Positions 1 through 64,000 of a stretch of 64,000 nucleotides of DNA are shown here, piece after piece. A program made the position numbers and the translations under genes. The notes below the pieces were generated by a model. It had not been told where the DNA came from. It did not search any database and was given only the letters and a program-made list of their open reading frames with translations. Position 1 is the first letter of the stretch. Each line of letters opens with the position of its first letter. The DNA comes from Prevotella sp. MA2016. GTDB lineage: Bacteria; Bacteroidota; Bacteroidia; Bacteroidales; Bacteroidaceae. The DNA lies in contig NZ_JHUW01000010.1 of assembly GCF_000619825.1 (NCBI RefSeq), positions 62,001-126,000 of the forward strand. The letters run 5' to 3'.

Positions 1-1
1 T

Positions 2-607
2 GTCGAAACGCTGCCGTCAAATGCTTTGCTTCTTACAGATCGCTATCTGTTTGCTTTCAGAAAGCCAACGGCTGGTGATGGTATTGCTAACATCCGTGAT
101 ATCCTTAACGAGTTGTTACCCAAGCAGTTTCTTGGTGGTAATTACCATGTTACTATCATCTTTGATAATATGGCAAAAGATACAACATACACCTTTAATG
201 AAATCGCTTCTCAATTAGAACTGGTAAAGCAGCAGCTTAAGCGCGACTATTCTATTACGATGGAGTTGCTTGGTATCACCCCAGATTGCTCTATCTATAA
301 TAAACTTCATAACCGTATGATTATATCAAACTATTATATGGTAGAAGCCAGTCATAAGTTAGCTGCATTTAATAAAGAGGTAAGTACTGCTCGTCAGTTG
401 CTTTTTCCTTTATCACTCTTTACGGAGAGTAGTTTAAACAATAATTCAACTCCACCATTGGACGCGATAAACCAAACGCTTACTACTCTTCGTGACTTCT
501 CAAAAGCTCTTTCGTTACCATACACCAATCACGATAGCTACAACTATGCTGTTAATGGTAAGTTGATGGAAAAGTGCATTGCAATTAGAAATAGGCTCAT
601 CAAATAA
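2..607 (+). CDS. 5'-truncated unknown protein, first gene of the CHASE2/caspase operon
   Basis: The frame is open from base 2 and has no credible start inside the window, so the gene begins upstream. About 201 residues are visible. No signal peptide or membrane segment is seen in this part. The middle carries the stretch LHNRMIISNYYMVEASHK after a run of predicted strands; this faintly recalls the H-x-R/strand pattern of phospholipase-D-like (MIT C-terminal) domains, but I cannot confirm it. The stop is 14 nt before the CHASE2 gene on the same strand, so co-transcription is likely. Function unknown. Reality of the coding frame is supported by length, position and absence of a competing frame. 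Confidence 0.6.
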   Translation, partial: VETLPSNALLLTDRYLFAFRKPTAGDGIANIRDILNELLPKQFLGGNYHVTIIFDNMAKDTTYTFNEIASQLELVKQQLKRDYSITMELLGITPDCSIYNKLHNRMIISNYYMVEASHKLAAFNKEVSTARQLLFPLSLFTESSLNNNSTPPLDAINQTLTTLRDFSKALSLPYTNHDSYNYAVNGKLMEKCIAIRNRLIK

Positions 608-621
608 TAGCATACAGGATT

Positions 622-1932
622 ATGGGAATCATCGGAACAGTCATTTTAGTCATTATCGTTATCGTTGTTTTCTTAGCTTTAGTAATAATAAGAAAAGGTA
701 ATGTTTTAACATCGTTAAAAACACAGACGTTGAAAGTATTAAAGGGTATAATATCATATACGTTGCCTCCATTTAAGCAATCTTTGAAACAACTTGTTTC
801 TATCCGTTCCTTGTTGGCATGTATATTGGCTTTATTATTCTCTTTAGTGTTTAAACTAATGCTTTCTTCTTGTTTTTCAAGCGAATTAGGTGAAAGAGAA
901 ATTATTGATCCTATAAGTAGCGATTGGTACATAAATGCTTTTTTTACAAAATGCAATGAGAACCAGGATTCTATTCCGTCTGGTGATGAAGACATTGTGA
1001 TAATTAATATATTGGATTCCGTTTCTAGTCGATCGAATATAGCTAAAATAATCGAGACTATTTCAGATCAACATCCCAAGGTGCTTGGTATAGATATTTT
1101 TTTATCAGAGAACAATGATTCGACAAACGAAGCTGTTTTGAAGGCTATATTACACGCTAAGGACTCTACAAATATAGTAGTCTCTGCGTATTGGGATGAT
1201 GTAATGGATGAATTGCGTATTCCTTTTTATTCTTCTGTTCTTGATTCTACAGATTATGGCCTGGTTAATCATGTTAGTTACACTCAACTATGTACAAATT
1301 ATAATAATCACCCCACGTTCTCTGCGCAGGTCGCAAAAAAATATGGCATTGTTTCTATCCCCACCGATAAAATTGTTAACTATAGATATAAAGAATTTAG
1401 TGCAGATTGGATATCCGATGTAGATAGTATTTCCGTTGGCGACATCAGTAACAAAATAGTTTTGTTAGGGAATACATTCACTCCAAGTGACAAGAAAGAC
1501 CTTCCTTTTGTAGTCGGAGGAGTCAATCAGTTGTCCGGCGTCGAAATGTTGGGCTATGAGATTTCCTCTTTATTGGCGTTGAATAAGAAAATGGATATTT
1601 TTAAAACGCCTTTAGATTACTTAAGTCCTGTGATAAATCTGGCTGTATGTATATGTTCTCTCATGCTCTACTTATTCTTTGTTTTTATCATTAATTATAT
1701 CGGAGAATGCAGAAATAATTGGTGGTGGAAAATTATTATGATAATTGGAAAACTGTTTTTCTTGATAATTTGTGAATTATTGATAATTCAGTGTTGTTTC
1801 AGGCTAACAATGTATTGGCTAATTGTTCCTGATATTACATTGTTTATTATTGCAATTATATTTGTTGAAGAAATCCACAAGAATTTACCAAATATTACTA
1901 TAGGAAGATTATATTTACTACAAAAAAAATGA
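622..1932 (+). CDS. CHASE2-domain membrane sensor protein
   Basis: The 436-residue protein has an N-terminal membrane helix at about residues 3-22, a second hydrophobic segment near 65-85, a large extracytoplasmic domain and three hydrophobic helices after about residue 335. The middle domain has CHASE2 hallmarks: KVLGIDIFLSE near residue 153, then GDISNKIVLLGNTF and SGVEMLGYEISSLLAL. CHASE2 domains sense unknown extracellular or periplasmic signals and are usually fused to kinases or cyclases. Here no output domain follows, so the signal probably passes to a separate partner. Its stop codon overlaps the start of the caspase gene by 4 nt (ATGA), which implies translational coupling and makes the protease the obvious partner. 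Reads as A+T-rich compared with the 30-60 kb region. Confidence 0.85.
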   Translation: MGIIGTVILVIIVIVVFLALVIIRKGNVLTSLKTQTLKVLKGIISYTLPPFKQSLKQLVSIRSLLACILALLFSLVFKLMLSSCFSSELGEREIIDPISSDWYINAFFTKCNENQDSIPSGDEDIVIINILDSVSSRSNIAKIIETISDQHPKVLGIDIFLSENNDSTNEAVLKAILHAKDSTNIVVSAYWDDVMDELRIPFYSSVLDSTDYGLVNHVSYTQLCTNYNNHPTFSAQVAKKYGIVSIPTDKIVNYRYKEFSADWISDVDSISVGDISNKIVLLGNTFTPSDKKDLPFVVGGVNQLSGVEMLGYEISSLLALNKKMDIFKTPLDYLSPVINLAVCICSLMLYLFFVFIINYIGECRNNWWWKIIMIIGKLFFLIICELLIIQCCFRLTMYWLIVPDITLFIIAIIFVEEIHKNLPNITIGRLYLLQKK

Positions 1933-4259
1933 TGCGTATGAATACTTTAAAGTTCATGTTAATCGTTTTGATGTCAGCGATTCAAAACGTTTCATTTAGT
2001 CAAAATTACAAGTTGTACAGTGCTTATATGCCTGTAGAATTTCAAAAAGACGGGAAATGGATGAAGGTGATGCGTGGTGAAACAAAACTTAATAGCAATA
2101 CTTATTTGCGTTGTAAAAGTGATTTTACAATTAGGGAAATAGGCGGTGCCGAAAAATTGCATTTCTGTTCTCCATCTAAATCAGGTAAGAAGTTGGGTGA
2201 TTTGATAGAAAAGGTTGTTAATAAGAAAAAACAATCGACTGTAACTACGTGGTTTAGAAGTGGAAGTGCCTATGAAATATTGGAAATCGATTTACCAATA
2301 AAGAGTGACAGCTTGGATAATGTACCATACAATTTCCAATACCTCATAGTCGATGTAAACCATTTTGAAGATAATACTTGGGGTAATTTAGGTTTTCCTG
2401 CATTAAACGTGGATTCAATCGATCATTCAATACGATTTATCATGTTGCCAGAAACTGGTTATAATCTCAAAATGCGCAAGGTTTTATGCTCTCCATATAA
2501 TACAACAGCAGATTCTATCAATTGGCATATTAATGACTTGATTGAGAAAGTGGATGATAATCAGAAAAATATTGTGATGCTTTACCTTTCTAGTCATGGA
2601 GAACGAACAAAAGATAAAAAGTTCTGCTTTATAACATCTGATACAAAGTACGATTTTATAAATAAAGGAAATCTTACAAATTATATTTCTGGCACAGTAA
2701 TTAACGATTATGTTCGCAAACTTGTAGAAAAACGTGCTATTGTTTTATTATTTGTAGATGCTTGTTATGCTGGTTCTTTGATTTCGGAATTAAATAATGA
2801 CGATATTATTAAAAATGGAAGTGTTGCATATTTTATGTCAACAGATGGTGATTTGAAAGCGTATCAAGACTCGGATGGAAGTCCGTTTGCTGACGCTTTA
2901 ATAAAAGTTTTAACAAATGAGGAACAATTGTTCTTTGGCGAGAATGATAACAAAGTTACTCCATATTACTTAGAACTATACTTGCAGAAACATGTTAATA
3001 AAAAGCATATAGGACAGAATCCAAAGTCAATGCGTGGAAATGGACTTGATAAAGATTATGAATTATGGAAAATTAAACCTCTATTTACAAGAAGTTTGAT
3101 TGATGATTTAATAGAAAAGGCTGAGGGCGGTGATACTGAGTCAATGGTCAAGTTAGGCGATATATTCCTTTGTGGTAATGATGATAATAGCATTAGCCCT
3201 GATTATGGAAAGGCATACAATTATTATAAGACTGCTTATGTCAGAGGTAATCAAAACGCAACAGCAAAAGTAGGATTATGCCACTATTATGGCTATGGTG
3301 TTGATATAGATTATGATAAAGCCTTTGACCTCTTTTCTTTAGGAGAAAGTGAAGAGAAAGATTTGGCTAGATATTATTTAGGTGTTTGTTATGCCAAAGG
3401 ATTAGGAACCAAAAAGAACAAGAAACTTAGTAAAAAAGTTCTCTTGAAAATTGAAAAATGGTCTGATAAAGAGATAGTATCAGCGATGGAGAAAGAGCAG
3501 ATCCAGATTCCTGGTGTCGCGATTCTGTACAACGATGGTGCATTGTCGCATTTGTTTGAAAAAGAGTTGAATGAAGATAAAATTGTGGTCAAGTTTGAAC
3601 GTGCTGTTACTGATGGTACAACTGTTCCTGATATAGAATTTCAAGCCTCACTAGGTAAAGAAAAAGCACAAGCAATGATAGGAAAAATATATTTATATGG
3701 ATTAAGAAATACACCAGTTAATTATGATAAAGCCATTAAGTGGTTGTCAAAAGCCGTAAAGGCAGGAAATGCATCAGCTATGTGTGATATGGGGTATTGC
3801 TATGCTTATGGTTATGGCGTACAAAAAAATATTCAAAGAGCATGGGAACTGTTCCAAAAAGCAGCTAATAAAGGCTATTCTTTAGCATATGTTATTATTG
3901 GTAATTACTATTTCATTGGTTCAGAAAACGTTGAACAAAACGATAGAGAGGCTGCTGAGAATTGGCTAACAGCTGCGCGTATGGGCGATGTTATCGGTTT
4001 GTACAAATTAGGCTTATGTTACAAATATGGAATCGGTGTCGAACAGAATGATAAAGAAGCCGTTAAATGGCTAACAAAATCAGCAAAAAAAGATTATGAG
4101 AAAGCCCAATACGAATTAGGTAACTATTATCTTTTTGCAGGTGACTATAAGACCGCTTATAAGTGGTTGAGTAAGTCAAAGAAAAATGGTGTTCCCGAAG
4201 CAAAGAAATTGATAGAACAGCATTTTTATGTTGATGGTAGGGTAAAACCTGCAAATTGA
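1929..4259 (+). CDS. Exported caspase-family protease with C-terminal Sel1 repeats
   Basis: The 776-residue protein starts with a signal-peptide-like segment (residues 1-25). A peptidase C14-like domain follows: the catalytic His lies in YLSSHGE (His223) and the catalytic Cys in VDACYAGS (Cys279), with the usual strand before each. From about residue 395 to the end there are several Sel1/TPR-like repeats of the form A..LG..Y..G.GV..D..KA..W, a protein-binding solenoid. Caspase-like proteases are known effectors of bacterial conflict and cell-suicide systems. It overlaps the CHASE2 gene by 4 nt and ends 18 nt before the first possible, 48 nt before the preferred, cas13b start. The target protein is unknown. 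The predicted export is odd for a partner of a cytoplasmic nuclease and should be borne in mind. Confidence 0.85.
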   Translation: MMRMNTLKFMLIVLMSAIQNVSFSQNYKLYSAYMPVEFQKDGKWMKVMRGETKLNSNTYLRCKSDFTIREIGGAEKLHFCSPSKSGKKLGDLIEKVVNKKKQSTVTTWFRSGSAYEILEIDLPIKSDSLDNVPYNFQYLIVDVNHFEDNTWGNLGFPALNVDSIDHSIRFIMLPETGYNLKMRKVLCSPYNTTADSINWHINDLIEKVDDNQKNIVMLYLSSHGERTKDKKFCFITSDTKYDFINKGNLTNYISGTVINDYVRKLVEKRAIVLLFVDACYAGSLISELNNDDIIKNGSVAYFMSTDGDLKAYQDSDGSPFADALIKVLTNEEQLFFGENDNKVTPYYLELYLQKHVNKKHIGQNPKSMRGNGLDKDYELWKIKPLFTRSLIDDLIEKAEGGDTESMVKLGDIFLCGNDDNSISPDYGKAYNYYKTAYVRGNQNATAKVGLCHYYGYGVDIDYDKAFDLFSLGESEEKDLARYYLGVCYAKGLGTKKNKKLSKKVLLKIEKWSDKEIVSAMEKEQIQIPGVAILYNDGALSHLFEKELNEDKIVVKFERAVTDGTTVPDIEFQASLGKEKAQAMIGKIYLYGLRNTPVNYDKAIKWLSKAVKAGNASAMCDMGYCYAYGYGVQKNIQRAWELFQKAANKGYSLAYVIIGNYYFIGSENVEQNDREAAENWLTAARMGDVIGLYKLGLCYKYGIGVEQNDKEAVKWLTKSAKKDYEKAQYELGNYYLFAGDYKTAYKWLSKSKKNGVPEAKKLIEQHFYVDGRVKPAN

Positions 4260-4307
4260 TATGCAACATACAAGTTTATGTTACTTAAATTAAAAACATA
4301 TAGTATT

Positions 4308-7300
4308 ATGAGTAAAGAATGCAAAAAACAGCGGCAGGAGAAGAAACGTAGACTACAGAAAGCCAACTTCAGTATCAGTCTAACGGGCAAGCATGTTTTT
4401 GGCGCCTATTTTAATATGGCGCGTACCAATTTTGTTAAGACCATCAACTATATTTTGCCGATTGCAGGAGTACGTGGAAACTATTCCGAAAACCAAATAA
4501 ACAAAATGCTTCATGCTCTGTTTTTGATACAGGCAGGACGCAATGAAGAATTGACTACTGAGCAGAAACAATGGGAGAAGAAACTGCGTCTTAATCCAGA
4601 GCAGCAAACTAAATTCCAAAAGCTCCTCTTCAAACATTTCCCTGTACTCGGCCCAATGATGGCAGATGTGGCTGACCATAAAGCCTATCTCAATAAGAAG
4701 AAATCAACGGTGCAGACAGAGGATGAGACTTTTGCCATGCTTAAAGGTGTGTCATTGGCTGACTGCTTGGATATCATCTGTCTCATGGCTGATACTCTCA
4801 CAGAATGCCGCAATTTCTATACCCACAAAGACCCTTACAACAAGCCGTCGCAATTAGCTGATCAATATCTGCATCAGGAGATGATTGCCAAAAAGTTGGA
4901 TAAGGTAGTGGTTGCAAGCCGGCGTATTTTGAAAGACCGCGAAGGGTTGTCTGTTAATGAAGTAGAATTCCTAACTGGAATCGACCATTTGCATCAAGAG
5001 GTGTTAAAAGATGAATTTGGTAATGCGAAGGTAAAAGATGGCAAGGTGATGAAGACTTTTGTTGAATACGATGATTTCTATTTTAAGATCTCTGGTAAAC
5101 GTCTTGTCAATGGCTATACCGTCACAACTAAGGACGATAAGCCTGTTAATGTAAACACTATGTTGCCAGCCCTTTCCGACTTTGGACTACTATATTTCTG
5201 CGTCCTGTTCCTTTCAAAACCATACGCTAAATTGTTTATTGACGAGGTTCGTCTTTTTGAATACAGCCCGTTTGATGACAAAGAAAACATGATTATGAGC
5301 GAGATGCTCAGTATCTACCGTATTCGTACTCCACGCCTGCATAAGATTGATAGTCATGATAGCAAGGCAACACTGGCTATGGATATCTTCGGAGAACTGC
5401 GTCGTTGCCCCATGGAACTCTATAACTTGCTCGACAAGAATGCTGGACAGCCATTCTTCCACGATGAAGTGAAACATCCCAATAGTCATACACCTGATGT
5501 TTCAAAACGATTGCGATATGACGACCGTTTCCCAACGTTGGCCCTTCGTTATATCGACGAAACTGAGTTATTCAAGCGCATTCGCTTTCAGCTCCAGTTA
5601 GGTTCTTTTCGTTACAAGTTCTACGATAAGGAGAATTGTATCGACGGAAGAGTACGTGTGCGTCGTATCCAGAAAGAAATTAATGGATATGGACGAATGC
5701 AAGAAGTGGCTGACAAGCGTATGGATAAATGGGGAGACCTGATTCAAAAACGAGAAGAACGTTCAGTGAAGCTGGAACACGAAGAACTATATATTAACTT
5801 GGACCAGTTTCTTGAGGATACAGCCGATTCAACTCCTTACGTTACAGATCGGCGACCCGCCTACAATATTCATGCTAATCGTATTGGATTGTATTGGGAA
5901 GATAGCCAGAATCCTAAACAATATAAAGTGTTTGATGAAAACGGAATGTATATTCCAGAACTAGTTGTGACTGAAGATAAAAAGGCTCCCATTAAGATGC
6001 CTGCACCTCGTTGTGCACTTAGCGTCTACGACCTGCCTGCTATGCTTTTCTATGAATACCTTCGCGAACAACAAGATAATGAGTTCCCTTCTGCCGAGCA
6101 AGTTATTATTGAATATGAGGACGACTACCGCAAGTTCTTCAAGGCTGTAGCAGAAGGAAAACTGAAGCCATTTAAGAGGCCCAAAGAGTTCCGTGATTTT
6201 TTGAAGAAAGAATATCCGAAACTCCGGATGGCTGATATACCCAAGAAATTGCAACTTTTTTTGTGTAGTCATGGTTTATGTTATAACAATAAGCCTGAAA
6301 CGGTGTATGAACGTTTAGATAGACTTACTTTGCAGCATCTTGAAGAACGCGAACTTCATATTCAGAATCGTTTGGAGCACTATCAGAAAGATCGTGATAT
6401 GATAGGCAATAAGGATAATCAATATGGAAAAAAGAGCTTTTCCGATGTTCGCCATGGTGCTCTTGCACGTTATCTGGCTCAAAGTATGATGGAGTGGCAA
6501 CCTACCAAACTTAAGGATAAAGAAAAGGGTCATGATAAGTTAACGGGATTAAACTATAATGTTCTTACAGCCTATCTTGCCACCTATGGCCACCCCCAAG
6601 TTCCAGAAGAGGGTTTTACACCTCGCACTTTGGAGCAGGTTTTAATAAATGCACATCTCATAGGAGGCAGTAATCCTCATCCTTTTATAAATAAGGTTTT
6701 GGCTCTTGGCAACAGGAATATTGAGGAACTATATCTGCACTATTTGGAAGAAGAACTCAAACATATCCGCTCTCGTATACAGTCATTGTCGAGTAATCCT
6801 TCTGACAAGGCATTATCTGCATTACCTTTTATTCATCACGACCGCATGAGATACCATGAACGTACCAGCGAAGAGATGATGGCTTTGGCAGCACGCTATA
6901 CCACTATACAACTGCCAGATGGTTTGTTTACTCCATATATCCTGGAAATACTGCAAAAGCATTATACTGAGAACTCTGATCTGCAAAATGCTCTCAGCCA
7001 AGATGTTCCAGTCAAGCTTAATCCAACGTGCAATGCTGCTTATCTCATAACATTATTCTATCAGACAGTATTAAAGGATAATGCCCAGCCTTTCTACTTG
7101 TCAGATAAGACCTACACTCGGAATAAAGATGGTGAAAAAGCAGAGTCATTCTCGTTTAAACGCGCCTATGAATTGTTTTCCGTATTAAATAATAACAAGA
7201 AGGATACTTTCCCATTTGAAATGATTCCGCTGTTCCTAACAAGCGATGAGATTCAGGAACGCCTGTCTGCAAAACTCCTTGACGGCGATGGAAATCCTGT

Positions 7301-8276
7301 CCCAGAAGTAGGAGAAAAAGGTAAACCTGCAACAGATAGTCAGGGTAATACTATCTGGAAGCGACGCATCTATTCTGAAGTGGATGATTACGCTGAAAAA
7401 TTGACTGACAGGGATATGAAAATTAGTTTCAAAGGCGAATGGGAAAAACTGCCACGCTGGAAACAAGATAAAATTATTAAGCGAAGGGATGAAACTCGCC
7501 GGCAGATGCGCGACGAACTGTTGCAACGGATGCCACGTTATATACGTGATATCAAGGACAACGAACGTACACTTCGTCGCTATAAGACGCAGGATATGGT
7601 ATTGTTTCTCCTGGCTGAGAAGATGTTTACAAATATCATCAGCGAACAGAGCAGTGAATTTAATTGGAAACAGATGCGGCTTTCCAAGGTATGTAACGAG
7701 GCTTTCCTGCGTCAGACGCTTACTTTCCGTGTTCCAGTAACAGTTGGTGAAACAACCATATATGTAGAACAAGAGAATATGTCGCTCAAGAACTATGGTG
7801 AGTTCTATCGTTTCCTTACAGATGATCGTCTGATGAGTCTGTTGAATAACATTGTGGAAACGCTAAAACCTAATGAGAATGGCGACCTTGTTATCCGTCA
7901 TACCGATTTGATGAGCGAGCTGGCTGCATACGATCAGTATCGTTCTACCATCTTCATGTTGATTCAGAGTATCGAGAACTTGATTATTACGAACAACGCT
8001 GTACTTGATGACCCTGATGCAGATGGCTTCTGGGTTCGTGAAGATCTTCCTAAACGCAATAACTTTGCATCATTATTGGAACTGATAAATCAGTTGAATA
8101 ATGTGGAGTTGACTGACGATGAACGTAAGTTACTCGTCGCCATCCGTAATGCCTTCAGTCATAATAGTTATAACATTGACTTCTCTCTGATTAAGGATGT
8201 TAAGCATCTGCCAGAAGTCGCCAAAGGCATTCTGCAACATCTGCAATCGATGCTTGGCGTAGAAATAACGAAGTAG
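4308..8276 (+). CDS. cas13b: Cas13b, type VI-B CRISPR RNA-guided RNase
   Basis: Counting from the ATG at 4308 the protein has 1322 residues. It has one R-x4-H HEPN motif near each end, as in Cas13b: RNFYTH (Arg168/His173) and RNAFSH (Arg1280/His1285). Other familiar stretches are YGRMQEVADKR, PAPRCALSVYDLPAMLFYEYL, ITGLNYN-like LTGLNYNVL, and the end HNSYNIDF...LPEVAKGI. Cas13b binds a crRNA with the repeat on its 3' side, is activated by matching RNA and then cuts RNA generally. An earlier in-frame ATG at 4278 would add ten residues (MLLKLKTYSI); I prefer 4308 because MSKECKKQ is a more typical beginning. About 100-200 residues longer than well-studied Cas13b proteins. Both catalytic sites appear intact. 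Confidence 0.97.
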   Translation: MSKECKKQRQEKKRRLQKANFSISLTGKHVFGAYFNMARTNFVKTINYILPIAGVRGNYSENQINKMLHALFLIQAGRNEELTTEQKQWEKKLRLNPEQQTKFQKLLFKHFPVLGPMMADVADHKAYLNKKKSTVQTEDETFAMLKGVSLADCLDIICLMADTLTECRNFYTHKDPYNKPSQLADQYLHQEMIAKKLDKVVVASRRILKDREGLSVNEVEFLTGIDHLHQEVLKDEFGNAKVKDGKVMKTFVEYDDFYFKISGKRLVNGYTVTTKDDKPVNVNTMLPALSDFGLLYFCVLFLSKPYAKLFIDEVRLFEYSPFDDKENMIMSEMLSIYRIRTPRLHKIDSHDSKATLAMDIFGELRRCPMELYNLLDKNAGQPFFHDEVKHPNSHTPDVSKRLRYDDRFPTLALRYIDETELFKRIRFQLQLGSFRYKFYDKENCIDGRVRVRRIQKEINGYGRMQEVADKRMDKWGDLIQKREERSVKLEHEELYINLDQFLEDTADSTPYVTDRRPAYNIHANRIGLYWEDSQNPKQYKVFDENGMYIPELVVTEDKKAPIKMPAPRCALSVYDLPAMLFYEYLREQQDNEFPSAEQVIIEYEDDYRKFFKAVAEGKLKPFKRPKEFRDFLKKEYPKLRMADIPKKLQLFLCSHGLCYNNKPETVYERLDRLTLQHLEERELHIQNRLEHYQKDRDMIGNKDNQYGKKSFSDVRHGALARYLAQSMMEWQPTKLKDKEKGHDKLTGLNYNVLTAYLATYGHPQVPEEGFTPRTLEQVLINAHLIGGSNPHPFINKVLALGNRNIEELYLHYLEEELKHIRSRIQSLSSNPSDKALSALPFIHHDRMRYHERTSEEMMALAARYTTIQLPDGLFTPYILEILQKHYTENSDLQNALSQDVPVKLNPTCNAAYLITLFYQTVLKDNAQPFYLSDKTYTRNKDGEKAESFSFKRAYELFSVLNNNKKDTFPFEMIPLFLTSDEIQERLSAKLLDGDGNPVPEVGEKGKPATDSQGNTIWKRRIYSEVDDYAEKLTDRDMKISFKGEWEKLPRWKQDKIIKRRDETRRQMRDELLQRMPRYIRDIKDNERTLRRYKTQDMVLFLLAEKMFTNIISEQSSEFNWKQMRLSKVCNEAFLRQTLTFRVPVTVGETTIYVEQENMSLKNYGEFYRFLTDDRLMSLLNNIVETLKPNENGDLVIRHTDLMSELAAYDQYRSTIFMLIQSIENLIITNNAVLDDPDADGFWVREDLPKRNNFASLLELINQLNNVELTDDERKLLVAIRNAFSHNSYNIDFSLIKDVKHLPEVAKGILQHLQSMLGVEITK

Positions 8277-8296
8277 TTGTATAAAAGAATGGGTTT

Positions 8297-9646
8297 ATGG
8301 CAACAACAAAATATTCACATGCATTCCTGGTGGGTAGTTTTAACGGAATAATTACGCCCCAAGAATTGGATCAAGAATGGGAGAGAGTTAATAATCAAGA
8401 CGAGTATGAGTGGATCTGTTCTATATATTATAAAGGACATGTAGATGCCATGCTTGATGTTAATAATTGTCGTCCTCCTTTTTTGAAAGACGTATGTCAT
8501 TACAAATTGTCTTTTGGCGGAATAGATGCCAAAGGCGAGAATATCGTTGGTAAGGAGATTGAGATGAAGATGAAAAAGAACATGGGGAAAGACGAATTTA
8601 TGTATCGTTTCCGCTTAATGAATCTTCATTTGTACTTCTTTCCATATAATATTGCGCTTCTTGCTATAGAAATAGATGATACAGGAACAGAGCTTAATGA
8701 ACTGACTGCTGCGCATTCTTCTTTGACACAATGTAACACATATGCTAGAGAAGAAATTAAATTCGCTTTTTCTTCTTTATCTCGTTTTCTTTCTAATCCT
8801 TCAGGTATTCTGGGGGTAGGAAACAAGTTTAAGTTATATCAAGTAATTGAGATAAATTCAGAGAAGATAGAGGATAGAATGTTGTACGAAATTGCAACCT
8901 CATCGCCTATCGGCTGTGTTGGCACCAGACATCCGTTAGCTCCGTCAGAGCAATACTATAATAAAATCATTGGACTTAATACTGTTTCGGCTTTTAATGA
9001 CTGGAAGGGTCTGGCATTGATGGATAGTTTTACGATGATAAGCAATGCAGAAAAACGTGATGATTCATGGGATAAACATTTCTATTTGTGGAACAATCAT
9101 TACTTCCAATTAATATATCTACGTTGCTTATTTGAGAAAACGTTCTGTTTTCGTCAGAATATTGCCTATAGAATGGGTGAAAGTTCACCAGATCTGTCAA
9201 AGATGATATCAGATATGGAAAGGTATTATTTCTATAACAAAATATCATATAATTTCCTTCCTAATCTTCTTTATGAGTCCATGTCCAAGGGCATGGAACT
9301 TAAAGAAGAACGAGATGAATTGTCAAAACAGATTAAAGAAAGGGCCAAGGAAGAAGAAGCAATAACAAAGGAACAAGAGAAAGCTGCAGCCCAAACTTTA
9401 AAAGAACAACAGGAGGAGCAGAAAGAAAAGGATGACAAAAGGTTTAACAACATTCTTGCTTATGTTTCAATCTTCGCTGTGTTCTCAGTAATATGGGATA
9501 TCTGTTCTATTCTTATGGCTTCTTCATATATGTTAAAAGAATCTGTTTGGACAGCTAGAACTCTATTTTTGTTTGGGGTCGTATTATCATTGTTCTTTAT
9601 TTGGCTAATCAAGTATAACAGCAAAAAAAGAAATGAAATTAAATAG
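8297..9646 (+). CDS. CorA-like two-helix membrane protein, putative type VI-B accessory
   Basis: The 449-residue protein begins 20 nt after cas13b. It has a long soluble N-terminal part, a charged coiled coil at about residues 335-385 rich in Glu/Lys/Gln, and two hydrophobic helices at about 390-410 and 422-442 with a short loop between and a basic tail. This is the topology of CorA-type ion channels, and FFPYNIALLAIEID resembles the N-terminal domain of CorA-like proteins from defence loci. No clear GMN loop is seen. The known type VI-B accessories Csx27 and Csx28 are about 200 residues with other layouts, so this is not an obvious member of either. A possible R-x6-H string (RDDSWDKH) is present but I do not claim a HEPN site. 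Membrane action downstream of Cas13b is inferred. Confidence 0.7.
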   Translation: MATTKYSHAFLVGSFNGIITPQELDQEWERVNNQDEYEWICSIYYKGHVDAMLDVNNCRPPFLKDVCHYKLSFGGIDAKGENIVGKEIEMKMKKNMGKDEFMYRFRLMNLHLYFFPYNIALLAIEIDDTGTELNELTAAHSSLTQCNTYAREEIKFAFSSLSRFLSNPSGILGVGNKFKLYQVIEINSEKIEDRMLYEIATSSPIGCVGTRHPLAPSEQYYNKIIGLNTVSAFNDWKGLALMDSFTMISNAEKRDDSWDKHFYLWNNHYFQLIYLRCLFEKTFCFRQNIAYRMGESSPDLSKMISDMERYYFYNKISYNFLPNLLYESMSKGMELKEERDELSKQIKERAKEEEAITKEQEKAAAQTLKEQQEEQKEKDDKRFNNILAYVSIFAVFSVIWDICSILMASSYMLKESVWTARTLFLFGVVLSLFFIWLIKYNSKKRNEIK

Positions 9647-10103
9647 AATAAATATCTCTCCAGAAGTCCGCTCACATCTTGCTACGCACTTCCATCAAGA
9701 TCTTCCGGGCTCAAAATTCTATAGCGAATCGCCTGAGGATTTGTTAGAGGAAGCTATGCGATTATTTCCAGACACCTTCCGTAGGGCAATACCTGATGAT
9801 GATGGACGTATTCGCATCTCCCTGACATTTCCCAGAGAAATTGGTACTAGTAATGTGGCGAGCATTGGAGAGTTGTCTGATGCAGAAATAAAACGGATAG
9901 AGATGGTTGATAGGAATGGCAGGAAGGTTCGTTTTGTTAATTCTGATAGGATAATTCCAACCCATGAATGTCAGATTATCCTTTCTTCTGATTGGCAACT
10001 TATTACAATGTTTCCCGGTGAGTTGGCTCCACCATTGCCAGAATCTCCAGATATTCATGATGACTACTGGGATAATCATGTATTTGTAGAGCCAGAATCT
10101 TAG
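9633..10103 (+). CDS. Small unknown protein, third gene of the type VI-B unit
   Basis: The 156-residue acidic protein starts inside the end of the CorA-like gene (14-nt overlap, out of frame), so translation of the two is probably coupled. No signal peptide, membrane helix or recognised family. The region from RNGRKVRFVNSDRII to ILSSDWQLITMFPGEL ends in a hydrophobic strand with T-M-F-P. That weakly recalls the last strand of BECR-fold RNase toxins, such as EndoU- and RelE-like families, but this is only a resemblance. It lies between the accessory gene and the CRISPR array, so a role in the CRISPR response (effector, inhibitor or chaperone of the CorA-like protein) is inferred from position alone. 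Confidence 0.6.
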   Translation: MKLNRINISPEVRSHLATHFHQDLPGSKFYSESPEDLLEEAMRLFPDTFRRAIPDDDGRIRISLTFPREIGTSNVASIGELSDAEIKRIEMVDRNGRKVRFVNSDRIIPTHECQIILSSDWQLITMFPGELAPPLPESPDIHDDYWDNHVFVEPES

Positions 10104-10252
10104 AATTATACGTATTTTGTGATCTTTGACATGTTGATACCTCGAAATTAGGTGTGAGTTATTGTGGCAAATAATCCGCTATAATTAAGAGTTAATTATT
10201 TAAGAATAATATTATGTCCAACCGACTTCTTCAAAGTCCTATAAACAGGGTT
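10104..10252 (+). promoter_or_regulatory. Presumed CRISPR leader
   Basis: These 149 A+T-rich bases separate the last gene from the first repeat. No open frame of note and no exact TAnnTTTG box were found; TATTTTG near 10112 is one base short of the consensus. The leader role is inferred from position and from the + orientation of the array. Confidence 0.4.
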
Positions 10253-10779
10253 GTTGTAGAAGCTTATCGTTTGGATAGGTATGACAACATTTTTTTACTA
10301 CGCCTGATATAACCGACTACATGTTGTAGAAGCTTATCGTTTGGATAGGTATGACAACTAACTCAATATGTCTACGAGACTCAGGATAATCAGTTGTAGA
10401 AGCTTATCGTTTGGATAGGTATGACAACTTGCAACTTTGAGCTCCAGTTTCCAAGGCTCCAGTTGTAGAAGCTTATCGTTTGGATAGGTATGACAACTTG
10501 TACGAGGCTCACACCAGTGGTCGTGAGACTTGTTGTAGAAGCTTATCGTTTGGATAGGTATGACAACTTCCAATTGTAGATAGCTTGCATTTTTTTGTTG
10601 CGTTGTAGAAGCTTATCGTTTGGATAGGTATGACAACTTATTTATATTTTACCTGTCATAAAGTTGTTTAAGAGTTGTAGAAGCTTATCGTTTGGATAGG
10701 TATGACAAACTTGTAATGATTTTTGCCTTTATACTGTGAGGGTGTTGTAGAAGCTTATCGTTTGGATAGGTATGACAAC
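10253..10779 (+). CRISPR. Type VI-B CRISPR array, 8 repeats and 7 spacers
   Basis: Eight 36-nt repeats begin GTTGTAGAAG and end GGTATGACAAC. They start at 10253, 10323, 10393, 10462, 10532, 10602, 10674 and 10744. Spacers are 34, 34, 33, 34, 34, 36 and 34 nt. Seven repeats are identical; the seventh ends AAA instead of AAC, as if one A were inserted before the final C. The ends GTTGT and ACAAC are complementary, and TATC/GATA can pair inside, as in Cas13b repeats. The GTTG...CAAC orientation is the one used in known Cas13b crRNAs, so the array should be transcribed on the + strand like cas13b. No adaptation genes lie nearby, so new spacers may depend on another locus. Confidence 0.98.
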
Positions 10780-10794
10780 AGTTGATTAAAACAA

Positions 10795-10843
10795 AAATCC
10801 CCGCATTGCTTTTTGAATTTGCAATACGGGGATTTGTATTTTT
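10795..10843 (+). terminator. Rho-independent terminator after the CRISPR array
   Basis: A 15-bp stem with one mismatch (arms 10795-10809 and 10821-10835; core ATCCCCG/CGGGGAT) with an 11-nt loop is followed by a T-rich run. It lies 16 nt after the last repeat and should end the array transcript. Confidence 0.85.
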
Positions 10844-10854
10844 GTTTAAAAATG

Positions 10855-10885
10855 TTTGTGAATTAAAAGATTTATTGTATTTTTG
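10855..10885 (+). promoter_or_regulatory. Bacteroidota-type promoter for the SH3 gene
   Basis: TTTG at 10855-10858 and TATTTTTG at 10878-10885 are 19 bp apart, matching the -33/-7 pattern of Bacteroidota sigma-70 promoters. The start codon follows 38 nt later. Confidence 0.7.
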
Positions 10886-10923
10886 CAATCGAATGTTTGT
10901 GTAATGTTTTATGGCTTATACTT

Positions 10924-11262
10924 ATGCATAAATACCTGATACTATTGGTGCTGATGATGTGTATGTTCATTGGCGTATTACCTGCAAGGAGCGAGAATAG
11001 GCTCCCTGCGGTATGTATTACTACGTCCAATCTGAATGTAAGAGAGTATGCAAGTACGAATAGTCGTAAACTAGAGACGTTGCCTTCAGGAACAAAGGTA
11101 AAGGTTTTGAGAATGACAAACGATGAATGGGCTGTGATAGATTATAATGGCAGCACAGCTTATTGCTATGCTAAATATCTGATGTATTGGGAGTATATAG
11201 ATACAACTCCTCCTCCTGTTGAGACACAGAGAGATAGCGATGGCGTAAGATTGGCTCTTTAA
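10924..11262 (+). CDS. Secreted bacterial SH3-domain protein
   Basis: The ATG at 10924 gives 112 residues and puts MHKYLILLVLMMCMFIGV at the start, a good signal peptide; a TTG nine codons earlier is less likely. After cleavage comes one SH3b domain (about residues 28-88) with the usual TTSNLNVREYASTNSRKLETL and VKVLRMTNDEWAVIDYNG segments. A proline-containing tail closes the protein. Such domains bind peptidoglycan or proteins in the periplasm. The gene has its own promoter just after the array terminator, so it is probably not part of the CRISPR unit. Confidence 0.85.
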   Translation: MHKYLILLVLMMCMFIGVLPARSENRLPAVCITTSNLNVREYASTNSRKLETLPSGTKVKVLRMTNDEWAVIDYNGSTAYCYAKYLMYWEYIDTTPPPVETQRDSDGVRLAL

Positions 11263-11319
11263 TTCACTTGCAATTAAAGATATTTTTGATTGAATAATCC
11301 CTCTCGGTTAGTTATCTAC

Positions 11320-11873
11320 TTACATCTTATCCTTCTCTACCAGTGCCAGGATTTTGGCGTGGGCGCGCTTGTGCATTTTGATGCAGAAGTAGATGAGGAC
11401 GACGTAGCAGATGCTGCCAATGTATGGATTCACCATTCCCGTCATGGCTAGGGCGTCGTAAATGCCATGGGCTAATACGGGTGCCAACAGCGTGCAAACT
11501 GCTATCTTGGGCGAATGGTTTACAAAATGGTAAACCGAGTAGTAATAACCCATCAGTACGGCAAAGGCATAATGACCTGGTACTGCCAAGAGCGAACGGC
11601 TTAATGCTACTGATACCCAATCTTCGGACGAGAATACGTACGATATGTTCTCAACAGCAGCAAACCCTAAGCCTATGCAAACAGCATATACGATGCCATC
11701 AAAATGCTCGTCGAAATATGGATTCTTACGCAACACTATCCAAAAATTATTCCGATGCCCCACGTCACAGCCTTAATCAACATATAGGACGGCTCTTTCT
11801 GTGTATCCTTATTCCAGATATACAGCAGCAGTAAAACGGCTGGCAGCAGTGCTGCGATTAACATTAATATCAT
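11320..11873 (-). pseudogene. Broken PrsW-type intramembrane protease
   Basis: Reading the minus strand from the ATG at 11873 gives a PrsW-like first helix and the motif DTQKEPSYMLIKAVTWG, then a stop after 46 codons. The C-terminal half continues in another frame from about 11763 with clear PrsW features: HFDGIVYAVCIGLGFAAVEN, PGHYAFAVLMGYYYS and APVLAHGIYDAL. In intact PrsW proteins roughly 60 residues containing the catalytic EExxK lie between these parts; they are missing here. So the gene has lost an internal segment and its frame, and should be inactive. The remaining 147-aa open frame (11320-11763) could still be translated but lacks the key glutamates. Confidence 0.8.
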
Positions 11874-11894
11874 ATTCTTTTTACTTTTTGACCA

Positions 11895-11902
11895 CAAAAA
11901 TA
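11895..11902 (-). promoter_or_regulatory. -7 box of the PrsW pseudogene
   Basis: The minus strand reads TATTTTTG here, 21 nt before the ATG at 11873, and a TTG lies 21 bp upstream of the box. Confidence 0.5.
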
Positions 11903-11953
11903 CGATGTTTTCATGATATGAACAAGAATAATTGGATATTTTGAATAAAAAAC

Positions 11954-11983
11954 GAGGGTGTGCCTGTTGTTTAGCACACCCTC
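11954..11983 (-). terminator. Terminator of the HU/smalltalk unit
   Basis: A perfect 10-bp stem (GAGGGTGTGC/GCACACCCTC) with a 10-nt loop is followed on the minus strand by TTTTTTATT. It sits 10 nt after the smalltalk stop codon. Confidence 0.85.
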
Positions 11984-11993
11984 TGATTCTTAC

Positions 11994-12095
11994 TTACATG
12001 CCCATGCAGCTCGTGGCGCCTAGGGCCGTTACAATCGCCGTTGCGATACTTGCTATCATCTGTACGATGAACTTTAATGTCTCTTTCTTACTCAT
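11994..12095 (-). CDS. Smalltalk mini-protein
   Basis: This 33-residue frame reads MSKKETLKFIVQMIASIATA then IVTALGATSCMGM. A short basic start is followed by one hydrophobic helix and a Cys near the end. This matches the 'smalltalk' family, tiny Bacteroidales proteins nearly always encoded just downstream of an HU-like gene, as here (84 nt). Function unknown; the helix suggests membrane association and the GATSC could be a lipobox-like site. Short, but order and sequence make it convincing. Confidence 0.8.
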   Translation of the reverse strand: MSKKETLKFIVQMIASIATAIVTALGATSCMGM

Positions 12096-12179
12096 AACTT
12101 CTTAGTTTTTTTCATTCTTACATTTTTTCATTTTTACATTGGTAGAGTAGGCTGGGGCCTAAGCCCCAAGCCTTACCCC

Positions 12180-12728
12180 TTAGTCGCCGTTGGGCTCGTC
12201 GATAGGCTCGTAGCCACCGCCACCGGTATTGCCACCAGTGTTTCCACCGGTATTGCCACCGCCATTGCTTGGCTCGTCGGGGTCCTCCACCGTACCAGGG
12301 TCAGTACTGGTCACACGCTTAATCTCCTTACCATCGCGGTCGTAGCAGGTAATCTGGATGGCTGTGCCTGCCAGCTCGTCCTTCAGATCCACCGCAGGGG
12401 TGAAGATGATGCGGCGACTGGTTACGAGGCCCGCTTTCACCTCATCTACTTTGGCCACACTCTTGGCGCGGATACCGAATCGCATGGTTCCCAAACCTGG
12501 CAGCGCAACCGAGTGACCCTCAGTGGCCCATGCCTTAATCACCTCGCCAGCAGCATCCCAGCAGGCCTGCATAATGCCTTTGCTAACTCCGCTGCGCAGG
12601 GCAGCCTCCTTAATCACCTTTTCCTGAGAGAGTGAGGTGTACAACTCCGGCATCATGATGTAGCGATAAGTGCCCTCATACTTGCCAATCTTCTGCAACT
12701 TTTCCTGTGCTTTAACTTTCAATGCCAT
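12180..12728 (-). CDS. HU/IHF-like DNA-binding protein with glycine-rich tail
   Basis: The 182-residue protein has a DNABII (HU) fold at about residues 20-135. It includes KVIKEAALRSGVSKGIMQACWDAAGEVIKAWATEGHSVALPG as the helical and turn part and GLGTMRFGIRAKSV as the start of the arm. It belongs to the Bacteroidales HU-HIG type, longer than classical HU (90 residues). The tail after residue 145 is acidic and glycine-rich with repeated GGNT. It probably binds DNA without strong sequence preference. Smalltalk follows in the same transcript. In other Bacteroidales this pair commonly accompanies a VirE/DUF3987 primase gene; here that gene lies 14 kb away beyond the restriction operon. Confidence 0.88.
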   Translation of the reverse strand: MALKVKAQEKLQKIGKYEGTYRYIMMPELYTSLSQEKVIKEAALRSGVSKGIMQACWDAAGEVIKAWATEGHSVALPGLGTMRFGIRAKSVAKVDEVKAGLVTSRRIIFTPAVDLKDELAGTAIQITCYDRDGKEIKRVTSTDPGTVEDPDEPSNGGGNTGGNTGGNTGGGGYEPIDEPNGD

Positions 12729-12820
12729 AATTCTAGTTTAATTTTTGTGTTGTTGTAAAATAATTTTTAATTATGAATGTTTAATGTTTCATGTCTCAAC
12801 TCCGATGTTGGTTTTGCGGC

Positions 12821-12887
12821 CACGTGAGGGAGATTTTCTTAGTGCACGTGGGAGAATCTTTTTCCTCGTGTGGGAGCATTATCTCCA
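12821..12887 (-). repeat. Three tandem CTCCCACGTG-type repeats in the HU leader
   Basis: On the minus strand the leader holds three related units of about 22-26 nt, each ending in CTCCC[AT]CACG/CACGTG and preceded by an A-rich run (12867-12887, 12845-12860, 12821-12840). CACGTG is itself a palindrome. They lie inside the predicted 170-nt untranslated leader of the HU mRNA. Role unknown. Confidence 0.6.
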
Positions 12888-12904
12888 TCTTCATCTTGAC
12901 AATG

Positions 12905-12912
12905 CAAAGGTA
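12905..12912 (-). promoter_or_regulatory. -7 box of the HU gene
   Basis: The minus strand reads TACCTTTG, with a TTG about 21 bp upstream. Transcription from here gives a leader of roughly 170 nt before the HU start. Confidence 0.6.
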
Positions 12913-12983
12913 CGAAATTTTCGTCATATAATACAATATCAACTGTTAATGAATTGTTAAAACCTGTGAGTATACCGACATGA

Positions 12984-13148
12984 GCACAGAGCACAGAGCA
13001 CAGTTTTCTCATGAGTACCTCAAAAATGTAAACACAAAACATACTTTATATATAATATATATATTATATATAAAGTAATTAATAATTGTATAAATCCTCC
13101 TCATAATTGTACCCCCTCCACAAATAAACTGTGCTCTGTGCTCTGTGC
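12984..13148. repeat. 22-bp inverted repeat flanking a palindrome
   Basis: GCACAGAGCACAGAGCACAG plus TT at 12984-13005 is repeated exactly in inverse orientation at 13127-13148. Each arm is itself a short tandem of AGCACAG. The 121 bp between hold a 34-bp palindrome. The left arm recurs in direct orientation at 29137-29160. The block is the untranscribed-looking space between the divergent HU and hsdM genes; no coding frame is apparent in 12729-13322. Confidence 0.85.
13043..13076. repeat. Perfect 34-bp A+T palindrome
   Basis: The sequence from ACTTTATATATAATATA to its exact reverse complement TATATTATATATAAAGT has no mismatch and no loop. It could form a cruciform or be a protein-binding site. 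Confidence 0.9.
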
Positions 13149-13250
13149 TATTTTCGATATTTTATGTTATGTTACACCCTTTTGGGGGGGAATTTTACAT
13201 AAATTCCACTCCATTTCAAAATTTTATTTAAAATTATTCCTGCAACTAAT

Positions 13251-13278
13251 TTTGTTTGTAGGAAAATGGTTAAATTTG
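13251..13278 (+). promoter_or_regulatory. Promoter of the restriction operon
   Basis: TTTG (13251-13254) and TAAATTTG (13271-13278) match the Bacteroidota pattern with 16 bp between; another TTTG overlaps at 13255. hsdM begins 44 nt after the -7 box. Confidence 0.55.
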
Positions 13279-13322
13279 TAGCCAATTATATATCAACAGA
13301 TGAACTGAGGATTTAGAATAGA

Positions 13323-15134
13323 ATGATTAATATAAGAAAACTTGAATCAGAACTGTGGGAGTCAGCCGACCTGCTACGTCAGGGAAGCAAATTAACAAGC
13401 AGTCAGTATTGTATGCCTGTGCTGGCCCTGCTGTTCTTACGCTACGCATATAGCCGCTACAAAATGGTAGAGGCAGAGATCTTGGAAAATCGCCCCAGCC
13501 GTGGTGGTCGTGTGATGCCTGTAGAGGCCAGCGACTTTGCGGCAAAAAGTGCATTGTTTCTCCCTAAGGAAGCACAGTTCGACTATTTGGTAAATCTGCC
13601 AGATAACATTATTTCGGCAGGTTTAAAAACAAAAGATGGTCAGGACATCAATTCGTTAGGAGAAGCCGTAAACAATGCCATGCAGCTTGTGGAAGACCAG
13701 AGCGAACAGCTGACAGGTGTTTTGCCTAAGACCTATACCAGCTTTGCTGACGACCTGCTGCGTGAACTTCTTCGTATCTTTAATAATAAAACGATTGATG
13801 AGGTAGGAGGCGACGTGATTGGCCGTATCTATGAATACTTCTTGTCGAAGTTTGCCAAGGCTGTCGCCAGCGACGATGGTGTCTTCTTCACGCCAAAGTC
13901 ATTGGTGAAAATGTTGGTCAACGTACTGGAACCTAAACAGGGCGTCATGCTCGATCCTGCTTGTGGTAGTGGTGGCATGTTCGTACAAACAGGTGACTTC
14001 GTAAACCAGGCTGGTCTCAGCGCCAATACACAGATGACATTCTTTGGTCAGGAGAAAGTGGAATACAACGCCCAGCTCTGTTTGATGAACATGGCCGTTC
14101 ACGGACTCAACGGAAGAATCATTTCAGGCGACGAAGCCAACTCATTCTATCACGACGCGCATAACCTGGCTGGTAAGTGCGACTATGTGATGGCTAATCC
14201 TCCATTCAATGTGGATAAGGTAAAGGCTGAGTCAGCTTCTGCTGCCGGTCGTTTGCCATTTGGTTTGCCTGGCGTAAACGCTAAAACCAAAGAGATTGGT
14301 AACGCCAACTATCTTTGGATTAGCTATTTCTACGCCTACCTGAACGAACACGGTCGTGCAGGTTTTGTTATGGCCAGCTCAGCCACCGACAGTGCAAACA
14401 AGGATCGTGATATCCGCGAGAAACTGGTTCGTACAGGCGACGTAGATGTGATGGTAAGTGTGGGTAATAACTTCTTCTATACACTCTCGCTTCCTTGCTC
14501 ATTGTGGTTCTTCGATCGCAACAAAAACGCAGATATCCGTGATAAGGTGCTCTTTATTGATGCCCGCAACTACTATACAGTAGTAGATCGTACGCTGAAT
14601 GAATGGACGGAATGGCAATTGCGTAATCTGCAGGCCATTGTACATCTGTATCGTGGCGAGAAAGGTAAGTATCAGCAGTTGTTGGCCGATTATAAGGCTG
14701 TATTAGGTGACACAACGGTTGCTTCTGCTCAAAAGGCACTTGATGAGCAGAAGGCCGCAGCCAAAGAGGCAATTGCAAACGCTCAGCGCAAGGAAAAGAA
14801 ACGCATTGAGGCAGAACAAAAAGTTATAATTGACGAACTGGAAGATACACTCGAGACTGCTCGTCAACATGAATGGCTCACAGAAAAGTTTGGCGATGGC
14901 GAATATCAAGACGTGCTGGGGCTCTGCAAGATTGCAACCATACAAGAGATTGAGGAAAAGAACTATTCGCTCACTCCGGGAGCCTACGTCGGTGTTGCTG
15001 AAGTCGAGGACGATGGCGTTGACTTCCATGAGCGTATGAATGAAATCCATGCCGAACTCGCCTCTCTCAACAAAGAAGCCAATGTGCTAATGAGTGAGAT
15101 CATGAAGGAATGGGAAACTCTTAACACGAAGTAA
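13323..15134 (+). CDS. hsdM: Type I restriction-modification methyltransferase subunit
   Basis: The 603-residue protein carries an N-terminal HsdM helical domain (residues 1-150). An adenine-N6 methyltransferase core follows with motif I DPACGSGGMF at about residue 211 and the catalytic NPPFN at about 292. A coiled coil rich in Ala/Glu/Lys spans about residues 465-520. It uses S-adenosylmethionine to methylate the site chosen by HsdS, protecting host DNA. It is the first gene of a six-gene + strand operon and ends 3 nt before the DUF1016 gene. Length is slightly above the usual 480-540 because of the coiled-coil insertion. Confidence 0.95.
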   Translation: MINIRKLESELWESADLLRQGSKLTSSQYCMPVLALLFLRYAYSRYKMVEAEILENRPSRGGRVMPVEASDFAAKSALFLPKEAQFDYLVNLPDNIISAGLKTKDGQDINSLGEAVNNAMQLVEDQSEQLTGVLPKTYTSFADDLLRELLRIFNNKTIDEVGGDVIGRIYEYFLSKFAKAVASDDGVFFTPKSLVKMLVNVLEPKQGVMLDPACGSGGMFVQTGDFVNQAGLSANTQMTFFGQEKVEYNAQLCLMNMAVHGLNGRIISGDEANSFYHDAHNLAGKCDYVMANPPFNVDKVKAESASAAGRLPFGLPGVNAKTKEIGNANYLWISYFYAYLNEHGRAGFVMASSATDSANKDRDIREKLVRTGDVDVMVSVGNNFFYTLSLPCSLWFFDRNKNADIRDKVLFIDARNYYTVVDRTLNEWTEWQLRNLQAIVHLYRGEKGKYQQLLADYKAVLGDTTVASAQKALDEQKAAAKEAIANAQRKEKKRIEAEQKVIIDELEDTLETARQHEWLTEKFGDGEYQDVLGLCKIATIQEIEEKNYSLTPGAYVGVAEVEDDGVDFHERMNEIHAELASLNKEANVLMSEIMKEWETLNTK

Positions 15135-15137
15135 ATC

Positions 15138-16226
15138 ATGGCAAACGAGATAAAACCAATAGGGGCAACCGATATTTCAGCAATGAACGCAGTAGTTGGA
15201 ATTTTGATGACTGACCTCCGCCAAATCATTGACGAAGCGCGAATTCATGTGGCATCTACAGCCAACTATGAGCTTACCATGATGTACTGGCATATTGGCG
15301 AGCGAATTAACCGCGACGTGCTTGGAAATGAACGAGCTGATTATGGAAAGCAGATTGTCGCGACAGTGTCACGACAATTACAGAATATCTACGGACACAA
15401 AGGATTTGACGTAAAAAGCCTGTATCGTCATATGCAGTTCGCAACCCTTTTTCCTGATTCTCAGATTGTCTCGACAGCGTCGCGACAATTATCATGGTCG
15501 CATTTCGTGGAGCTACTGCCATTGAAAGACGAACTGCAACGTGATTATTATTTCACGCTGGCATCAGCCAATAGATGGAGCGTTCGTCAACTTCGCAAAG
15601 AAATTGATGGAATGCTATACGAGCGTACTGCATTGTCTTCAAAGCCTGAGGAAGTTGTAAAACAGGAACTTGCCAATGTCAGAGATAATAAAGTTGTTTC
15701 TCCTGATGTAGTATTCAAAAGCCCTTATTTCCTTGAATTTGCTGGGTTAAAAGGCTTGTATAGCGAGAAGGACTTGGAAGACAGTCTTGTGGCACATCTG
15801 GAACAGTTCATTCTTGAACTTGGAAATGGGTTCTGCTTTGTTGAGCGTCAAAAGCGAATGATTATTGATGGAGAGGATTTCTATCTTGACCTGCTATTCT
15901 ATCACCGCAAACTACATCGCCTTATTGCCATTGATTTGAAACTTGGTCGTTTCAAAGCTCAATACAAAGGTCAGATGGAACTGTATCTACGTTGGCTTGA
16001 ACAGAATGAAATGGAGCCTGGTGAGGAAAGCCCGCTTGGGTTACTGCTTTGTACTGAGGGCAGTGAGGAACAGATTGAACTTCTCCAACTCGACAAATCG
16101 GGCATTAAGGTCGCTCAGTATATGACTGAACTGCCTCCGCGTGATGTCCTCGTGCAACAGATACAGAAGTCCTTTGAAGTTGCAAAAGCTAAATGGGGAA
16201 ACGAAAGAAAGGAGGATGAGGTATGA
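15138..16226 (+). CDS. DUF1016 (YhcG) PDDEXK nuclease-family protein
   Basis: The 362-residue protein has the DUF1016 N-terminal helical domain (ELTMMYWHIGERI, QLSWSHFVELL) and a C-terminal PD-(D/E)xK domain. There YLDLLFYHRKLHRLIAIDLK supplies the Asp and the D-x-K catalytic residues (about residues 254-273). Members are frequent inside type I restriction operons and are thought to bind or cut nucleic acid, but their exact job is not settled. It sits between hsdM and hsdS and overlaps hsdS by 4 nt (ATGA). Two near-identical palindromic segments lie in its coding sequence and encode the repeated peptide SRQL. Confidence 0.88.
   Translation: MANEIKPIGATDISAMNAVVGILMTDLRQIIDEARIHVASTANYELTMMYWHIGERINRDVLGNERADYGKQIVATVSRQLQNIYGHKGFDVKSLYRHMQFATLFPDSQIVSTASRQLSWSHFVELLPLKDELQRDYYFTLASANRWSVRQLRKEIDGMLYERTALSSKPEEVVKQELANVRDNKVVSPDVVFKSPYFLEFAGLKGLYSEKDLEDSLVAHLEQFILELGNGFCFVERQKRMIIDGEDFYLDLLFYHRKLHRLIAIDLKLGRFKAQYKGQMELYLRWLEQNEMEPGEESPLGLLLCTEGSEEQIELLQLDKSGIKVAQYMTELPPRDVLVQQIQKSFEVAKAKWGNERKEDEV
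15351..15380 (+). repeat. Intragenic palindromic repeat, copy 1
   Basis: CAGATTGTCGCGACAGTGTC plus ten bases; its core 15355-15377 is an inverted repeat with one mismatch (TTGTCG/CGACAA). It is 27/30 identical to copy 2, 111 bp away. Confidence 0.8.
15462..15491 (+). repeat. Intragenic palindromic repeat, copy 2
   Basis: CAGATTGTCTCGACAGCGTC plus ten bases; the core 15466-15488 is again an inverted repeat (TTGTC/GACAA). Because of the symmetry both strands encode a similar V-[AST]-[TA]-[LS]-SRQ peptide. Confidence 0.8.
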
Positions 16227-17380
16227 GGAAGCCAATAACTATAGGTGATTTGGGCACTATCATTACAGGTAAAACACCTCCTACCACAAATAAGAACTAT
16301 TATGGTGATTATGCGGTGTTCATTAAGCCTACTGATATTTCTGAGCAATGCAAGTTTACCTACGAGACAGAAGAAATGTATTCAAAACTTGCTGCAGAGA
16401 AGTATGAAAGTAGCTTAATTCCTAAAGGTGCTATCTGTGTTCCATGTATTGGAACAATAGGAACAAAGATGACGATGGCTCCTTGTGATTGTTATACCAA
16501 CCAATCCATTAATTCTATCGTCTGTAATGATAGATATGATAATGAGTATGTTTACTATCTGATTAAAAATTTCCTACCAGGACTAAAATCCTATAATTTA
16601 GGAACGGCATCAGGTAGAGAATATGTTTCAAAATCTAACTTTGAGAAGATTGAGTTAGTTGCTGAGCAAGACAAAACAATTCAAAAGAAAATCGGAGAGT
16701 TCCTCTCTCGCTACGATTCTTTGATAGAAAACTATCGGAAGCAGATAAAGCTTTTGGAGGAAGCCGCGCAGCGCCTTTATAAAGAATGGTTTGTTGACCT
16801 CCATTTCCCCGGCCACGAAAACACAAAAATCGTAGATGGTGTGCCAGGGGAGTGGGAGAAGAAGAAACTGGTAGAAATTGCAGAACTAAAGGCTGGAGGT
16901 GATAAACCTGAAATAGTTTCAGCTAAAAGGACAAATGAATGTTCGGTACCTATTTTTTCAAATGGTACTACTAATGAGGGACTATATGGCTATACCAATC
17001 TTCCTGTAATTTTAGAACAAAGTGTGACAATATCTGCAAGAGGAAGTGTTGGTTATACAGTGTTTAGGAGAACCCCTTTTGTTCCTATAGTAAGGCTAAT
17101 TTCTGTAACTCCTCATAATATCTATGTTGGTTACATATTTTACTGTTTAAAATCTACTACGCTAGATAGTAATGGGGCTGCGCAACAGCAAATAACTATA
17201 CCAATGATTAGGAATAAGGAAATAATGATTCCATCAAAAGGTATACTTGAGTTATTCGAAAGTCAAACAGAACCAATTTTTAATCAAATAGACATTTTAA
17301 AAGAACTAATCCGCCTCCTCACCGAGGCCCGCGACCGCCTGCTTCCCAAGTTGATGAGTGGAGAAATAAAAGTCAGTTAA
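16223..17380 (+). CDS. hsdS: Type I restriction specificity subunit
   Basis: The 385-residue protein has two target-recognition domains separated by conserved helices. The first spans about residues 1-150 and is followed by LLEEAAQRLYKEWFVDLHFPGHE, a typical central spacer. The second spans about 210-350 and ends with the distal spacer LIRLLTEARDRLLPKLMSGEI. HsdS determines the DNA sequence recognised by the methylase and nuclease. It overlaps the DUF1016 gene and is followed after 2 nt by mcrB. The recognition domains read as A+T-richer than the spacers, common for domains exchanged between strains. Confidence 0.94.
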   Translation: MRKPITIGDLGTIITGKTPPTTNKNYYGDYAVFIKPTDISEQCKFTYETEEMYSKLAAEKYESSLIPKGAICVPCIGTIGTKMTMAPCDCYTNQSINSIVCNDRYDNEYVYYLIKNFLPGLKSYNLGTASGREYVSKSNFEKIELVAEQDKTIQKKIGEFLSRYDSLIENYRKQIKLLEEAAQRLYKEWFVDLHFPGHENTKIVDGVPGEWEKKKLVEIAELKAGGDKPEIVSAKRTNECSVPIFSNGTTNEGLYGYTNLPVILEQSVTISARGSVGYTVFRRTPFVPIVRLISVTPHNIYVGYIFYCLKSTTLDSNGAAQQQITIPMIRNKEIMIPSKGILELFESQTEPIFNQIDILKELIRLLTEARDRLLPKLMSGEIKVS

Positions 17381-17382
17381 AT

Positions 17383-19500
17383 ATGGATAGATTTGATTTT
17401 ATAGAAACGAGAGACGATGTGATTCGTAACATCAAAACGCTCTATCATTATTTACGTGATGAGAAAGATGATGATACGTATCAATGGGCAACAAGTATAT
17501 TCAAAAATGGGAGAATATACGTGATTGAAATTATCGACTCTCACATCTGTTTTTCTCCAAGCCGTTTTGTTGGATATAAAGATAACACCAAGGACAAACA
17601 TCAAAAAAATCATGGAGATGGGAATCAGACCAATGATATTTTAAAGAGTTTCTACCAAAAAGTGCAGGATGAGAGATTGGATGTTGTTTTTCAAAAAGAA
17701 CTGTCCCGATATAACTTGTCGTCAGGCACAAAGAAATATTGGATTCCAAACGATCTTACAATCGAAGATATATTGAAATACGATAATAACAAATGTATGT
17801 CTATGAATAGCAAGCAAGACAAGTATTGGCACATACAGATGCACTTGCCTGATGGTAAGGGAGGCATGGAAATTGACTCAAAGCAAATGCTTTTAGAGAA
17901 AGAGCCTGTTATTGGCACTGGAGAATGGGAAGATAAGCAATGTGTTGATTTCAAAACGATTGCAAAAGGCAATATTGTCTTAGTTAGGAAAGGTAGTGAA
18001 GCTATTGCTCTATGTGAAATTATTGGAGATAATTTTAAAGATGAAAAATTGACAGAAAAGTATCATAACCTCAATTACAGAAAGGTTCGTATTCTTGGTT
18101 GGGCTGAGCATTATAAACAGCCCAGATCATCCCTCTTTTCACAAGGTTCGTTCAAATCTTGTAGTCCGTCTACAGAGCAATACAAATTTATCGACGAGTG
18201 GCTGAAGTACATACAGAGTCATTCATTTATAGGCAATTGTGCCAAACTGCTGAAAGAAAAGAAAAACATTATCTTACAAGGTGCTCCTGGCACAGGTAAA
18301 ACATATAATACTGCAGCCATAGCCTTGACCGCATTAGGTATTACAGATGTGAACTTTAGCAATCACAAGGAGGTAATGGCTCGTTATGAGTCTTTGCAGG
18401 ATAGTCAGATATTCTTTACCACATTTCACCAGTCACTTGACTACGAAGATTTTGTGGAGGGTCTTAAACCTCGCATCCAAACTGATGCTGCAGGGAATGG
18501 TATTGGGGTAACCTATGAACCAGAGGATGGCATTTTTAAACGTGCATGTCAGGCTGTCCAAAATGATGAATCTAAAGATATAGTTGAATGTATTGACAAT
18601 TACTTAGAAAAGATAAAGGGGTTTGAGAATAGAAAGGAAATACCTACAATTACTGGTAGGTCTTCTCTATATGTTTGGTGGAAAGAAGGTAATACAACTA
18701 TAAGTACACGTAGTACGAATTCTATAAGCCCCAAGGGAGAGGACTATACGCCTTCACCCCTTAACATCGAAAAAATTAAATTGCAAGCACAAGGTCGGGG
18801 AGCTGAGAATAACTGGCAGCAATATGCACAAGCTTTCATTGAAGCTGTAAAACGTGAATATGGAACTCAAAAGGACAAGCCTGTCGTACTTATTATTGAC
18901 GAGATAAATCGTGGTAATGTTTCAAAGGTGTTTGGCGAATTAATAACGCTATTGGAGTCAGATAAACGTGATAGGGGAGAGCATCCTATTAAAGTTGTGC
19001 TTCCGTATTCGAAAACACTATTTGGAGTTCCGTCGAATCTGTATATTATTGGAACTATGAATACGACAGACCGTAGTACAGGCACGTTAGATTATGCCCT
19101 ACGTAGGCGCTTTGCTTTTGTAACACTCAAATCTGATGTTACAGTTGTTGCTAAGTATTACGAGGACTTGGGTGATGATGACCTGAAGAATGTCGCTATA
19201 TCACTCTTTGAAGATATTCATGCTTTTATCAAAGACCCTAAGCATCTCTGTGGTGATTATGGAATAGACGATTTGATGGTAGGTCATAGCTACTTCATGG
19301 CCAAATCCAAAGAAGAACTCACCAATAGAATTCAGTATGAGGTTATCCCCTTGATCAGCGAATATATCAACGATGGGATATTAAACGTCAAATCAACTGA
19401 AAAAGAAAACGCTTTTGCTTCATGGTCGAACTTATGTGTAAGACCTATAGCTAAAGATGATTCAGAAGACGATATTGAAGATTTAGACGAAGACGAGTAA
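17383..19500 (+). CDS. mcrB: McrB-type AAA+ GTPase of a modification-dependent nuclease
   Basis: The 705-residue protein has an N-terminal specificity region (residues 1-280). The AAA+ motor follows with Walker A GAPGTGKT at about residue 300, Walker B VVLIIDEINRGN at about 501-512 and the McrB signature MNTTDRS at about 560. McrB uses GTP to translocate DNA and activates the McrC nuclease on modified DNA. The N-terminal region has segments such as WHIQMHLPDGKGGM and RKVRILGWAEHY that suggest a base-reading domain, but I do not recognise the family. It ends in an acidic tail (DDSEDDIEDLDEDE) 3 nt before mcrC. Confidence 0.92.
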   Translation: MDRFDFIETRDDVIRNIKTLYHYLRDEKDDDTYQWATSIFKNGRIYVIEIIDSHICFSPSRFVGYKDNTKDKHQKNHGDGNQTNDILKSFYQKVQDERLDVVFQKELSRYNLSSGTKKYWIPNDLTIEDILKYDNNKCMSMNSKQDKYWHIQMHLPDGKGGMEIDSKQMLLEKEPVIGTGEWEDKQCVDFKTIAKGNIVLVRKGSEAIALCEIIGDNFKDEKLTEKYHNLNYRKVRILGWAEHYKQPRSSLFSQGSFKSCSPSTEQYKFIDEWLKYIQSHSFIGNCAKLLKEKKNIILQGAPGTGKTYNTAAIALTALGITDVNFSNHKEVMARYESLQDSQIFFTTFHQSLDYEDFVEGLKPRIQTDAAGNGIGVTYEPEDGIFKRACQAVQNDESKDIVECIDNYLEKIKGFENRKEIPTITGRSSLYVWWKEGNTTISTRSTNSISPKGEDYTPSPLNIEKIKLQAQGRGAENNWQQYAQAFIEAVKREYGTQKDKPVVLIIDEINRGNVSKVFGELITLLESDKRDRGEHPIKVVLPYSKTLFGVPSNLYIIGTMNTTDRSTGTLDYALRRRFAFVTLKSDVTVVAKYYEDLGDDDLKNVAISLFEDIHAFIKDPKHLCGDYGIDDLMVGHSYFMAKSKEELTNRIQYEVIPLISEYINDGILNVKSTEKENAFASWSNLCVRPIAKDDSEDDIEDLDEDE

Positions 19501-19503
19501 AAA

Positions 19504-20742
19504 ATGATACACCTTCAAGAACACGACATTATATCTGGCGTAAACGCTCAAATTGAAAAATTTGAGAAGTTGTCGCTCGTTTCATGGGACAAACCTGTGG
19601 ACGGATGTCCTTGGGGGTACTATGCTTCTTTTAGAATAGGAGCCGAATGGATAGATGAAAACGAAGCATTGGTTGTGACGACAAAAAGGGGGATGGAGAA
19701 CATAGATTTTCTCAGTATGTTTATGACTTGTTTCTCTTCAAATCTTGAAATTGATTCTTTTTCAGAGATATATTCTATACATGCGGAACAACCTCCTATA
19801 GAAGCCCCTGCGTTGAGAGGTGTTATCAGTCCACTCATTGTACTTCATTTTATAGGTGTGGTCAATAGAATTAAGGCACTAAAAAGGGGTTATGTTCATC
19901 GTAGTGAGAACCTGAAAAAGGTAAAAGGGAAAATCAATATACTCAAAAACGAAAGAACAAACATCTCCTTAAAACGATATGACCGCATTTATTGTAATTA
20001 TGATGAGTATTCTGTCGACATTCCTGAGAATAGACTAATTAAAAAGGCTCTTTTGTTCTCTCAACGTATGGTTCAAAGAATGGGAGAACAACATCATTCA
20101 TATAATAGTGTTAGACAAATGTTGGCAAAAAGTCTGTCAATGTTTGAGAATGTGAGCAACGATGTGGATATTAAATCAATTCGTCAAATAAAGGGACATA
20201 AGTTATTTAAGGAATACGCAGAAGCAATACGATTGGCAAAGTTGGTACTTAGTCATTTTGACTATAGTATTAACAAGGTTAGCGAAAGCGATAATAAGAT
20301 AGTACCCTTTGTCTTGGATATGTCACTTTTGTATGAACATTATGTTTATGGATTGCTTTACGAGGCATATAAAAACAGAATCGTTTATCAGTATAAAGGG
20401 AAAACAGGATATCCCGACTTCTTGTATAGTTCAAATGGTTTTAAGGCCATCCTGGATACAAAATACATCCCCAAATATGAAATGGGGAACATTGATACAT
20501 ATGTTATACGTCAGCTAAGCGGGTATGGAAGGGATTTGCTTATATTGAAACGTCTTGGCTTTGTTGATATTGCCGAAGATTCTCCATCTCCATCCGTGCC
20601 TTGCGTTATTATATATCCAGAAGAGTCAACAGATGAAGGAAATCCGTTTAAGGGTAAACGTTTAAGCGAACTTTGTACACATCATATACGCAGAATATCT
20701 CAGTTCTACAAAATATCTATCCCTATACCAATAATACAATAA
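19504..20742 (+). CDS. mcrC: McrC nuclease subunit
   Basis: The 412-residue protein has the McrC N-terminal domain and a C-terminal PD-(D/E)xK nuclease core, YPDFLYSSNGFKAILDTKYI, with the Asp and D-x-K at about residues 302-318. It partners McrB to cut DNA carrying modified cytosines. Placed between mcrB and hsdR in one operon, 12 nt before hsdR. Confidence 0.92.
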   Translation: MIHLQEHDIISGVNAQIEKFEKLSLVSWDKPVDGCPWGYYASFRIGAEWIDENEALVVTTKRGMENIDFLSMFMTCFSSNLEIDSFSEIYSIHAEQPPIEAPALRGVISPLIVLHFIGVVNRIKALKRGYVHRSENLKKVKGKINILKNERTNISLKRYDRIYCNYDEYSVDIPENRLIKKALLFSQRMVQRMGEQHHSYNSVRQMLAKSLSMFENVSNDVDIKSIRQIKGHKLFKEYAEAIRLAKLVLSHFDYSINKVSESDNKIVPFVLDMSLLYEHYVYGLLYEAYKNRIVYQYKGKTGYPDFLYSSNGFKAILDTKYIPKYEMGNIDTYVIRQLSGYGRDLLILKRLGFVDIAEDSPSPSVPCVIIYPEESTDEGNPFKGKRLSELCTHHIRRISQFYKISIPIPIIQ

Positions 20743-20754
20743 CAACTTAATAAT

Positions 20755-23700
20755 ATGTCAAAGGATTATAGCGAAGACCAACTGATACAGAAAGCAACCG
20801 CCGACTTCATGGAAAAGGAGTTGGGGTGGGTGAGTATCTATGCTTTCGAACAGGAGACGTTAGGCCCCAGTGGCACATTGGGGCGCAGCAACTATCACGA
20901 GGTGCTGCTGAAGCGTCATTCCCTGAAAGCACTCAAAACGCTCAATCCATGGCTGACCGAAAAGCAGTTGCAGGAATGCGAGGAGCGCATGACAGAACAC
21001 ATGAGCTCGCAAACACTGATGCAGATTAACGAGCAAAAATATCAGTTGATTCGCGATGGCATACCCGTTACACGTATCAAACCCAATGGCGAAACTGAAG
21101 AGGTGCGTGCTAAGGTTATCGACTTTAATTCCCCTCAGAAAAATGAGTTCCTGTGCGTCAGAGAGTTAAAGGTGGATGGCGCCTTGTATCATCGCCGTGC
21201 TGACATCGTTGGTTTTGTAAACGGTATCCCTTTGCTTTTTATCGAACTGAAAAACCATGATGTGGAAGTAGAGGATGCATTCAACAAGAATTATCGCGAC
21301 TATCTGGACACGATACCACAGCTGTTCTACCACAACGCCTTCATTATGTTTAGCAACGGACTGGAAGCACGTGTGGGCACCATCGACTCGAAGTGGGAGT
21401 TCTTCCATGAGTGGAAACGCCTAAAAGAGGAGGATGCTGGCTGCGTGGACTTGGAAACCATGCTGAAAGGTATTTGTAAGAAGGAGAACTTCTTAGACCT
21501 GCTGGAAAACTTTATCCTATACGACCACAGTGGAGGTAAAACGGCTAAGATCCTTGCACGTAACCACCAATATCTGGGTGTAAACCAAGCTGTAGAGAAA
21601 TACCGCAATCGAGAGTTGCTTGATGGAAAACTGGGCGTTTTCTGGCATACACAGGGTAGTGGAAAGAGTTACTCGATGTTGTTCCTGGCTCAGAAGATTC
21701 GACGTAAATTCGAGGGCTCGCCTACATTCCTGGTACTGACTGACCGCGACGAGCTGAACAAACAAATCAGCGATACTTTCGAGAATTGTGGTTTACTGGG
21801 TAGTGTAAAGGCAAAGAAGTTTATTGCCAGCAGTGGTGAAGACTTGAAGGCAAAACTGAAAGGTAATCCTTCGTTCATCTTCTCGCTCATACAGAAGTTT
21901 AACGATCCGAATGCCGACCCCATATATCCCGACCACGATATCATCGTGATGAGCGACGAGGCACACCGCACGCAGAATGGTATTTTTGCCGATAATCTGA
22001 TGCACATACTGCCAACAGCTCATCGTATTGGTTTTACCGGTACACCGCTACTGTCAAACGATAATATCACCGCCCGTACTTTTGGAGGCTACGTGAGTAT
22101 CTATGACTTTAAACGTGCTGTAGAAGATAAAGCTACGGTGCCTCTCTATTACGAAAACCGAGGTGAGAAGCTGCAGGACTTGAAGAATCCTGAAATTAAC
22201 GAGGAGATAGCAGCAGCCTTGGAACAGGCTGGCGACCTTGATGCCTCGCAGTTGGCCAAACTGGAACGGGAGTTCAGTAAGGAAGTTCATCTGCTGACGG
22301 CAGCTAAACGTCTAAGGTTGGTTGCCAAAGATTTTGTACATCATTATAGTGACCTGTGGACATCAGGAAAGGCTATGTTTGTGAGTTACAATAAAGTGAC
22401 ATGTGTCCGTATGTACAACTATGTGCAGGAGTATTGGCAGAAAGAGATAACGGAGCTGGAGAAGGCCATTGCCAAATGCGACTCGGATCAAGAAGTAAAA
22501 GAGATGGAACGCAAACTGGAGTGGATGCAAGATACTGATATGGCTGTTGTGGTTTCGCAGGAACAGAACGAGATACAGACATTCCAGAAGTGGGGACTTG
22601 ATATCCTGCCACATCGTGAACGCATGGAGAAGGAGGAACTCGACAAGCTGTTTAAAGATGGCGAATCAAAACTGCGAATTGTATTTGTATGCGCCATGTG
22701 GTTGACGGGTTTCGACGTTAAGACACTTTCTTGTCTGTACATCGACAAACCCATGAAGGCTCACACCCTGATGCAAACCATTGCCCGTGCTAACCGTGTA
22801 TCAGAAGGCAAAAACAACGGTTTGGTGATAGATTATATCGGTATTGTAAAGGCGTTGCGACAGGCATTGGCCGACTATACTGCTAACCCTAATGGCAAAG
22901 ATAACGGTAACGATCCAACAGTTGATAAGAAAGAACTTATCAAACATGTTTGGGAGGCTATCGCTGCTGCTACTGCATTCTTACAAGAACACGATTTTGA
23001 GTTGCAGCACTTGATAGATGCTCAAGAATTCATGAAATTGTTCTTACTGAAAGAAGCCGCTAATGCCATGTGCGAGAGTGCAGAAATCCGTAAGACATAT
23101 TGTACCTATGCTACGACATTGCTAAAGCTCTGGAAATATCTCGACCGTGAAGATATTACGGCAGATATGAAGCGGCAGAAGGATGCTGTTGAAGCTATCT
23201 TCAAAGAGTTGCAGAAAAAGCGTAAACATGCGGATATTACAGATTTGAGCGTAGCAATTAACGACATTGTTAACGAGCATCTACATGTTGTAGCCACAAT
23301 GGCAGCCGAAGACGTACCTAACCGTCGTTTCGATATCAGCAAAATCAATTTTGATTTGCTGCAACGCGAGTTCGCAAAGAGTCGTGAAAGAAATTTGATA
23401 TTAAAAGATATACAGGAGCTGCTTGAAGAGCGTATCGCAAGGATGCTGGCAGAAAACCCATCACGCGTGAATTTTTATGAGAAATATCAGGAGATTATTC
23501 GCGAATATAATCAGGAACAGGATAGAGTTTCTATCGAGAATACATTCACACAATTGATGGAACTGTCGCAGCAACTGACAGAGGAACAAGCACGCTATAT
23601 TCGTGAAGGATTCCAGAGCGAAGAGCAGTTGTCGATGTTCGACGTACTGATGAAAGACGACCTGAGTAAGGAAGATATCAAGAGACTTAAAAAGGTGGCG

Positions 23701-23895
23701 GTTGATTTGCTTGAAAAAATCAAAGCACAACTGGCCACAATGGATCATCCTTTCGACAAACAGGAGACTAAAGCTGCCATTATCATCACAATCCGCGATG
23801 TACTTTGGCAAGAACTACCTGAGAGTTATAGCGAAGAAAGCATTACCCATTATCGCGACGAGGTATATAATTACGTCGCCCAGCATTATCAATGA
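20755..23895 (+). CDS. hsdR: Type I restriction endonuclease subunit
   Basis: The 1046-residue protein has an N-terminal PD-(D/E)xK nuclease (RADIVGFVNGIPLLFIELKN; Glu-x-Lys at about 164-166). A helicase motor follows with Walker A TQGSGKSYS at about 300 and DEAH at about 401, and motif VI QTIARANRV near 680. The C-terminal part is helical and contacts HsdM. HsdR translocates unmethylated DNA and cuts it. It closes the operon, 10 kb after hsdM, with mcrBC in between. A hairpin terminator follows after about 30 nt. Confidence 0.95.
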   Translation: MSKDYSEDQLIQKATADFMEKELGWVSIYAFEQETLGPSGTLGRSNYHEVLLKRHSLKALKTLNPWLTEKQLQECEERMTEHMSSQTLMQINEQKYQLIRDGIPVTRIKPNGETEEVRAKVIDFNSPQKNEFLCVRELKVDGALYHRRADIVGFVNGIPLLFIELKNHDVEVEDAFNKNYRDYLDTIPQLFYHNAFIMFSNGLEARVGTIDSKWEFFHEWKRLKEEDAGCVDLETMLKGICKKENFLDLLENFILYDHSGGKTAKILARNHQYLGVNQAVEKYRNRELLDGKLGVFWHTQGSGKSYSMLFLAQKIRRKFEGSPTFLVLTDRDELNKQISDTFENCGLLGSVKAKKFIASSGEDLKAKLKGNPSFIFSLIQKFNDPNADPIYPDHDIIVMSDEAHRTQNGIFADNLMHILPTAHRIGFTGTPLLSNDNITARTFGGYVSIYDFKRAVEDKATVPLYYENRGEKLQDLKNPEINEEIAAALEQAGDLDASQLAKLEREFSKEVHLLTAAKRLRLVAKDFVHHYSDLWTSGKAMFVSYNKVTCVRMYNYVQEYWQKEITELEKAIAKCDSDQEVKEMERKLEWMQDTDMAVVVSQEQNEIQTFQKWGLDILPHRERMEKEELDKLFKDGESKLRIVFVCAMWLTGFDVKTLSCLYIDKPMKAHTLMQTIARANRVSEGKNNGLVIDYIGIVKALRQALADYTANPNGKDNGNDPTVDKKELIKHVWEAIAAATAFLQEHDFELQHLIDAQEFMKLFLLKEAANAMCESAEIRKTYCTYATTLLKLWKYLDREDITADMKRQKDAVEAIFKELQKKRKHADITDLSVAINDIVNEHLHVVATMAAEDVPNRRFDISKINFDLLQREFAKSRERNLILKDIQELLEERIARMLAENPSRVNFYEKYQEIIREYNQEQDRVSIENTFTQLMELSQQLTEEQARYIREGFQSEEQLSMFDVLMKDDLSKEDIKRLKKVAVDLLEKIKAQLATMDHPFDKQETKAAIIITIRDVLWQELPESYSEESITHYRDEVYNYVAQHYQ

Positions 23896-23928
23896 TTTGT
23901 AAGTAATAACGAAAACATTGAGTTTAAG

Positions 23929-23970
23929 TAGTGCAAAATTTGCGGGTTTCGCGATTTTGCACTATTTTTG
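23929..23970 (+). terminator. Hairpin after hsdR, overlapping a possible promoter
   Basis: TAGTGCAAAAT/ATTTTGCACTA with an inner GCG/CGC forms a strong stem followed by TTTTTG, fit for termination of the restriction operon. The same bases contain TTTG (23939-23942) and TATTTTTG (23963-23970), 20 bp apart, a good promoter for the next gene. Either or both may act. Confidence 0.65.
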
Positions 23971-24003
23971 TAGGCGTTTTTATTATAAAAACATAAAGAT
24001 TAT

Positions 24004-24927
24004 ATGTACAACTTCAGTTATTTTAAGTGCCGGCTCGAAAGATGTGAGCTGGGCATTGGAGGGATGCCCTCATTACAAGGTAAGGGAGCACTGGTTGATA
24101 TTCTCGACGCAGACTCCCGCGAAATAAAGTCTTTAATTTTTGCACATACGCAAAAGCAACTGGTTTATTATCATGAGTATGCTATGCCGCCCCAAAACGG
24201 TTTGTTTGTGGTGAGGGCTGCTAACAATAGGGTGAGGGAGTATGTTGGCGACCACTTTGAGGTGATTACCAAGGCCGACCATCCGTATGTGTATGTGGTG
24301 ATTGATACCGAGCCCGATGAGCCACTTATTGCAATTGAGAACTGTATGTTTTGCAAACGAGCAAAGGACGAGGTAGCGCTCGTACTTGGGTACACGCTGT
24401 CTATAAACTTGGAAGGTGTGGGCTGGAAGGTGAAACTGGAACCTTATGATGCTAATCAAGAGGAAACAAGTAGGATTACGAAGGTGATGACAGAGATTCA
24501 CGATCCGCAAAATGCCGAACGTTCACTTGAGAAAATGTATGGCATCAAGAAGACCGACCTCCTGATTCGTAACTGTCTGCATCATAAGGCAAAACAGATG
24601 GGGATGCGCAAATCGGATGAGTTACGAGATTATGTTTTGATTAAAGATGCCGAGCTGGTGATAGAACTGCTGGATGGGGTGCTGAGAAAGCTAAAGGGAT
24701 CGAAGAATGTATCGCGTCCAATCAGATTCCTACAAGATCATGATATCATAGCCCGACCAACCTTTAAAGCATTAATAAAATGTTATCCTTACCTGAAAGA
24801 CAATGTATCGGAATCGCGATTTAACGATTATACTAACACAGATAAAAAAGAATACTTTAAAGACGATAAACTCTACGACAAATACCACGAAACGTTTTCT
24901 ACTATACTGAAAGATATAACTGAGTAA
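24004..24927 (+). CDS. Unknown 307-residue protein
   Basis: No family recognised. There is no signal peptide or membrane helix; the composition is that of a soluble mixed alpha/beta protein with a helical C-terminal half. Notable segments are CRLERCELGIGGMPSLQ near the start, EPLIAIENCMFCKRAKDEVA around residue 110, and the tail KKEYFKDDKLYDKYHETF. It probably has its own promoter (TATTTTTG at 23963). It lies alone between the restriction operon and the primase module, a place where defence or mobile-element genes are common, but no role can be assigned. Confidence 0.7.
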   Translation: MYNFSYFKCRLERCELGIGGMPSLQGKGALVDILDADSREIKSLIFAHTQKQLVYYHEYAMPPQNGLFVVRAANNRVREYVGDHFEVITKADHPYVYVVIDTEPDEPLIAIENCMFCKRAKDEVALVLGYTLSINLEGVGWKVKLEPYDANQEETSRITKVMTEIHDPQNAERSLEKMYGIKKTDLLIRNCLHHKAKQMGMRKSDELRDYVLIKDAELVIELLDGVLRKLKGSKNVSRPIRFLQDHDIIARPTFKALIKCYPYLKDNVSESRFNDYTNTDKKEYFKDDKLYDKYHETFSTILKDITE

Positions 24928-25025
24928 GAACTTACTTCAGATAACCGATTCTGGGTATTATTGGGTTGAACTGGTTTCGCTCATTAATACCCATTTTTTT
25001 TGCTCGTTGATTCGAGAAAATGCCC

Positions 25026-25033
25026 TATATTTG
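25026..25033 (+). promoter_or_regulatory. -7 box TATATTTG of the primase module
   Basis: An exact TAnnTTTG box about 83 nt upstream of the 160-residue gene. TTTG at about 25000 is 23 bp upstream, rather far for the -33 element. Confidence 0.5.
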
Positions 25034-25060
25034 CCCCCCGGATTCCGAACTATAAATAAT

Positions 25061-25108
25061 ATGTCTAACAAGAAACAAGCATGGGCCCATTCTGTTTCGC
25101 AAACGTGA
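25061..25108 (+). other. Possible 15-codon upstream frame
   Basis: ATG TCT AAC ... ACG TGA encodes MSNKKQAWAHSVSQT and ends 7 nt before the next start. It could be a leader peptide or chance. Confidence 0.2.
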
Positions 25109-25115
25109 AGCAAGA

Positions 25116-25598
25116 ATGAAACAAATTGTGATAGAAATTGAGGATGAGGCTTACGAGCCTTTTATGGGAATGTTGCGTCTTTGTCCTGCTGCAAAGGTGG
25201 TGGGTACGAACAGCTTTGCTGAAACACGCGATGTGATTGATCGGTGTTTTGCTGAAGCTATTAGGGAGTTGCAAGCCGATAAAAAGGTGTATAAGCGTCC
25301 CAGCGACCTGGCATACATCATGATAGGTGTAAACGATGGTGCTATTAATGGTGTGGATTATTATCTAACTCCTGATGCTTTTATTGGATATCTATTGCAG
25401 ATAGGTGTTGACCAACTGCCTAAACGATCAACAATCTACAATAAGGTGAATGATACCGTGGGTAAGTTCCCTGATTGGAGCTTTGTACATGATGTAAAAC
25501 CTAAAGAAAAGATAAGGAGAAAAAATCTGCTTTTGCGTTTTTCGAGTACATTTGGTAGGGCTAAACGCCAAAAGTTGGACGGATTTATGGACAAGTAA
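25116..25598 (+). CDS. Unknown protein opening the VirE/primase module
   Basis: The 160-residue protein starts MKQIVIEIEDEAYEPFMGML and has a pattern seen in Bacteroidales genes that accompany VirE-like primases (VVGTNSFAETRDVIDRCFAEAIREL, then YAYIMIG-like AYIMIGVNDGAINGVDYY). Possibly the DUF6043 group, from memory only. The C-terminal KRQKLDGFMDK is basic. No enzymatic motif. It is followed by a new promoter, so it may be transcribed separately from the four genes downstream. Confidence 0.65.
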   Translation: MKQIVIEIEDEAYEPFMGMLRLCPAAKVVGTNSFAETRDVIDRCFAEAIRELQADKKVYKRPSDLAYIMIGVNDGAINGVDYYLTPDAFIGYLLQIGVDQLPKRSTIYNKVNDTVGKFPDWSFVHDVKPKEKIRRKNLLLRFSSTFGRAKRQKLDGFMDK

Positions 25599-25640
25599 CC
25601 GAAAGCTGGACAGGTTTCTGGACAATCGAAAAAACGGCCA

Positions 25641-25670
25641 TTGTCGGCTCGAAAACTTGCTATACTTTTG
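25641..25670 (+). promoter_or_regulatory. Promoter of the small-protein/primase operon
   Basis: TTG (25641-25643) and TACTTTTG (25663-25670) are separated by 19 bp. Transcription would begin at the structured leader that follows directly. Confidence 0.65.
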
Positions 25671-25765
25671 CCGTCGCAAACAAGTTGCAACGGCGAGTGA
25701 AGGCTGCGGTTCAGCATAGCTCGAGCGACCTCGGCTCTGCGTTCACCTTGCACTTCACTTGCACT
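25671..25765 (+). promoter_or_regulatory. Structured 5' leader, family member 1
   Basis: Directly after the -7 box comes a hairpin (CCGTCGCAA/TTGCAACGG, one mismatch). Then the block GGCGAGTGAAGGCTGCGG plus TTCAGCA, a second hairpin (AGCTCGAG, loop CGAC, CTCGGCT) and TGC..TTGCACT. The same order is found at 54994-55037, 60874-60961 and 62302-62391. No open frame is needed to explain it. Confidence 0.6.
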
Positions 25766-25816
25766 AGGAAATCAGATGATAGTCGTCTGATAAAGATTAA
25801 AAATTTAAAAGTAAAA

Positions 25817-26008
25817 ATGGGAAAAGTAAAAATTAAAATTAGAAAAGAAGGCCGGGTGAAACGGATAGAGTATCTGAGATATCTGGCCAGCGTGAGAGCT
25901 GAAGAACAGCAAGCGTGGAATATCGGTATCCGCATCACGCGCAAAAGTATCGAAGAGATACGAGAGGAGTTCCAAGCTAAATACGGAAGTATTTATTTGG
26001 AATTTTAA
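25817..26008 (+). CDS. Small basic unknown protein
   Basis: The ATG at 25817 gives 63 residues beginning MGKVKIKIRKEGRVKRIEYL; an in-frame upstream extension to 25685 runs through the leader element and is unlikely to be translated. Many Lys/Arg and helix-forming residues suggest a nucleic-acid-binding or adaptor protein. It is the first gene of the primase operon, with A-rich spacing before the next gene. Confidence 0.55.
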   Translation: MGKVKIKIRKEGRVKRIEYLRYLASVRAEEQQAWNIGIRITRKSIEEIREEFQAKYGSIYLEF

Positions 26009-26066
26009 AAATGTAAAAATGGTAAAATGTAACAATTTGTTTAACAATTTAAAAAGTAAAGTAATT

Positions 26067-26348
26067 ATGAACACAATGATTTTAAGAGTGAAAAAGTGCG
26101 GGGTGATGACTACCGTGCAGAGTGAGAAAAGTGAGAATGGCGTACTTGACAAGCGTACACTGGTACTGCAGATGTTGGGTGGCAAGTATGAGGACAGCTT
26201 TGTGGTAACAGCCCTGGGCAGTTTGGCCACCATCGAGTGGACTGAGGGTGAGTTGGTTGCCTGCAGCATGAGCTTCAGAACCCGAGAGCACAACGGACAG
26301 GTGTACATGGACGTTATTGCAAATGAGATTTGCAAGATTAAACGCTGA
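26067..26348 (+). CDS. DUF3127-like OB-fold protein
   Basis: The ATG at 26067 gives 93 residues; the longer frame from 26019 uses an unlikely start. The strands LVLQMLGGKYEDSFVVTALG, GELVACSMSFRTREHNG and QVYMDVIANEICKIKR follow the pattern of DUF3127, small proteins related to phage single-strand-binding OB folds (compare ...REYNGRWYTDV...). A single-stranded DNA role fits the primase next door. Family assignment is from pattern memory. Confidence 0.6.
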   Translation: MNTMILRVKKCGVMTTVQSEKSENGVLDKRTLVLQMLGGKYEDSFVVTALGSLATIEWTEGELVACSMSFRTREHNGQVYMDVIANEICKIKR

Positions 26349-26467
26349 AAAATGTAACAATTAAAAAATGTAACAATGTAAGATTTTGAGTTGAGGTGAG
26401 GAGGATATTCTCGAGTAAATGGCCAAGGAATCTGAAACTTCTTCTCGCTTTAAAACTCAAAAACAAA

Positions 26468-26839
26468 ATGAAAACAAATAACAAATTAAACAAGACCGTG
26501 ACTGTTAACGGCATGATGGCCGTTACAAAGAGTGAGTTGGAAATGGATTATGTGCAGTTCCTGCCAGATAATCCGAGTATAGGACAAACAGACGCATTTC
26601 GCGGGCGGGGCTTAGGCCAGTTGCTGAGAAATGGCTCGTTTGAGTTTGTGCGTATCAAGCGATTGCGCCATAAGCCTGAATTTAAAGGTGATTACGCTAG
26701 TTTGTCGTTTGGTGCAGATGGCAACGATCGCATAACATTTGTGGTGCCTAACGAACTGCGCGCACAGCTACCCACCATCCTGCGAAAGGGTATTTGCCCA
26801 ATCATTAAACACCTGCAAAAGAAAGGATATAGTAAATGA
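26468..26839 (+). CDS. Unknown protein preceding the primase-helicase gene
   Basis: The ATG at 26468 gives 123 residues. Segments such as NPSIGQTDAFRGRGLGQLL and ADGNDRITFVVPNELRAQLP suggest a compact mixed fold. No family is known to me. Its stop overlaps the start of the primase-helicase gene (ATGA), so the two are translationally coupled and likely act together. Confidence 0.6.
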   Translation: MKTNNKLNKTVTVNGMMAVTKSELEMDYVQFLPDNPSIGQTDAFRGRGLGQLLRNGSFEFVRIKRLRHKPEFKGDYASLSFGADGNDRITFVVPNELRAQLPTILRKGICPIIKHLQKKGYSK

Positions 26840-29199
26840 TTTACCGCATAATTAATAAGGGTAAGAAGTTTGCTTATCTGGTAAAGAATCGTGAAGATTT
26901 CTTGGCGCTCAGAAACACCAAGGAGAATCTGGAGAACTTAGCTAAAGCGCGCAAAGGTGACGAGAAAGCCAAGGCCCAATTGGTGCAGTTTGCTTATAAC
27001 ATTGGTGTATTGAAAAGCTCGGCTTTGGCTGGTTGCAAGAGCATCGGCAGCTACTTTTTCCACGATGTGGATTGCTACGATGCCGAACAGAGCTCAGCAA
27101 TGGCACAGCAGATATTGGCCAAGAAGGATGAGATTGGCTTGATGATGCTGGAGAAAAGTGCGAGTGGGGGATATCATCTGGTTTGTAAGCGTCAGCCTGG
27201 CACTACCATCTTAGAGAACCAAGTGCGCATTTCTACTATCCTTCTGATTGAAATGGACACTAATGTGCATGATTTACAAAGGGTTTCGTTCAGTTCGAGT
27301 GGCAATGAAAATGATTTACTTTATCTTGATGACGAGCTGTTTAGTGAACCAATGACGGTTGATGAGTGCGAGGCGGAGTATGCCCGATTGAAAGAGCGCG
27401 AGCGTAAAGGTGAAGAGCAGGTGCCGGCTGGGGCTAAAAAGGCACGTAAGCATTATAAACCGTGGTTAGAAGAATTAGGCACGGATGACCGCGCGAATAG
27501 CCGCGAGAGCCGTGACGAGGGACAGGGCCCAGTCACATCCTGCGACAGGGACCAGCCCCTGGTCACAGCACCAGTCACAGCAATCGATGAGCGGGTGAGG
27601 TTTGTGATGGAGGCGGTGTTGAAGGCTAAGGGGCTGGAGAAGTCGGACTTTACGGATATTGGTGGTAGGCACAATGCGGTGAAGATATTCCTAAGTGGTG
27701 CCAACCAGTTGCTGAGTAAGGAGGAGGCCAATGGGGCATTGGCTGAACTGATGCCTGAACACTGGACTGATGAGAACATACAGGCGTGCGTGGCTGACTT
27801 CTATGATAAGTATTACAACCCCTCACGAAAGTTGAATAAGGATGAGGAGGCGATATTTACAAAGAGTAGGAGACTGGGTGAGGACAAAGAAACTGAAGTG
27901 GGTGAACATTCAAGTCCTATACCACCTGAGATGCCGGCAAAGCTACCGAAACTGATTAAACTACTTACCAAGAATACCCCCAACCAATACAAAGCTGCGG
28001 TGGCGCATGCGGTGTTTCCATCGCTTGGCACACATCTGAAAGAAGTGGAGTTTGAGTACACTGATCACGTGAAGCATGAGGCCACGCTGATGAACTGCCT
28101 GATGGCGCATACGGGCGCAGGTAAAGGTTGTATCGATGAGCCTATCCGTCATATCATGGCCGATATCAAAGCCCGTGATGCGGAGAACACCCGAAGAGAG
28201 GCCGAGTGGAAAAAGGATTGCCAGAAGAAGGGTGCCAATAAGGATAAGCAGGTGCGCCCCGAAGGACTGGTGATACAAGAGATTGATCCTGATATGACCA
28301 AGCCCGCATTGGTTACCCGCATGGACGAAGCCGAGGGGCACTTTGTATATGTAAAGCTGAACGAGATTGATTTGTTTGAACAATTGAAAGGTCAGACTGG
28401 CAAGCAGCATTTCCAGCTGATGTGCTTGGCTTTCGACCCAGGTGCCGAGTTTGGTCAGACACGTATCGGTACACAGAGTGTAACAGCCAGACCAAAGTGT
28501 AGATTCAACTGGAACGCTTGTACTACCATTCAGAAAGGTCGTCGCTTTTTCAGTCGTGTGCTCACCGATGGTCCTATCAGCCGTATCAACTTCTGTACCA
28601 TCCCAGAGATGGAGATTGGAGCAGAGCAGCCCATTTACGGCAAGTACGACGAGGCGTTTGATGCTGAACTGAAAACGTATATCGACAACCTCGTGTCGGC
28701 TCATGGCGTAGTTGACTGTCCGCAGGCATTCAAACTGGCTAAAAAGCTACAGGAGGAATGTGCTGAATTTGCCCGATTGTCGCAGGACGAAACCTACTGG
28801 AACCTGTCGCATCGTGCCATTGTGATAGCCTGGTTAAAAGCCTGTGTGCTGTACGTTGCCAATGGCTGCCAATGGGAAAAGACGATTGAAGATTTTGTCC
28901 GTTGGAGTCTGCAGTACGATCTCTGGTGCAAGATGCAGTTCTTTGGTGAAGATATTGAAAAAGCCAACCAAGAAGGCGAGCGCATAGGAACTCGAGGCCC
29001 TCGTAATCTGCTGGAGCTGTTGCCTGATGAGTTTACGATTGACGATGCAAAGCGCGTGCGATTGCAACAAGGCCTGAATGCAGGCTATAAGGAAACTGCA
29101 CACATGGTTAGAACTTGGCGTATGCGAGGATACTGCGCACAGAGCACAGAGCACAGTTTTGTTAAGAGCGAGAAATACAAAGAAAAATGTAAAAATTAA
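26836..29199 (+). CDS. VirE-type primase/DUF3987 helicase-like protein
   Basis: The 787-residue protein has a VirE N-terminal (BT4734-like) primase-related domain at about residues 30-180 (HDVDCYDAEQ, SASGGYHLVCKRQPG) and a linker near 190-260. A DUF3987 P-loop domain follows with MAHTGAGKG at about residues 423-431 and continues to about 760. Such proteins occur in Bacteroidales integrated elements and are thought to drive element replication. The last codons contain a 24-bp repeat shared with the HU/hsdM intergenic region, giving the odd end RGYCAQSTEHSFVK. Not a complete mobile element: no integrase is seen in the window. Confidence 0.85.
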   Translation: MIYRIINKGKKFAYLVKNREDFLALRNTKENLENLAKARKGDEKAKAQLVQFAYNIGVLKSSALAGCKSIGSYFFHDVDCYDAEQSSAMAQQILAKKDEIGLMMLEKSASGGYHLVCKRQPGTTILENQVRISTILLIEMDTNVHDLQRVSFSSSGNENDLLYLDDELFSEPMTVDECEAEYARLKERERKGEEQVPAGAKKARKHYKPWLEELGTDDRANSRESRDEGQGPVTSCDRDQPLVTAPVTAIDERVRFVMEAVLKAKGLEKSDFTDIGGRHNAVKIFLSGANQLLSKEEANGALAELMPEHWTDENIQACVADFYDKYYNPSRKLNKDEEAIFTKSRRLGEDKETEVGEHSSPIPPEMPAKLPKLIKLLTKNTPNQYKAAVAHAVFPSLGTHLKEVEFEYTDHVKHEATLMNCLMAHTGAGKGCIDEPIRHIMADIKARDAENTRREAEWKKDCQKKGANKDKQVRPEGLVIQEIDPDMTKPALVTRMDEAEGHFVYVKLNEIDLFEQLKGQTGKQHFQLMCLAFDPGAEFGQTRIGTQSVTARPKCRFNWNACTTIQKGRRFFSRVLTDGPISRINFCTIPEMEIGAEQPIYGKYDEAFDAELKTYIDNLVSAHGVVDCPQAFKLAKKLQEECAEFARLSQDETYWNLSHRAIVIAWLKACVLYVANGCQWEKTIEDFVRWSLQYDLWCKMQFFGEDIEKANQEGERIGTRGPRNLLELLPDEFTIDDAKRVRLQQGLNAGYKETAHMVRTWRMRGYCAQSTEHSFVKSEKYKEKCKN
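29137..29160 (+). repeat. Third copy of the GCACAGA repeat
   Basis: GCACAGAGCACAGAGCACAG plus TTTT matches 12984-13007 exactly and in the same orientation, although it lies within coding sequence here. The two copies bracket 16 kb with the restriction operon and the primase module. Confidence 0.85.
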
Positions 29200-29251
29200 A
29201 AAAAGAGAAAATGTAAAAATGGAAATAGTACAGTTAAATAGTAATGCAAAT

Positions 29252-29278
29252 CTCTCCGAGCACTTTTTGCTCGGGGAG
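29252..29278 (+). terminator. Hairpin after the primase operon
   Basis: An 11-bp stem (CTCTCCGAGCA/TGCTCGGGGAG, one G-T pair) with a 5-nt loop lies 53 nt after the stop. No strong T run follows, so termination may be weak. Confidence 0.5.
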
Positions 29279-29366
29279 TTCACGAGGAGCAGGCGGTCAT
29301 GCCTACCGAAAGATACAATATTTTAGCAATTGTACAACAAAACTTGTTAAAATCTATTAAAACGGA

Positions 29367-29396
29367 TTTGTTTTCGGATTAAAATATGTACTTTTG
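29367..29396 (+). promoter_or_regulatory. Promoter of the XRE-cupin/acyl-CoA ligase operon
   Basis: TTTG (29367-29370) and TACTTTTG (29389-29396) are 18 bp apart; the start codon is 40 nt downstream. Confidence 0.7.
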
Positions 29397-29435
29397 CCCA
29401 TGAAATAATAGGTAGAAAAATTAAATGTAATTAAG

Positions 29436-30017
29436 ATGAATAATCATTCAGTTGTAGGTGCTAAAATCAAGGGCCTCAGAGAAACCAAAAACCTCACATT
29501 AGAGGAAATCGCAGAGCGCAGCGGATTGTCCGTTGAGCAGATCCAGAGTATAGAAAATGATGTGAACCTGCCATCGCTAGGTCCGCTGATTAAGATTGCT
29601 CGTGCCTTAGGCGTTCGCCTGGGTACATTTATGGACGATAATGATGCCCTTGGACCTATTGTTTGTCGCGCCAAAGATCGTGAGAAGGATAGCAGCATCA
29701 GCTTCAGCAACGGAGCTACAGATGCACGTAAGCACATGGAGTATCACCCATTGGCACAGCAGAAGGCTGGTCGCCATATGGAGCCATTCGTAATCGATAT
29801 CAACCCCGAGGAGAATCCCAACTTTCAGTTGAGCGACCACGAGGGTGAGGAGTTTATCTACGTGATGGAGGGTGAGGTAGAACTGGTGTACGGTAAGGAG
29901 ACTTACCACCTGACTGAGGGTGACACCATTTACTACGACTCAATCGTGAAGCACCATCTGCATGGAGCTCCCGGAAAGAGCGCAAAAATTCTGGCAGTAG
30001 TTTATATTCCTTTCTAA
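29436..30017 (+). CDS. XRE-family regulator with cupin domain
   Basis: The 193-residue protein has a Cro/CI-type helix-turn-helix at about residues 8-62 (LTLEEIAERSGLSVEQIQSIE) and a cupin-2 barrel at about 115-190 (SDHEGEEFIYVMEGEVEL, TEGDTIYYDSIVKHHLHG). This architecture is typical of regulators that sense a small ligand in the cupin. The acyl-CoA ligase begins 30 nt downstream, so the protein likely controls, or senses a product of, that pathway. Confidence 0.92.
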   Translation: MNNHSVVGAKIKGLRETKNLTLEEIAERSGLSVEQIQSIENDVNLPSLGPLIKIARALGVRLGTFMDDNDALGPIVCRAKDREKDSSISFSNGATDARKHMEYHPLAQQKAGRHMEPFVIDINPEENPNFQLSDHEGEEFIYVMEGEVELVYGKETYHLTEGDTIYYDSIVKHHLHGAPGKSAKILAVVYIPF

Positions 30018-30047
30018 TTGAGTGTTGATCGTTTAGTATTTAGAGTT

Positions 30048-31775
30048 ATGAGCAACGTAAGATTAGATATGGCGGGCAGACCGCTGCCCGATAGAACATA
30101 CCCTGCTGAGACTGGCTCAGAGGGATACAAGCTTTGGGAAAGAACTCTGGGCGAATGGCTGGAGTACTGGGCTGAAACTACTCCTGATAAGGAATACATT
30201 GTATATTCGGATAGAGACCTGCGTTTTACTTGGAGCAAGTTTAACGAGCGTGTGGATAATCTGGCTAAAGGCCTGATTTCTATTGGCGTGAAGAAGGGCT
30301 CTAACGTGGGTATCTGGGCCACCAATGTGCCCGATTGGCTTACTTTCCTGTATGCAACCGCTAAGATTGGTGCCGTGCTGGTAACAGTTAACACCAACTA
30401 TAAGCAGAACGAGCTGGAGTATCTCTGTAAGGACTCGGATATGGAAGTGCTCTGCATCACCGATGGTACATGGGATTGTAACTATGTAGATATGACCTAC
30501 ACCATGCTGCCAGAGCTGAAGACTTGCGAGCGCGGACATCTGAACAGCGAGCGATTCCCATACCTGAAGAATGTAGTATATATCGGTATGGAGAAGTATC
30601 GTGGTATGTATAACACCGCCGAACTGCTGCTGCTGGGACAGAACATTGAAGACGAGACGCTGAATGAGATGAAGAAACAGGTGAGCTGCTACGATGTGTG
30701 CAACATGCAGTACACTAGCGGTACCACTGGCTTCCCTAAGGGCGTGATGCTCACTCACCATGGTATCTCTAACGACGGTTACTTTACTGGCGAGAATATG
30801 GGCTTTACGCAGGACGATAAGCTCTGCGTGTGTGTGCCTCTGTTCCACTGCTTTGGTGTGGTACTGGCCACGATGAACTGTCTGACCCATGGCTGTACCG
30901 AGGTGATGGTTGAGAAGTTCGACCCACTGGTGGTGCTGGCTTCTATCCATAAGGAGCGTTGTACCGCCGTTTACGGTGTGCCCACAATGTTTATTGCCGA
31001 GCTGAACCACCCGATGTTCTCGATGTTCGACCTGAGTTGCCTGCGCACAGGTATCATGGCCGGCAGTCTCTGTCCTATCGAGTTGATGAAGCAGGTGAGC
31101 GAAAAAATGTATATGACCATCACCAGTGTGTATGGACTGACTGAGAGCTCGCCTGGTATGACGCAGACCTGTCTGAACGACAGCTTCGAGCAGCGTTGCA
31201 CTACTGTAGGTCGCGACTATCCATTTGTGGATGTGAAGGTGCTCGACCCAGAGACGGGCGAGGAGTGCCCCGTTGGTGTGCAGGGTGAGATGTGCTGTAA
31301 GGGCTTCAACGTGATGAAGGGCTACTATAAGAATCCTCAAGCCACAGCCGAAGTAATCGACAAGAACGGCTATCTGCACTCAGGCGATCTGGGTGTGAAA
31401 GACGAACAGGGATTCTATAAGATTACAGGTCGTATCAAGGATATGATTATTCGTGGTGGTGAGAATATCTACCCACGCGAAATCGAGGAGTTCCTGTATC
31501 ACATGCCAGGCATACGTGATGTGCAGGTGGCTGCTGTACCTTCAAAGAAATACGGCGAGGCTGTGGGTGCCTTTATCATCCTGGAAGAGGGTGTTAAGAT
31601 GACGCCTGAGGATGTGCAGCTGTTCTGTAGAGGCAAGATAGCACGCTACAAGATTCCTAAGTACGTGTTCTTTATCAAGGAATTCCCGCTCACGGGATCG
31701 GGCAAGATCCAGAAGTTTAAACTGAAGGAAATGAGCCTGAAGCTTTGTGAGGAACAAGGAATTGAGGTCGTTTAG
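30048..31775 (+). CDS. AMP-forming acyl-CoA synthetase
   Basis: The ATG at 30048 is preferred over a TTG at 30018; the protein has 575 residues. It contains the adenylation motif [14 protein letters not shown] near residue 221, the motif [13 protein letters not shown], and the hinge/C-terminal signature [12 protein letters not shown]...[21 protein letters not shown] with the catalytic Lys near the end (TGSGKIQKF). It activates a carboxylic acid, probably a medium or long fatty acid, to its CoA thioester with ATP. Operon with the XRE-cupin regulator; the pair is common in Bacteroidales. Confidence 0.93.
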
Positions 31776-31803
31776 ACAATGGAAAATTTAATAACTGGAG
31801 CCT

Positions 31804-34260
31804 ATGACGAAAAGATACTTGTTAATACTACTAACGGCGCTGCTGTCGGTGATGACAGTAGAAGCAGGGTTAGTGTCACCGCGTCGTTTCCGTATCTATA
31901 CGTCGGCTAATGGTCTGGCAGATAACAGTGCCCAGACCATTCATTGCACACGTACGGGACGACTGGTGATTACCACCATGGGACAGATAAACTTCTATGA
32001 TGGGTCAACTTTTACCTATATCGACCCTATCGAGGAGAATGTATATTCCCTTTCTGAATATCAGGGCAACTACCATCTCTACTTTGACAAGTATCATCAC
32101 ATGTGGCTGAAAAACAACCACAGCGTGACGTGTGTTGATTTGCTGGTGGAGCGTTTTGCCAAGTCGATTGAGGATGTGTTCCGTGAGTTTGGGGTAAACG
32201 AGCCTGTAAACGATCTGTTTGTTGACGAAAGTGGTGTGGTTTGGCTGCTGACACAAAACGGCCTGTACTCCGTTGCTACCAAGAAATATATCGTCCCACG
32301 CAAGAATCTGAATCTGCAGGATGTTGAGCTCTTTAAGGGTAAGTATGTGATGCTGTTCTATGCGAATGGCTTGATGGATGTGTACGACGTAGCTACCGGT
32401 AAGAAAGTGAGCGAGAGCCGCCCTTATGCTGATATGGATGCCCGCCATTTTGATGTGTCGTCGCGGGTACTGACGGATAGTACATCTAATCGTGTGTACC
32501 AGTTGCGAAACGGTGCGACCGATGGTGTCCTGCTATCGTATAATATGGCTAAAAAGGAGTGGACTGAGATTCTGCGCACACCTTACCACCTGAACCATTT
32601 AACCAGGCGCGATTCGATATTGTACGTGCCTTGTGAGCAGGGATATTGGACATTCAACGTGAATAACGGTGACTTGAATCATGTTGAGGCCATCCTCCTT
32701 GATTCTGGCCAGGAACTGCATACCGACATCAACGTGATAACCTTTGATAAGCAAGGTGGCATGTGGGCTGGTACAGAGAAGCGTGGACTGCTTTATTCGA
32801 GGCCCTATAAACCGCCATTCCAGACCTATCGGATTGGAAGTGCTGAGGCAGGTAAGCTCAGTGCCATGATGAAGAACATAGACGAGAGTCCGCGATTCCG
32901 TAATCGTCGTGTGAACTGTGTATTCAAGGACTCGCGTGGCTGGACATGGGTGGGCACCCCGCAGGGTCTGCAGGTATATCGTCGTGAGAGCGATATGCTG
33001 CCACAGGTATATACCACCAAGGATGGACTGTATAACAACATCGTACACTCGATAACTGAAGACCGTCTGCACCATATCTGGGTAGCCACCAGTTATGGTA
33101 TCTCAGTGGTGCTGTTCAAAGAGGATGGTCACGTGCATTATATCAACAGTTATAATCAGTATGACCATGTGCCCAACGAGGTGTTTGTGAATGGTAAGGC
33201 CATCTGCCTGCCTGATGGAGAGATAGCTATGCAGTCGCTCGATCATGTGGTGTTGTTCAATCCTGAGAAGATGACTACGCTGGATAGCGATTATCCATTC
33301 AAGATTTATCCTAAGCTTATCAAACTGATGGTGAACGGTATCGATGTGCTTCCAGGAACAATGATAGATGGCAAAGTGATCCTGGATAGGGCACTGAGCC
33401 GCACGCGAGAACTGAATCTGAACTACGATCAAAACTCGCTCACGCTGACATTCTCGGCACTCAACTATTTCCGCCCTCAGCAGACATTCTATCGCATCAG
33501 GATGTTGGGATTTGACGATGAATGGCGTGTGATGTCATCATTCAACTCAGAAGGTACGGTGGATAAGAATGGCTTGCTGCATCTGCCGCTGATGGCTCTG
33601 CAACCTGGCTCGTATGCCTTGCAGATACAAACCTCGCTGGCACCCGACGTGTGGGATACCGAACCCTATGAATGGATTATCAATGTGAGTGAGCCTTGGT
33701 GGCGCACCACGGGTATGTTTGCCGGACTGTGTGTTGTGTTGTTGGCACTGCTCTTTGTTAATCTGTATTACTATATGCGCAATGCCAACTTACGTGCACA
33801 GCGCAATAGCGAGGAGTTGGGACTCATCAAGCGTATCTACCAGTTCGTGGAGCGCTGCAACTCTCATGTAGAGATTCTGGAACCAGGACCTGAGGAATAC
33901 AGCACCGACAAGATTGACCCGCAGTTTGAACTGGAGCCAGAATTCGTGGCTATATTTAAGAAGATAGTACCACTGGTGGAGGTTGAGAAAAAGAAGAAGA
34001 TGACCATGCGCCGACTGAGCAATGCTGCTGGTGTGGATGGCAAGACCTTCTACTCGCTCATTACGGCTAATATCTATAAGAGTCCGCATTCGCTCATCAA
34101 GCAGGCCCGCTTGTTGCAGGCTGAGCGTATGCTGCGCAATACGAAGGCTCCTATCGATGTGGTGGCCAAGGAGTGTGGATTTGTATCGGCCAACTATTTC
34201 ATTGGCTCGTTCTTCCAGATGTACCACGTCACTCCCGAGCAGTATCGCAGAAAGCGCTAA
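31804..34260 (+). CDS. Propeller/Y_Y_Y sensor fused to AraC DNA-binding domain
   Basis: The 818-residue protein has a signal peptide or membrane anchor at residues 1-21 and repeated regulator-propeller blades (GLADNSAQTIHC, GVWLLTQNGLYS, WVGTPQGLQVY, WVATSYGISVV). A Y_Y_Y domain (SLTLTFSALNYFRPQQTFYRIR) and one membrane helix at about 635-655 follow. An AraC-type helix-turn-helix ends it (PIDVVAKECGFVSANYFIGSF). Unlike classical hybrid two-component sensors it has no histidine kinase or receiver. So it looks like a one-component membrane regulator that passes an extracytoplasmic signal straight to DNA. Tail-to-tail overlap of 32 bp with the next gene. Confidence 0.85.
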   Translation: MTKRYLLILLTALLSVMTVEAGLVSPRRFRIYTSANGLADNSAQTIHCTRTGRLVITTMGQINFYDGSTFTYIDPIEENVYSLSEYQGNYHLYFDKYHHMWLKNNHSVTCVDLLVERFAKSIEDVFREFGVNEPVNDLFVDESGVVWLLTQNGLYSVATKKYIVPRKNLNLQDVELFKGKYVMLFYANGLMDVYDVATGKKVSESRPYADMDARHFDVSSRVLTDSTSNRVYQLRNGATDGVLLSYNMAKKEWTEILRTPYHLNHLTRRDSILYVPCEQGYWTFNVNNGDLNHVEAILLDSGQELHTDINVITFDKQGGMWAGTEKRGLLYSRPYKPPFQTYRIGSAEAGKLSAMMKNIDESPRFRNRRVNCVFKDSRGWTWVGTPQGLQVYRRESDMLPQVYTTKDGLYNNIVHSITEDRLHHIWVATSYGISVVLFKEDGHVHYINSYNQYDHVPNEVFVNGKAICLPDGEIAMQSLDHVVLFNPEKMTTLDSDYPFKIYPKLIKLMVNGIDVLPGTMIDGKVILDRALSRTRELNLNYDQNSLTLTFSALNYFRPQQTFYRIRMLGFDDEWRVMSSFNSEGTVDKNGLLHLPLMALQPGSYALQIQTSLAPDVWDTEPYEWIINVSEPWWRTTGMFAGLCVVLLALLFVNLYYYMRNANLRAQRNSEELGLIKRIYQFVERCNSHVEILEPGPEEYSTDKIDPQFELEPEFVAIFKKIVPLVEVEKKKKMTMRRLSNAAGVDGKTFYSLITANIYKSPHSLIKQARLLQAERMLRNTKAPIDVVAKECGFVSANYFIGSFFQMYHVTPEQYRRKR

Positions 34261-35446
34261 GTCGCCAGGTGCGGTCGGTAGTACCTTTATAATAAATCAA
34301 TGCCTCATATTGATTCTCTGTCTGGTAGTAGTTGCCCTCGCTGGGTAACAACTGCCCGTCGGCTGTGAGGTATTGGTAGTTATAATAGCCTTGTTTCTGC
34401 AGAATGCTGGCTGTGTATTGTTCGTTCACAGGGTCGTAATACAGCATGTAGTCGTCGGTGCCGGTAGCGGTAGTCCAGCGGCCGCTGATATAGATAGGTC
34501 CTTGGCGTGGCACGCGCAAGCGATAGTTTACCCATACATACTGACCTGTGGTGCTGACTTCATGGTAGTCGCTGTTGCGAATACAGAAGGCACCGTTGGC
34601 ATCCTCATCATATAGGTAGTTGGGGCGGGGCGCATCTACAAAGGTATAGGCCTGATAGTTCTCGCCGTCCCAGGTGATGTGATCGATACCCATCGTGGGA
34701 TGACTCACATCCAGCACCTCGAACTTTCGATACTCGTTGCCTGCATCAAAGATGAGTTGGCGGTTATGCGTCCACTCCAGACCATTGCGGGTGATGATGT
34801 CGGGCTTGACGCCTTGACGCATCTGGTGCTGCTGGTGGTTCTGCATCACCACGGCATAAATCTGTGTATCGGGGTTGGTCACCGGCAGGCGACCGTAATC
34901 AAGCGTCATCGTCACCTGTTGGTGGCTCACTCGGGTGTCGATATCGGTGTTGGGCGAGCTACTCAGACTAACGCGCATGGATTGTTCGGTAACCATAAAC
35001 TCGGTTACCAACACCTCACGGTTGTCATCATCCTCGTCCAGAATATACAGACGGTAGTTGCCACTTATTTTCAGCTGGCAGCGATCGTTGGGCAGCTGCA
35101 GCTGGTAGTGGGTATAGGGCACGATGGTATTCACCGAGTGTGCGTAATCCTCTATGGGGTTGTTGTTAAAGCCTGTCAGCCAGTCGCTTTCAAATAGCTC
35201 TTCGGATGGTGTCCAGTCGGCTTCGCAATGTTCTAGTCGATACACATAGCGATGGTAGTCGTGCGACAGTTCGTCGAACTCTACCGTGAGCACATCATCG
35301 CTGTTCAAGCGCATCACGGGTGCATTCAGCCAGTTGCCATTCACCATTGTCACCAGTGTTTTGATGTTGGGCTGGTTGATGTGGTTTTCGGCTTGCGCAG
35401 CTAGAGGCAGCAACCACAGCATGAGTAACAGGCAGCGGTTGATCAT
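34229..35446 (-). CDS. Type IX secretion plug-domain protein (DUF5103)
   Basis: The 405-residue protein has a signal peptide (MINRCLLLMLWLLPLAAQA). The DUF5103 body includes ENHINQPNIKTLVTMVNG, HRYVYRLEHCEADWTPSEELFES, FNNNPIEDYAHSVNT and later GRWTT...YDPVNEQYTASILQKQGYYNYQY. DUF5103 proteins form the plug of the SprA translocon in type IX secretion. It overlaps fbp upstream by 4 nt and overlaps the AraC regulator on the other strand by 32 nt. Confidence 0.9.
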   Translation of the reverse strand: MINRCLLLMLWLLPLAAQAENHINQPNIKTLVTMVNGNWLNAPVMRLNSDDVLTVEFDELSHDYHRYVYRLEHCEADWTPSEELFESDWLTGFNNNPIEDYAHSVNTIVPYTHYQLQLPNDRCQLKISGNYRLYILDEDDDNREVLVTEFMVTEQSMRVSLSSSPNTDIDTRVSHQQVTMTLDYGRLPVTNPDTQIYAVVMQNHQQHQMRQGVKPDIITRNGLEWTHNRQLIFDAGNEYRKFEVLDVSHPTMGIDHITWDGENYQAYTFVDAPRPNYLYDEDANGAFCIRNSDYHEVSTTGQYVWVNYRLRVPRQGPIYISGRWTTATGTDDYMLYYDPVNEQYTASILQKQGYYNYQYLTADGQLLPSEGNYYQTENQYEALIYYKGTTDRTWRLSAFCDTARE

Positions 35447-37416
35447 CGGCGGCGTTCGGTAATGATTCCATGACGATAGGCATACAGCAGCTCCTTGAGG
35501 TCGGCTATCTGACTGCGCAGTTCTTCGCCCTTATCGGTGTCGGCTACCAGCATGCGGTGGGTCGACATCTCCACAATCTGTGTGGTTGACTTAATATCAA
35601 TCTCGCGCATAATAGCGTCGCGGGCAGATGTGAATGGCTCGTGCTGCACCAGTTGGAATCCGCGTGAGTGATATACCAGCGTGTAGCCGGCAATACCCGT
35701 CTCCTTATGATAGGCTTCGCTGAAACCGCCGTCGATAACCATCAGTTTGCCGCCTGCCTTGATGGGGTTTTCACCTTTGGAGGCATGTACAGGCACATGA
35801 CCGTTGATGATATGACGCACACGGCCTTTCACGCCGAAGGCGTCAAGAATACGGTCGCACACCTCCTCGCTGTCGCGCAGTTTGAAGTAGTTGCCTTTCT
35901 CCTCTTTGAAGGTTTCCTTATCTGTCAGGAAATAACGTTCAAAAGTGGCCATCTTCGACTTGCAGAACAAGGGTGAGTCAACACCGCACCACAGATATAG
36001 GAAATAGTCGCGGGCATATTCCCTGTCGATAGAGTCGGTTTGGAAAGCCTCGCGAACCATCATGCCGATGTTGTGCATGAGCTCCTTGCCAGCAAAACGT
36101 TTACCTGGGTATATCTCAATCTCCTTGAGCGAGCCGTCGTCGTTGAGAGGGATAGCGGCATGGAACAGCAGGTTAGAGTTGCTGATGGCATACATGCAAC
36201 CATGTGAGAGCAGTGTGCGCACGTGTTTCTGCAGTTTTTCGCTGATGCGGAATGAGTGGTGCAGTTTCTGCATCAGATCCACCTCCTCGGCAGTGAGCTT
36301 GTTAGGATTCTGTGGATCTACTGTGGGGAAGTTGCAACTCTTCATCTCATACTGTTTGCCGTCGAGGGTGCAAAGTCCCTTCTCGTAGTCTATCGTGCTG
36401 AGCATGCAGCGATGCTGCATCTGCCACTCCGGGCGTCGCATAAAGATGGCAGCCTCGGTCTTGAACTGCAGCACGGCAATGGCCTTGTGCATCTTGGCGG
36501 TGAGCTGTTGTGTCTTTTCATCCATCGTGTTGCCCGGCATCAGCTTTGGTTGGAACTCCAGACAAGGGTCATCACCATAGACATCGAGTGCAAAGGTGGC
36601 CAATGGCACCAGGTTGATGCCATACTCTTCGATGGTGGTGAGGTTGGCATAGCGCAGACAGAGGCGCAACACGTTGCAGATGCAGGCATCATTGCCGGCC
36701 GAGGCACCCATCCATAGCACGTCGTGGTTTCCCCATTGTATGTCCCATGAGTGATATTGGCGTAGTGTGTCCATGATGATGTGTGCGCCAGGTCCGCGGT
36801 CGTAGATGTCGCCTAAGATGTGCAACTGGTCGATGGCCAGACGCTGGATGACATTGCAGATGGCACAGATAAAATCATCAGCACGACCTGTAGAGATAAT
36901 CGTATCTACGATCACGTTTACATAGGCGGCCTTATCATTGTCGCTCAGGCTTTCGTGCAGTAGCTCCTCGATGATGTACGCAAAGTCCTGTGGGAGCGAT
37001 TTGCGTACCTTTGAACGTGTGTATTTGCTGCTGACGTCGCGACACACTTTCACCAGTTGATGAATGGTGATGCGATACCAGTCTTCGATATCCTGTTCCT
37101 GTGCTTTGATAAGCTCCAGTTTTTCTTCTGGGTAGTAAATCAGGGTGCACAGTTCCTTCTTTTCGCTTTCGCGTATATTGTTGCCAAACAGCTCATTCAC
37201 CTTTCGCTTGATGTTACCCGACGCATTCTTCAGGATATGGCGGAAAGCCTCGCTCTCGCCGTGGATATCGGCCAGGAAGTGCTCGGTACCCTTAGGTAGC
37301 GCCATGATGGCCTCGAGATTTATAATCTCGGTAGAGGCATCGGCTATCGTGGGAAAGGATTGTGATAGCAGTTGCAGATAGTGTAGATCAGTTTCTTTAT
37401 CTGAGAAGTGTTTCAT
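35443..37416 (-). CDS. fbp: Fructose-1,6-bisphosphatase, class III
   Basis: The 657-residue length and sequence fit the class III enzyme of Bacteroidota and Firmicutes. Metal-binding motifs of the calcineurin-like fold are visible: FLADIHGES near residue 45, HILGDIYDRGPG near 195, WGNHDVLWMG near 228 and NGHVPVHAS near 540. It hydrolyses fructose-1,6-bisphosphate in gluconeogenesis. It overlaps the glycosyltransferase gene upstream and the plug gene downstream by 4 nt each. Confidence 0.95.
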   Translation of the reverse strand: MKHFSDKETDLHYLQLLSQSFPTIADASTEIINLEAIMALPKGTEHFLADIHGESEAFRHILKNASGNIKRKVNELFGNNIRESEKKELCTLIYYPEEKLELIKAQEQDIEDWYRITIHQLVKVCRDVSSKYTRSKVRKSLPQDFAYIIEELLHESLSDNDKAAYVNVIVDTIISTGRADDFICAICNVIQRLAIDQLHILGDIYDRGPGAHIIMDTLRQYHSWDIQWGNHDVLWMGASAGNDACICNVLRLCLRYANLTTIEEYGINLVPLATFALDVYGDDPCLEFQPKLMPGNTMDEKTQQLTAKMHKAIAVLQFKTEAAIFMRRPEWQMQHRCMLSTIDYEKGLCTLDGKQYEMKSCNFPTVDPQNPNKLTAEEVDLMQKLHHSFRISEKLQKHVRTLLSHGCMYAISNSNLLFHAAIPLNDDGSLKEIEIYPGKRFAGKELMHNIGMMVREAFQTDSIDREYARDYFLYLWCGVDSPLFCKSKMATFERYFLTDKETFKEEKGNYFKLRDSEEVCDRILDAFGVKGRVRHIINGHVPVHASKGENPIKAGGKLMVIDGGFSEAYHKETGIAGYTLVYHSRGFQLVQHEPFTSARDAIMREIDIKSTTQIVEMSTHRMLVADTDKGEELRSQIADLKELLYAYRHGIITERRR

Positions 37417-38486
37417 ATCTTCAAGTGGTTTTTAAGATGGTTGCGCAGTTGGTTGGTAAGCCGGTCGTCAAGCGGGTCGATGGGCATGTAGCCCTCATCG
37501 AGCAGCACCTGTTCCTTGAGCACCTGAATCAGTCGGGCTGCCCGTTTGGTCAGGTTGGCATCTTCTAGTGCCTCGGCCAGTTTATCGTCGTTCACGTTTT
37601 CACGATATAGCTCGCGTGTTAGTTCTATCAAGTTGAGTAGGGTAGGCACCTTGAGCACCTGTCGTATCATGCGCAACAAATAATCGGTTTCATCGCCCTG
37701 ATAGTCGCCGATCAGTTCTTTGATGGGTTGTGGGGCATGATATTTTGGTGGAAAATAGGCCGCTATCCGTGACGTGTCGATCAGTGGCATGTTCAGGTCG
37801 AGGATGCGTATGCCGTAGTCCACATAGTTGCGTATGTTTTCATGATCGGCAAAGATGAGCAACCGGCGCCAGTCAATAAGTCGGTCGTCAATCTCTGAAG
37901 TGTCAACCCATCGCTTGTCGCCTAGGATACCAGCCTTCAGGATGCCCGAAAGTGCTTTCAGGGTGTACTGGTCCATTTGCTCTAGCGTATTAGAGTCGAG
38001 CACTTTCTGGTAGATGGCAAATGTCTGGGCTGCCATCTCAGCAGGGGTGATGGTGTTGGTGGTGACAGCATTGTGCACCTCCTCAACGCGCGGGTTCCAT
38101 CCCAGTTTCATAAAGCCAAGACGCTCCATCTTGCCTAGGGTGATGACGGCATAAGCCCCTTCGATAAACTCGCTCTGCACCAGTGACATGGCTGCTCGCT
38201 GCTGTGCAGGCAGCATATCGAGTGCAAAGGGTTGCAACTGTCCATGTGGAGTTACTACGCAGCGTATGTTCAGTTTGCGGGCACACCGCATGGCTTTGGT
38301 TTGCACTATTTGGTTAGCGCCATGTATGTGTATGATGTCGGCCTGCATGTCGCGAGCTTGCTGGTAGAAGGATTTGTTGTTGTCGGCCACCATGACGGTA
38401 GCGCTCTGTTTCAGTCCTTCTACCAACAGCTCAACATGACGCTGTATAAGCTCAAGATTCTTTGGGTAGATATGTAATACGTTCAT
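37413..38486 (-). CDS. Glycosyltransferase-like protein with unusual C-terminal half
   Basis: The ATG at 38486 (MNVLHIYPKN) is preferred over one four codons earlier. The 357-residue protein has a GT-B style N-terminal half (ADIIHIHGANQIVQTKAMRC, VVTPHGQLQPFALDML, AYAVITLGKMERLGFM). The usual C-terminal sugar-nucleotide domain is not recognisable; instead there is a helical, charged region with YVDYGIRILDLNMPLIDTSRIA. It overlaps the GT2 gene by 35 nt. It may modify a cell-surface glycan, but donor and acceptor are unknown, and the second half could carry another activity. Confidence 0.7.
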   Translation of the reverse strand: MNVLHIYPKNLELIQRHVELLVEGLKQSATVMVADNNKSFYQQARDMQADIIHIHGANQIVQTKAMRCARKLNIRCVVTPHGQLQPFALDMLPAQQRAAMSLVQSEFIEGAYAVITLGKMERLGFMKLGWNPRVEEVHNAVTTNTITPAEMAAQTFAIYQKVLDSNTLEQMDQYTLKALSGILKAGILGDKRWVDTSEIDDRLIDWRRLLIFADHENIRNYVDYGIRILDLNMPLIDTSRIAAYFPPKYHAPQPIKELIGDYQGDETDYLLRMIRQVLKVPTLLNLIELTRELYRENVNDDKLAEALEDANLTKRAARLIQVLKEQVLLDEGYMPIDPLDDRLTNQLRNHLKNHLKI

Positions 38487-39123
38487 AATGACTCGCAAAA
38501 TTCTTCCAGAATATTCGCCAGCGTATCATCTGTCGTTCCACAAACGACGGTCTGAGTTCGTAGTATTTCAGGATATTGATAGCCACATCCTTGCGTACTA
38601 TGATAAAATTATAGCGCCCCCAGCGGAAATTGCGTCGCTTACGGATGCGCACTTTCTGCAGCAGGCGTTCTATACGTACAATGTGGTCTTCGGCCTCATG
38701 GTAGTTGGCAAAAGCCTGCAGTTTGATGCCCTTGCGATTCAGATAGCCCAGTGTCAGGTCGGCACTGGCATCCATCGTGTTGCTGATAGCCTGCAGAATA
38801 TCTTCGGCCACGGGCTTGTTGTTGATGTTAGTAAAAATAATCCAATCATTCTTGGCCGCCTTGACACCAATGTTGAAAGCCTGCTTCTTGCTCAGCTTGT
38901 GGCCTTCTGATTTGGGCAGGAAGGTGGTGTAGAGGTTGGAATAGTCTTTTTTGAAGAGCTTCAGCACATCTGAAGTCTCATCAGTAGAAGACTCGTCGAT
39001 CACGATAACCTCATAGCCAGGCTCGTATTGCTGAGTGAGAAAAACCGGCAGGTTTTCTCTCAGCTCATACGCCTGGTCGTATGCGGTCATGATGATCGAG
39101 AATCTTCGTTCGTTACTGCTCAT
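38452..39123 (-). CDS. Family 2 glycosyltransferase
   Basis: The 223-residue GT-A protein starts RFSIIMTAYDQAYELRENL, continues YEVIVIDESSTDETSDVL and has the GVKAAKNDWIIFTNINNKP segment where the DxD motif is normally found (here NIN, so the metal site is atypical). It lacks membrane helices. Translationally overlapped with the next glycosyltransferase gene, suggesting joint work on one glycan. Located downstream of lysA. Confidence 0.85.
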   Translation of the reverse strand: MSSNERRFSIIMTAYDQAYELRENLPVFLTQQYEPGYEVIVIDESSTDETSDVLKLFKKDYSNLYTTFLPKSEGHKLSKKQAFNIGVKAAKNDWIIFTNINNKPVAEDILQAISNTMDASADLTLGYLNRKGIKLQAFANYHEAEDHIVRIERLLQKVRIRKRRNFRWGRYNFIIVRKDVAINILKYYELRPSFVERQMIRWRIFWKNFASHYERITYLPKES

Positions 39124-39143
39124 TTTTCAATTCTTGAATTCTT

Positions 39144-40304
39144 TTAAAGTTCGTCGCTCATATAGCCTTTAGGCAACTTGCGACAATTGTACTGCGACGC
39201 CATAATCTCGCCGTAGGCACCAGCCGAGCGGATGGCCAGCAGGTCGCCGCGCTTAGCCTTGTTCAGGTCTATCTGTTTGGCAAACACATCGGTGCTCTCG
39301 CAGATGGGGCCTACCACGTCGTAGGTTTCTGGAGTCTCGTCGCTGGTGATATTTTCTATCTTGTGATAAGCCTGATAGAGCGCAGGGCGAATCAGATCGG
39401 TGAAACCGGCATCTACGATGGCAAACTTCTTGACGGCACCTTCCTTTATATATAAGGTGCGTGTAATCAGGCTTCCGCACTGTGCTGTAACGGCTCGTCC
39501 CAACTCGAAATGCAGTGTCTGTCCAGGCTGCAGCTTGAGCTTCTTGGCATAAGTGTCGAAATAGGCCTTGAAGTCGGGGATGGGCACACGGTTAGGGTGC
39601 TCATAGTCGATGCCAAGACCTCCACCCACGTTGATGTGCTCTACGCGGATACGATGGCTGATGAGCTCCTGCTGCAGTTCGTTCACACGATTGCAAAGGG
39701 CCTCAAAGTCGCCCATGTCCAGGATCTGCGAACCGATATGGAAGTGCAGGCCCACAAACTTCACGTTCTGCATCTTCTCTGCCTCACGAATCACTTTCAC
39801 CATATCGCTCATGGCGATACCAAACTTATTCTCGGCCAGTCCTGTAGTGATGTTGGCATGAGTGTGAGCACCTACATTGGGATTCAGTCGGAAGGCCACA
39901 CGAGCCACCTTGCCTTGCTGGGCTGCCAGCTCGTTGATCACTTCGAGCTCGGGTATGCTCTCTACGTTGAAGCAGAAAATATCGTTGTCCAGTCCGAGTT
40001 TGATTTCCCAATCACTCTTGCCTACGCCTGCATATACAATTTTCTCCTTGGGAAAGCCTGCTTTGATAGAGGCTTCTACCTCGCCGCCACTCACGCAGTC
40101 GGCTCCCAGTCCGGCTTCGCGGATGATGCGCAGGATGCGTGGATTGGCATTGGCCTTTATGGCATAGTGCACCACAAAGCCTTCGTGCTTGCTGGCCTCT
40201 TGATTAATCGTTTGTAGCGTCTGGCGCAGCAGAGCTGTGTCATAATAGTAGAAGGGAGTCTCAATGTCCTGAAACTTTTCTACTGGGAATATTCCTTTAG
40301 TCAT
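39144..40304 (-). CDS. lysA: Diaminopimelate decarboxylase
   Basis: The 386-residue fold-III PLP enzyme shows the cofactor lysine in VHYAIKANANPRIL, the phosphate-binding HINVGGGLGIDYEHPN and the active-site Cys region VGPICESTDVFA. It makes L-lysine from meso-diaminopimelate. lysC lies just upstream on the same strand, so the two aspartate-pathway genes form a unit. The 51-nt gap to lysC contains 7-nt tandem repeats. Confidence 0.96.
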   Translation of the reverse strand: MTKGIFPVEKFQDIETPFYYYDTALLRQTLQTINQEASKHEGFVVHYAIKANANPRILRIIREAGLGADCVSGGEVEASIKAGFPKEKIVYAGVGKSDWEIKLGLDNDIFCFNVESIPELEVINELAAQQGKVARVAFRLNPNVGAHTHANITTGLAENKFGIAMSDMVKVIREAEKMQNVKFVGLHFHIGSQILDMGDFEALCNRVNELQQELISHRIRVEHINVGGGLGIDYEHPNRVPIPDFKAYFDTYAKKLKLQPGQTLHFELGRAVTAQCGSLITRTLYIKEGAVKKFAIVDAGFTDLIRPALYQAYHKIENITSDETPETYDVVGPICESTDVFAKQIDLNKAKRGDLLAIRSAGAYGEIMASQYNCRKLPKGYMSDEL

Positions 40305-40355
40305 TGTCTTGTTTGTTCTTTCAATTCTTAATTCTTAACTCTTAATTCTTAACTC

Positions 40356-41675
40356 TTAATCCTTAAAAATCGTGTCGCTCAATTTCTGCAGCGCGCGTTT
40401 CTTGTCTTCCTCACGAATCAGGAATGAGATATTGTAGTTTGAACCACCGTAGCTAACCATGCGAACGGGGATGTCCTTCAGGGCATCGAGTGCGATGGTC
40501 TCAAAGCCAACGTTGCTCCAATCCAGGTCGCCCACTACGCAGATGATACACATGTTAGTATCTACGTTTACGGTGCCATACTTCTTCAGCTCGTCAACAA
40601 TCTCACCCAGGTGGGCTGAGTTGTCGATACTCATTGACACACCAACCTCTGAGGTACAAACCATGTCGATAGGTGTCTGGTAGCTTTCGAAGATTTCGAA
40701 TACCTTGCGCAGGAAACCAGTAGCCAGCAGCATGCGGCTCGACTTGATTTTGATAGCAGTGATGTTGTCTTTAGCAGCGATAGCCTTGATCTTGCCATAC
40801 TCAGTCTTGTTGCTGATGGTTGTTCCCTCGGCATCAGGATCCATGGTGTTGAGCAGACGTACGGGGATACCAGCATACTTGGCAGGCTGAACGCATGTGG
40901 GGTGCAGGATCTTGGCACCAAAGTAAGCCAGCTCGGCTGCCTCTTCGAAGTGCAACTGGTGTACAGGCTTGGTGTTATCTACCACGCGTGGGTCGTTGTT
41001 GTGCATGCCATCGATATCAGTCCAGATCTGGATTTCTTCGGCATTAATGGCAGCACCAATCAGCGAGGCTGTATAGTCGCTACCACCGCGCTGCAGGTTG
41101 TCAATCTCGCCATAAGCGTTGCGGCAGATGAATCCCTGTGTGAGGTAAACCTGAGACCCCTCGTTCTCTTTCAGGAGAGCGGCCAGTTTCTCTTTGATAT
41201 ATACAGGATCGGGCTCTGCATTCTTATCGGTGCGCATAAAGTCGAGCGCGTTGAGCAGAGTGGCCTTGATGCCAATCTCGTTCATGTAGTTAACCACCAT
41301 GTTGGTGCTCATAATCTCACCCTGAGCCACAATACTCTTCTCCTCGAAGCTGGTGAACAGCTCTTTGGTGAATGAGCGCAGATAGTCAAACTCGCTCTTC
41401 AGGAATTCGCGGGTTGCGGCTTTGGTCTCCTCCTTGCTGTAGAGTTCCTCTACCACCTTGTCGTATTTCTGCTCCAGGCGGTTGATAACCTCGTTGGCGC
41501 CATCAGGGTTCTTTTTGTAAAGATAGTCTGAAATCTCCACAAGACTGTTGGTGGTGCCTGCCATAGCTGAGAGCACTACGAAAACGGGTTCGTTAAACTT
41601 GGTAACAAGTGCTGTTACCTCCTTCATTCTCTCTGGTGAGCCGACGGATGTTCCGCCGAATTTCATTACTTTCAT
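40356..41675 (-). CDS. lysC: Aspartate kinase
   Basis: The ATG at 41675 (MKVMKFGGTSVGS) fits the family start; upstream in-frame codons to 41705 are probably not translated. The 439-residue protein has KFGGTSVG, the LTQGFICRNAYGEIDNLQRGGSDYTA catalytic region and two C-terminal ACT domains (MVCTSEVGVSMSID, PVRMVSYGGSN), so feedback control by lysine or threonine is likely. It makes aspartyl phosphate, the first step towards lysine, methionine and threonine. Confidence 0.95.
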   Translation of the reverse strand: MKVMKFGGTSVGSPERMKEVTALVTKFNEPVFVVLSAMAGTTNSLVEISDYLYKKNPDGANEVINRLEQKYDKVVEELYSKEETKAATREFLKSEFDYLRSFTKELFTSFEEKSIVAQGEIMSTNMVVNYMNEIGIKATLLNALDFMRTDKNAEPDPVYIKEKLAALLKENEGSQVYLTQGFICRNAYGEIDNLQRGGSDYTASLIGAAINAEEIQIWTDIDGMHNNDPRVVDNTKPVHQLHFEEAAELAYFGAKILHPTCVQPAKYAGIPVRLLNTMDPDAEGTTISNKTEYGKIKAIAAKDNITAIKIKSSRMLLATGFLRKVFEIFESYQTPIDMVCTSEVGVSMSIDNSAHLGEIVDELKKYGTVNVDTNMCIICVVGDLDWSNVGFETIALDALKDIPVRMVSYGGSNYNISFLIREEDKKRALQKLSDTIFKD

Positions 41676-41738
41676 AAGCCTTATTTTTTTAGTCTCAATC
41701 GTCAATTTTCAATTTTCAATTTTCAATCTTCAATTATA

Positions 41739-42422
41739 TCAAGCCTTTGGCTTTATCACCACTTGCTCTATCTTGCCATCCTGGCACTGGAAAGCCTTGC
41801 CTGGATATTTGTTTACCAGCGCAATGTTGTGGGTTGACATAATGACTGCAGTGCCAGTGTCGGCAATGCTCTTTAGCAGGAGCATGATGTTGTCGGCAGT
41901 CTCCTTGTCAAGGTTGCCGGTAGGCTCATCGGCCACGATGAGTTGTGGATGGTTCAGGATGGCACGTGCTATCGCCACACGCTGCTGCTCACCGCCCGAC
42001 AGCTCGTTAGGCATCTTGTCGGCTTTGTCGCCCAGGCCAATCATCTCAAGCACCTCGGCTATACGGTCATTGCGGCGCTCCTTGTCACGCCAGCCTGTGG
42101 CTTTGAGCACAAACTCCAGGTTCATGAAAACCGTGCGGTCGCCCAGCAACTGGAAGTCCTGAAACACCACGCCAACTTCGCGGCGCAGAGCAGGAATCTC
42201 CTTGCGGCGAATGGTTTTTAAGTCGTAATCCAGCACTGTAGCCTCGTCGGCCTCGTCGATATCAAGGTCGCAATAGAGTGTCTTGAGAAGTGTACTCTTT
42301 CCAGAGCCTACGCGCCCGATGATGTACACCAGTTCACCCTCGGCCACTTCGAAGTTAACGCCGTGCAGCACCTCAATGCCGTGTCGCTGGTAGATATTTG
42401 CGTTCTTATATGATACTAACAT
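41739..42422 (-). CDS. ftsE: FtsE-like ABC ATPase
   Basis: The 227-residue ATPase has Walker A GRVGSGKS, Q-loop VVFQDFQLL, signature LSGGEQQRVAIARA and Walker B LIVADEPTGNLD. The ATG at 42422 is chosen over a TTG at 42431. The sequence fits FtsE of Bacteroidales, which with FtsX activates cell-wall hydrolysis at division. ftsX is not in the window. It lies 9 nt after hisIE on the same strand. Confidence 0.85.
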   Translation of the reverse strand: MLVSYKNANIYQRHGIEVLHGVNFEVAEGELVYIIGRVGSGKSTLLKTLYCDLDIDEADEATVLDYDLKTIRRKEIPALRREVGVVFQDFQLLGDRTVFMNLEFVLKATGWRDKERRNDRIAEVLEMIGLGDKADKMPNELSGGEQQRVAIARAILNHPQLIVADEPTGNLDKETADNIMLLLKSIADTGTAVIMSTHNIALVNKYPGKAFQCQDGKIEQVVIKPKA

Positions 42423-42431
42423 AATTGTCAA

Positions 42432-43079
42432 TTATTTCATTTTTCCTGCTGCCTTGGCTGCTCGGCGCTGCTTGTCCCAGTTGGGGTCGTGGCGCTTGTG
42501 CAACTCGTCGGCCACCTGCTCTATGCGGAGATGCTTGCTGGCCAGCAGCACGGTCAGGTGGTAAATCAGGTCGCTAGCCTCGTAAACCAGGTGCTCGTCG
42601 GTGCCGTTGGTAGCCTCGATGACAGTCTCAAGCGCCTCTTCGCCCACCTTCTGAGCTATTTTGTTGATACCATCCTTAAAGAGTTTGGTGGTATATGAGC
42701 CCTCGGGCATCTGCTCGTGGCGCATGTTGATAAAGTCCTGAAGCTCGGTGAGGAAGAGTAGGGGATTGCTCTCGTTGGTCTCGCCCCAGCAGGTGTCGGT
42801 GCCTGTGTGGCAGGTAGGACCGTCGGGAGTGGCTTTCACCAGCAGTGTGTCGTTGTCACAATCCACCATGATATCCACCAGATGCAGGAAGTTACCACTG
42901 GTTTCGCCTTTGGTCCAAAGGCAGTTGCGACTACGGCTCCAGAAGGTCACCTTGTGGGTGGTGATGGTCTTCTGATAGGCCTCTTCGTTCATATAACCCA
43001 GCATGAGTACGTTCTTGGTCTGGGCATCCTGGATAATGGCAGGAACAAGTCCGCCACCCTTTTCAAAATCTATCTTCAT
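42432..43079 (-). CDS. hisIE: Bifunctional phosphoribosyl-AMP cyclohydrolase/ATP pyrophosphatase
   Basis: The ATG at 43079 (MKIDFEKGGGLVPAIIQD) gives 215 residues. The N-terminal HisI domain has the metal site DCDNDTLL and the cysteines in GPTCHTGTDTCWG. The C-terminal HisE domain has KVGEEALETVIEA. It catalyses steps two and three of histidine synthesis. Part of a hisH-hisA-hisF-hisIE run on the minus strand. Confidence 0.95.
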   Translation of the reverse strand: MKIDFEKGGGLVPAIIQDAQTKNVLMLGYMNEEAYQKTITTHKVTFWSRSRNCLWTKGETSGNFLHLVDIMVDCDNDTLLVKATPDGPTCHTGTDTCWGETNESNPLLFLTELQDFINMRHEQMPEGSYTTKLFKDGINKIAQKVGEEALETVIEATNGTDEHLVYEASDLIYHLTVLLASKHLRIEQVADELHKRHDPNWDKQRRAAKAAGKMK

Positions 43080-43114
43080 TACTTCAATTTTTACATTTTT
43101 ACATTTTTGCATTT

Positions 43115-43873
43115 TTACATTCTTACATTAATGCCTTCTCCCTTGAGGTAGGCCTTCAACTCGGGAATGGGAATCTCGCCGAAGTGGAACACACTGGCAG
43201 CGAGCGCTGCGTCGGCATGACCTTCAATAAAGGTGTCGCGGAAGTGCTCTTTCTTTCCTGCGCCGCCACTGGCGATGATGGGTATAGAGAGGTTGTCGGC
43301 CAACTGTCGCAGGGCTTCGTTGGCATAGCCTTCTTTCACACCGTCGTGATCCATCGAGGTGAAGAGAATCTCTCCAGCTCCGCGCTCCTGTGCTTCGTGA
43401 GCCCATTCAAACAAGCCGCGCTCTGTGCGCTCACGTCCGCCCTTCAGATAGCAATGCCATCCATCGGCATCCAGTCGGGCGTCGATGGCACACACGCATA
43501 CCTGCGAGCCGAAACGGTTGGTTATCTCATCAATCAGTTCTGGGCGGCGGATGGCAGCGCTGTTCACGCTCACCTTATCAGCACCGGCATAGAGCAGTCG
43601 CTCCACGTCGGCTAGCTCATTGATGCCTCCACCCACAGTGAAAGGTATGTTTATCTCTTTGGCCACACGTGTCACCATGTCGGTAAACGTTTTACGGCCC
43701 TCAAAGCTGGCTGTGATGTCGAGGAAACAGAGTTCGTCGGCTCCCTGCTCGCTGTAGGCCTTGCCCAGCTCCACTGGGTCGCCCGCCGAGCGCAGGTTCA
43801 CAAAGTTGGTGCCTTTTACGGTCTCACCATCTTTTACGTCCAAACAGGGTATAATTCTTTTTGCTAATCCCAT
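43115..43873 (-). CDS. hisF: Imidazole glycerol phosphate synthase, cyclase subunit
   Basis: The 252-residue TIM barrel starts [21 protein letters not shown] (catalytic Asp11) and has [17 protein letters not shown] and [10 protein letters not shown] phosphate sites plus the second catalytic Asp in [11 protein letters not shown]. With HisH it makes imidazole glycerol phosphate and AICAR. It follows hisA by 19 nt. Confidence 0.97.
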
Positions 43874-43892
43874 AAATCGTTAACTTCTTTTT

Positions 43893-44612
43893 CTATCCCT
43901 GTAATTTCACTAATTCCTTCAGATCTATTTTACCTTCATAAATGGCCTTTCCAAACACCACGGCAGGTACGCCGATGGCATCCAGAGCCTTGATATCGTC
44001 GATCGACGACACACCGCCGCTGGCTATCAGGTGCAGATCGGGATATTTCTTCATCACGTCAGCATAGAGTTCAAAGGCAGGTCCGGTCAGCGTTCCGTCT
44101 TTTGATATATCTGTGCACAATACGTTCTTCACGCCGGCATCCACATATTTCTTGAGGAAAGGCAGCAGGTCTTCGGTAGAGTCATCTTTCCATCCGTTGA
44201 TACTGATTTTACCGTTGCGCACATCGGCACCCAGGATAATGCGGTCGGGGCCGTATTTCGAGAGCCACCAGGTAAAGAGGGTGGGCTGTGTAACGGCTAT
44301 CGAACCGATGGTCACCATCTTGGCACCAGCTTTGAATGCGGCCTCAATGTCGTTATGCGTTTTGATGCCGCCACCAAAATCCACAGTCAGACTGGTTTCA
44401 GAAGTAACCTGCGAGAGCACCTTGCTGTTTACTATATGTTTTGATTTGGCGCCATCCAAATCAACCATATGCAGGCGCTTGAAACCGATGCGTTCAAACT
44501 CGCGTGCCATTTCAATAGGCTCGCCGTATTCACTCTTCTGGTCATAGTCGCCCTTGGTCAGGCGTACGCACTTACCAGCAATGATGTCGATGGCAGGAAT
44601 CAGTTCTATCAT
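43893..44612 (-). CDS. hisA: ProFAR isomerase
   Basis: The 239-residue TIM barrel has LIPAIDIIAGKCVRL (catalytic Asp) and, near the middle, TVDFGGGIKT; the second half has LCTDISKDGTLTGP and HLIASGGVSS. It isomerises ProFAR to PRFAR in histidine synthesis. It overlaps hisH by 4 nt. Confidence 0.97.
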   Translation of the reverse strand: MIELIPAIDIIAGKCVRLTKGDYDQKSEYGEPIEMAREFERIGFKRLHMVDLDGAKSKHIVNSKVLSQVTSETSLTVDFGGGIKTHNDIEAAFKAGAKMVTIGSIAVTQPTLFTWWLSKYGPDRIILGADVRNGKISINGWKDDSTEDLLPFLKKYVDAGVKNVLCTDISKDGTLTGPAFELYADVMKKYPDLHLIASGGVSSIDDIKALDAIGVPAVVFGKAIYEGKIDLKELVKLQG

Positions 44613-45199
44613 AGATCTATAAAATTTTTAATGATTTGTTCACCCACGCGACCACTCTTTTCGGGGTGGAACTGGCAGGTGTAGAAATTGTCTTTGTGCA
44701 TAGAGGCCGAATAGGGCAGGATATAGTCGGCTGTAGCGATGGTCTCCTTACACAGAGGCACATAGTACGAATGCACGAAGTAAACGTAAGGAGCCTCACC
44801 TAAATTCTTAAGAATGGGGTTAACTGTCAACTTTAACTCGTTCCATCCCATGCATGGCACCTTGTCTTCGTGGCGCTCTGGTTGGAAACGCTTCACTTCG
44901 GCATCAAAAATGCCGATGCAGTCGGTGTCGCCCTCTTCAGAGTGCCGGCACAGCAGTTGCTGTCCCACACAGATGCCGAATACGGGCTGCTTCAGGTCGC
45001 GGATCACTTCATCCAGTCGGCGGGCTCTGAGATAGTCCATAGCCTCGCCGGCATGTCCTTGTCCGGGAAACAGTACCTTATCGGCCTTCTTAAGCAGCTC
45101 GGCATCGTCGGTCAGCAGGGGGTCGATGCCCAGACGTTTCAAGGCATTGACAACCGAATAGATGTTGCCGGCGTTGTATTTTACTATTGCTACGTTCAT
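44609..45199 (-). CDS. hisH: Imidazole glycerol phosphate synthase, glutaminase subunit
   Basis: The 196-residue class I glutamine amidotransferase shows VLFPGQGHAGEAM, the nucleophile Cys in FGICVGQQLLC and the His/Glu pair in CQFHPEKSG. It feeds ammonia to HisF. It is the first his gene of the cluster and lies 30 nt after purU. Confidence 0.97.
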   Translation of the reverse strand: MNVAIVKYNAGNIYSVVNALKRLGIDPLLTDDAELLKKADKVLFPGQGHAGEAMDYLRARRLDEVIRDLKQPVFGICVGQQLLCRHSEEGDTDCIGIFDAEVKRFQPERHEDKVPCMGWNELKLTVNPILKNLGEAPYVYFVHSYYVPLCKETIATADYILPYSASMHKDNFYTCQFHPEKSGRVGEQIIKNFIDL

Positions 45200-45229
45200 T
45201 TTAAATTCCTTTTAACTTCCTTTCCATTC

Positions 45230-46093
45230 CTAGCTAAAAATGATTGTTTTGTTTTTGTAGGTGAGGATTTTGCGCTGGATATGCTTGCTTACAGCGTGCG
45301 AGAGCACAATCTTCTCCAGGTCCTTTCCTTTGAGCACAAGGCTCTCGGGGGTGTCCTTATGGGTGATGCGCGTCACATCCTGCTCGATGATAGGTCCTGC
45401 ATCCAGCTCAGCTGTTACGTAGTGACTGGTGGCGCCTATAATCTTCACACCGCGCTCGTAGGCCTGATGATAGGGCTTGGCGCCGATGAATGCAGGCAGG
45501 AACGAGTGGTGGATGTTGATGATGTGGTGAGGATACTCAGCTATCATCTCATCGCTGATAATCTGCATGTAGCGGGCCAGCACGATAAACGAGATGTCCT
45601 CCTTCTTGAGCAGCTCCATTTCGGCCTTCTCTACCTCCTCCTTGTTGCTGTGGTCTTTCTTGATGCTCCACACATAGTAGGGGATGCCGAACTGATCGGC
45701 CACGTAGCGCAGATCCTCGTGATTGGATACAATACAAGGAATGTCGCATTTGAATTCGCCAGCCTTCCATCGTGCCAGCAAGTCGTACAGACAGTGGCTC
45801 ATCTTAGATACGAAGATAGCCATACGTGGACGCTTATCGCTGAAGTACAAGCTGAATTTCATTTGGTAACGCTGCGCATAGAGGGTGGTAAGATAGTCAT
45901 AGAGCTTTTCGCGAGGAATCAAAAATCCGTCCAGTTCCCATTCTATACGCATAAAAAACATACCGTCAACCTTATCCACATACTGGTCAAGGTAAACGAT
46001 ATTTCCCTTATTGTCGGTAATAAACTTAGTTACTTCCGAAATAATGCCCTGCTGATCAGGGCAGTGGAGTAGCAGAATTGCTGTTGTTTCCAT
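45230..46093 (-). CDS. purU: Formyltetrahydrofolate deformylase
   Basis: The 287-residue protein has an N-terminal ACT domain (ILLHCPDQQGIISEVTKFI) and a formyltransferase-like catalytic domain (YVWSIKKD..., VLARYMQIIS, NIHHSFLPAFIGAKPYHQA, IGATSHYVTAELDAGPI). It releases formate from 10-formyl-THF and balances one-carbon units for purine synthesis. Position before the his genes is sensible, because HisF/H releases the purine intermediate AICAR. Confidence 0.95.
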   Translation of the reverse strand: METTAILLLHCPDQQGIISEVTKFITDNKGNIVYLDQYVDKVDGMFFMRIEWELDGFLIPREKLYDYLTTLYAQRYQMKFSLYFSDKRPRMAIFVSKMSHCLYDLLARWKAGEFKCDIPCIVSNHEDLRYVADQFGIPYYVWSIKKDHSNKEEVEKAEMELLKKEDISFIVLARYMQIISDEMIAEYPHHIINIHHSFLPAFIGAKPYHQAYERGVKIIGATSHYVTAELDAGPIIEQDVTRITHKDTPESLVLKGKDLEKIVLSHAVSKHIQRKILTYKNKTIIFS

Positions 46094-46132
46094 CTGTCTT
46101 ACTTATTTTTTTTACCTATAAAATTCAAGGTG

Positions 46133-46140
46133 CAAAGATA
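46133..46140 (-). promoter_or_regulatory. -7 box of the purU/his unit
   Basis: The minus strand reads TATCTTTG, 40 nt before the purU start. It is divergent from the greA promoter. Confidence 0.6.
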
Positions 46141-46182
46141 CAAAAAAAGATTGTAAAATTGCACTTATTCGGAAAAAAGTAC

Positions 46183-46190
46183 TAATTTTG
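46183..46190 (+). promoter_or_regulatory. -7 box of greA
   Basis: TAATTTTG lies 31 nt before the start codon; TTG at 46159-46161 is 21 bp upstream. Confidence 0.6.
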
Positions 46191-46220
46191 CACCCGAAAT
46201 CATAGAATTATTGCATAAAT

Positions 46221-46688
46221 ATGGAATATATGTCGCAAGAGGGCTGGGATAAGCTCGTAAATGAACTGAAACAGTTGGAGACTGTAGATTTGCCAGCCTG
46301 CAAGGATGCCATCAGCGAAGCTCGCGATAAGGGCGACCTGAGTGAGAACTTTGAGTATCATGCTGCCAAGCGTGAACAGGGCCGTCTGCTGGGCCGTATC
46401 AGCTTCCTGCAGAAGGTGCTGGAGAATGCCCGTGTGATTGATACCGCTCTGTTGGGTAAGGACTGCGTGGGTTTGCTCAGTAAGGTAGAGATGACCAATT
46501 TGAATAACAATGCCAAGATGACTTACACCATCGCCAGTCCGCATGAGGCCAACCTGCGCGAGGGTAAGATCAGTATCAAGTCGCCCATCGCTCAGGCCCT
46601 GCTGAATAAGAAGGTTGGCGATGTGGTAGAGGTGCGTGTGCCGGCTGGTATGGTGAAACTGAAGATAGAAAGCATAACGTTAGAATAA
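46221..46688 (+). CDS. greA: Transcription elongation factor GreA
   Basis: The 155-residue protein has the N-terminal coiled coil (EGWDKLVNELKQLETVDL, SEARDKGDLSENFEYHAAKREQ with the acidic tip) and the C-terminal FKBP-like domain (SPIAQALLNKKVGDVVEVRVPAG). It rescues backtracked RNA polymerase by stimulating transcript cleavage. It precedes the short-chain dehydrogenase by 13 nt. Confidence 0.97.
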   Translation: MEYMSQEGWDKLVNELKQLETVDLPACKDAISEARDKGDLSENFEYHAAKREQGRLLGRISFLQKVLENARVIDTALLGKDCVGLLSKVEMTNLNNNAKMTYTIASPHEANLREGKISIKSPIAQALLNKKVGDVVEVRVPAGMVKLKIESITLE

Positions 46689-46701
46689 TAACACAAAAAT
46701 T

Positions 46702-47457
46702 ATGAAAAAGATTGTATTGATTACTGGTGCCACAAGTGGCATTGGCGAGGCATGTGCCCGCAAGTTTGCCCAGAATGGTGACAAGGTGATTCTTACTGGT
46801 CGTAACCAGGCTCGTATGACAGCTATTGCCGATGAGTTGAAGGCTCAGGGCACCGAGGTGCTCACTTTGATGTTCGACGTGCGCGACCGCGAGGCTGCCC
46901 GTCAGGCCATCGAGGGTCTGCCTGCTGAGTGGCAGGAGATCGACGTGCTGGTAAATAATGCTGGTCTGGCCTTAGGTCTGGAGCCAGAGTATGAGGGTGC
47001 GAGCGACGACTGGGATGGTATGATTGATACCAACGTGAAGGGTCTGCTCACGATGACCCGTCTGATTGTGCCCGGCATGGTGGCTCGTAATCGCGGTCAT
47101 GTGATTAACATGGGTTCGGTAGCAGGCGATGCTGCCTATGCTGGCGGTAATGTATATTGCGCTACCAAGGCTGCTGTGAAGGCGCTGAGCGATGGATTGC
47201 GTATCGATGTGGCCAACACTGCCGTACGTGTCACCAATCTGAAGCCCGGACTGGTAGAGACCAACTTCAGCAATATCCGTTTCCACGGCGACGAGGAGCG
47301 CGCTGCCAATGTGTATAAAGGCATTAAGCCGCTGACAGGCGACGATATTGCCGACGTGGCTGTTTACGCTGCCAACGCTCCCGCTCACGTGCAGATAGCC
47401 GAGGTGCTGATCCTGGCCACCCATCAGGCAAGCGGAAGCGTAATCGTTAGAAAGTAA
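46702..47457 (+). CDS. Short-chain dehydrogenase, YdfG type
   Basis: The 251-residue Rossmann protein has the cofactor motif TGATSGIG at residues 8-15, LVNNAGLALG near 84, the catalytic Ser in INMGSVAG and Tyr-x3-Lys in VYCATKAAVKAL. The order and length match the NADP-dependent serine/3-hydroxy acid dehydrogenase group. Natural substrate not certain. Same transcript as greA. Confidence 0.9.
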   Translation: MKKIVLITGATSGIGEACARKFAQNGDKVILTGRNQARMTAIADELKAQGTEVLTLMFDVRDREAARQAIEGLPAEWQEIDVLVNNAGLALGLEPEYEGASDDWDGMIDTNVKGLLTMTRLIVPGMVARNRGHVINMGSVAGDAAYAGGNVYCATKAAVKALSDGLRIDVANTAVRVTNLKPGLVETNFSNIRFHGDEERAANVYKGIKPLTGDDIADVAVYAANAPAHVQIAEVLILATHQASGSVIVRK

Positions 47458-47472
47458 ATATACCCGTAGCGC

Positions 47473-47979
47473 TTATTGCGCTGTGGCTTGCTTCATCCCC
47501 TCAACAAACTTGGCCTGCAATTTCAGCGCCAGGGTGTTGTGGGGATTTTGTTTGAGTGCCCGCTCATAATACTGCATCACGTCGAGATAGTATTTCTGTC
47601 CGTTCTGGGCAGGGTCTTGCACGATGCGCACCATGAGCAGGAAACCGCGCAGGGTATTGAGGTCCGACTGGTCGGCACCTTTCAACTGTGCCATCTGGTC
47701 GATGGTTTCCTGGGCTTGGGTCAGCATCTGCTCTGTCTGTGGCGCATGAGGGTAAGTGATGGCGTAGTTCAAACTGGCTAAGGCCAACTGATACTTCGGT
47801 CCAACACTGTCGGGCTGCATGGCTTCCAGGCGTTTCAGCATGCCAATCTGGTTGAGCATGTCGTCGGCCGATGGCTGCTGGGCATGAAGGTTCATAACGC
47901 TTACAAAAACTAACACTACTGTAGCAGCTATGTGCTTAAAAATTGCACTAAGTGCGATTCTAAAAATTACTGATGTCAT
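47473..47979 (-). CDS. Exported helical-repeat (TPR-like) unknown protein
   Basis: The ATG at 47979 gives 168 residues with a signal peptide (SAIFKHIAATVVLVFVSVMNLHA). After it comes an all-helical protein with TPR-like spacing (GPKYQLALASLNYAITYPH, YYERALKQNPHNTLALKLQA). The start overlaps the end of the TonB receptor gene by 20 nt, so it is translated with it and may be its periplasmic partner. The frame extended to 48072 would run through receptor coding sequence and is rejected. Confidence 0.75.
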   Translation of the reverse strand: MTSVIFRIALSAIFKHIAATVVLVFVSVMNLHAQQPSADDMLNQIGMLKRLEAMQPDSVGPKYQLALASLNYAITYPHAPQTEQMLTQAQETIDQMAQLKGADQSDLNTLRGFLLMVRIVQDPAQNGQKYYLDVMQYYERALKQNPHNTLALKLQAKFVEGMKQATAQ

Positions 47980-50011
47980 AAGCTTTATTATTTTTAAGTG
48001 AAACAAATATAGCGATGTAGAAAAATCGGTCTCTCGAAGAGGTGACGGCTCGGCCTGCAGCGTCATAGGCATGGATGTTGGTACGCCCTAGCAGATTGCT
48101 CATCGAGGTATAGATGATCACCTTGGGTGAGAGCAGATAGGTAAGGTTTACATCTACGCTGTTGTAGTGAGGCGTGGTGCCGGTAGCAAAGTGTCGGCCA
48201 GTGGCATAGCTTTCGGCCAGTCCGACGATCAGTTTGCCTAAGTTGTATTTGGCAGTAAGTCTCAGATTATGGCGCGAGGCAAAGCTAGGTGTGCGCATCT
48301 GGGTGTAGTCCTGATACAGTCGCTCAGAGTCGTTGAACGAATAGGCCAGTGTGGTGGTGAGTCGGTGGCTGATAGAGTGGTCTTCCAGATACACATCCAC
48401 ACCGCGACTATTACCGTGTCCGCTGCGGATCCAGACACCCTGCTGCAACAGGGGCAGGTGCTGATAGTGCTTGTAGTAAGGCTCTATGCGCAGTAGTGAT
48501 GATCCCTGTTTGTATTGCACCGACAGGATGGCGTGTTGGGCGGTGCTCTGTGCCAGTGTGTAGTGGCTTTGTGCCAGCTGGTCGTCATTGGCAGTCTGAC
48601 TGTAGCGTCCTGCCACGAGCGACAGCTGCCATTGCTTGTTGGGCAGATAGCTCAGCGTGGCTCTTGGCATCAGCAACCACTGTCGGCGCATATTCTCCAT
48701 GCGCACCGATGTGTTCAGGAATAGCTTGGGTACGATGCGCCATTGGGCATCGATATGGGCTGCCAGCAGGTTGTAGTCGATGGTGTAATGATGGGGCTCC
48801 AGACTCAGCGTGCTGTGGCGCAGATAGTTCTCAATGCCTGCCTGCAACTTCAGTTGCTGGTTCACCGTCTTGCGCAGTTCTGTCTTCAGGTGGAGTTCGC
48901 TGCGGAAGTTGCGATAGCAGTCGCCAGCAGCAACGGCATCATCGATATGATTCCATACGGCCGACTGGGCGATGCCTGCAAACAGGGTGTAACCATGAGC
49001 CATACTGGTTTTATAGGTCATGTTGGCATAGAGGTTGTGCTCTTTCAGACTGATGAATCGGTCGTCCTCGTGCAGACCTACCGATGTGAGATCGTAGCCC
49101 ACATAAGATTTCAGCACCCCTCTGCCCATGAATTCATGCTTGTATTGCGCCTCGCCCGACAGTTTGCGATAAGGTCGTGTGAAATCTTCGCGCTGACTGA
49201 ACAACTGGTCGTAGAGGCCCATGCTGGTCAGTGCGGCATTAAACGACAGGGCACTGTTGGTGAATGCCTTGGTGCCGCCGATGTTCCAATCCACCAGCGA
49301 TGCACTCACACCCAGTTTGTCGCTCGTAGCCATGTCGGTGGTCTCCATGGGCAGTACGGCACTCAGTGCCTGTCCATATTCACCGCCATAACCTCCTAAT
49401 GAGAAGTTGATGCCCTTGAAGAGAAAAGGTGAGAAGCGTCCGCGAACAGCAGTATTCTCGGTATTGGTGCTGTAGGGTACGAGCACGTGCATGCCGTTGA
49501 CAAATGTCTGGCACTCCTCGCTCTCACCGCCTCGCACGTAGAGCTTGCCGTCCTCGCCCACCTTCTGTGTGCCGGGCAGCGACTGCAAGGCTGCCACCAC
49601 GTCGCCACATGAGTTGCCGCTCATCACCACGTCGAGCGCATCCATCGTTTTGAAGTTGTCGCTCTTGCCAAAACTGAAGGTACTGGCTGTCACCACCACC
49701 TCGTTGATGCTGGTGGCGCGCTCTTTCATGCATACCTCTATATCGTGCAGGCTGCTGGCAGGGGCAGTCAGGGTGTAGTCGTCGTAACCTATATAGGTGG
49801 CTTTCAGTGTCAGCTGACCCGTCTTGCTGGTAGTAAAACTGAATCGTCCCAGCGTGTCGGTGAGACAGCCGTCGGTGGTTCCTAAAATAAATACGTTGGC
49901 GGCGGGCAGCGGTGCGCGTCCGTCGGTCACTGTGCCTGTTACGATGGTCTGAGCCTCCATGTGGCAGACTGCCATCAGCATGATTACGATATGTGCAAAT
50001 GTCTGTTTCAT
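47960..50011 (-). CDS. TonB-dependent receptor
   Basis: The ATG at 50011 (MKQTFAHIVIMLMAVCHMEA) gives a proper signal peptide and 683 residues. A carboxypeptidase-like regulatory domain comes first (VTGTVTDGRAPLPAANVFI, ATYIGYDDYTL). The plug follows (ALDVVMSGNSCGDVVAALQSLPG, KLYVRGGESEECQTFVNGM), then a barrel ending with an aromatic F. It takes up an unknown ligand across the outer membrane. No SusD partner is present, so polysaccharide is less likely. Four direct repeats lie between it and the LytTR gene. Confidence 0.92.
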   Translation of the reverse strand: MKQTFAHIVIMLMAVCHMEAQTIVTGTVTDGRAPLPAANVFILGTTDGCLTDTLGRFSFTTSKTGQLTLKATYIGYDDYTLTAPASSLHDIEVCMKERATSINEVVVTASTFSFGKSDNFKTMDALDVVMSGNSCGDVVAALQSLPGTQKVGEDGKLYVRGGESEECQTFVNGMHVLVPYSTNTENTAVRGRFSPFLFKGINFSLGGYGGEYGQALSAVLPMETTDMATSDKLGVSASLVDWNIGGTKAFTNSALSFNAALTSMGLYDQLFSQREDFTRPYRKLSGEAQYKHEFMGRGVLKSYVGYDLTSVGLHEDDRFISLKEHNLYANMTYKTSMAHGYTLFAGIAQSAVWNHIDDAVAAGDCYRNFRSELHLKTELRKTVNQQLKLQAGIENYLRHSTLSLEPHHYTIDYNLLAAHIDAQWRIVPKLFLNTSVRMENMRRQWLLMPRATLSYLPNKQWQLSLVAGRYSQTANDDQLAQSHYTLAQSTAQHAILSVQYKQGSSLLRIEPYYKHYQHLPLLQQGVWIRSGHGNSRGVDVYLEDHSISHRLTTTLAYSFNDSERLYQDYTQMRTPSFASRHNLRLTAKYNLGKLIVGLAESYATGRHFATGTTPHYNSVDVNLTYLLSPKVIIYTSMSNLLGRTNIHAYDAAGRAVTSSRDRFFYIAIFVSLKNNKAYDISNF

Positions 50012-50053
50012 GCCGCAAATGTACGGCAAGTTTTTCATAGCTCCAAATTTTGC

Positions 50054-50128
50054 TGACCATCAGCTAAAAATGCTGACGGAGAACTAAGCCTACTGACGAA
50101 TGACTAAGAAAAATGACGGTTGACTAAG
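50054..50128 (-). repeat. Four direct repeats with 20-bp period, likely LytTR operator
   Basis: On the + strand TGACCATCAGCTAAA (50054), TGACGGAGAACTAAG (50074), TGACGAATGACTAAG (50094) and TGACGGTTGACTAAG (50114) begin exactly 20 bp apart. They fill the gap between the LytTR gene and the TonB receptor start; the last one contains the LytTR stop codon. LytTR proteins bind phased direct repeats, so this is probably its binding region controlling the receptor. Confidence 0.7.
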
Positions 50129-50951
50129 CGATGAAAGTCTTCAGTCGGGGCACGTATTGGCGCGATACGGGGATGGTGTTGTGACTAGTGCCCAAGCGTA
50201 GTTGATAGCCATTGCTGTTGCCCTTGGCTTGCGTAATATTGTTCACGTTTACCACAAACGAACGATGGCATTGGAAGATGTTCTCGTAGGCTTTCAGCTC
50301 GTCAATCACAGCCGATAGGGTGGTGTGCAGTTCTACGGTGGTGGGCTTGTCGTCGCGCAGGTAGCAAACCAGCACGTTGTTTTTCTGTGCCTCTATGTAC
50401 AGCAGGTTGTTGATGGGCAGTTCCAGGTCGTTTCCACGCACGTTCTGGTCGTGTATCGTGATGTTGATGTCGCGCTGCTCCTCGGTGGTGTTGCTTAGCA
50501 GTGCTTCCATCTGGTGCTTCAGGTAGCGGTTGTACTCAATGCCTACCGACATGGCTGTGATGGCGGCACCGATAATCAGCGTCCACCAGAGAAACTGGAG
50601 AAACAATCCCAGTGTGACGGGCATATTAAACAGTGCTACCAGCAGCAGAAAATTGCCAATGGCAATACATAATATCAGTCCTAACACCGCAGCACCATCA
50701 TGCCATATGCGCAGGGGCTTTACCAGTTTGGGTAAACTGCGCATCACGGTGTAGCCATATAGCACGTAGCACACCATTGTTACCACACCAAAGGCGGCTG
50801 CTATCATACATTTGTTGCCCTGATACTGACTGAACCCGAATGGTTGCAGCAGGTAGAGGATAGCCCAGATGATGAGGCCGTAGATCACGCTGTCTCTCAA
50901 CCAGTGGTTGCTCTGCGTAAAAGGATATTTTCGTGTCAACAGATTCTTCAT
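50124..50951 (-). CDS. Membrane-anchored LytTR DNA-binding regulator
   Basis: The 275-residue protein has four hydrophobic helices (about residues 22-38, 48-68, 86-106, 112-135). A short linker leads to a LytTR domain at about 175-270 (LLYIEAQKNNVLVCYLRD, FQCHRSFVVNVNNI). There is no receiver domain, so signalling would come through the membrane part. It is 6 nt after an acetyltransferase gene and just upstream of the TonB receptor. Confidence 0.9.
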   Translation of the reverse strand: MKNLLTRKYPFTQSNHWLRDSVIYGLIIWAILYLLQPFGFSQYQGNKCMIAAAFGVVTMVCYVLYGYTVMRSLPKLVKPLRIWHDGAAVLGLILCIAIGNFLLLVALFNMPVTLGLFLQFLWWTLIIGAAITAMSVGIEYNRYLKHQMEALLSNTTEEQRDINITIHDQNVRGNDLELPINNLLYIEAQKNNVLVCYLRDDKPTTVELHTTLSAVIDELKAYENIFQCHRSFVVNVNNITQAKGNSNGYQLRLGTSHNTIPVSRQYVPRLKTFIA

Positions 50952-50957
50952 GGCGCC

Positions 50958-51425
50958 TTAATCCAGTATCACCTCCATCGTTGTTTTTTGTGGTTGCATG
51001 CCCATATTCTCGTAGAAGCGCTGTGCGGGCTCATTGCCTGTCCACACGTTGAGCGTGATGTTGTGGCAACCTATCTCCTTGGCATAAGCGTGAACATGCT
51101 CATAGAGCTGTTTGCCCACATGCTGTCCGCGCGCCTTTTCGTCCACGCAGATGTCGTCGATATAGAGTGTCTTGGCATCCTGCAGTAGTAGGTGGTTCTT
51201 CACTTCAGTCACCATACAGAAGGCATAGCCCTGCACGGTGTTGCCATCGTCGAGCACGAAGATGGGCTTGTGCGCATCCGAAAGCAGGGCCTCCAGCTGT
51301 TGCTCATCATATTTCGTGGTGTAAGGTTTAAACAAGTCGGGGCGCAGCACGGCGTGCACCATGTTCACCTGATGCAGCAACTCTATGATGCGCGCTATAT
51401 CGCGTTTCTCTGCCAGTCGTATCAT
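50958..51425 (-). CDS. GNAT-family N-acetyltransferase
   Basis: The 155-residue protein starts IRLAEKRDIARIIELLHQV and has the acetyl-CoA site DDICVDEKARGQHVGKQL followed by NITLNVWTGNEPAQRFYENMG. Substrate unknown. Promoter box TAATTTTG (minus strand, 51461-51468) lies 36 nt upstream. Probably co-transcribed with the LytTR gene. Confidence 0.9.
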   Translation of the reverse strand: MIRLAEKRDIARIIELLHQVNMVHAVLRPDLFKPYTTKYDEQQLEALLSDAHKPIFVLDDGNTVQGYAFCMVTEVKNHLLLQDAKTLYIDDICVDEKARGQHVGKQLYEHVHAYAKEIGCHNITLNVWTGNEPAQRFYENMGMQPQKTTMEVILD

Positions 51426-51564
51426 ATTGTGTTAAAGCTTAAATGTTTATAATTCGGTGGCAAAATTAAACAAAATTATTGAGATTGGTGTGTTATTCTT
51501 CAAAAAAAGTATTATCTTTGCTGCGTGATATCTTGAAAAGAAAGAAACCTAAAGCAATATAATT

Positions 51565-52197
51565 ATGAATAAGAACGAGAAATTTGTGATAACCATCAAC
51601 CGCGAAGTGGGCAGTGGTGGACGTACGGTGGGCCGCAAACTGGCCGAGCAGTTGGGCGTGAAATATTTCGATAAGGCCATCGTTGAGGGACTTACCCATA
51701 AGTTTGGTCTGAGTATCGAGCGTATTGAGGAGATCAAGGCGCAGAAGAAGTCGTGGTGGAATGATATCAACACCTATTACAATACGCTGGTGAACAGTGC
51801 TTCGCAACCCATGGATGCTGAGGTGAAACTCGACAATAAAACCATGTTTGCCACCGAGAAGCGCATCCTGCAGGAGTTGGCCACGCAAACATCATGTGTG
51901 GTGGCTGGACGCACTGGCTTCATGATATTCCGCACATGGCCCAACCATCTCAACATCTTTATCCAGGCCTCTTTAGAGCATCGCATCAAGCGCATCATGG
52001 CCCGCCAGAACGTGACGGAGCAGCAGGCGCGCGATATCATAACCAAACTGGATGCCGACCGCGAGACTTACATCCAGAAATATGAGGACACTTCGCGCTA
52101 CGACACACGCAACTATCAGTTGGTAATCTCGATGGACGACCTAAGCGAAGATGCTGCTGTGGCCGTTATCATGGCCTATATCAACGGCATGAAATAA
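51565..52197 (+). CDS. Cytidylate-kinase-like protein
   Basis: The 210-residue protein starts with ITINREVGSGGRTVGRKLAE, the glycine-rich loop of the cytidylate kinase-like family. It continues with YFDKAIVEGL and VVAGRTGFMIF, and a C-terminal lid (ASLEHRIKRIMARQN, YDTRNYQLVI). It may phosphorylate a nucleotide; the true housekeeping cmk is a different protein. Monocistronic, with TATCTTTG at 51513-51520 upstream and a terminator after it. Confidence 0.85.
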   Translation: MNKNEKFVITINREVGSGGRTVGRKLAEQLGVKYFDKAIVEGLTHKFGLSIERIEEIKAQKKSWWNDINTYYNTLVNSASQPMDAEVKLDNKTMFATEKRILQELATQTSCVVAGRTGFMIFRTWPNHLNIFIQASLEHRIKRIMARQNVTEQQARDIITKLDADRETYIQKYEDTSRYDTRNYQLVISMDDLSEDAAVAVIMAYINGMK

Positions 52198-52201
52198 AAA
52201 A

Positions 52202-52230
52202 TGGCACCATGACGGTGCCTTTTTTTATTT
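52202..52230 (+). terminator. Terminator after the kinase-like gene
   Basis: GGCACC/GGTGCC stem with a short loop, followed by TTTTTTTATTTTTT; it also serves the convergent marR gene. Confidence 0.8.
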
Positions 52231-52668
52231 TTTGAGTGTTTCGATGATAGCATCCAACGTCTCAGCTAGATTTGTATAATCGTCGAGCTGCAACGGACAG
52301 GCCTGCATCTCCTTGCCCATACCAGTAGGAATGATGCTGAAGGCTTGCTCCTCCATAGCCTTGCCTTTCTCGGTAAGACTTACTATCTGCTGTCGCTTGT
52401 CCTCTTTACCGCGCTGGCGTTTCACAATGCCCATCTTCTCCATGCGCTGAAGCAGGGGAGTTACGGTATTTGTTTCCAGCAGCAGTCGGTGGGCAATATC
52501 GTTCACCGGCAGACTGTCTTCTTCCCAAAGCACCATCAGCACCAAGTACTGAGGGTAGGTGATGCCCAGCTCGTTGAGCAAAGGCGTATAGGCCTGTGTG
52601 ATAAGGCGTGCAGCCGTGTACAGACGGAAACAAATCTGATTTTTAAGTTGTAATTCTGCGTGAGCCAT
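52225..52668 (-). CDS. MarR-family regulator
   Basis: The ATG at 52668 (MAHAELQLKNQICFRLY) gives 147 residues. The winged helix is visible (LPVNDIAHRLLLETNTVTPLL, MEKMGIVKRQRGKEDKRQQI with the wing Asp/Arg). The single Cys near the N-terminus resembles OhrR-type peroxide sensors. gpx is 36 nt upstream on the same strand, which fits control of peroxide defence. Confidence 0.9.
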   Translation of the reverse strand: MAHAELQLKNQICFRLYTAARLITQAYTPLLNELGITYPQYLVLMVLWEEDSLPVNDIAHRLLLETNTVTPLLQRMEKMGIVKRQRGKEDKRQQIVSLTEKGKAMEEQAFSIIPTGMGKEMQACPLQLDDYTNLAETLDAIIETLKK

Positions 52669-52704
52669 AATTATCAATTATCCATTGTCAATTATCAATT
52701 GTAA

Positions 52705-53250
52705 TTATCCCAGCATGGCCTCAATGTCCTTTTCAAAGTCCTTTGGCTCGGTGGTGGGAGCGTAGCGCTTGATGGTATTGCCATCCTTAGAGATGAGGAA
52801 CTTGGTGAAGTTCCACTTGATATCGCTATCTTTCTCTACACTGTTGCTGATGGTTTTGAAGAGAGCCTTGGCAGCTTTAGCCTTCAACCCGTGATACTCC
52901 TCGGTGGGAGCCTGAGTCTTCAGATACTCGAAGATGGGCTCGGCAGCAGCGCCGTTCACGTCGATCTTCTTCATAATCTGGAAGCTTACACCATAGTTGA
53001 TCTGGCAGAACTCCTCAATCTCGCCATCGGTACCTGGATCCTGCTCCTTAAACTGGTTGCAGGGGAAACCGATGATAACCAGTCCCTGGTCCTTATATTT
53101 CTTGTAGAGCTCCTCCAGTCCTGCAAACTGTGGGGTGAATCCGCACTTGCTGGCAGTGTTGACAATCAGCAGTACCTTGCCTTCAAACTCAGAGAAATCT
53201 ATCTCCTTACCTTTGCTCGATAGAGCCTTGAAATCATAAATCTTACTCAT
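52705..53250 (-). CDS. Glutathione peroxidase-family (thiol) peroxidase
   Basis: The 181-residue protein has the peroxidatic Cys in VNTASKCGFTPQ, FPCNQFKEQDPG and WNFTKFLISKDG. It is a cysteine, not selenocysteine, enzyme and probably uses thioredoxin as reductant. -7 box TATCTTTG (minus strand 53303-53310). First gene of the gpx-marR pair. Confidence 0.93.
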   Translation of the reverse strand: MSKIYDFKALSSKGKEIDFSEFEGKVLLIVNTASKCGFTPQFAGLEELYKKYKDQGLVIIGFPCNQFKEQDPGTDGEIEEFCQINYGVSFQIMKKIDVNGAAAEPIFEYLKTQAPTEEYHGLKAKAAKALFKTISNSVEKDSDIKWNFTKFLISKDGNTIKRYAPTTEPKDFEKDIEAMLG

Positions 53251-53409
53251 ACTACTATTCTTTTTATTGTTTTAATCTTCTACTAATTTCCTTTTGACGT
53301 TGCAAAGATAAGCAGAATATTTTATATCGCAAGCGATTTATGCAAGAATTTATAGATGTTTAACATTATGTCGTCTGCGATATATAGGAATAGATTTCCT
53401 CTCTTGGGC

Positions 53410-54642
53410 TTACTGGGCCACCCCTTTGAAGGTGTATCCGGCGCCTTCTACGGCCTGACGGATGTCGGCCTCGGTGGCGCTGCCTTTGATGGTGAGTGTG
53501 CGTGCCGATGCGCTGGCTTTGGCTTTCTCTACGCCAGTCACGCTTTCAACGGCTCTCACCACGGCGGCTTCGCAGTGGCTGCAATGCATATCTTCTACAC
53601 GATACACCACCGTATCAGGATCGGTGGGTTTGTTGTTGCTGAACTTACTGAAAAACTTCATCATAAGGGCAAATATAATTAATAATGTTAATACTGTGGC
53701 ACAAACCAGTTTGAAGGTGCTGGGCATGGCAGCTTGGTGGGCGCAGCAGGCACCGTCGGCAGCCAGACTGAGTGGCAGACCGCTGGCGTTGAGCAGCAAT
53801 CCGAAGAGTACCGAGCACACTACGATGGTGAGCAGGTAGATGGTGGTGAATCGGCGGCCCATCGACTTGTGGACCACCAGTATGCTGGCCAGGTTGACGG
53901 CTGGTCCTGCCATCAGCATCACCAAGGCGGCGCCAGGCGAGAGACCTTTCATCATGAGTGCTGCAGCCACTGGTATGCTACCCGTAGAGCATATATACAT
54001 AGGTATAGCTATCAAGAGTATGAGCAGCATCTGCAACAGTGGCTGACTGCCGAACTGCAGGAAGAACTCGTCGGGCACGGCCACCTGTATGAGTGCGGCC
54101 ACCACCAGTCCTATCAGCAGTCGTAGTCCTATGTCGCGAATCATGTCGTAGTAGGCATATCTCAGTACGCGCCACAGCCGGTTGCCCTGTTGGGTGGAGC
54201 ATGAGGCGGCCTCGGCGGCTGTCATGTCATCATCTGCCACCAGACGGTTCACCAGCAGTCCGCCGCACACGCCCGTGATGAGAGCTGCCACAGGGCGGAT
54301 GATGGCAAATCCCAGTCCCATGAGCGAGAAGGTGGCCAGTATCGAGTCGATGCCCGTTTGAGGTGTGGCAATCAGGAAGGAGGCTATGGCACCCTTCGAT
54401 GCCTTTTCGTTGCGCAGTCCGATGGCAGTGGGTATCACGCCGCATGAACACAGCGGCAGGGGCACGCCCAGCAGGGCCGCCCAGAGCACCGACAGCCTAT
54501 TTTGCTTAGACAGGTAGCGGCGATAGAAGTTTTGTGGCACAAACACGTGCAGCAGTCCTGCAATGAGGAATCCTAACAGCAGATAGGGTGCCATCTCGCA
54601 CACCACGTTGAGTAGTGAAATAAAGAAACTCTGTATATTCAT
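53410..54642 (-). CDS. SO_0444-family Cu/Zn efflux permease with C-terminal HMA domain
   Basis: The ATG at 54642 (MNIQSFFISLL) gives 410 residues. The permease part has about eight membrane helices and the conserved PLPLCSCGVIPTAIGLRN and SFLIATPQTGIDS. From about residue 345 a heavy-metal-associated domain follows with MHCSHCEAA, where C-x2-C binds the metal. It should export copper or zinc. The promoter box TATCTTTG (54649-54656) is so close that the mRNA would start at or next to the ATG. Confidence 0.88.
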   Translation of the reverse strand: MNIQSFFISLLNVVCEMAPYLLLGFLIAGLLHVFVPQNFYRRYLSKQNRLSVLWAALLGVPLPLCSCGVIPTAIGLRNEKASKGAIASFLIATPQTGIDSILATFSLMGLGFAIIRPVAALITGVCGGLLVNRLVADDDMTAAEAASCSTQQGNRLWRVLRYAYYDMIRDIGLRLLIGLVVAALIQVAVPDEFFLQFGSQPLLQMLLILLIAIPMYICSTGSIPVAAALMMKGLSPGAALVMLMAGPAVNLASILVVHKSMGRRFTTIYLLTIVVCSVLFGLLLNASGLPLSLAADGACCAHQAAMPSTFKLVCATVLTLLIIFALMMKFFSKFSNNKPTDPDTVVYRVEDMHCSHCEAAVVRAVESVTGVEKAKASASARTLTIKGSATEADIRQAVEGAGYTFKGVAQ

Positions 54643-54702
54643 CGGCTGCAAAGATACAAAAAAATATTCGCAATTCGGTTGCAATCTTTAAAAAATGCCA
54701 AT

Positions 54703-54956
54703 CTAAGGCTTGAAGCCTGTCTGCCATACGGCTTTTACACCCTCACAGAAATCGTAGAGGATGTGGCGGCCCTGAATACGGCGACCGGCTGGCAAGAAAC
54801 CACAAACGATGCGGGTGATGTGGCGGCGGATATTGAATTCCTTCGGGTCATCCACACCGATGCTTTCTACACGCAGGCTGAAGCGACCTATGCCAGGCAG
54901 AACAACCGTTTTTCGTTCTTGTTTGGATTGATAATAGTAATTTTCATTGTTTTTAT
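54703..54956 (-). pseudogene. Remnant of an HU-family gene
   Basis: The minus strand encodes VVLPGIGRFSLRVESIGVDD, then PKEFNIRRHITRIVCGFLPAGRRI and a stop after GFKP. This is the arm and C-terminal part of a Bacteroidales HU (HIG) protein. The N-terminal helices are absent: YYYQSKQERK is joined straight to VVLPG and no ATG opens the frame. A promoter and structured leader remain upstream. Confidence 0.7.
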
Positions 54957-54993
54957 TGATTAATATGCTACTGTTTTCGCTGTAATTTTATTA

Positions 54994-55037
54994 GGCGCAA
55001 GCCTGTTCTCGCAGTTATTTTTATAACTGCAAAGATA
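54994..55037 (-). promoter_or_regulatory. Promoter and leader, family member 4 (partial)
   Basis: On the minus strand TATCTTTG (55030-55037) is followed at once by a hairpin GCAGTTAT/ATAACTGC and then GCGAGAACAGGCTTGCGCC. The later part of the element is missing. Confidence 0.55.
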
Positions 55038-55097
55038 CTAAATTTTAAGGCAAAATGCAAGCTTTTTACAAGAAATCTTGCCTATAGCCCCCAGAAA

Positions 55098-55232
55098 GTG
55101 ATAGATAAAATCAAAGTATCACTCCACTTATCCGATCAAAAAGAACTACCAGCTATACCCAAACGTGTGTTGAACGCTTTCACAGAGAGTGCCATCAATA
55201 AGATTCTGTCAAAGGATGAAATCCGCTACTGA
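55098..55232 (+). pseudogene. Possible C-terminal gene fragment
   Basis: An open frame encodes SLHLSDQKELPAIPKRVLNA then FTESAINKILSKDEIRY and a stop. It looks like the natural end of a protein, but there is no good start and I do not recognise the family. Confidence 0.3.
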
Positions 55233-55289
55233 GATACCTGGCAAGTTGGTGCAGAAGACGATAATTAGCCAGGCATGGCACCGCAATAT

Positions 55290-55910
55290 TCAACGTGTTG
55301 TATTGATTACTCTTTGTAGTTCTTCTAGGAATCGGGTGGCGTGGGAACCATCCATCTGAGCGTGATGAAACTGGAAAGAGATGGGGAGTGTGGTCTTCAG
55401 CCAGCCTTTGCGATAACGGCCCCATGCCAGGAAGGGATTAGTGTAGATGCCGCTGTACTGGTTGACGATACTGTCGAGTTCTGTGCCAGTGACTGCAGAT
55501 GTGCCGACAATGACGGCTTCATCGTCTAAGATGTCCTGACAGGTTTGTCTGATGGTTTCTGTCAGATGCAGATAATCTGTATTAAACTGTTCCAGATCGT
55601 CAGTAACGGCAACGTCGCAGAAACTGAGTCCGCCTTTGATATTGTCGGCTATCACGTTGATGGCCATACGGTCGTATTTATACAGTTTGCCGTTGTGGGG
55701 CAACATATAGAACTCATCAATCTTTGATGCTGCTTTGCCGATGCACCAGCATAGAAGCATGTTGAATTTCATGCTGCGCTTACGGCTCACTTTACAGAGC
55801 CGCGTCACGTCGAAGGTTTTTGTAAATGTCACCATCGGCATGGGTGACTTGGTCCAGAGTTCGAAGGCTATTGCCCGCTTGGTTTCTTTGGGATTGATTT
55901 CTTGTTTCAT
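55290..55910 (-). CDS. Chloramphenicol-acetyltransferase-like enzyme
   Basis: The 206-residue protein has the CAT catalytic motif FHHAQMDGSHA (His-His-x3-Asp-Gly) near residue 182, the N-terminal RAIAFELWTKSPMPMVTFTK and the conserved FTKTFDVTRL. CAT family enzymes acetylate small hydroxyl compounds. Chloramphenicol itself cannot be assumed, since Bacteroidales carry many relatives. Promoter box TATCTTTG at 55944-55951 on the minus strand. Confidence 0.85.
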   Translation of the reverse strand: MKQEINPKETKRAIAFELWTKSPMPMVTFTKTFDVTRLCKVSRKRSMKFNMLLCWCIGKAASKIDEFYMLPHNGKLYKYDRMAINVIADNIKGGLSFCDVAVTDDLEQFNTDYLHLTETIRQTCQDILDDEAVIVGTSAVTGTELDSIVNQYSGIYTNPFLAWGRYRKGWLKTTLPISFQFHHAQMDGSHATRFLEELQRVINTTR

Positions 55911-56027
55911 CTTATCTTATGAAATTATTCTTATTTTGTTTTGCAAAGATATAGTTTATTCTGCATTTTTTGCTACTTTTGAAGCAAAAGTTTTTTAATG
56001 AATGTAATTGTTATCGATTTTTTTTCG

Positions 56028-56200
56028 TACCTTTGCACCCGGTTTTTGGGATTTCGTAATTAATAGTGCTCGAAATTCTTCTCTGGATTTGTTCCCTAAT
56101 CTGAGAGGTTTGTAGCGCATTGTGGCAAACGTGAGGTTTGTCCGAACCATGATGGTTCATTATTCGTATTTCCGAGGGAAGGAATATTTTAGTACGAGTA
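56028..56200 (+). promoter_or_regulatory. Promoter and 165-nt leader of the efflux operon
   Basis: TACCTTTG (56028-56035) with TTG 17 bp upstream starts a long leader. It holds two copies of GAGGTTTGT about 28 nt apart and the palindrome GAACCATGATGGTTC (56144-56158). No open frame. A regulatory role is possible but unproven. Confidence 0.5.
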
Positions 56201-57613
56201 ATGAATTATAAGAGAAAAAAATTCTTTTTAATGAGTAGTCACAAGTCTTTTTGTGCTCTGACAGTCTCGATGATCGTCGGAGCAGGTTGCTGTGTACCTA
56301 CGTATGCACAGCACAAGATGAGTCTTCAGTCGCTTTTTGACCTGGCTGACCGTCAGAGTCAGCGCATTAAGGTGAGCGAAGCGGCATTGAAGGCTGCAGA
56401 AGAAGGGGTGGCATCGGCTAAATCTGCCATGCTGCCAAGTGTTGAATTCGGTGTGCAAGGCTCTTACACGGGCAATGCTTTCCTGATGTCGCGAGGTTTC
56501 TCTACCAATGGCACCACGGAGTATATTGTTCCGGGATTGGGGCCTCAGCAGGTGCGGAATGGCAAACAGCCTACACCACATTGGGGCAACAGCTTCACCG
56601 CTCAGGCAAGTCAGGTGATCTATACTGGTGGGGCCATCAGCTCAGGCATTGAAATGGCAAAGCTGGGACGCCAGTTGGCAGAGCTTGATGTGGAGAAGAA
56701 TCGCCAGGAGGTGCGTTTCTTGCTTACCGGTTATTATCTTGACCTCTACAAACTGCAGAACCAACTGCAGGTGATAGCGAAAAACATAGAACTGACAGAG
56801 AAGGTCATCGAACAGATGAAGGCGCGCAGAGAACAGGGGACGGTGTTGAAGAACGACATCACACGATACGAACTGCAGCTGCAAAGTCTTCTGCTTACAA
56901 AGACACAGCTTGATGATGCACAGAAGATTATCCGTCATCAGATAAGCACAGCCATCCATCTGCCTGAGGGTGAGGATTTCGATGTGGATACGCAGTCGTT
57001 AGAGCAGGAGAGTAGGGCACTCAAAACACTCACCTCTGAAGGCGTGTGGCAACAGACTGCAGCTGAAAACAACATTGGCATTCGTCAGGCTTCGCTGGCC
57101 ACAGAGATGTCGGAACAGAAAATCAGAAACACGCGTGCGGCTTCACTGCCATCGGTGGCTGTGGTTGCCGAGAACAACCTGGCAGGTCCATACACCTCCG
57201 ACCTGATTCCAAAGAATGCCAATGTTAACGTGTGGTTTGTTGGCATTGGTGTGAAATACAATCTGTCAAGTCTCTGGAAGAACAAGCATGACATCCGGAA
57301 GGCAAGACATGAAAGCACTCAGGCTCGCCAAAGTGTGCAGTTGGCACGCGAAGGCGTAGAGAATGGTGTACAGGCTAACTATACCAATCTGCTGACCAGC
57401 TCGGTAGAGGTGAGCACTCAGGAGAAACAGGTGGAGCTGGCCGACCAGAACTATGCGGTGGTGAAGAACCGCTACGACAACGACCTGGCCTTGCTCACCG
57501 ACATGCTTGATGCCTCAAACATGAAGCTCTCTGCCGATATGGCGCTGGTGAATGCGCGCATCAACATGCTATACAACTATTTCAAACTTAAATATATAAC
57601 AAATACACTATAA
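56201..57613 (+). CDS. TolC-family outer-membrane efflux protein
   Basis: The 470-residue protein has a signal peptide (cleavage near TYAQ, residue 36; a second ATG at 56231 is possible). Two long repeated helical domains follow (SLFDLADRQSQRIKVSEAAL; ENNIGIRQASLATEMSEQKI). It forms the exit duct of a tripartite pump with the next two genes, 2 nt and 0 nt apart. Confidence 0.92.
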   Translation: MNYKRKKFFLMSSHKSFCALTVSMIVGAGCCVPTYAQHKMSLQSLFDLADRQSQRIKVSEAALKAAEEGVASAKSAMLPSVEFGVQGSYTGNAFLMSRGFSTNGTTEYIVPGLGPQQVRNGKQPTPHWGNSFTAQASQVIYTGGAISSGIEMAKLGRQLAELDVEKNRQEVRFLLTGYYLDLYKLQNQLQVIAKNIELTEKVIEQMKARREQGTVLKNDITRYELQLQSLLLTKTQLDDAQKIIRHQISTAIHLPEGEDFDVDTQSLEQESRALKTLTSEGVWQQTAAENNIGIRQASLATEMSEQKIRNTRAASLPSVAVVAENNLAGPYTSDLIPKNANVNVWFVGIGVKYNLSSLWKNKHDIRKARHESTQARQSVQLAREGVENGVQANYTNLLTSSVEVSTQEKQVELADQNYAVVKNRYDNDLALLTDMLDASNMKLSADMALVNARINMLYNYFKLKYITNTL

Positions 57614-57615
57614 AA

Positions 57616-58644
57616 ATGGAAAAGAATAAGATTACGACCTATATTTATAATGCGATTGTGATACTTTGTATCGTAGGCGGCGCTGTTTATGCTGCCAGTC
57701 AGTTTATGTATTTCGGTGGTGGCGAGGTGACGGATAATGCCCGTGTGTGCCAGAATATCGTGCCACAGAACTGCCGCGTGCAGGGTTTTATCCGCGAGGT
57801 GCGCTTCAACGAGTTTCAGGAGGTGAAGAAGGGCGATACGCTGGTTGTCATTGAGGATGCCGAGTTCCGACTTCGTCTGGCTCAAGCAGAAGCCGATTTG
57901 ACCCGTGCTGAGCGCGGTTCGCAGGGTACAGCAAGCAGTATCCATACCACTAAGACCAGTATCGGCGTGACCGAAGCAGGCATTGAAGCTGCTCGTGTGC
58001 AGATGGAGAATGCAAAGAGAGAGGATGCGCGTTTTCAGAAACTGCTGGAACAGGATGCTGTAACACAGCAGCAGTATGACAATGTCCACACGGGTTATCT
58101 GAGTGCCAAGGCCGGATATGAGCAGGCACTTCGTTCGCGCAACACACAGACGGCCGTTGTGGCAGAGCAAGGACATCATCTCTCAGCTTCAGAAGCTGCC
58201 ATCGAACTGGCTCGTGCACAGGTGGAGATAGCCCGACTGAACCTCTCGTATTGCTACATCATTGCCACTTGCGATGGTGTGGTGGGTAGCAAGGATATTC
58301 ATGTGGGGCAGCTGGTTAATCCCGGTCAGACAATGGTGAGCATCGTCGACAAACATGAGAAATGGGTGGAGGCCAACTATCAGGAGTCGCAGATGCCAAA
58401 TATCAAGGTGGGCGATAAAGTGCGTTTTACTGCCGATGCTGTTCCTGATGTGGAATATACAGGTGTGGTAGAGCGTATCAGCGATGCTACAGGCAGTGCG
58501 TTCTCGTTGATTCCTATCGACAATGCAACTGGCAATTTTGTTAAGGTAGAGCAGCGCGTGACGGTACGTGTACGGATTGATGCATGCGATGAGGTAAAGC
58601 AGTTGCATGGTGGTTATAACGTGGTTTGTAAGGTAGAAGAGTAA
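57616..58644 (+). CDS. HlyD/EmrA-family membrane fusion protein
   Basis: The 342-residue protein has one N-terminal membrane helix (about residues 12-32), the lipoyl half-motifs QGFIREVRFNEFQEVKKGD and VVGSKDIHVGQLVNPGQ, a coiled-coil hairpin (residues 85-200) and a barrel domain. It links the MFS pump with the TolC protein. The stop overlaps the next start by one base. Confidence 0.93.
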   Translation: MEKNKITTYIYNAIVILCIVGGAVYAASQFMYFGGGEVTDNARVCQNIVPQNCRVQGFIREVRFNEFQEVKKGDTLVVIEDAEFRLRLAQAEADLTRAERGSQGTASSIHTTKTSIGVTEAGIEAARVQMENAKREDARFQKLLEQDAVTQQQYDNVHTGYLSAKAGYEQALRSRNTQTAVVAEQGHHLSASEAAIELARAQVEIARLNLSYCYIIATCDGVVGSKDIHVGQLVNPGQTMVSIVDKHEKWVEANYQESQMPNIKVGDKVRFTADAVPDVEYTGVVERISDATGSAFSLIPIDNATGNFVKVEQRVTVRVRIDACDEVKQLHGGYNVVCKVEE

Positions 58645-60275
58645 TGGGAAAACTGACTGAATTTCTGATGAAGGCACCACCGCCACCAGCTGGCATGCCT
58701 TTCTGTATGCCGATGATGAAAGGGTGGGTGCCACGCAGGTTGCAGCCCTGGATCTACGTTCTGACGGCGCTGTGCTTTCAATTCTCAGGAGGCATATATC
58801 TGGGTGCTCTCGACGAGATTCGTGGCACGACCAACTTCATGATTGAGGATGTGATGTTTCTGCTCTATGCCACGCTGGCAGGCATGGCTATGTGGTTTCC
58901 TATGCTGTTCAGGATGAAGTTCCGATTCACCAATCAGCAGTTGCTATGCACCTCGGCCATCGTGATGGGCATCTGCAATGTTATCACGATGCATAGCCAG
59001 TCGATGCCTGTACTCGTTGTGACATGCTTCATTGCAGGAATAGCCAAGATTCAAGGCACATTCGAGTGTATGAGCAACATCCAGTTGTGGATTACGCCAA
59101 AGCGCGACTTCGCTGTCTTCTTCCCCGTGCTCCATATCCTCCTGCTCACTGCCATCGAGGGTAGTGGGTGGCTTGCTGCCTGGATGGGGCACCATTTCAC
59201 ATGGCAGATGATGCATGCCTTCACCATAGGTACTATGTCGTTCGTGCTGCTGACACAGACTGTTCTGTGCCGCCCGTTCTGTCCGATGCCTAACAGGTTC
59301 TCACTGAAAGGTACCGACTGGCAGGGCGCACTGCTCATCTGCGTCACAATGCTCCTGTTCTCGTATATCTTTGTCTATGGCGATCACTACAGATGGTTCG
59401 CCAGCCTGCACATCAGAGTGCTGGGGGCTTTTTCACTCCTCTTTGCAGTACTCACCCTTTACCGGCTGATTCACAACCGCTATCCATACGTCGAGCTTCG
59501 CCTGCTGAAATGCCGCAACGTGGTACCCATTCTCATTGTAACCATATTGGCTGAACTGGCTTTCGGTGCCGAGCATACACTTGAAGAGATACTCTATACA
59601 GAGGTCGTCGGACTGGAAGAACTCACCAAGGAGAGTCAATATATGTGGGCATTGCCAGGCATGTTCCTGGGTATAGCGTTCGACCTCTACTGGTTGAAGG
59701 TTCAGCAATGGAAGGTATGGAAACTGATAGGCATCGCTTTTCTGTCCATCAGCGCTTACGCCTTGCTGATGTATTCCACGTTGGGTATGGCGGTAAACAT
59801 CGAGCAATACCGGCTGGCTATCGTGCTCCGTGGCTTTGGCTATGGCATTCTTGCACCAACCCTGATGTGGGCATTGGACGAATCGGTACCCAGTCTTGAG
59901 ATGTTCTTTATGGGACTGTTCGTGTTCAACATCCCGCACATGTATCTTGGTGGTGCTATGGGTTATGGTTTCTATACCACCATTTTCTCGCATTTCCTGA
60001 ATGAGGACATGATGAACTATGGTCGTCAGCTGACACTCACAAACCTCGACCTCTCACAATTTGATTTCGGGGCGTTCATGGGCAATAGTTATTTGCATTC
60101 TATGATGCTCGTAGCTATTAAACAGGTGTATGGTTACGTCATCTGGTTTGCCCTGCTTCTGGCGTCTGTCTTCCTGTTGTGTGATATTCCCGCTGTCAGA
60201 ACAAACATCCGCAAAGTGCCTCTATGGCCTGTATTGGCAATAGAATATCTGGCGAGGAAACATAAGAATGCTTAA
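58644..60275 (+). CDS. MFS (DHA2/EmrB-like) multidrug transporter
   Basis: The 543-residue protein has about 14 hydrophobic helices. It reads like the divergent Bacteroidota EmrB branch (LGALDEIRGTTNFMIEDVMF near the start; ILAELAFGAEHTLEEILYTEV in the middle). With the HlyD and TolC proteins it should expel toxic compounds across both membranes. A strong terminator follows. Confidence 0.88.
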   Translation: MGKLTEFLMKAPPPPAGMPFCMPMMKGWVPRRLQPWIYVLTALCFQFSGGIYLGALDEIRGTTNFMIEDVMFLLYATLAGMAMWFPMLFRMKFRFTNQQLLCTSAIVMGICNVITMHSQSMPVLVVTCFIAGIAKIQGTFECMSNIQLWITPKRDFAVFFPVLHILLLTAIEGSGWLAAWMGHHFTWQMMHAFTIGTMSFVLLTQTVLCRPFCPMPNRFSLKGTDWQGALLICVTMLLFSYIFVYGDHYRWFASLHIRVLGAFSLLFAVLTLYRLIHNRYPYVELRLLKCRNVVPILIVTILAELAFGAEHTLEEILYTEVVGLEELTKESQYMWALPGMFLGIAFDLYWLKVQQWKVWKLIGIAFLSISAYALLMYSTLGMAVNIEQYRLAIVLRGFGYGILAPTLMWALDESVPSLEMFFMGLFVFNIPHMYLGGAMGYGFYTTIFSHFLNEDMMNYGRQLTLTNLDLSQFDFGAFMGNSYLHSMMLVAIKQVYGYVIWFALLLASVFLLCDIPAVRTNIRKVPLWPVLAIEYLARKHKNA

Positions 60276-60314
60276 CTGAGTTTAATGGATTGTCAGCATA
60301 GTTTAGCGAGTTTA

Positions 60315-60366
60315 AATCCGTGCCAGTTTGACTTCAGCGATTGTCATTCTGGCACGGATTCTTTTA
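60315..60366 (+). terminator. Terminator of the efflux operon
   Basis: A perfect 12-bp stem AATCCGTGCCAG/CTGGCACGGATT with a 22-nt loop is followed by CTTTT. Confidence 0.75.
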
Positions 60367-60513
60367 GCAAAACCTCGACATGAAGTGTATCGTGCCTAGG
60401 ATTCAGAATCAGTCATAATACTCAATCTTCAGTTCCTCGCTGACATTGAAATCATCATGAAAGCCATCGTCATAGTTATCATCGTTATTATGAACTTGGG
60501 CAATGTCATACCT

Positions 60514-60858
60514 TCAATCGGTTACCACTTCATTGAAATGTTCCTTGCCCCAAGCTATCAGAGCCGTAAGTGCTGGCATCAGCGATTTGCCTGTCTCTGT
60601 CAGGGAATATTCCACTCGGGGAGGGACCTCTGGATAGACCTCACGATGTACCAGGTGGCTTTGCTCCAGATTCTTCAGCGTCTGCGAGAGCATCTTCTGG
60701 GAACAGTCCGTCATCAGACGACGGATCTCATTAAAGCGCAATATACCCGTCTCGCTGGTGTGAAGCATATAGAGCACCAGCATAGACCACTTGTCACCGA
60801 AACGACTCACTACTTGCCTGATAGGACAGGCTAAATATTCAGCTTTGATATCTGCCAT
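60514..60858 (-). CDS. HxlR-family transcriptional regulator
   Basis: The ATG at 60858 (MADIKAEYLACPIRQVV) gives 114 residues. The winged helix carries CPIRQVVSRFGDKWSMLVLY, RFNEIRRLMTDCSQKMLSQTL and EVPPRVEYSLTETGKSL. HxlR proteins often sense reactive compounds through a cysteine such as the one near the N-terminus. It is divergent from the cupin/flavin gene pair. After its TGA stop the same frame stays open for 34 more codons of very acidic sequence. Confidence 0.92.
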   Translation of the reverse strand: MADIKAEYLACPIRQVVSRFGDKWSMLVLYMLHTSETGILRFNEIRRLMTDCSQKMLSQTLKNLEQSHLVHREVYPEVPPRVEYSLTETGKSLMPALTALIAWGKEHFNEVVTD

Positions 60859-60873
60859 AACTTCTAATTTTCC

Positions 60874-60961
60874 CGCAAGGACAGTGCAAACCAAATGCAA
60901 TCGAGCTCGCTCGAATTGCTGAGGTGCAGCCTGTTCTCGCTGAGTTTACTCAGCAAAGGTA
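60874..60961 (-). promoter_or_regulatory. Promoter and structured leader, family member 3
   Basis: The minus strand reads TACCTTTG (60954-60961), then hairpin GCTGAGT/ACTCAGC, then GCGAGAACAGGCTGCACCTC and AGCA. A second hairpin TCGAG-CGAG-CTCGA and TTGCATTTGGTTTGCACT follow. The hxlR start follows about 15 nt later. Confidence 0.65.
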
Positions 60962-60968
60962 ACAAATA

Positions 60969-61058
60969 GTTACCAAGTAACATCATTATACTTAGTTAAT
61001 CTAAGTTAAAGATGATTTTGCAAAAGTCCGAATCTGTCACAATTCCTACCATTTGGTA
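60969..61058. promoter_or_regulatory. Palindromic operator candidates between hxlR and cupin genes
   Basis: GTTACCAAGTAAC (60969-60981), ACTTAGTTAATCTAAGT (60990-61006) and TACCATTTGGTA (61047-61058) are all inverted repeats. The first and third share TTACCA/TACCA halves. They lie between divergent promoters and are likely sites for the HxlR protein. Confidence 0.5.
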
Positions 61059-61105
61059 ACTATGGCACAAAAAAGTGCCTTCTTGTGGGAATGAAATTCT
61101 TGCCG

Positions 61106-61113
61106 TACCTTTG
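61106..61113 (+). promoter_or_regulatory. -7 box of the cupin gene
   Basis: TACCTTTG, with TTG (61083-61085) 20 bp upstream; start codon 43 nt later. Confidence 0.6.
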
Positions 61114-61156
61114 CAGCGTCAAAACGAACAAATAACATTTTAAACGAATAAGAATT

Positions 61157-61612
61157 ATGAAACAGATTGAGACAATTAAGAGTGGTAAGAATTACAGCGC
61201 AGTAAGCGTAGGTAAGATGAGTGAGATTATCGAGCACGTGCTTCCGATGGGCCCCAACGTAACCATTCAAGGTAAGGTATTCGCAGGTCAGGCCGTAGGT
61301 GCAACTGGCAGCGAACTGAGTTTCCAGACGCTCGTTCCTGGTCAGGACAGCGGTTTCCTGCACACCCACAAGACTCACGAGGAACTTTACATTATCCTGA
61401 AGGGTGAAGGCCAGTATCAGGTGGATGGTGAGATCTTCCCTGTCAGCGAGGGTACCATTATCCGCGTCGCTCCCGATGGCAAGCGTGCGCTGAAGAATAC
61501 TGGCAGCGAGAACCTGACTATGCTCTGCATCCAGTACAAGGCCAATGCCTTCACTGAGGCTGACAGCCCTATGACCGACGGTGTAATTCTGCAGGAAGAA
61601 CTGAAATGGTAA
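61157..61612 (+). CDS. Cupin-domain protein
   Basis: The 151-residue protein has one cupin barrel with the metal-type motifs GFLHTHKTHEELYIILKGEG and VSEGTIIRVAPDGKRALKN. Substrate unknown. Its end overlaps the next gene by 7 nt and it is divergent from hxlR, so it probably belongs to the HxlR regulon. Confidence 0.88.
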   Translation: MKQIETIKSGKNYSAVSVGKMSEIIEHVLPMGPNVTIQGKVFAGQAVGATGSELSFQTLVPGQDSGFLHTHKTHEELYIILKGEGQYQVDGEIFPVSEGTIIRVAPDGKRALKNTGSENLTMLCIQYKANAFTEADSPMTDGVILQEELKW

Positions 61613-62073
61613 GCGAGATGTTCGACAAAGCAATTCAGTTTCTGAAAGGCCACAAAGAGATTGCCCTTGCCACCAGCGAGGGCAATCTTCCTAAGTTGCG
61701 CATTTTCCAGATTATGAAGCAGGAAGGGCATGTCCTCTACTTTGCCACCTCTTCAAAGAAAGCAGTCTATCGGGAGTTGCGTCAGAATCCCAATGTAGAG
61801 ATACTAGCCTACGCAGATAATATTTCCGTTAGATGTTCTGGTATGGTGAACTTCAACGTGGAAGACGATGTGAAGCGATGGATTTATGACCATAATCCCG
61901 TGCTGTCCCGCCTCTATACGAGCTATGACCAGATGGAATACTTCTGCCTGCCAATAGCAGAGATGGACTATTACGACCTGTCTCCAACACCGCCGGTATT
62001 CCAACATTTCGATCTCATTTCAGGCGAAATAGGCAACGGTTTCGTTGGTGAGAGGTACAAGAATAATCAATAA
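61606..62073 (+). CDS. Pyridoxamine-5'-phosphate-oxidase-like flavin protein
   Basis: The 155-residue split barrel starts with MFDKAIQFLKGHKEIALATS and has GHVLYFATSSKKAVYRELRQNP and NISVRCSGMVNF. Such proteins bind FMN or F420 and reduce small molecules. Either of two starts (61606 or 61618) is possible. Pairs with the cupin gene. Confidence 0.85.
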   Translation: MVSEMFDKAIQFLKGHKEIALATSEGNLPKLRIFQIMKQEGHVLYFATSSKKAVYRELRQNPNVEILAYADNISVRCSGMVNFNVEDDVKRWIYDHNPVLSRLYTSYDQMEYFCLPIAEMDYYDLSPTPPVFQHFDLISGEIGNGFVGERYKNNQ

Positions 62074-62120
62074 TTTTAATTTCTATAACGATTCAAGATA
62101 TGAATACAAACAGACTAGCT

Positions 62121-62153
62121 AATCCGCTATCTCAAAAAGGTAGCGGATTTTTC
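62121..62153 (+). terminator. Terminator of the cupin/flavin-protein unit
   Basis: AATCCGCTA/TAGCGGATT stem with an 11-nt loop followed by TTTTC. Confidence 0.75.
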
Positions 62154-62159
62154 ATATCC

Positions 62160-62255
62160 TTATTCGCCTATGATTGTTATTACCAACTCTCTGGAACCAC
62201 CACAATTACGATATTCGCAGAAGTAGATACCCTGCCATGTGCCGAGATTCAACTT
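62160..62255 (-). pseudogene. C-terminal remnant of a YjbQ/UPF0047 gene
   Basis: The minus strand encodes LNLGTWQGIYFCEYRNCGGS then RELVITIIGE and a stop. This is the conserved end of YjbQ proteins (LGTWQGI...R.V.V...GE). An in-frame stop comes just upstream, so only about 31 codons remain. Confidence 0.7.
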
Positions 62256-62301
62256 TTGTTAAAACTGATGGCAAAGATAGCGATTTTACGCTGATTATTG
62301 G

Positions 62302-62391
62302 TAATTTTGCAACAAAAGTTGCGAAAATGGGCTGCATCTCAGCAAAAAGCAAGCTTTCTGCATTCGATTTGCACCATCTTTGCCACCATAT
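62302..62391 (+). promoter_or_regulatory. Promoter and structured leader, family member 2
   Basis: TAATTTTG (62302-62309) is followed by hairpin GCAAC/GTTGC, then GCGAAAATGGGCTGCATCTC and AGCA. A second hairpin AAAGC/GCTTT and TGCATTCGATTTGCACC follow. The lipoprotein start follows 42 nt later. Confidence 0.65.
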
Positions 62392-62433
62392 TTAAATGAA
62401 TTTAGGGCAAAAGAGTATTATAAAACAAATAAT

Positions 62434-63180
62434 ATGAAGAGTTTTAAGTCAACAGTAGGATTTATCTGCGCAGTCCTCATGCTGGCAGCGTGTGGACAGC
62501 AGAACAAAAATGAAACAACTATGGATTTTACAGATGATGTTCAGGTGGCTCTCGCCGACAGCGGGCGCATCGATTTAAACAGCCTGCAGTGGACAAGAGA
62601 GCCAAAGGGCTACGAGGTGAAGGGCGACACCATCCTCATCACCACTGCACCAAAAACCGACCTCTGGCAGCGCACGTACTATCACTTCCAGAACGACAAC
62701 GCCCCCGTTCTGCAGATGAAGACCCGTGAGAAATTCTTTAGTTTCGTGGTGAAGACCGACTTCACAGGCAGTCACCATCGCTTTGACCAGTGTGGTATCG
62801 TGATGTATCTTGGCAGCGAGAACTGGCTGAAAGGCTCGGTGGAATACGAGAACGATGAGTTTCAGCATCTGGGTAGCGTAGTGACGAACAATGGCTACTC
62901 CGACTGGGCCACGACGGCTATTCCCGCAAACGTGAAAACCATGTGGTACCGGTTCTCTCGTCGCGAGGATGACTACTGCATCGAGTGCTCTTCCGACGGA
63001 CAGGCGTTCAGTCAGATGCGCGTCTGCCACATGCCAGCAGCAGCCGATGAAATCAGCTTCGGCATCTATGCCTGCTCGCCCGAAGAATCGTCTTTTACAG
63101 CCACCTTCTCCGATATGAAGATTACCGAATGTGCCTGGAAGGCTCACGACGGCCAACAGCCAGACAAGACATTGCAATAA
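62434..63180 (+). CDS. DUF1349 lipoprotein
   Basis: The ATG at 62434 (MKSFKSTVGFICAVLMLAACG) gives 248 residues with a clear lipobox LAAC. The body is the DUF1349 jelly-roll domain (LNSLQWTREPKGYEVKGDTI, FDQCGIVMYLGSENWLKGSVEYEND, WYRFSRREDDYCIECSSDG). Related proteins bind or act on carbohydrates or similar small ligands; the exact function here is unknown. It is the last intact gene of the window. Confidence 0.88.
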   Translation: MKSFKSTVGFICAVLMLAACGQQNKNETTMDFTDDVQVALADSGRIDLNSLQWTREPKGYEVKGDTILITTAPKTDLWQRTYYHFQNDNAPVLQMKTREKFFSFVVKTDFTGSHHRFDQCGIVMYLGSENWLKGSVEYENDEFQHLGSVVTNNGYSDWATTAIPANVKTMWYRFSRREDDYCIECSSDGQAFSQMRVCHMPAAADEISFGIYACSPEESSFTATFSDMKITECAWKAHDGQQPDKTLQ

Positions 63181-63215
63181 CAATGGACTAATATGGCAAT
63201 AAAAGAATATTCAAA

Positions 63216-63528
63216 GTGAACGACTACATCACCATGCTCGGTACGGGTATTCTTACCCAACATGTTCAAAGCTCTCTTTGCAGGCATCCGCGACATCGTA
63301 GGAGGCCGTGCTGGCGCTTACGAGAAGGTGCTTTCCGAAGCCAAGGACACCTCCATGCAGGAGATGATACAGCGTGCTCAGGCTCTTGGAGCCCGCTCGA
63401 GCTCTGCTCGCTTGCTACCAACGGGACGCAAGAATGCCATCGTAGGCATTGACATCGACTATGAGACTGTCGGAGCCAATGGCTCAATGCTCATGGTAGC
63501 CACCAGCGGAACGGCCGTGGTCATCTAA
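63216..63528 (+). pseudogene. Frameshifted YbjQ (UPF0145) gene
   Basis: The frame from 63262 encodes [20 protein letters not shown] and ends [20 protein letters not shown], typical of YbjQ. The preceding GTGILT lies in another frame, with the shift near 63257, and the usual first 25 residues are missing. Thirteen extra residues ([13 protein letters not shown]) interrupt the normally continuous LGANAVVG, an in-frame insertion of about 39 bp. Confidence 0.7.
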
Positions 63529-63537
63529 ATCAGATCA

Positions 63538-63666
63538 ATGAAGACGTTAGGAAACATCATCTGGATCGTATTCGGGGGCCTGCACATAGCCTTGGAGTAT
63601 TTCATCGCAGGACTGATACTATTGGGCTTAAGGGGGGCCTCAAAGACCTCAACTACCAGACGATGA
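63538..63666 (+). pseudogene. Truncated YccF-like gene
   Basis: MKTLGNIIWIVFGGLHIALE followed by YFIAGLIL is the first membrane segment of YccF. The frame then runs into unrelated LGLRGASKTSTTRR and stops; the normal protein continues for about 90 residues. Confidence 0.65.
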
Positions 63667-63917
63667 GTGCTCATCCGATAGAGGTTAAGTCGGGCAAGGA
63701 TTATACGGTGCATAGTGCTCTCAATAACCTCCTTAAGGTTCCTGAGTACAATGTACTTGCTGCGACTGTCATTTCTGACGAGCGTGAAGTATATCAAGAA
63801 GGTAAGATTACTTATATGCCTGTGTATTTCGTGATGTTCTTCGACGAGCGGAGCGGCAGAGCCGAGCGTACGGAAGCTGATATGTCACAGACAGATGAAT
63901 CAGAATATATCTTTTAA
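63633..63917 (+). pseudogene. C-terminal remnant of a DUF4143 AAA+ ATPase gene
   Basis: The frame reads LNYQTMSAHPIEVKSGKDYT and later ITYMPVYFVMFF. The EVKSGK string and following pattern match the nuclease-like C-terminal domain of ATPases with DUF4143. The ATPase part is absent and the frame overlaps the broken yccF. The last 20 residues (RSGRAERTEADMSQTDESEY) look unrelated. Confidence 0.6.
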
Positions 63918-64000
63918 ATTGCACTACCTAAATCATCTGTGCCAACTGCTATATTATTGCCTAACTTTTATATAAACTTGTTTTTATAACTCTATCACAC

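Follow-up and report, generated by a model that had tools for sequence, protein, structure and literature searches.

Type VI-B CRISPR-Cas systems are accompanied by two named accessory proteins, Csx27, a repressor, and Csx28, at first an enhancer, which were first described as small membrane proteins that modulate Cas13b, and the part of PMC8209922 available to us gives the VI-B accessories a size of about 200 aa. In the accessible text of the 2025 classification (PMC12669027), Csx28, the accessory of VI-B2, is reported to assemble into an octameric pore, which depolarises the inner membrane once Cas13b has been activated. The same text mentions a notable diversity of VI-B associated genes, of which Csx27 and Csx28 are named, and, in the sections at hand, it puts CorA in types III-B and III-D only. 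The CorA effector of the Bacteroides fragilis type III-B system has a soluble N-terminal domain, a stalk and two C-terminal helices, and it binds SAM-AMP, mutation of either R152-R153 or D219-D220 having abolished immunity, according to the portion of PMC10600005 consulted. In a search of the open-access literature, no description came to light of a CorA relative that accompanies Cas13 or a type VI system, nor of CorA with a STAND NTPase or of a CorA-like antiphage family of the kind described here.

The window that was analysed, 64,000 nucleotides of the genome of Prevotella sp. MA2016 (G000:C9:62001-126000), holds a type VI-B locus, in which a Cas13b with a pair of HEPN motifs is accompanied by a CRISPR array with repeats of 36 nt. 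The cas13b gene (4278-8276, + strand) codes for a 1332-aa type VI-B effector that scores 546.7 bits with NF038190 (cut-off 150) and 693 bits with the PADLOC Cas13b model, and both RxxxxH motifs are present (RNFYTH and RNAFSH). The CRISPR array (10253-10779, +) comprises eight repeats and seven spacers of 33-36 nt; three of the seven spacers, trimmed to 28-29 nt, gave no exact match in viral contigs. The order of genes on the + strand is CHASE2, caspase-Sel1, cas13b, a gene of 449 codons, a gene of 156 codons and the array. Since a type I restriction-modification cluster follows 3' of the array, the cas13b locus appears to lie within a defence island; this cluster, recognised by eye, extends over 13323-23895 and includes HsdM-like (13323-15134), HsdS-like (16223-17380) and HsdR-like (20755-23895) genes.

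Upstream of cas13b, and on the same strand, the end of a 321-aa gene enters the window (ORF 26-607) and is followed by a gene for a CHASE2 membrane protein (622-1932, +; PF05226, E 6e-15) and another for a caspase (C14) and Sel1 protein with a signal-peptide-like N-terminus (1929-4259, +; PF00656, E 9e-13; Sel1, E 1.4e-45). The caspase was considered as an effector of Cas13b and set aside, because the related cas13b locus L009, described below, lacks both the CHASE2 and the caspase-Sel1 genes, because CHASE2 genes are found without Cas13b, next to other kinds of gene, in three other genomes (L108-L110), and because of the secreted-like start of the protein. A caspase relative lies near two of those three CHASE2 genes (phmmer, 2.5e-8 and 1.7e-7), with no such match at L110. 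The CHASE2 and caspase-Sel1 genes are thus probably a separate module that neighbours the cas13b unit.

The first-pass annotation had pointed to a 449-residue gene behind cas13b, and exactly such an ORF, starting with ATG, is found at 8297-9646 (+), 20 nt separating it from the cas13b stop at 8276. Its product was also described there as having a soluble part, a coiled coil and two C-terminal helices, with which the hydropathy profile and the distribution of charged residues agree: a charged, E/K/Q-rich, coiled-coil-like stalk at about residues 335-383 (9299-9445, +; bounds set by eye) is followed by predicted membrane helices at residues 390-408 (9464-9520, +) and 420-438 (9554-9610, +), that is, by the two membrane helices and short loop of a CorA-type C-terminus. 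In the soluble part, the stretch LHLYFFPYNIALLAIEIDD (8624-8680, +) can be aligned by eye with LNLYxTGxGIxxF of the type III CorA effectors. Members of the CorA family carry a signature motif, GMN, where the first membrane helix ends; in the 449-aa protein, FSVIWDICS in the helix 1 region aligns at that place. The AlphaFold2 model of the monomer, for which the input was two sequences (this one and its L009 relative), has a pLDDT of 34.8, too low to be of use. No meaningful match to the protein was obtained in Pfam, NCBIfam, PADLOC or PHROGs, nor in PDB by sequence, and no relative was found in IMG/VR, in PLSDB plasmids or in phages. Pfam CorA (PF01544) was absent among its matches at E up to 5, and the PADLOC CorA models gave no direct match at E up to 10.

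That the protein is neither Csx27 nor Csx28, as had also been proposed, is borne out by the NCBIfam models, which miss it and find the respective accessories of other Cas13b loci. The Csx28 model NF040556 (cut-off 50) matches three of three Csx28 controls (L067, L071 and L072; 99.8-284 bits), the Csx27 model NF040557 (cut-off 65) three of three Csx27 controls (L058, L061 and L022; 110-314 bits), and neither matches the L009 relative. Like Csx28, the protein is a membrane protein coded directly behind cas13b for which a Cas13b-activated action can be proposed, but the Csx28 proteins in our data have 175-186 aa and one membrane segment. Csx27 is likewise a membrane accessory adjoining cas13b, but it has 212-235 aa and four membrane segments. 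With the type III-B CorA effectors the protein shares the general layout, a detectable sequence relationship, location in a CRISPR locus and about equal length. It differs from them in that no Cas10 was detected in its genome, no NrN or lyase gene was recognised as neighbour of its gene, the RR and DD pairs and GMN are absent, and the partner is a 156-aa protein.

The relationship to CorA was examined with three profiles: A1, built from the family of the window protein (seven members: the protein itself and those of L009 and L011-L015); A3, from the CorA-like proteins found beside other cas13b genes in L060, L062 and L069; and A5, which joins A3 with four type III-type CorA proteins and contains no member of the window family. 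Among 676 ORFs, A5 matched the window protein with E 1.4e-6 and its L009 relative with 1e-7, the best ORF outside both families having E 0.018. The window protein scores 22.6 bits, the highest value among 198 scored block shuffles being 12.6 and that of the reversed sequence -10; the match concerns mainly residues 304-444, the first 330 residues alone scoring -2.5 bits. In the reverse direction, A1 matched the type III CorA proteins of L090 (3.7e-6) and L089 (1e-4) and the A3 protein of L069 (7.3e-5), and more weakly those of L086 (0.033), L062 (0.17) and L087 (0.46). Profile-profile comparison of A1 gave 45% (local) and 95% (global) with A3, 94% (local, in the N-terminal part) with A5, and 31% (local) and 80% (global) with type III CorA alone, the local values for A3 and for type III CorA alone being weak.

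Library models point in the same direction by way of the relatives. The PADLOC CorA models match six of the seven A1 members, the window protein being the exception (L013, 2.1e-12 over residues 33-437; L014, 2e-11; L009, 1e-6; L011 and L012, about 9e-6; L015, 4.7e-4), two of the A3 proteins (L060, 4.7e-7; L062, 4.2e-5; no match for L069) and the four type III-type proteins tested (L086, L087, L089 and L090). The Pfam CorA cut-off is passed by L086, L087 and L090, with L088 and L089 slightly below it, and GMN is present in L086, L087 and L090 and absent from L089, from the A3 proteins and from all A1 members. The complete type III relatives in our data have 483-517 aa. When A3 was searched against 393 order-level genomes, seven were matched, corresponding to two of the A3 loci themselves and five others, G706, which holds L069, having returned no row; four of those five further loci adjoin Cmr-type genes, Cmr1 being confirmed by model in two. 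Since the window protein alone misses the Pfam and PADLOC CorA models, its link to CorA rests on the profiles and on the relatives. The claim of the first-pass annotation that the protein is CorA-like was upheld in part: a relationship to type III CorA is seen with profiles in both directions and against shuffled controls, but a Pfam CorA match, GMN, a direct PADLOC CorA match and the SAM-AMP residue pairs are all absent, and of the HMM searches it recommended those with the library models for CorA, Csx27 and Csx28 were all negative, while the custom A5 profile matched. Judged from these sequence comparisons, common descent of the window family and the type III CorA effectors is very probable, and the 449-aa protein is a putative CorA derivative and not an ordinary or textbook CorA.

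A search with the single sequence in 301 family-level genomes matched eight, including its own; two of the loci, L007 and L008, were rejected as family members since the match is limited to the C-terminal coiled-coil and membrane end. A scan of GTDB contigs identified L009, on a 10.7-kb contig of a Bacteroidaceae MAG (genome G786). There, a Cas13b 68% identical to that of the window is accompanied by a 437-aa CorA-like protein (48% identity to the window protein over the alignment), a 155-aa gene (69% identity to the 156-aa one) and an array whose repeat resembles that of the window. That contig was compared with the initial 16 kb of the window together with 16.5 kb of DNA fetched from the region upstream, and the alignment was limited to four features: the array and the genes for Cas13b, the CorA-like protein and the 156-aa protein. 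These form a conserved unit, in which cas13b is followed by the CorA-like gene, the partner gene and the array.

Measured along the branches of a Cas13b tree, the closest of the other Cas13b proteins are those of L060, L062 and L069. In each of these loci, a 438-634-aa CorA-like protein of the same layout is encoded directly upstream of cas13b; in L069 the two genes share a strand, with 13 nt between them, and in L060 and L062 they are divergent. We examined 24 genomes for CorA-like genes, namely 23 of the 24 that exceeded the Cas13b cut-off (G177 was left out) and G786; A5 matched in three of them and A1 in three. Five of the six CorA-like genes in Cas13b genomes adjoin cas13b and the sixth (G468) is on another contig; because G000 and G786 were chosen for having the gene, the unselected count of genomes with the gene adjoining cas13b is 3 of 22. 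In a Cas13b tree of 23 rows (23 of 26 hits, those below 850 aa from L083, L066 and L079 having been dropped, and without L040, a second Cas13b of G357, and the broken L050 of G177), the five rows with an adjacent CorA-like gene fall on one side of a single branch and need one change, a value that none of 500 shuffles reached; the category 'other' in this tree includes loci cut by contig ends. The branch holding all the CorA rows is poorly supported (55/39; recovered in 53% of bootstrap trees), and the CorA-like gene may have entered this Cas13b clade by a single gain or by two.

Two further observations were made among these loci. In L069, a 1256-aa protein with three AAA domains is encoded on the same strand at 12190-15960, 107 nt upstream of the CorA-like gene and cas13b. 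Weak matches to the Cas13b profile were found in L080, L081, L082, L076, L075 and L077, where ORFs of 1079-1205 aa adjoin small membrane proteins with one to three helices; these are possibly divergent Cas13 systems with other accessories.

The partner gene (156 aa; 9633-10103, +) has its first 14 nt in common with the 3' end of the CorA-like gene. Its product has no confident match in Pfam, NCBIfam, PADLOC, PHROGs or PDB, and its AlphaFold2 model, with a pLDDT of 45.6, is likewise too poor for use. As a query in 251 family-level genomes, it matched G000 and one doubtful 106-aa ORF in G142, ribosome-hibernation-like by eye, which was taken as a chance match because its E value is 0.012, against 6.5e-7 for a true relative. 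That relative, a 208-aa protein in L119 (G468:C46), was recovered with a profile among 860 ORFs and is 27% identical to the 156-aa protein; it scores 25.4 bits, none of 248 scored shuffles exceeding 6.2, and the next unrelated ORF has E 0.012. In the three loci with a partner gene it is the next gene downstream of the CorA-like one, with overlaps of 14, 14 and 4 nt in the window, L009 and L119, respectively. In L060, L062, L069 and the STAND loci, the search with the partner profile was negative. The 156-aa protein may be a keeper, an assembly factor or a regulator.

L119 also shows the CorA-like gene in a different setting, since there a TPR-SpoIIE protein (679 aa), a CorA-like protein (439 aa; A1 profile, 1.7e-48) and the 208-aa protein are encoded in one run at 396-4389, on a contig in which no cas13b was found. 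Another setting is provided by L011-L015, whose CorA-like proteins are homologous to the window protein over the full length, with 28-30% identity; these differ from it in that no Cas13b is near and no 156-aa partner was found. Their gene is divergent from one for a protein of 1364-1403 aa (two ORFs in L015), and L123 contains a sixth such divergent pair, in which the large neighbour is cut by the end of the locus. The large neighbours are homologous to each other in all six loci inspected. Two that were tested match Avs2 weakly (7e-9 to 9e-9), and that of L013 has an NPHP3_N STAND ATPase domain slightly above the cut-off. PP2C genes lie near L011, L013 and L014 (the last named by eye), and a Ser/Thr-kinase-like gene, also by eye, near L013. 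The divergent pair of CorA-like protein and STAND-type ATPase looks like an undescribed defence system. In a separate locus (L091:1-5475), a CorA-like protein with GMN adjoins two others, a two-helix protein of 144 aa and an ATPase-kinase-TPR protein of 1311 aa, and no CRISPR gene was recognised by eye in 12 kb. The putative CorA-derived effector family thus recurs with Cas13b, STAND and TPR-SpoIIE proteins.

The residues implicated in SAM-AMP immunity were looked for in the alignment. The type III relatives L087, L089 and L090 have GRR (161, 155 and 147) and DDRM (242, 230 and 215), which by position we infer to correspond to R152-R153 and D219-D220 of the B. fragilis protein. Both pairs are absent from the window, L009 and A3 proteins; in the A3 proteins the first site is still basic, with HK or RK. 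The Cmr2 model found nothing in the five Cas13b-CorA genomes, G000 included, and was positive in two of two type III controls; the Csm1 model also found nothing in the five genomes, one control (G404) being weakly positive and a fragment being found in the STAND genome G071. No enzyme that makes a second messenger was recognised beside the genes. With no Cmr2 or Csm1 in five genomes and the residue pairs gone, a messenger made by Cas10 is unlikely, and it is for the same reasons that we propose a trigger other than SAM-AMP.

We consider it probable that the 449-aa protein is a CorA-derived membrane effector of the type VI-B system, switched on downstream of Cas13b, and not by SAM-AMP, and that the 156-aa protein serves as its dedicated partner. 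The protein would oligomerise as CorA does and would be silent at rest, either checked by the 156-aa partner or assembled with it. Recognition of the target RNA by Cas13b, and the general RNA cutting that ensues, would lead the CorA-like protein to open and the membrane to depolarise, a role proposed by analogy with Csx28; RNA cleavage would be supplemented by dormancy or death of the cell, as it is by Csx28 in VI-B2. The most likely trigger would be Cas13b activity itself, through contact with activated Cas13b, through RNA fragments or through the loss of a short-lived partner. It could also be that the CorA-like protein and its partner are a self-contained cassette, toxin-antitoxin-like or of independent defence, that merely lies beside cas13b without being under its control, as the same pair beside TPR-SpoIIE in L119 and the members adjoining STAND ATPases in all six inspected loci might suggest. 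We regard this as unlikely, because the window and L009 share exactly cas13b, the pair and the array and nothing else aligns, because three further loci have a CorA-like gene, more distantly related, next to cas13b, and because a large sensor-like neighbour is present in all settings, for which reason the cassette looks rather like an effector for hire.

The same neighbours bear on the proposal that the 449-aa protein modulates Cas13b itself rather than damaging the membrane. Both known VI-B accessories were first described as modulators, in the part of PMC8209922 at hand, but neither the Csx27 nor the Csx28 model matches, and since the relatives pair with proteins as different as STAND, TPR-SpoIIE and Cas10, a Cas13b-specific regulator is quite unlikely. 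Opening of the protein by a nucleotide second messenger coming from elsewhere in the cell, SAM-AMP or another, as in type III, would fit the CorA-like C-terminal region common to it and its type III relatives, which are SAM-AMP effectors as far as the available text of PMC10600005 goes, but the Cmr2 and Csm1 results in G000 and the other four genomes, the loss of GRR and DDRM and the lack of a recognised messenger enzyme beside the genes make it very unlikely. That the protein is an ordinary CorA-type transporter of divalent cations, whose gene lies here by chance, would fit the two-helix C-terminus, but the Pfam match and GMN are missing, genes of this kind are repeatedly found next to cas13b and other genes of immune type, and this reading is extremely improbable. 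A bolder version of the effector reading, to which we give only tentative credence, is that of a portable killing cassette of CorA-like protein and partner wired to at least four sensors (Cas10, STAND, TPR-SpoIIE and Cas13b), the Cas10 setting working through SAM-AMP and without a partner of the 156-aa type, while in VI-B the gate would be opened without a messenger, by Cas13b RNase removing the co-translated partner.

CorA effectors have so far been tied to Cas10 and SAM-AMP. If the type VI-B effector role proposed here is true, the membrane part would be separable from the second messenger and could be driven by other sensors, the 449-aa protein would join Csx27 and Csx28 as a third type of VI-B accessory, and a Cas13-triggered membrane response would become testable in a second, unrelated protein, for which the 156-aa partner may be the switch. 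The recurrence of the family suggests that one type of membrane-damaging part has been coupled by bacteria to several immune sensors that are unrelated to each other.

Follow-up and report, generated by a model that had tools for sequence, protein, structure and literature searches.

A covarying hairpin behind the −7 promoter box of Prevotella is probably an interspersed palindromic DNA repeat of Bacteroidales

The hairpin that follows the −7 box of an HxlR-type gene in Prevotella sp. MA2016 most probably belongs to a family of interspersed palindromic DNA repeats that is found in Bacteroidales; the repeats are short, at 63-85 bp, REP/MITE-like and anchored to the −7 box. This reading is based on the clean presence or absence of the element, its tandem units, the likeness of copies within the same genome, the covariation of its arms and a pairing that shows no preference for G·U. 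The window (the whole stretch of 64,000 nucleotides that was analysed) had been predicted to carry a structured leader RNA or, alternatively, a mobile leader, and the latter is nearer the mark.

Comparison with Rfam 15 gave no match to a described family at the gathering score, with a relaxed E-value returning noise and tRNAs being the only other matches. We have found no description of the element in the open-access literature, subscription papers being outside that search. The family is an unnamed one, present in most of the Prevotella-type genomes tested, placed at the most sensitive point of the promoter and still polymorphic between close species. Its natural pairs of filled and empty promoters are ready material for measuring the effect of the insert on expression, and it provides a starting point for learning how short DNA hairpins spread when no transposase is evident.

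Copies in the window and anatomy of the hairpin

The original prediction placed four copies at TAnnTTTG boxes. All four boxes, at 25663 (+), 62302 (+), 60961 (−) and 55037 (−), do have a hairpin directly 3' of them, but when all TAnnTTTG sites of the window were scanned, only three had the immediate hairpin together with the GGCTGC block, the fourth having the hairpin alone. The window contains three full copies, with core lengths of 63-70 nt, and a core-deleted remnant at 54994-55029. The pattern GCGARAACAGGCTGCRYCTCAGCA matched twice in the window and never in shuffled sequence, and is thus not to be expected by chance. In the source genome (3.38 Mb), a first covariance model (CM) detected five copies and a broader one nine. 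The features in the window are as follows.

60953..60961 (−): −7 box TACCTTTGC of the HxlR gene; the insert starts right after it
60941..60952 (−): hairpin I TGAGTAAACTCA, within the 78-bp insert; missing from empty orthologous promoters
60875..60940 (−): hairpin core GCGAGAACAGG...CACTGTCCTTGC, 66 nt; CM 85.6 bits; rumen-set alignment
60517..60858 (−): downstream HxlR-type gene; gap from insert to ATG 16 nt
62302..62310 (+): −7 box TAATTTTGC, from the box scan
62309..62322 (+): hairpin I GCAACAAAAGTTGC; a similar TTTTTGCAACAAAGTT occurs in an element-free paralogue
62321..62383 (+): hairpin core GCGAAAATGGGC...CACCATCTTTGC; CM 83.4 bits; compensated arm changes ATGG/CCAT
62434..63177 (+): lipoprotein-like gene downstream; its paralogue at G000:C4:372381 (G000, the source genome), 83% identical, is without element
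25663..25671 (+): −7 box TACTTTTGC, from the box scan
25670..25694 (+): hairpin I GCCGTCGCAA ACAAG TTGCAACGGC; box scan and spacer pairing count
25693..25762 (+): hairpin core GCGAGTGAAGGC...CACTTCACTTGC; arms GTGAAG/CTTCAC; CM 65.1 bits
54997..55037 (−): remnant, with −7 box TATCTTTG, hairpin I GCAGTTATAAAAATAACTGC and GCGAGAACAGG joined to CTTGC; core deleted; 9 bits by CM

The intact counterpart of the remnant was found at L046:5535-5600, before a similar gene start (MKITIIN...). We also observed that window positions 54850-55037 (−) join the promoter and first codons (MKITIINPNKNEKR) of an L046-like gene to a broken HU-like frame.

An exact 24-letter motif scan of genome contigs yielded 87 loci in rumen Prevotella, Xylanibacter and related Bacteroidaceae/Bacteroidales. 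The conserved block, the second hairpin and the TGCATT..TTTGCACT tail, which had been described as separate parts, are real sequences, but they form one long imperfect hairpin: in the rumen form, the outer arm GCGAGAACAG pairs with CTGTCCTTGC, located just beyond the end first assigned to the element. From the outside inwards, the outer arms are followed by the conserved GGCTGC opposite TTGCA and by a variable helix of 3 bp; after an internal loop come GCA/TGC and, at the apex, a stem that is again variable. The fixed core of the family is GGCTGC-nnn-TCA-GCA...TGC-nTTC-nnn-TTGCAC, and the arms around it covary extremely.

The predicted covariation of the stems was borne out. In the rumen alignment (41 sequences) both sides had changed at 7 of 17 pairs; in an independent set of 73 distinct copies, from other loci and mostly other genera, this rose to 15 of 17, with 96.7% of cells paired, none of 500 shuffles as good and collapse of the slid controls. 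This second alignment had been fitted to the structure, and a separate check was therefore made without structural fitting. When arms were defined by their constant distance from sequence anchors, they were 76-96% Watson-Crick in the right register vs 19-45% in others; this exceeded all 1,000 shuffles for the rumen set, G010 and G045, the small G137 set being the exception. The outer stem accepts nearly any sequence across genera while pairing is kept (AGTACTG/CAGTACT, AAGTCAG/CTGACTT, ATCATCG/CGATGAT, TTATCG/CGATAA).

Hairpin I, between box and core, is likewise real, with at least four pairs in 22 of 71 distinct spacers (0.75 expected), but it is very weak or missing in many copies. At the HxlR gene of the window it covaries with the CGTG..CACG and GCTG..CAGC of orthologues. 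As a separate observation, an extra hairpin-forming sequence of ~36 nt (GCCACACTCTGTACCTTTAGGTCAGAG) lies within the element loop of L082, L096 and L050, its orientation in L050 being the reverse of that in the other two; this insert is a second small mobile hairpin.

Distribution, promoter context and insertion polymorphism

The covariance-model search of Bacteroidales showed the element to be widespread, with its pairing conserved. It was detected in 258 of 299 genomes of the window's genus and in 189 of 301 genomes of the family (20 of 30 genera), and an order-wide sample of 294 genomes gave 34 carriers besides the source genome, in about 20 further Bacteroidales families. Its hosts include both rumen and oral Prevotella. 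Units are single or in tandem; copy-rich genomes have 20-46 of them, which often follow one another every 66-68 bp.

In the window's genus, nearly all copies directly follow the sigma-ABfr −7 box (TAnnTTTGC) on its 3' side, oriented with transcription and placed between promoter and gene; the upstream box was present at 53 of 64 clusters, against a background of 0.012. In the family-wide search, TAnnTTTG was found within 42 nt upstream at 31 of 60 loci from other genera, about half being without it, which weighs against a strict tie to the box. The copies behind a −7 box are probably transcribed. At a promoter with an upstream box the insert leaves the box intact, and the transcribed leader would become ~78 nt longer if this box is used. 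In most clusters about 20-80 nt separate the last unit from the ATG. The length left downstream of the element is close to that of usual leaders in B. thetaiotaomicron, most often 23 nt with a median of 32 (PMC7366714).

The downstream genes of this multi-copy family are unrelated, as had been predicted, and include those for HxlR, Pnp, MurG, PGK, GpmI, DHPS, MutS, rubrerythrin, HU-like proteins, peptidases, lipoproteins and tRNAs (Arg, Leu, Glu, Lys, Thr). A regulon defined by gene function was rejected, no common theme being apparent downstream when judged by eye. Some copies are antisense: in two genomes of one genus other than the window's, L256:1501-1563 and L266:1501-1565 lie between tRNA genes, adjoining tRNA-Gly with tRNA-Tyr or tRNA-Asp on the opposite side, and in other genera L298, L307, L320 and L337 lie between codirectional genes. 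Others are contained in larger repeats of about 180-290 bp (genomes G371, G544 and G792). In G371 (L268-L276, L318) larger palindromic repeats have the element core at their apex, and at L318 it tops a long palindrome whose inverted ends, GAGGGTGTGTCAAAACT, resemble those of an IS-derived MITE. A full element was also seen upstream of a short frame in an IMG/VR contig classed as viral (L015).

The HxlR promoter gave the clearest view of presence and absence. Among 28 distinct orthologues, 15 were filled and 13 empty, with a common upstream sequence and box and the insert directly after TAnnTTTGC. The distance from the box end, or the insert end, to the ATG had a median of 16 nt in filled and empty promoters alike. 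The insert, a 12-nt hairpin I plus the core, measured 78-79 bp at every filled site except the altered L036 and terminates in TTGC, as does the preceding box. In several pairs the tails of the two states are identical or nearly so: empty L352/L359/L363 and filled L069 have ACTAAAATCATGAATT, empty L371 and filled L353 have GACAAAATCTATAGTT, and empty L367 has GGCAAAATTAGAAGTT where the window has GGGAAAATTAGAAGTT. In the gene tree, at least three changes of state are needed, most simply seven, and the filled L353 and empty L354 are sisters with support of 100/99. The HxlR copy of the window is an insertion polymorphism.

Filled HxlR copies have related hairpin I variants, which makes a single old gain followed by repeated loss possible. 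This suggests one old gain and then several losses at the site, where the polymorphism need not stem from fresh transposition. The partial remnants L360 (CGTGCAAACAC...) and L364 (CGTGCAAACACG without core) are consistent with loss by slippage between TTGC repeats.

The pnp promoter has the same filled/empty polymorphism. Its element-free forms (L383, L398, L411 and others) often have the motif TTTGC-N8-11-GCGCAAAGnCGC, which is possibly a remnant or an unrelated mini-hairpin. For the window's lipoprotein gene, the paralogue in the source genome has a promoter without element; between G010 and G000, the MurG and lipoprotein orthologues were too distant in sequence to define an exact empty site.

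Copies also resemble each other within genomes. For 94 of 128 units the nearest relative lay at a different locus within the same genome (20% expected), which shows copying within genomes; for the orthologue pair L174/L182, vertical descent and local copying are both compatible. In G777, copies are alike over only 71-90 bp, from box to box, and their flanks are unrelated.

Nature of the pairing and alternative explanations

According to the original prediction, the covariation implied RNA structure. If an RNA fold were selected on the transcribed strand, G·U departures from Watson-Crick pairing should far outnumber A·C departures, and the element does not follow this rule. The G·U:A·C ratio, counted over events that are not independent, was 32:31 for the inner helices; the outer stem, anchored by sequence, gave 6:15 and hairpin I 1:5. 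The tRNA stems of the same loci, used as control, gave 22:1 (Fisher test against tRNA, p 9e-5 for inner and 4e-6 for outer). The tally excludes the A·C that is fixed in the rumen form and the outermost positions of the outer arms, among them the conserved wobble G3·U68. The covariance-model alignment is biased toward G·U, a bias that runs counter to the conclusion of no G·U excess. These counts speak for a pairing of DNA, or of either strand, rather than of leader-strand RNA. Covariation by itself is no proof of RNA, and with the antisense copies and the empty orthologous promoters the implication of RNA structure is not supported.

A cis-regulatory leader, in which a hairpin at the start of the mRNA would either be bound by a protein or protect the 5' end and covariation keeps the RNA fold, is nonetheless compatible with the sense placement just 3' of the −7 box in the window's genus, the short distance of the last unit to the ATG, the conserved bulges around UGC/GCA, the strong covariation and the covarying hairpin I arms among HxlR orthologues. 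The single conserved wobble, G3·U68 in 148 of 238 aligned copies, would also suit a leader-strand RNA, and in the rumen set taken by itself G·U outnumbers C·A by 4:1 in the middle helix. The missing G·U excess argues against it, as do the many orthologous promoters without element, the broad and unrelated downstream genes, the members inside larger DNA repeats and the antisense copies in tRNA operons and operon gaps; moreover, where copies precede tRNA genes translation cannot be the target. We therefore regard a leader RNA as unlikely. An origin by promoter duplication appears equally improbable. Here, tandem promoter units would have been multiplied by slippage, with the hairpin as a by-product of box and anti-box. 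In copy-rich genomes the 3' arm doubles as a −7 box (TATCTTTGC ATAAGATAGGCTGC...GCACTATCTTTGC), oral-type genomes combine the TATCTTTGC arm with tandem units, and TAnnTTTG is kept in the 3' arm of 61 of 92 units, all of which fits such a process. However, units with a decayed 3' box (GAACTTTG, TTTCTTTG, CTGTCCTTGC, CGATGATT) still keep their pairing, so that the 3' box alone cannot account for the hairpin, and slippage cannot explain interspersed copies at unrelated genes.

That the element is a REP moved by a RAYT or other Y1 transposase (TnpA-REP), including Bacteroidetes subclass 2.6, is very improbable, even though the bulged hairpin, intergenic location and tandem clusters are those expected and the source genome encodes a subclass-2.6-like protein (C7:199448-200236, L239) with NHIH and YIHQNP (motifs as in PMC6006769). 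Y1_Tnp (PF01797) was found in just 8 of 20 genomes and not in the copy-rich G137, G163, G261, G102 and G125, while G127 has three Y1_Tnp and no element was found in it. No Y1 locus has an element nearby, including that of the source genome, and of the other copy-rich genomes tested only G432 has the 2.6-like protein. Two Y1/RAYT searches found no enzyme that tracks the family, and a resident Y1 enzyme as the mover is largely refuted.

Proposed mechanism and comparison with known systems

Returning to the preferred reading, a mobile DNA repeat, the recognised unit would be a folded single DNA strand, for whose 5' arm the upstream box and the box-like 3' arm are alternative pairing partners (TATCTTTGC / ATAAGATAGG...CACTATCTTTGC). 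Insertion beside the box could then rebuild the box or its TTGC end and the promoter would keep working, and losses may occur by slippage between the TTGC repeats flanking the palindrome. The letters of the upstream and 3' boxes agree in 35 of 54 cases (p 0.0015), and the sequence following the box recurs after the element, a direct-repeat echo on both sides that is beyond all 2,000 shuffles. As a tentative extension, which we consider rather doubtful, the family could be a hairpin mobile across the order that inserts at the −7 box itself, for example in the open single-stranded transcription bubble, rebuilds the promoter with its box-like arm and depends for its movement on an enzyme so far not associated with such repeats.

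REP/BIME/REPIN sequences with RAYT are short bulged palindromes, intergenic, clustered and with lineage variants, and their single-strand hairpin is likely to be what is recognised (PMC2817692, PMC3733652, PMC6006769). The element is also a short bulged, intergenic and clustered palindrome with many copies and lineage-specific variants. It differs in lacking a constant tetranucleotide tag of the GTAG/GGAG type, its foot varying freely (GCGAGA, ATAAGA, TGATTA, GACATC, TAGATT), in having no linked Y1 gene flanked by element copies, in its position at the −7 box/transcription start in the window's genus and in a core sequence common to the whole order. Integron attC sites have conserved GTTRRRY / RYYYAAC boxes at the arm ends, which the element lacks, its outer arms varying freely.

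Like MITEs, the element is short, non-coding and interspersed, with empty sites. Its arms are inverted repeats, and TTGC brackets the insert, target duplication and carried sequence being indistinguishable; a search among Y1 enzymes found no autonomous parent transposon. The BrickBuilt MITE of Porphyromonas gingivalis consists of 23-nt tandem units without spacer, with leader and tail, in one species (PMC4596501). Both occur in Bacteroidales, in intergenic, multi-copy and tandem form and with promoter content, but by the description of BrickBuilt (PMC4596501) the element is set apart as a single 63-85 nt hairpin inserted exactly after TAnnTTTGC, its repeated unit measuring 63-75 nt. Compared with the ends of IS200/IS605 transposons and their non-autonomous forms, the element is one hairpin rather than two ends, and no TnpA tracks the family; it shares with them the insertion 3' of a short fixed target and the clean empty sites, and the ability of its arm to pair with the flanking target recalls the pairing of guide and cleavage site in IS608 (PMC6006769).
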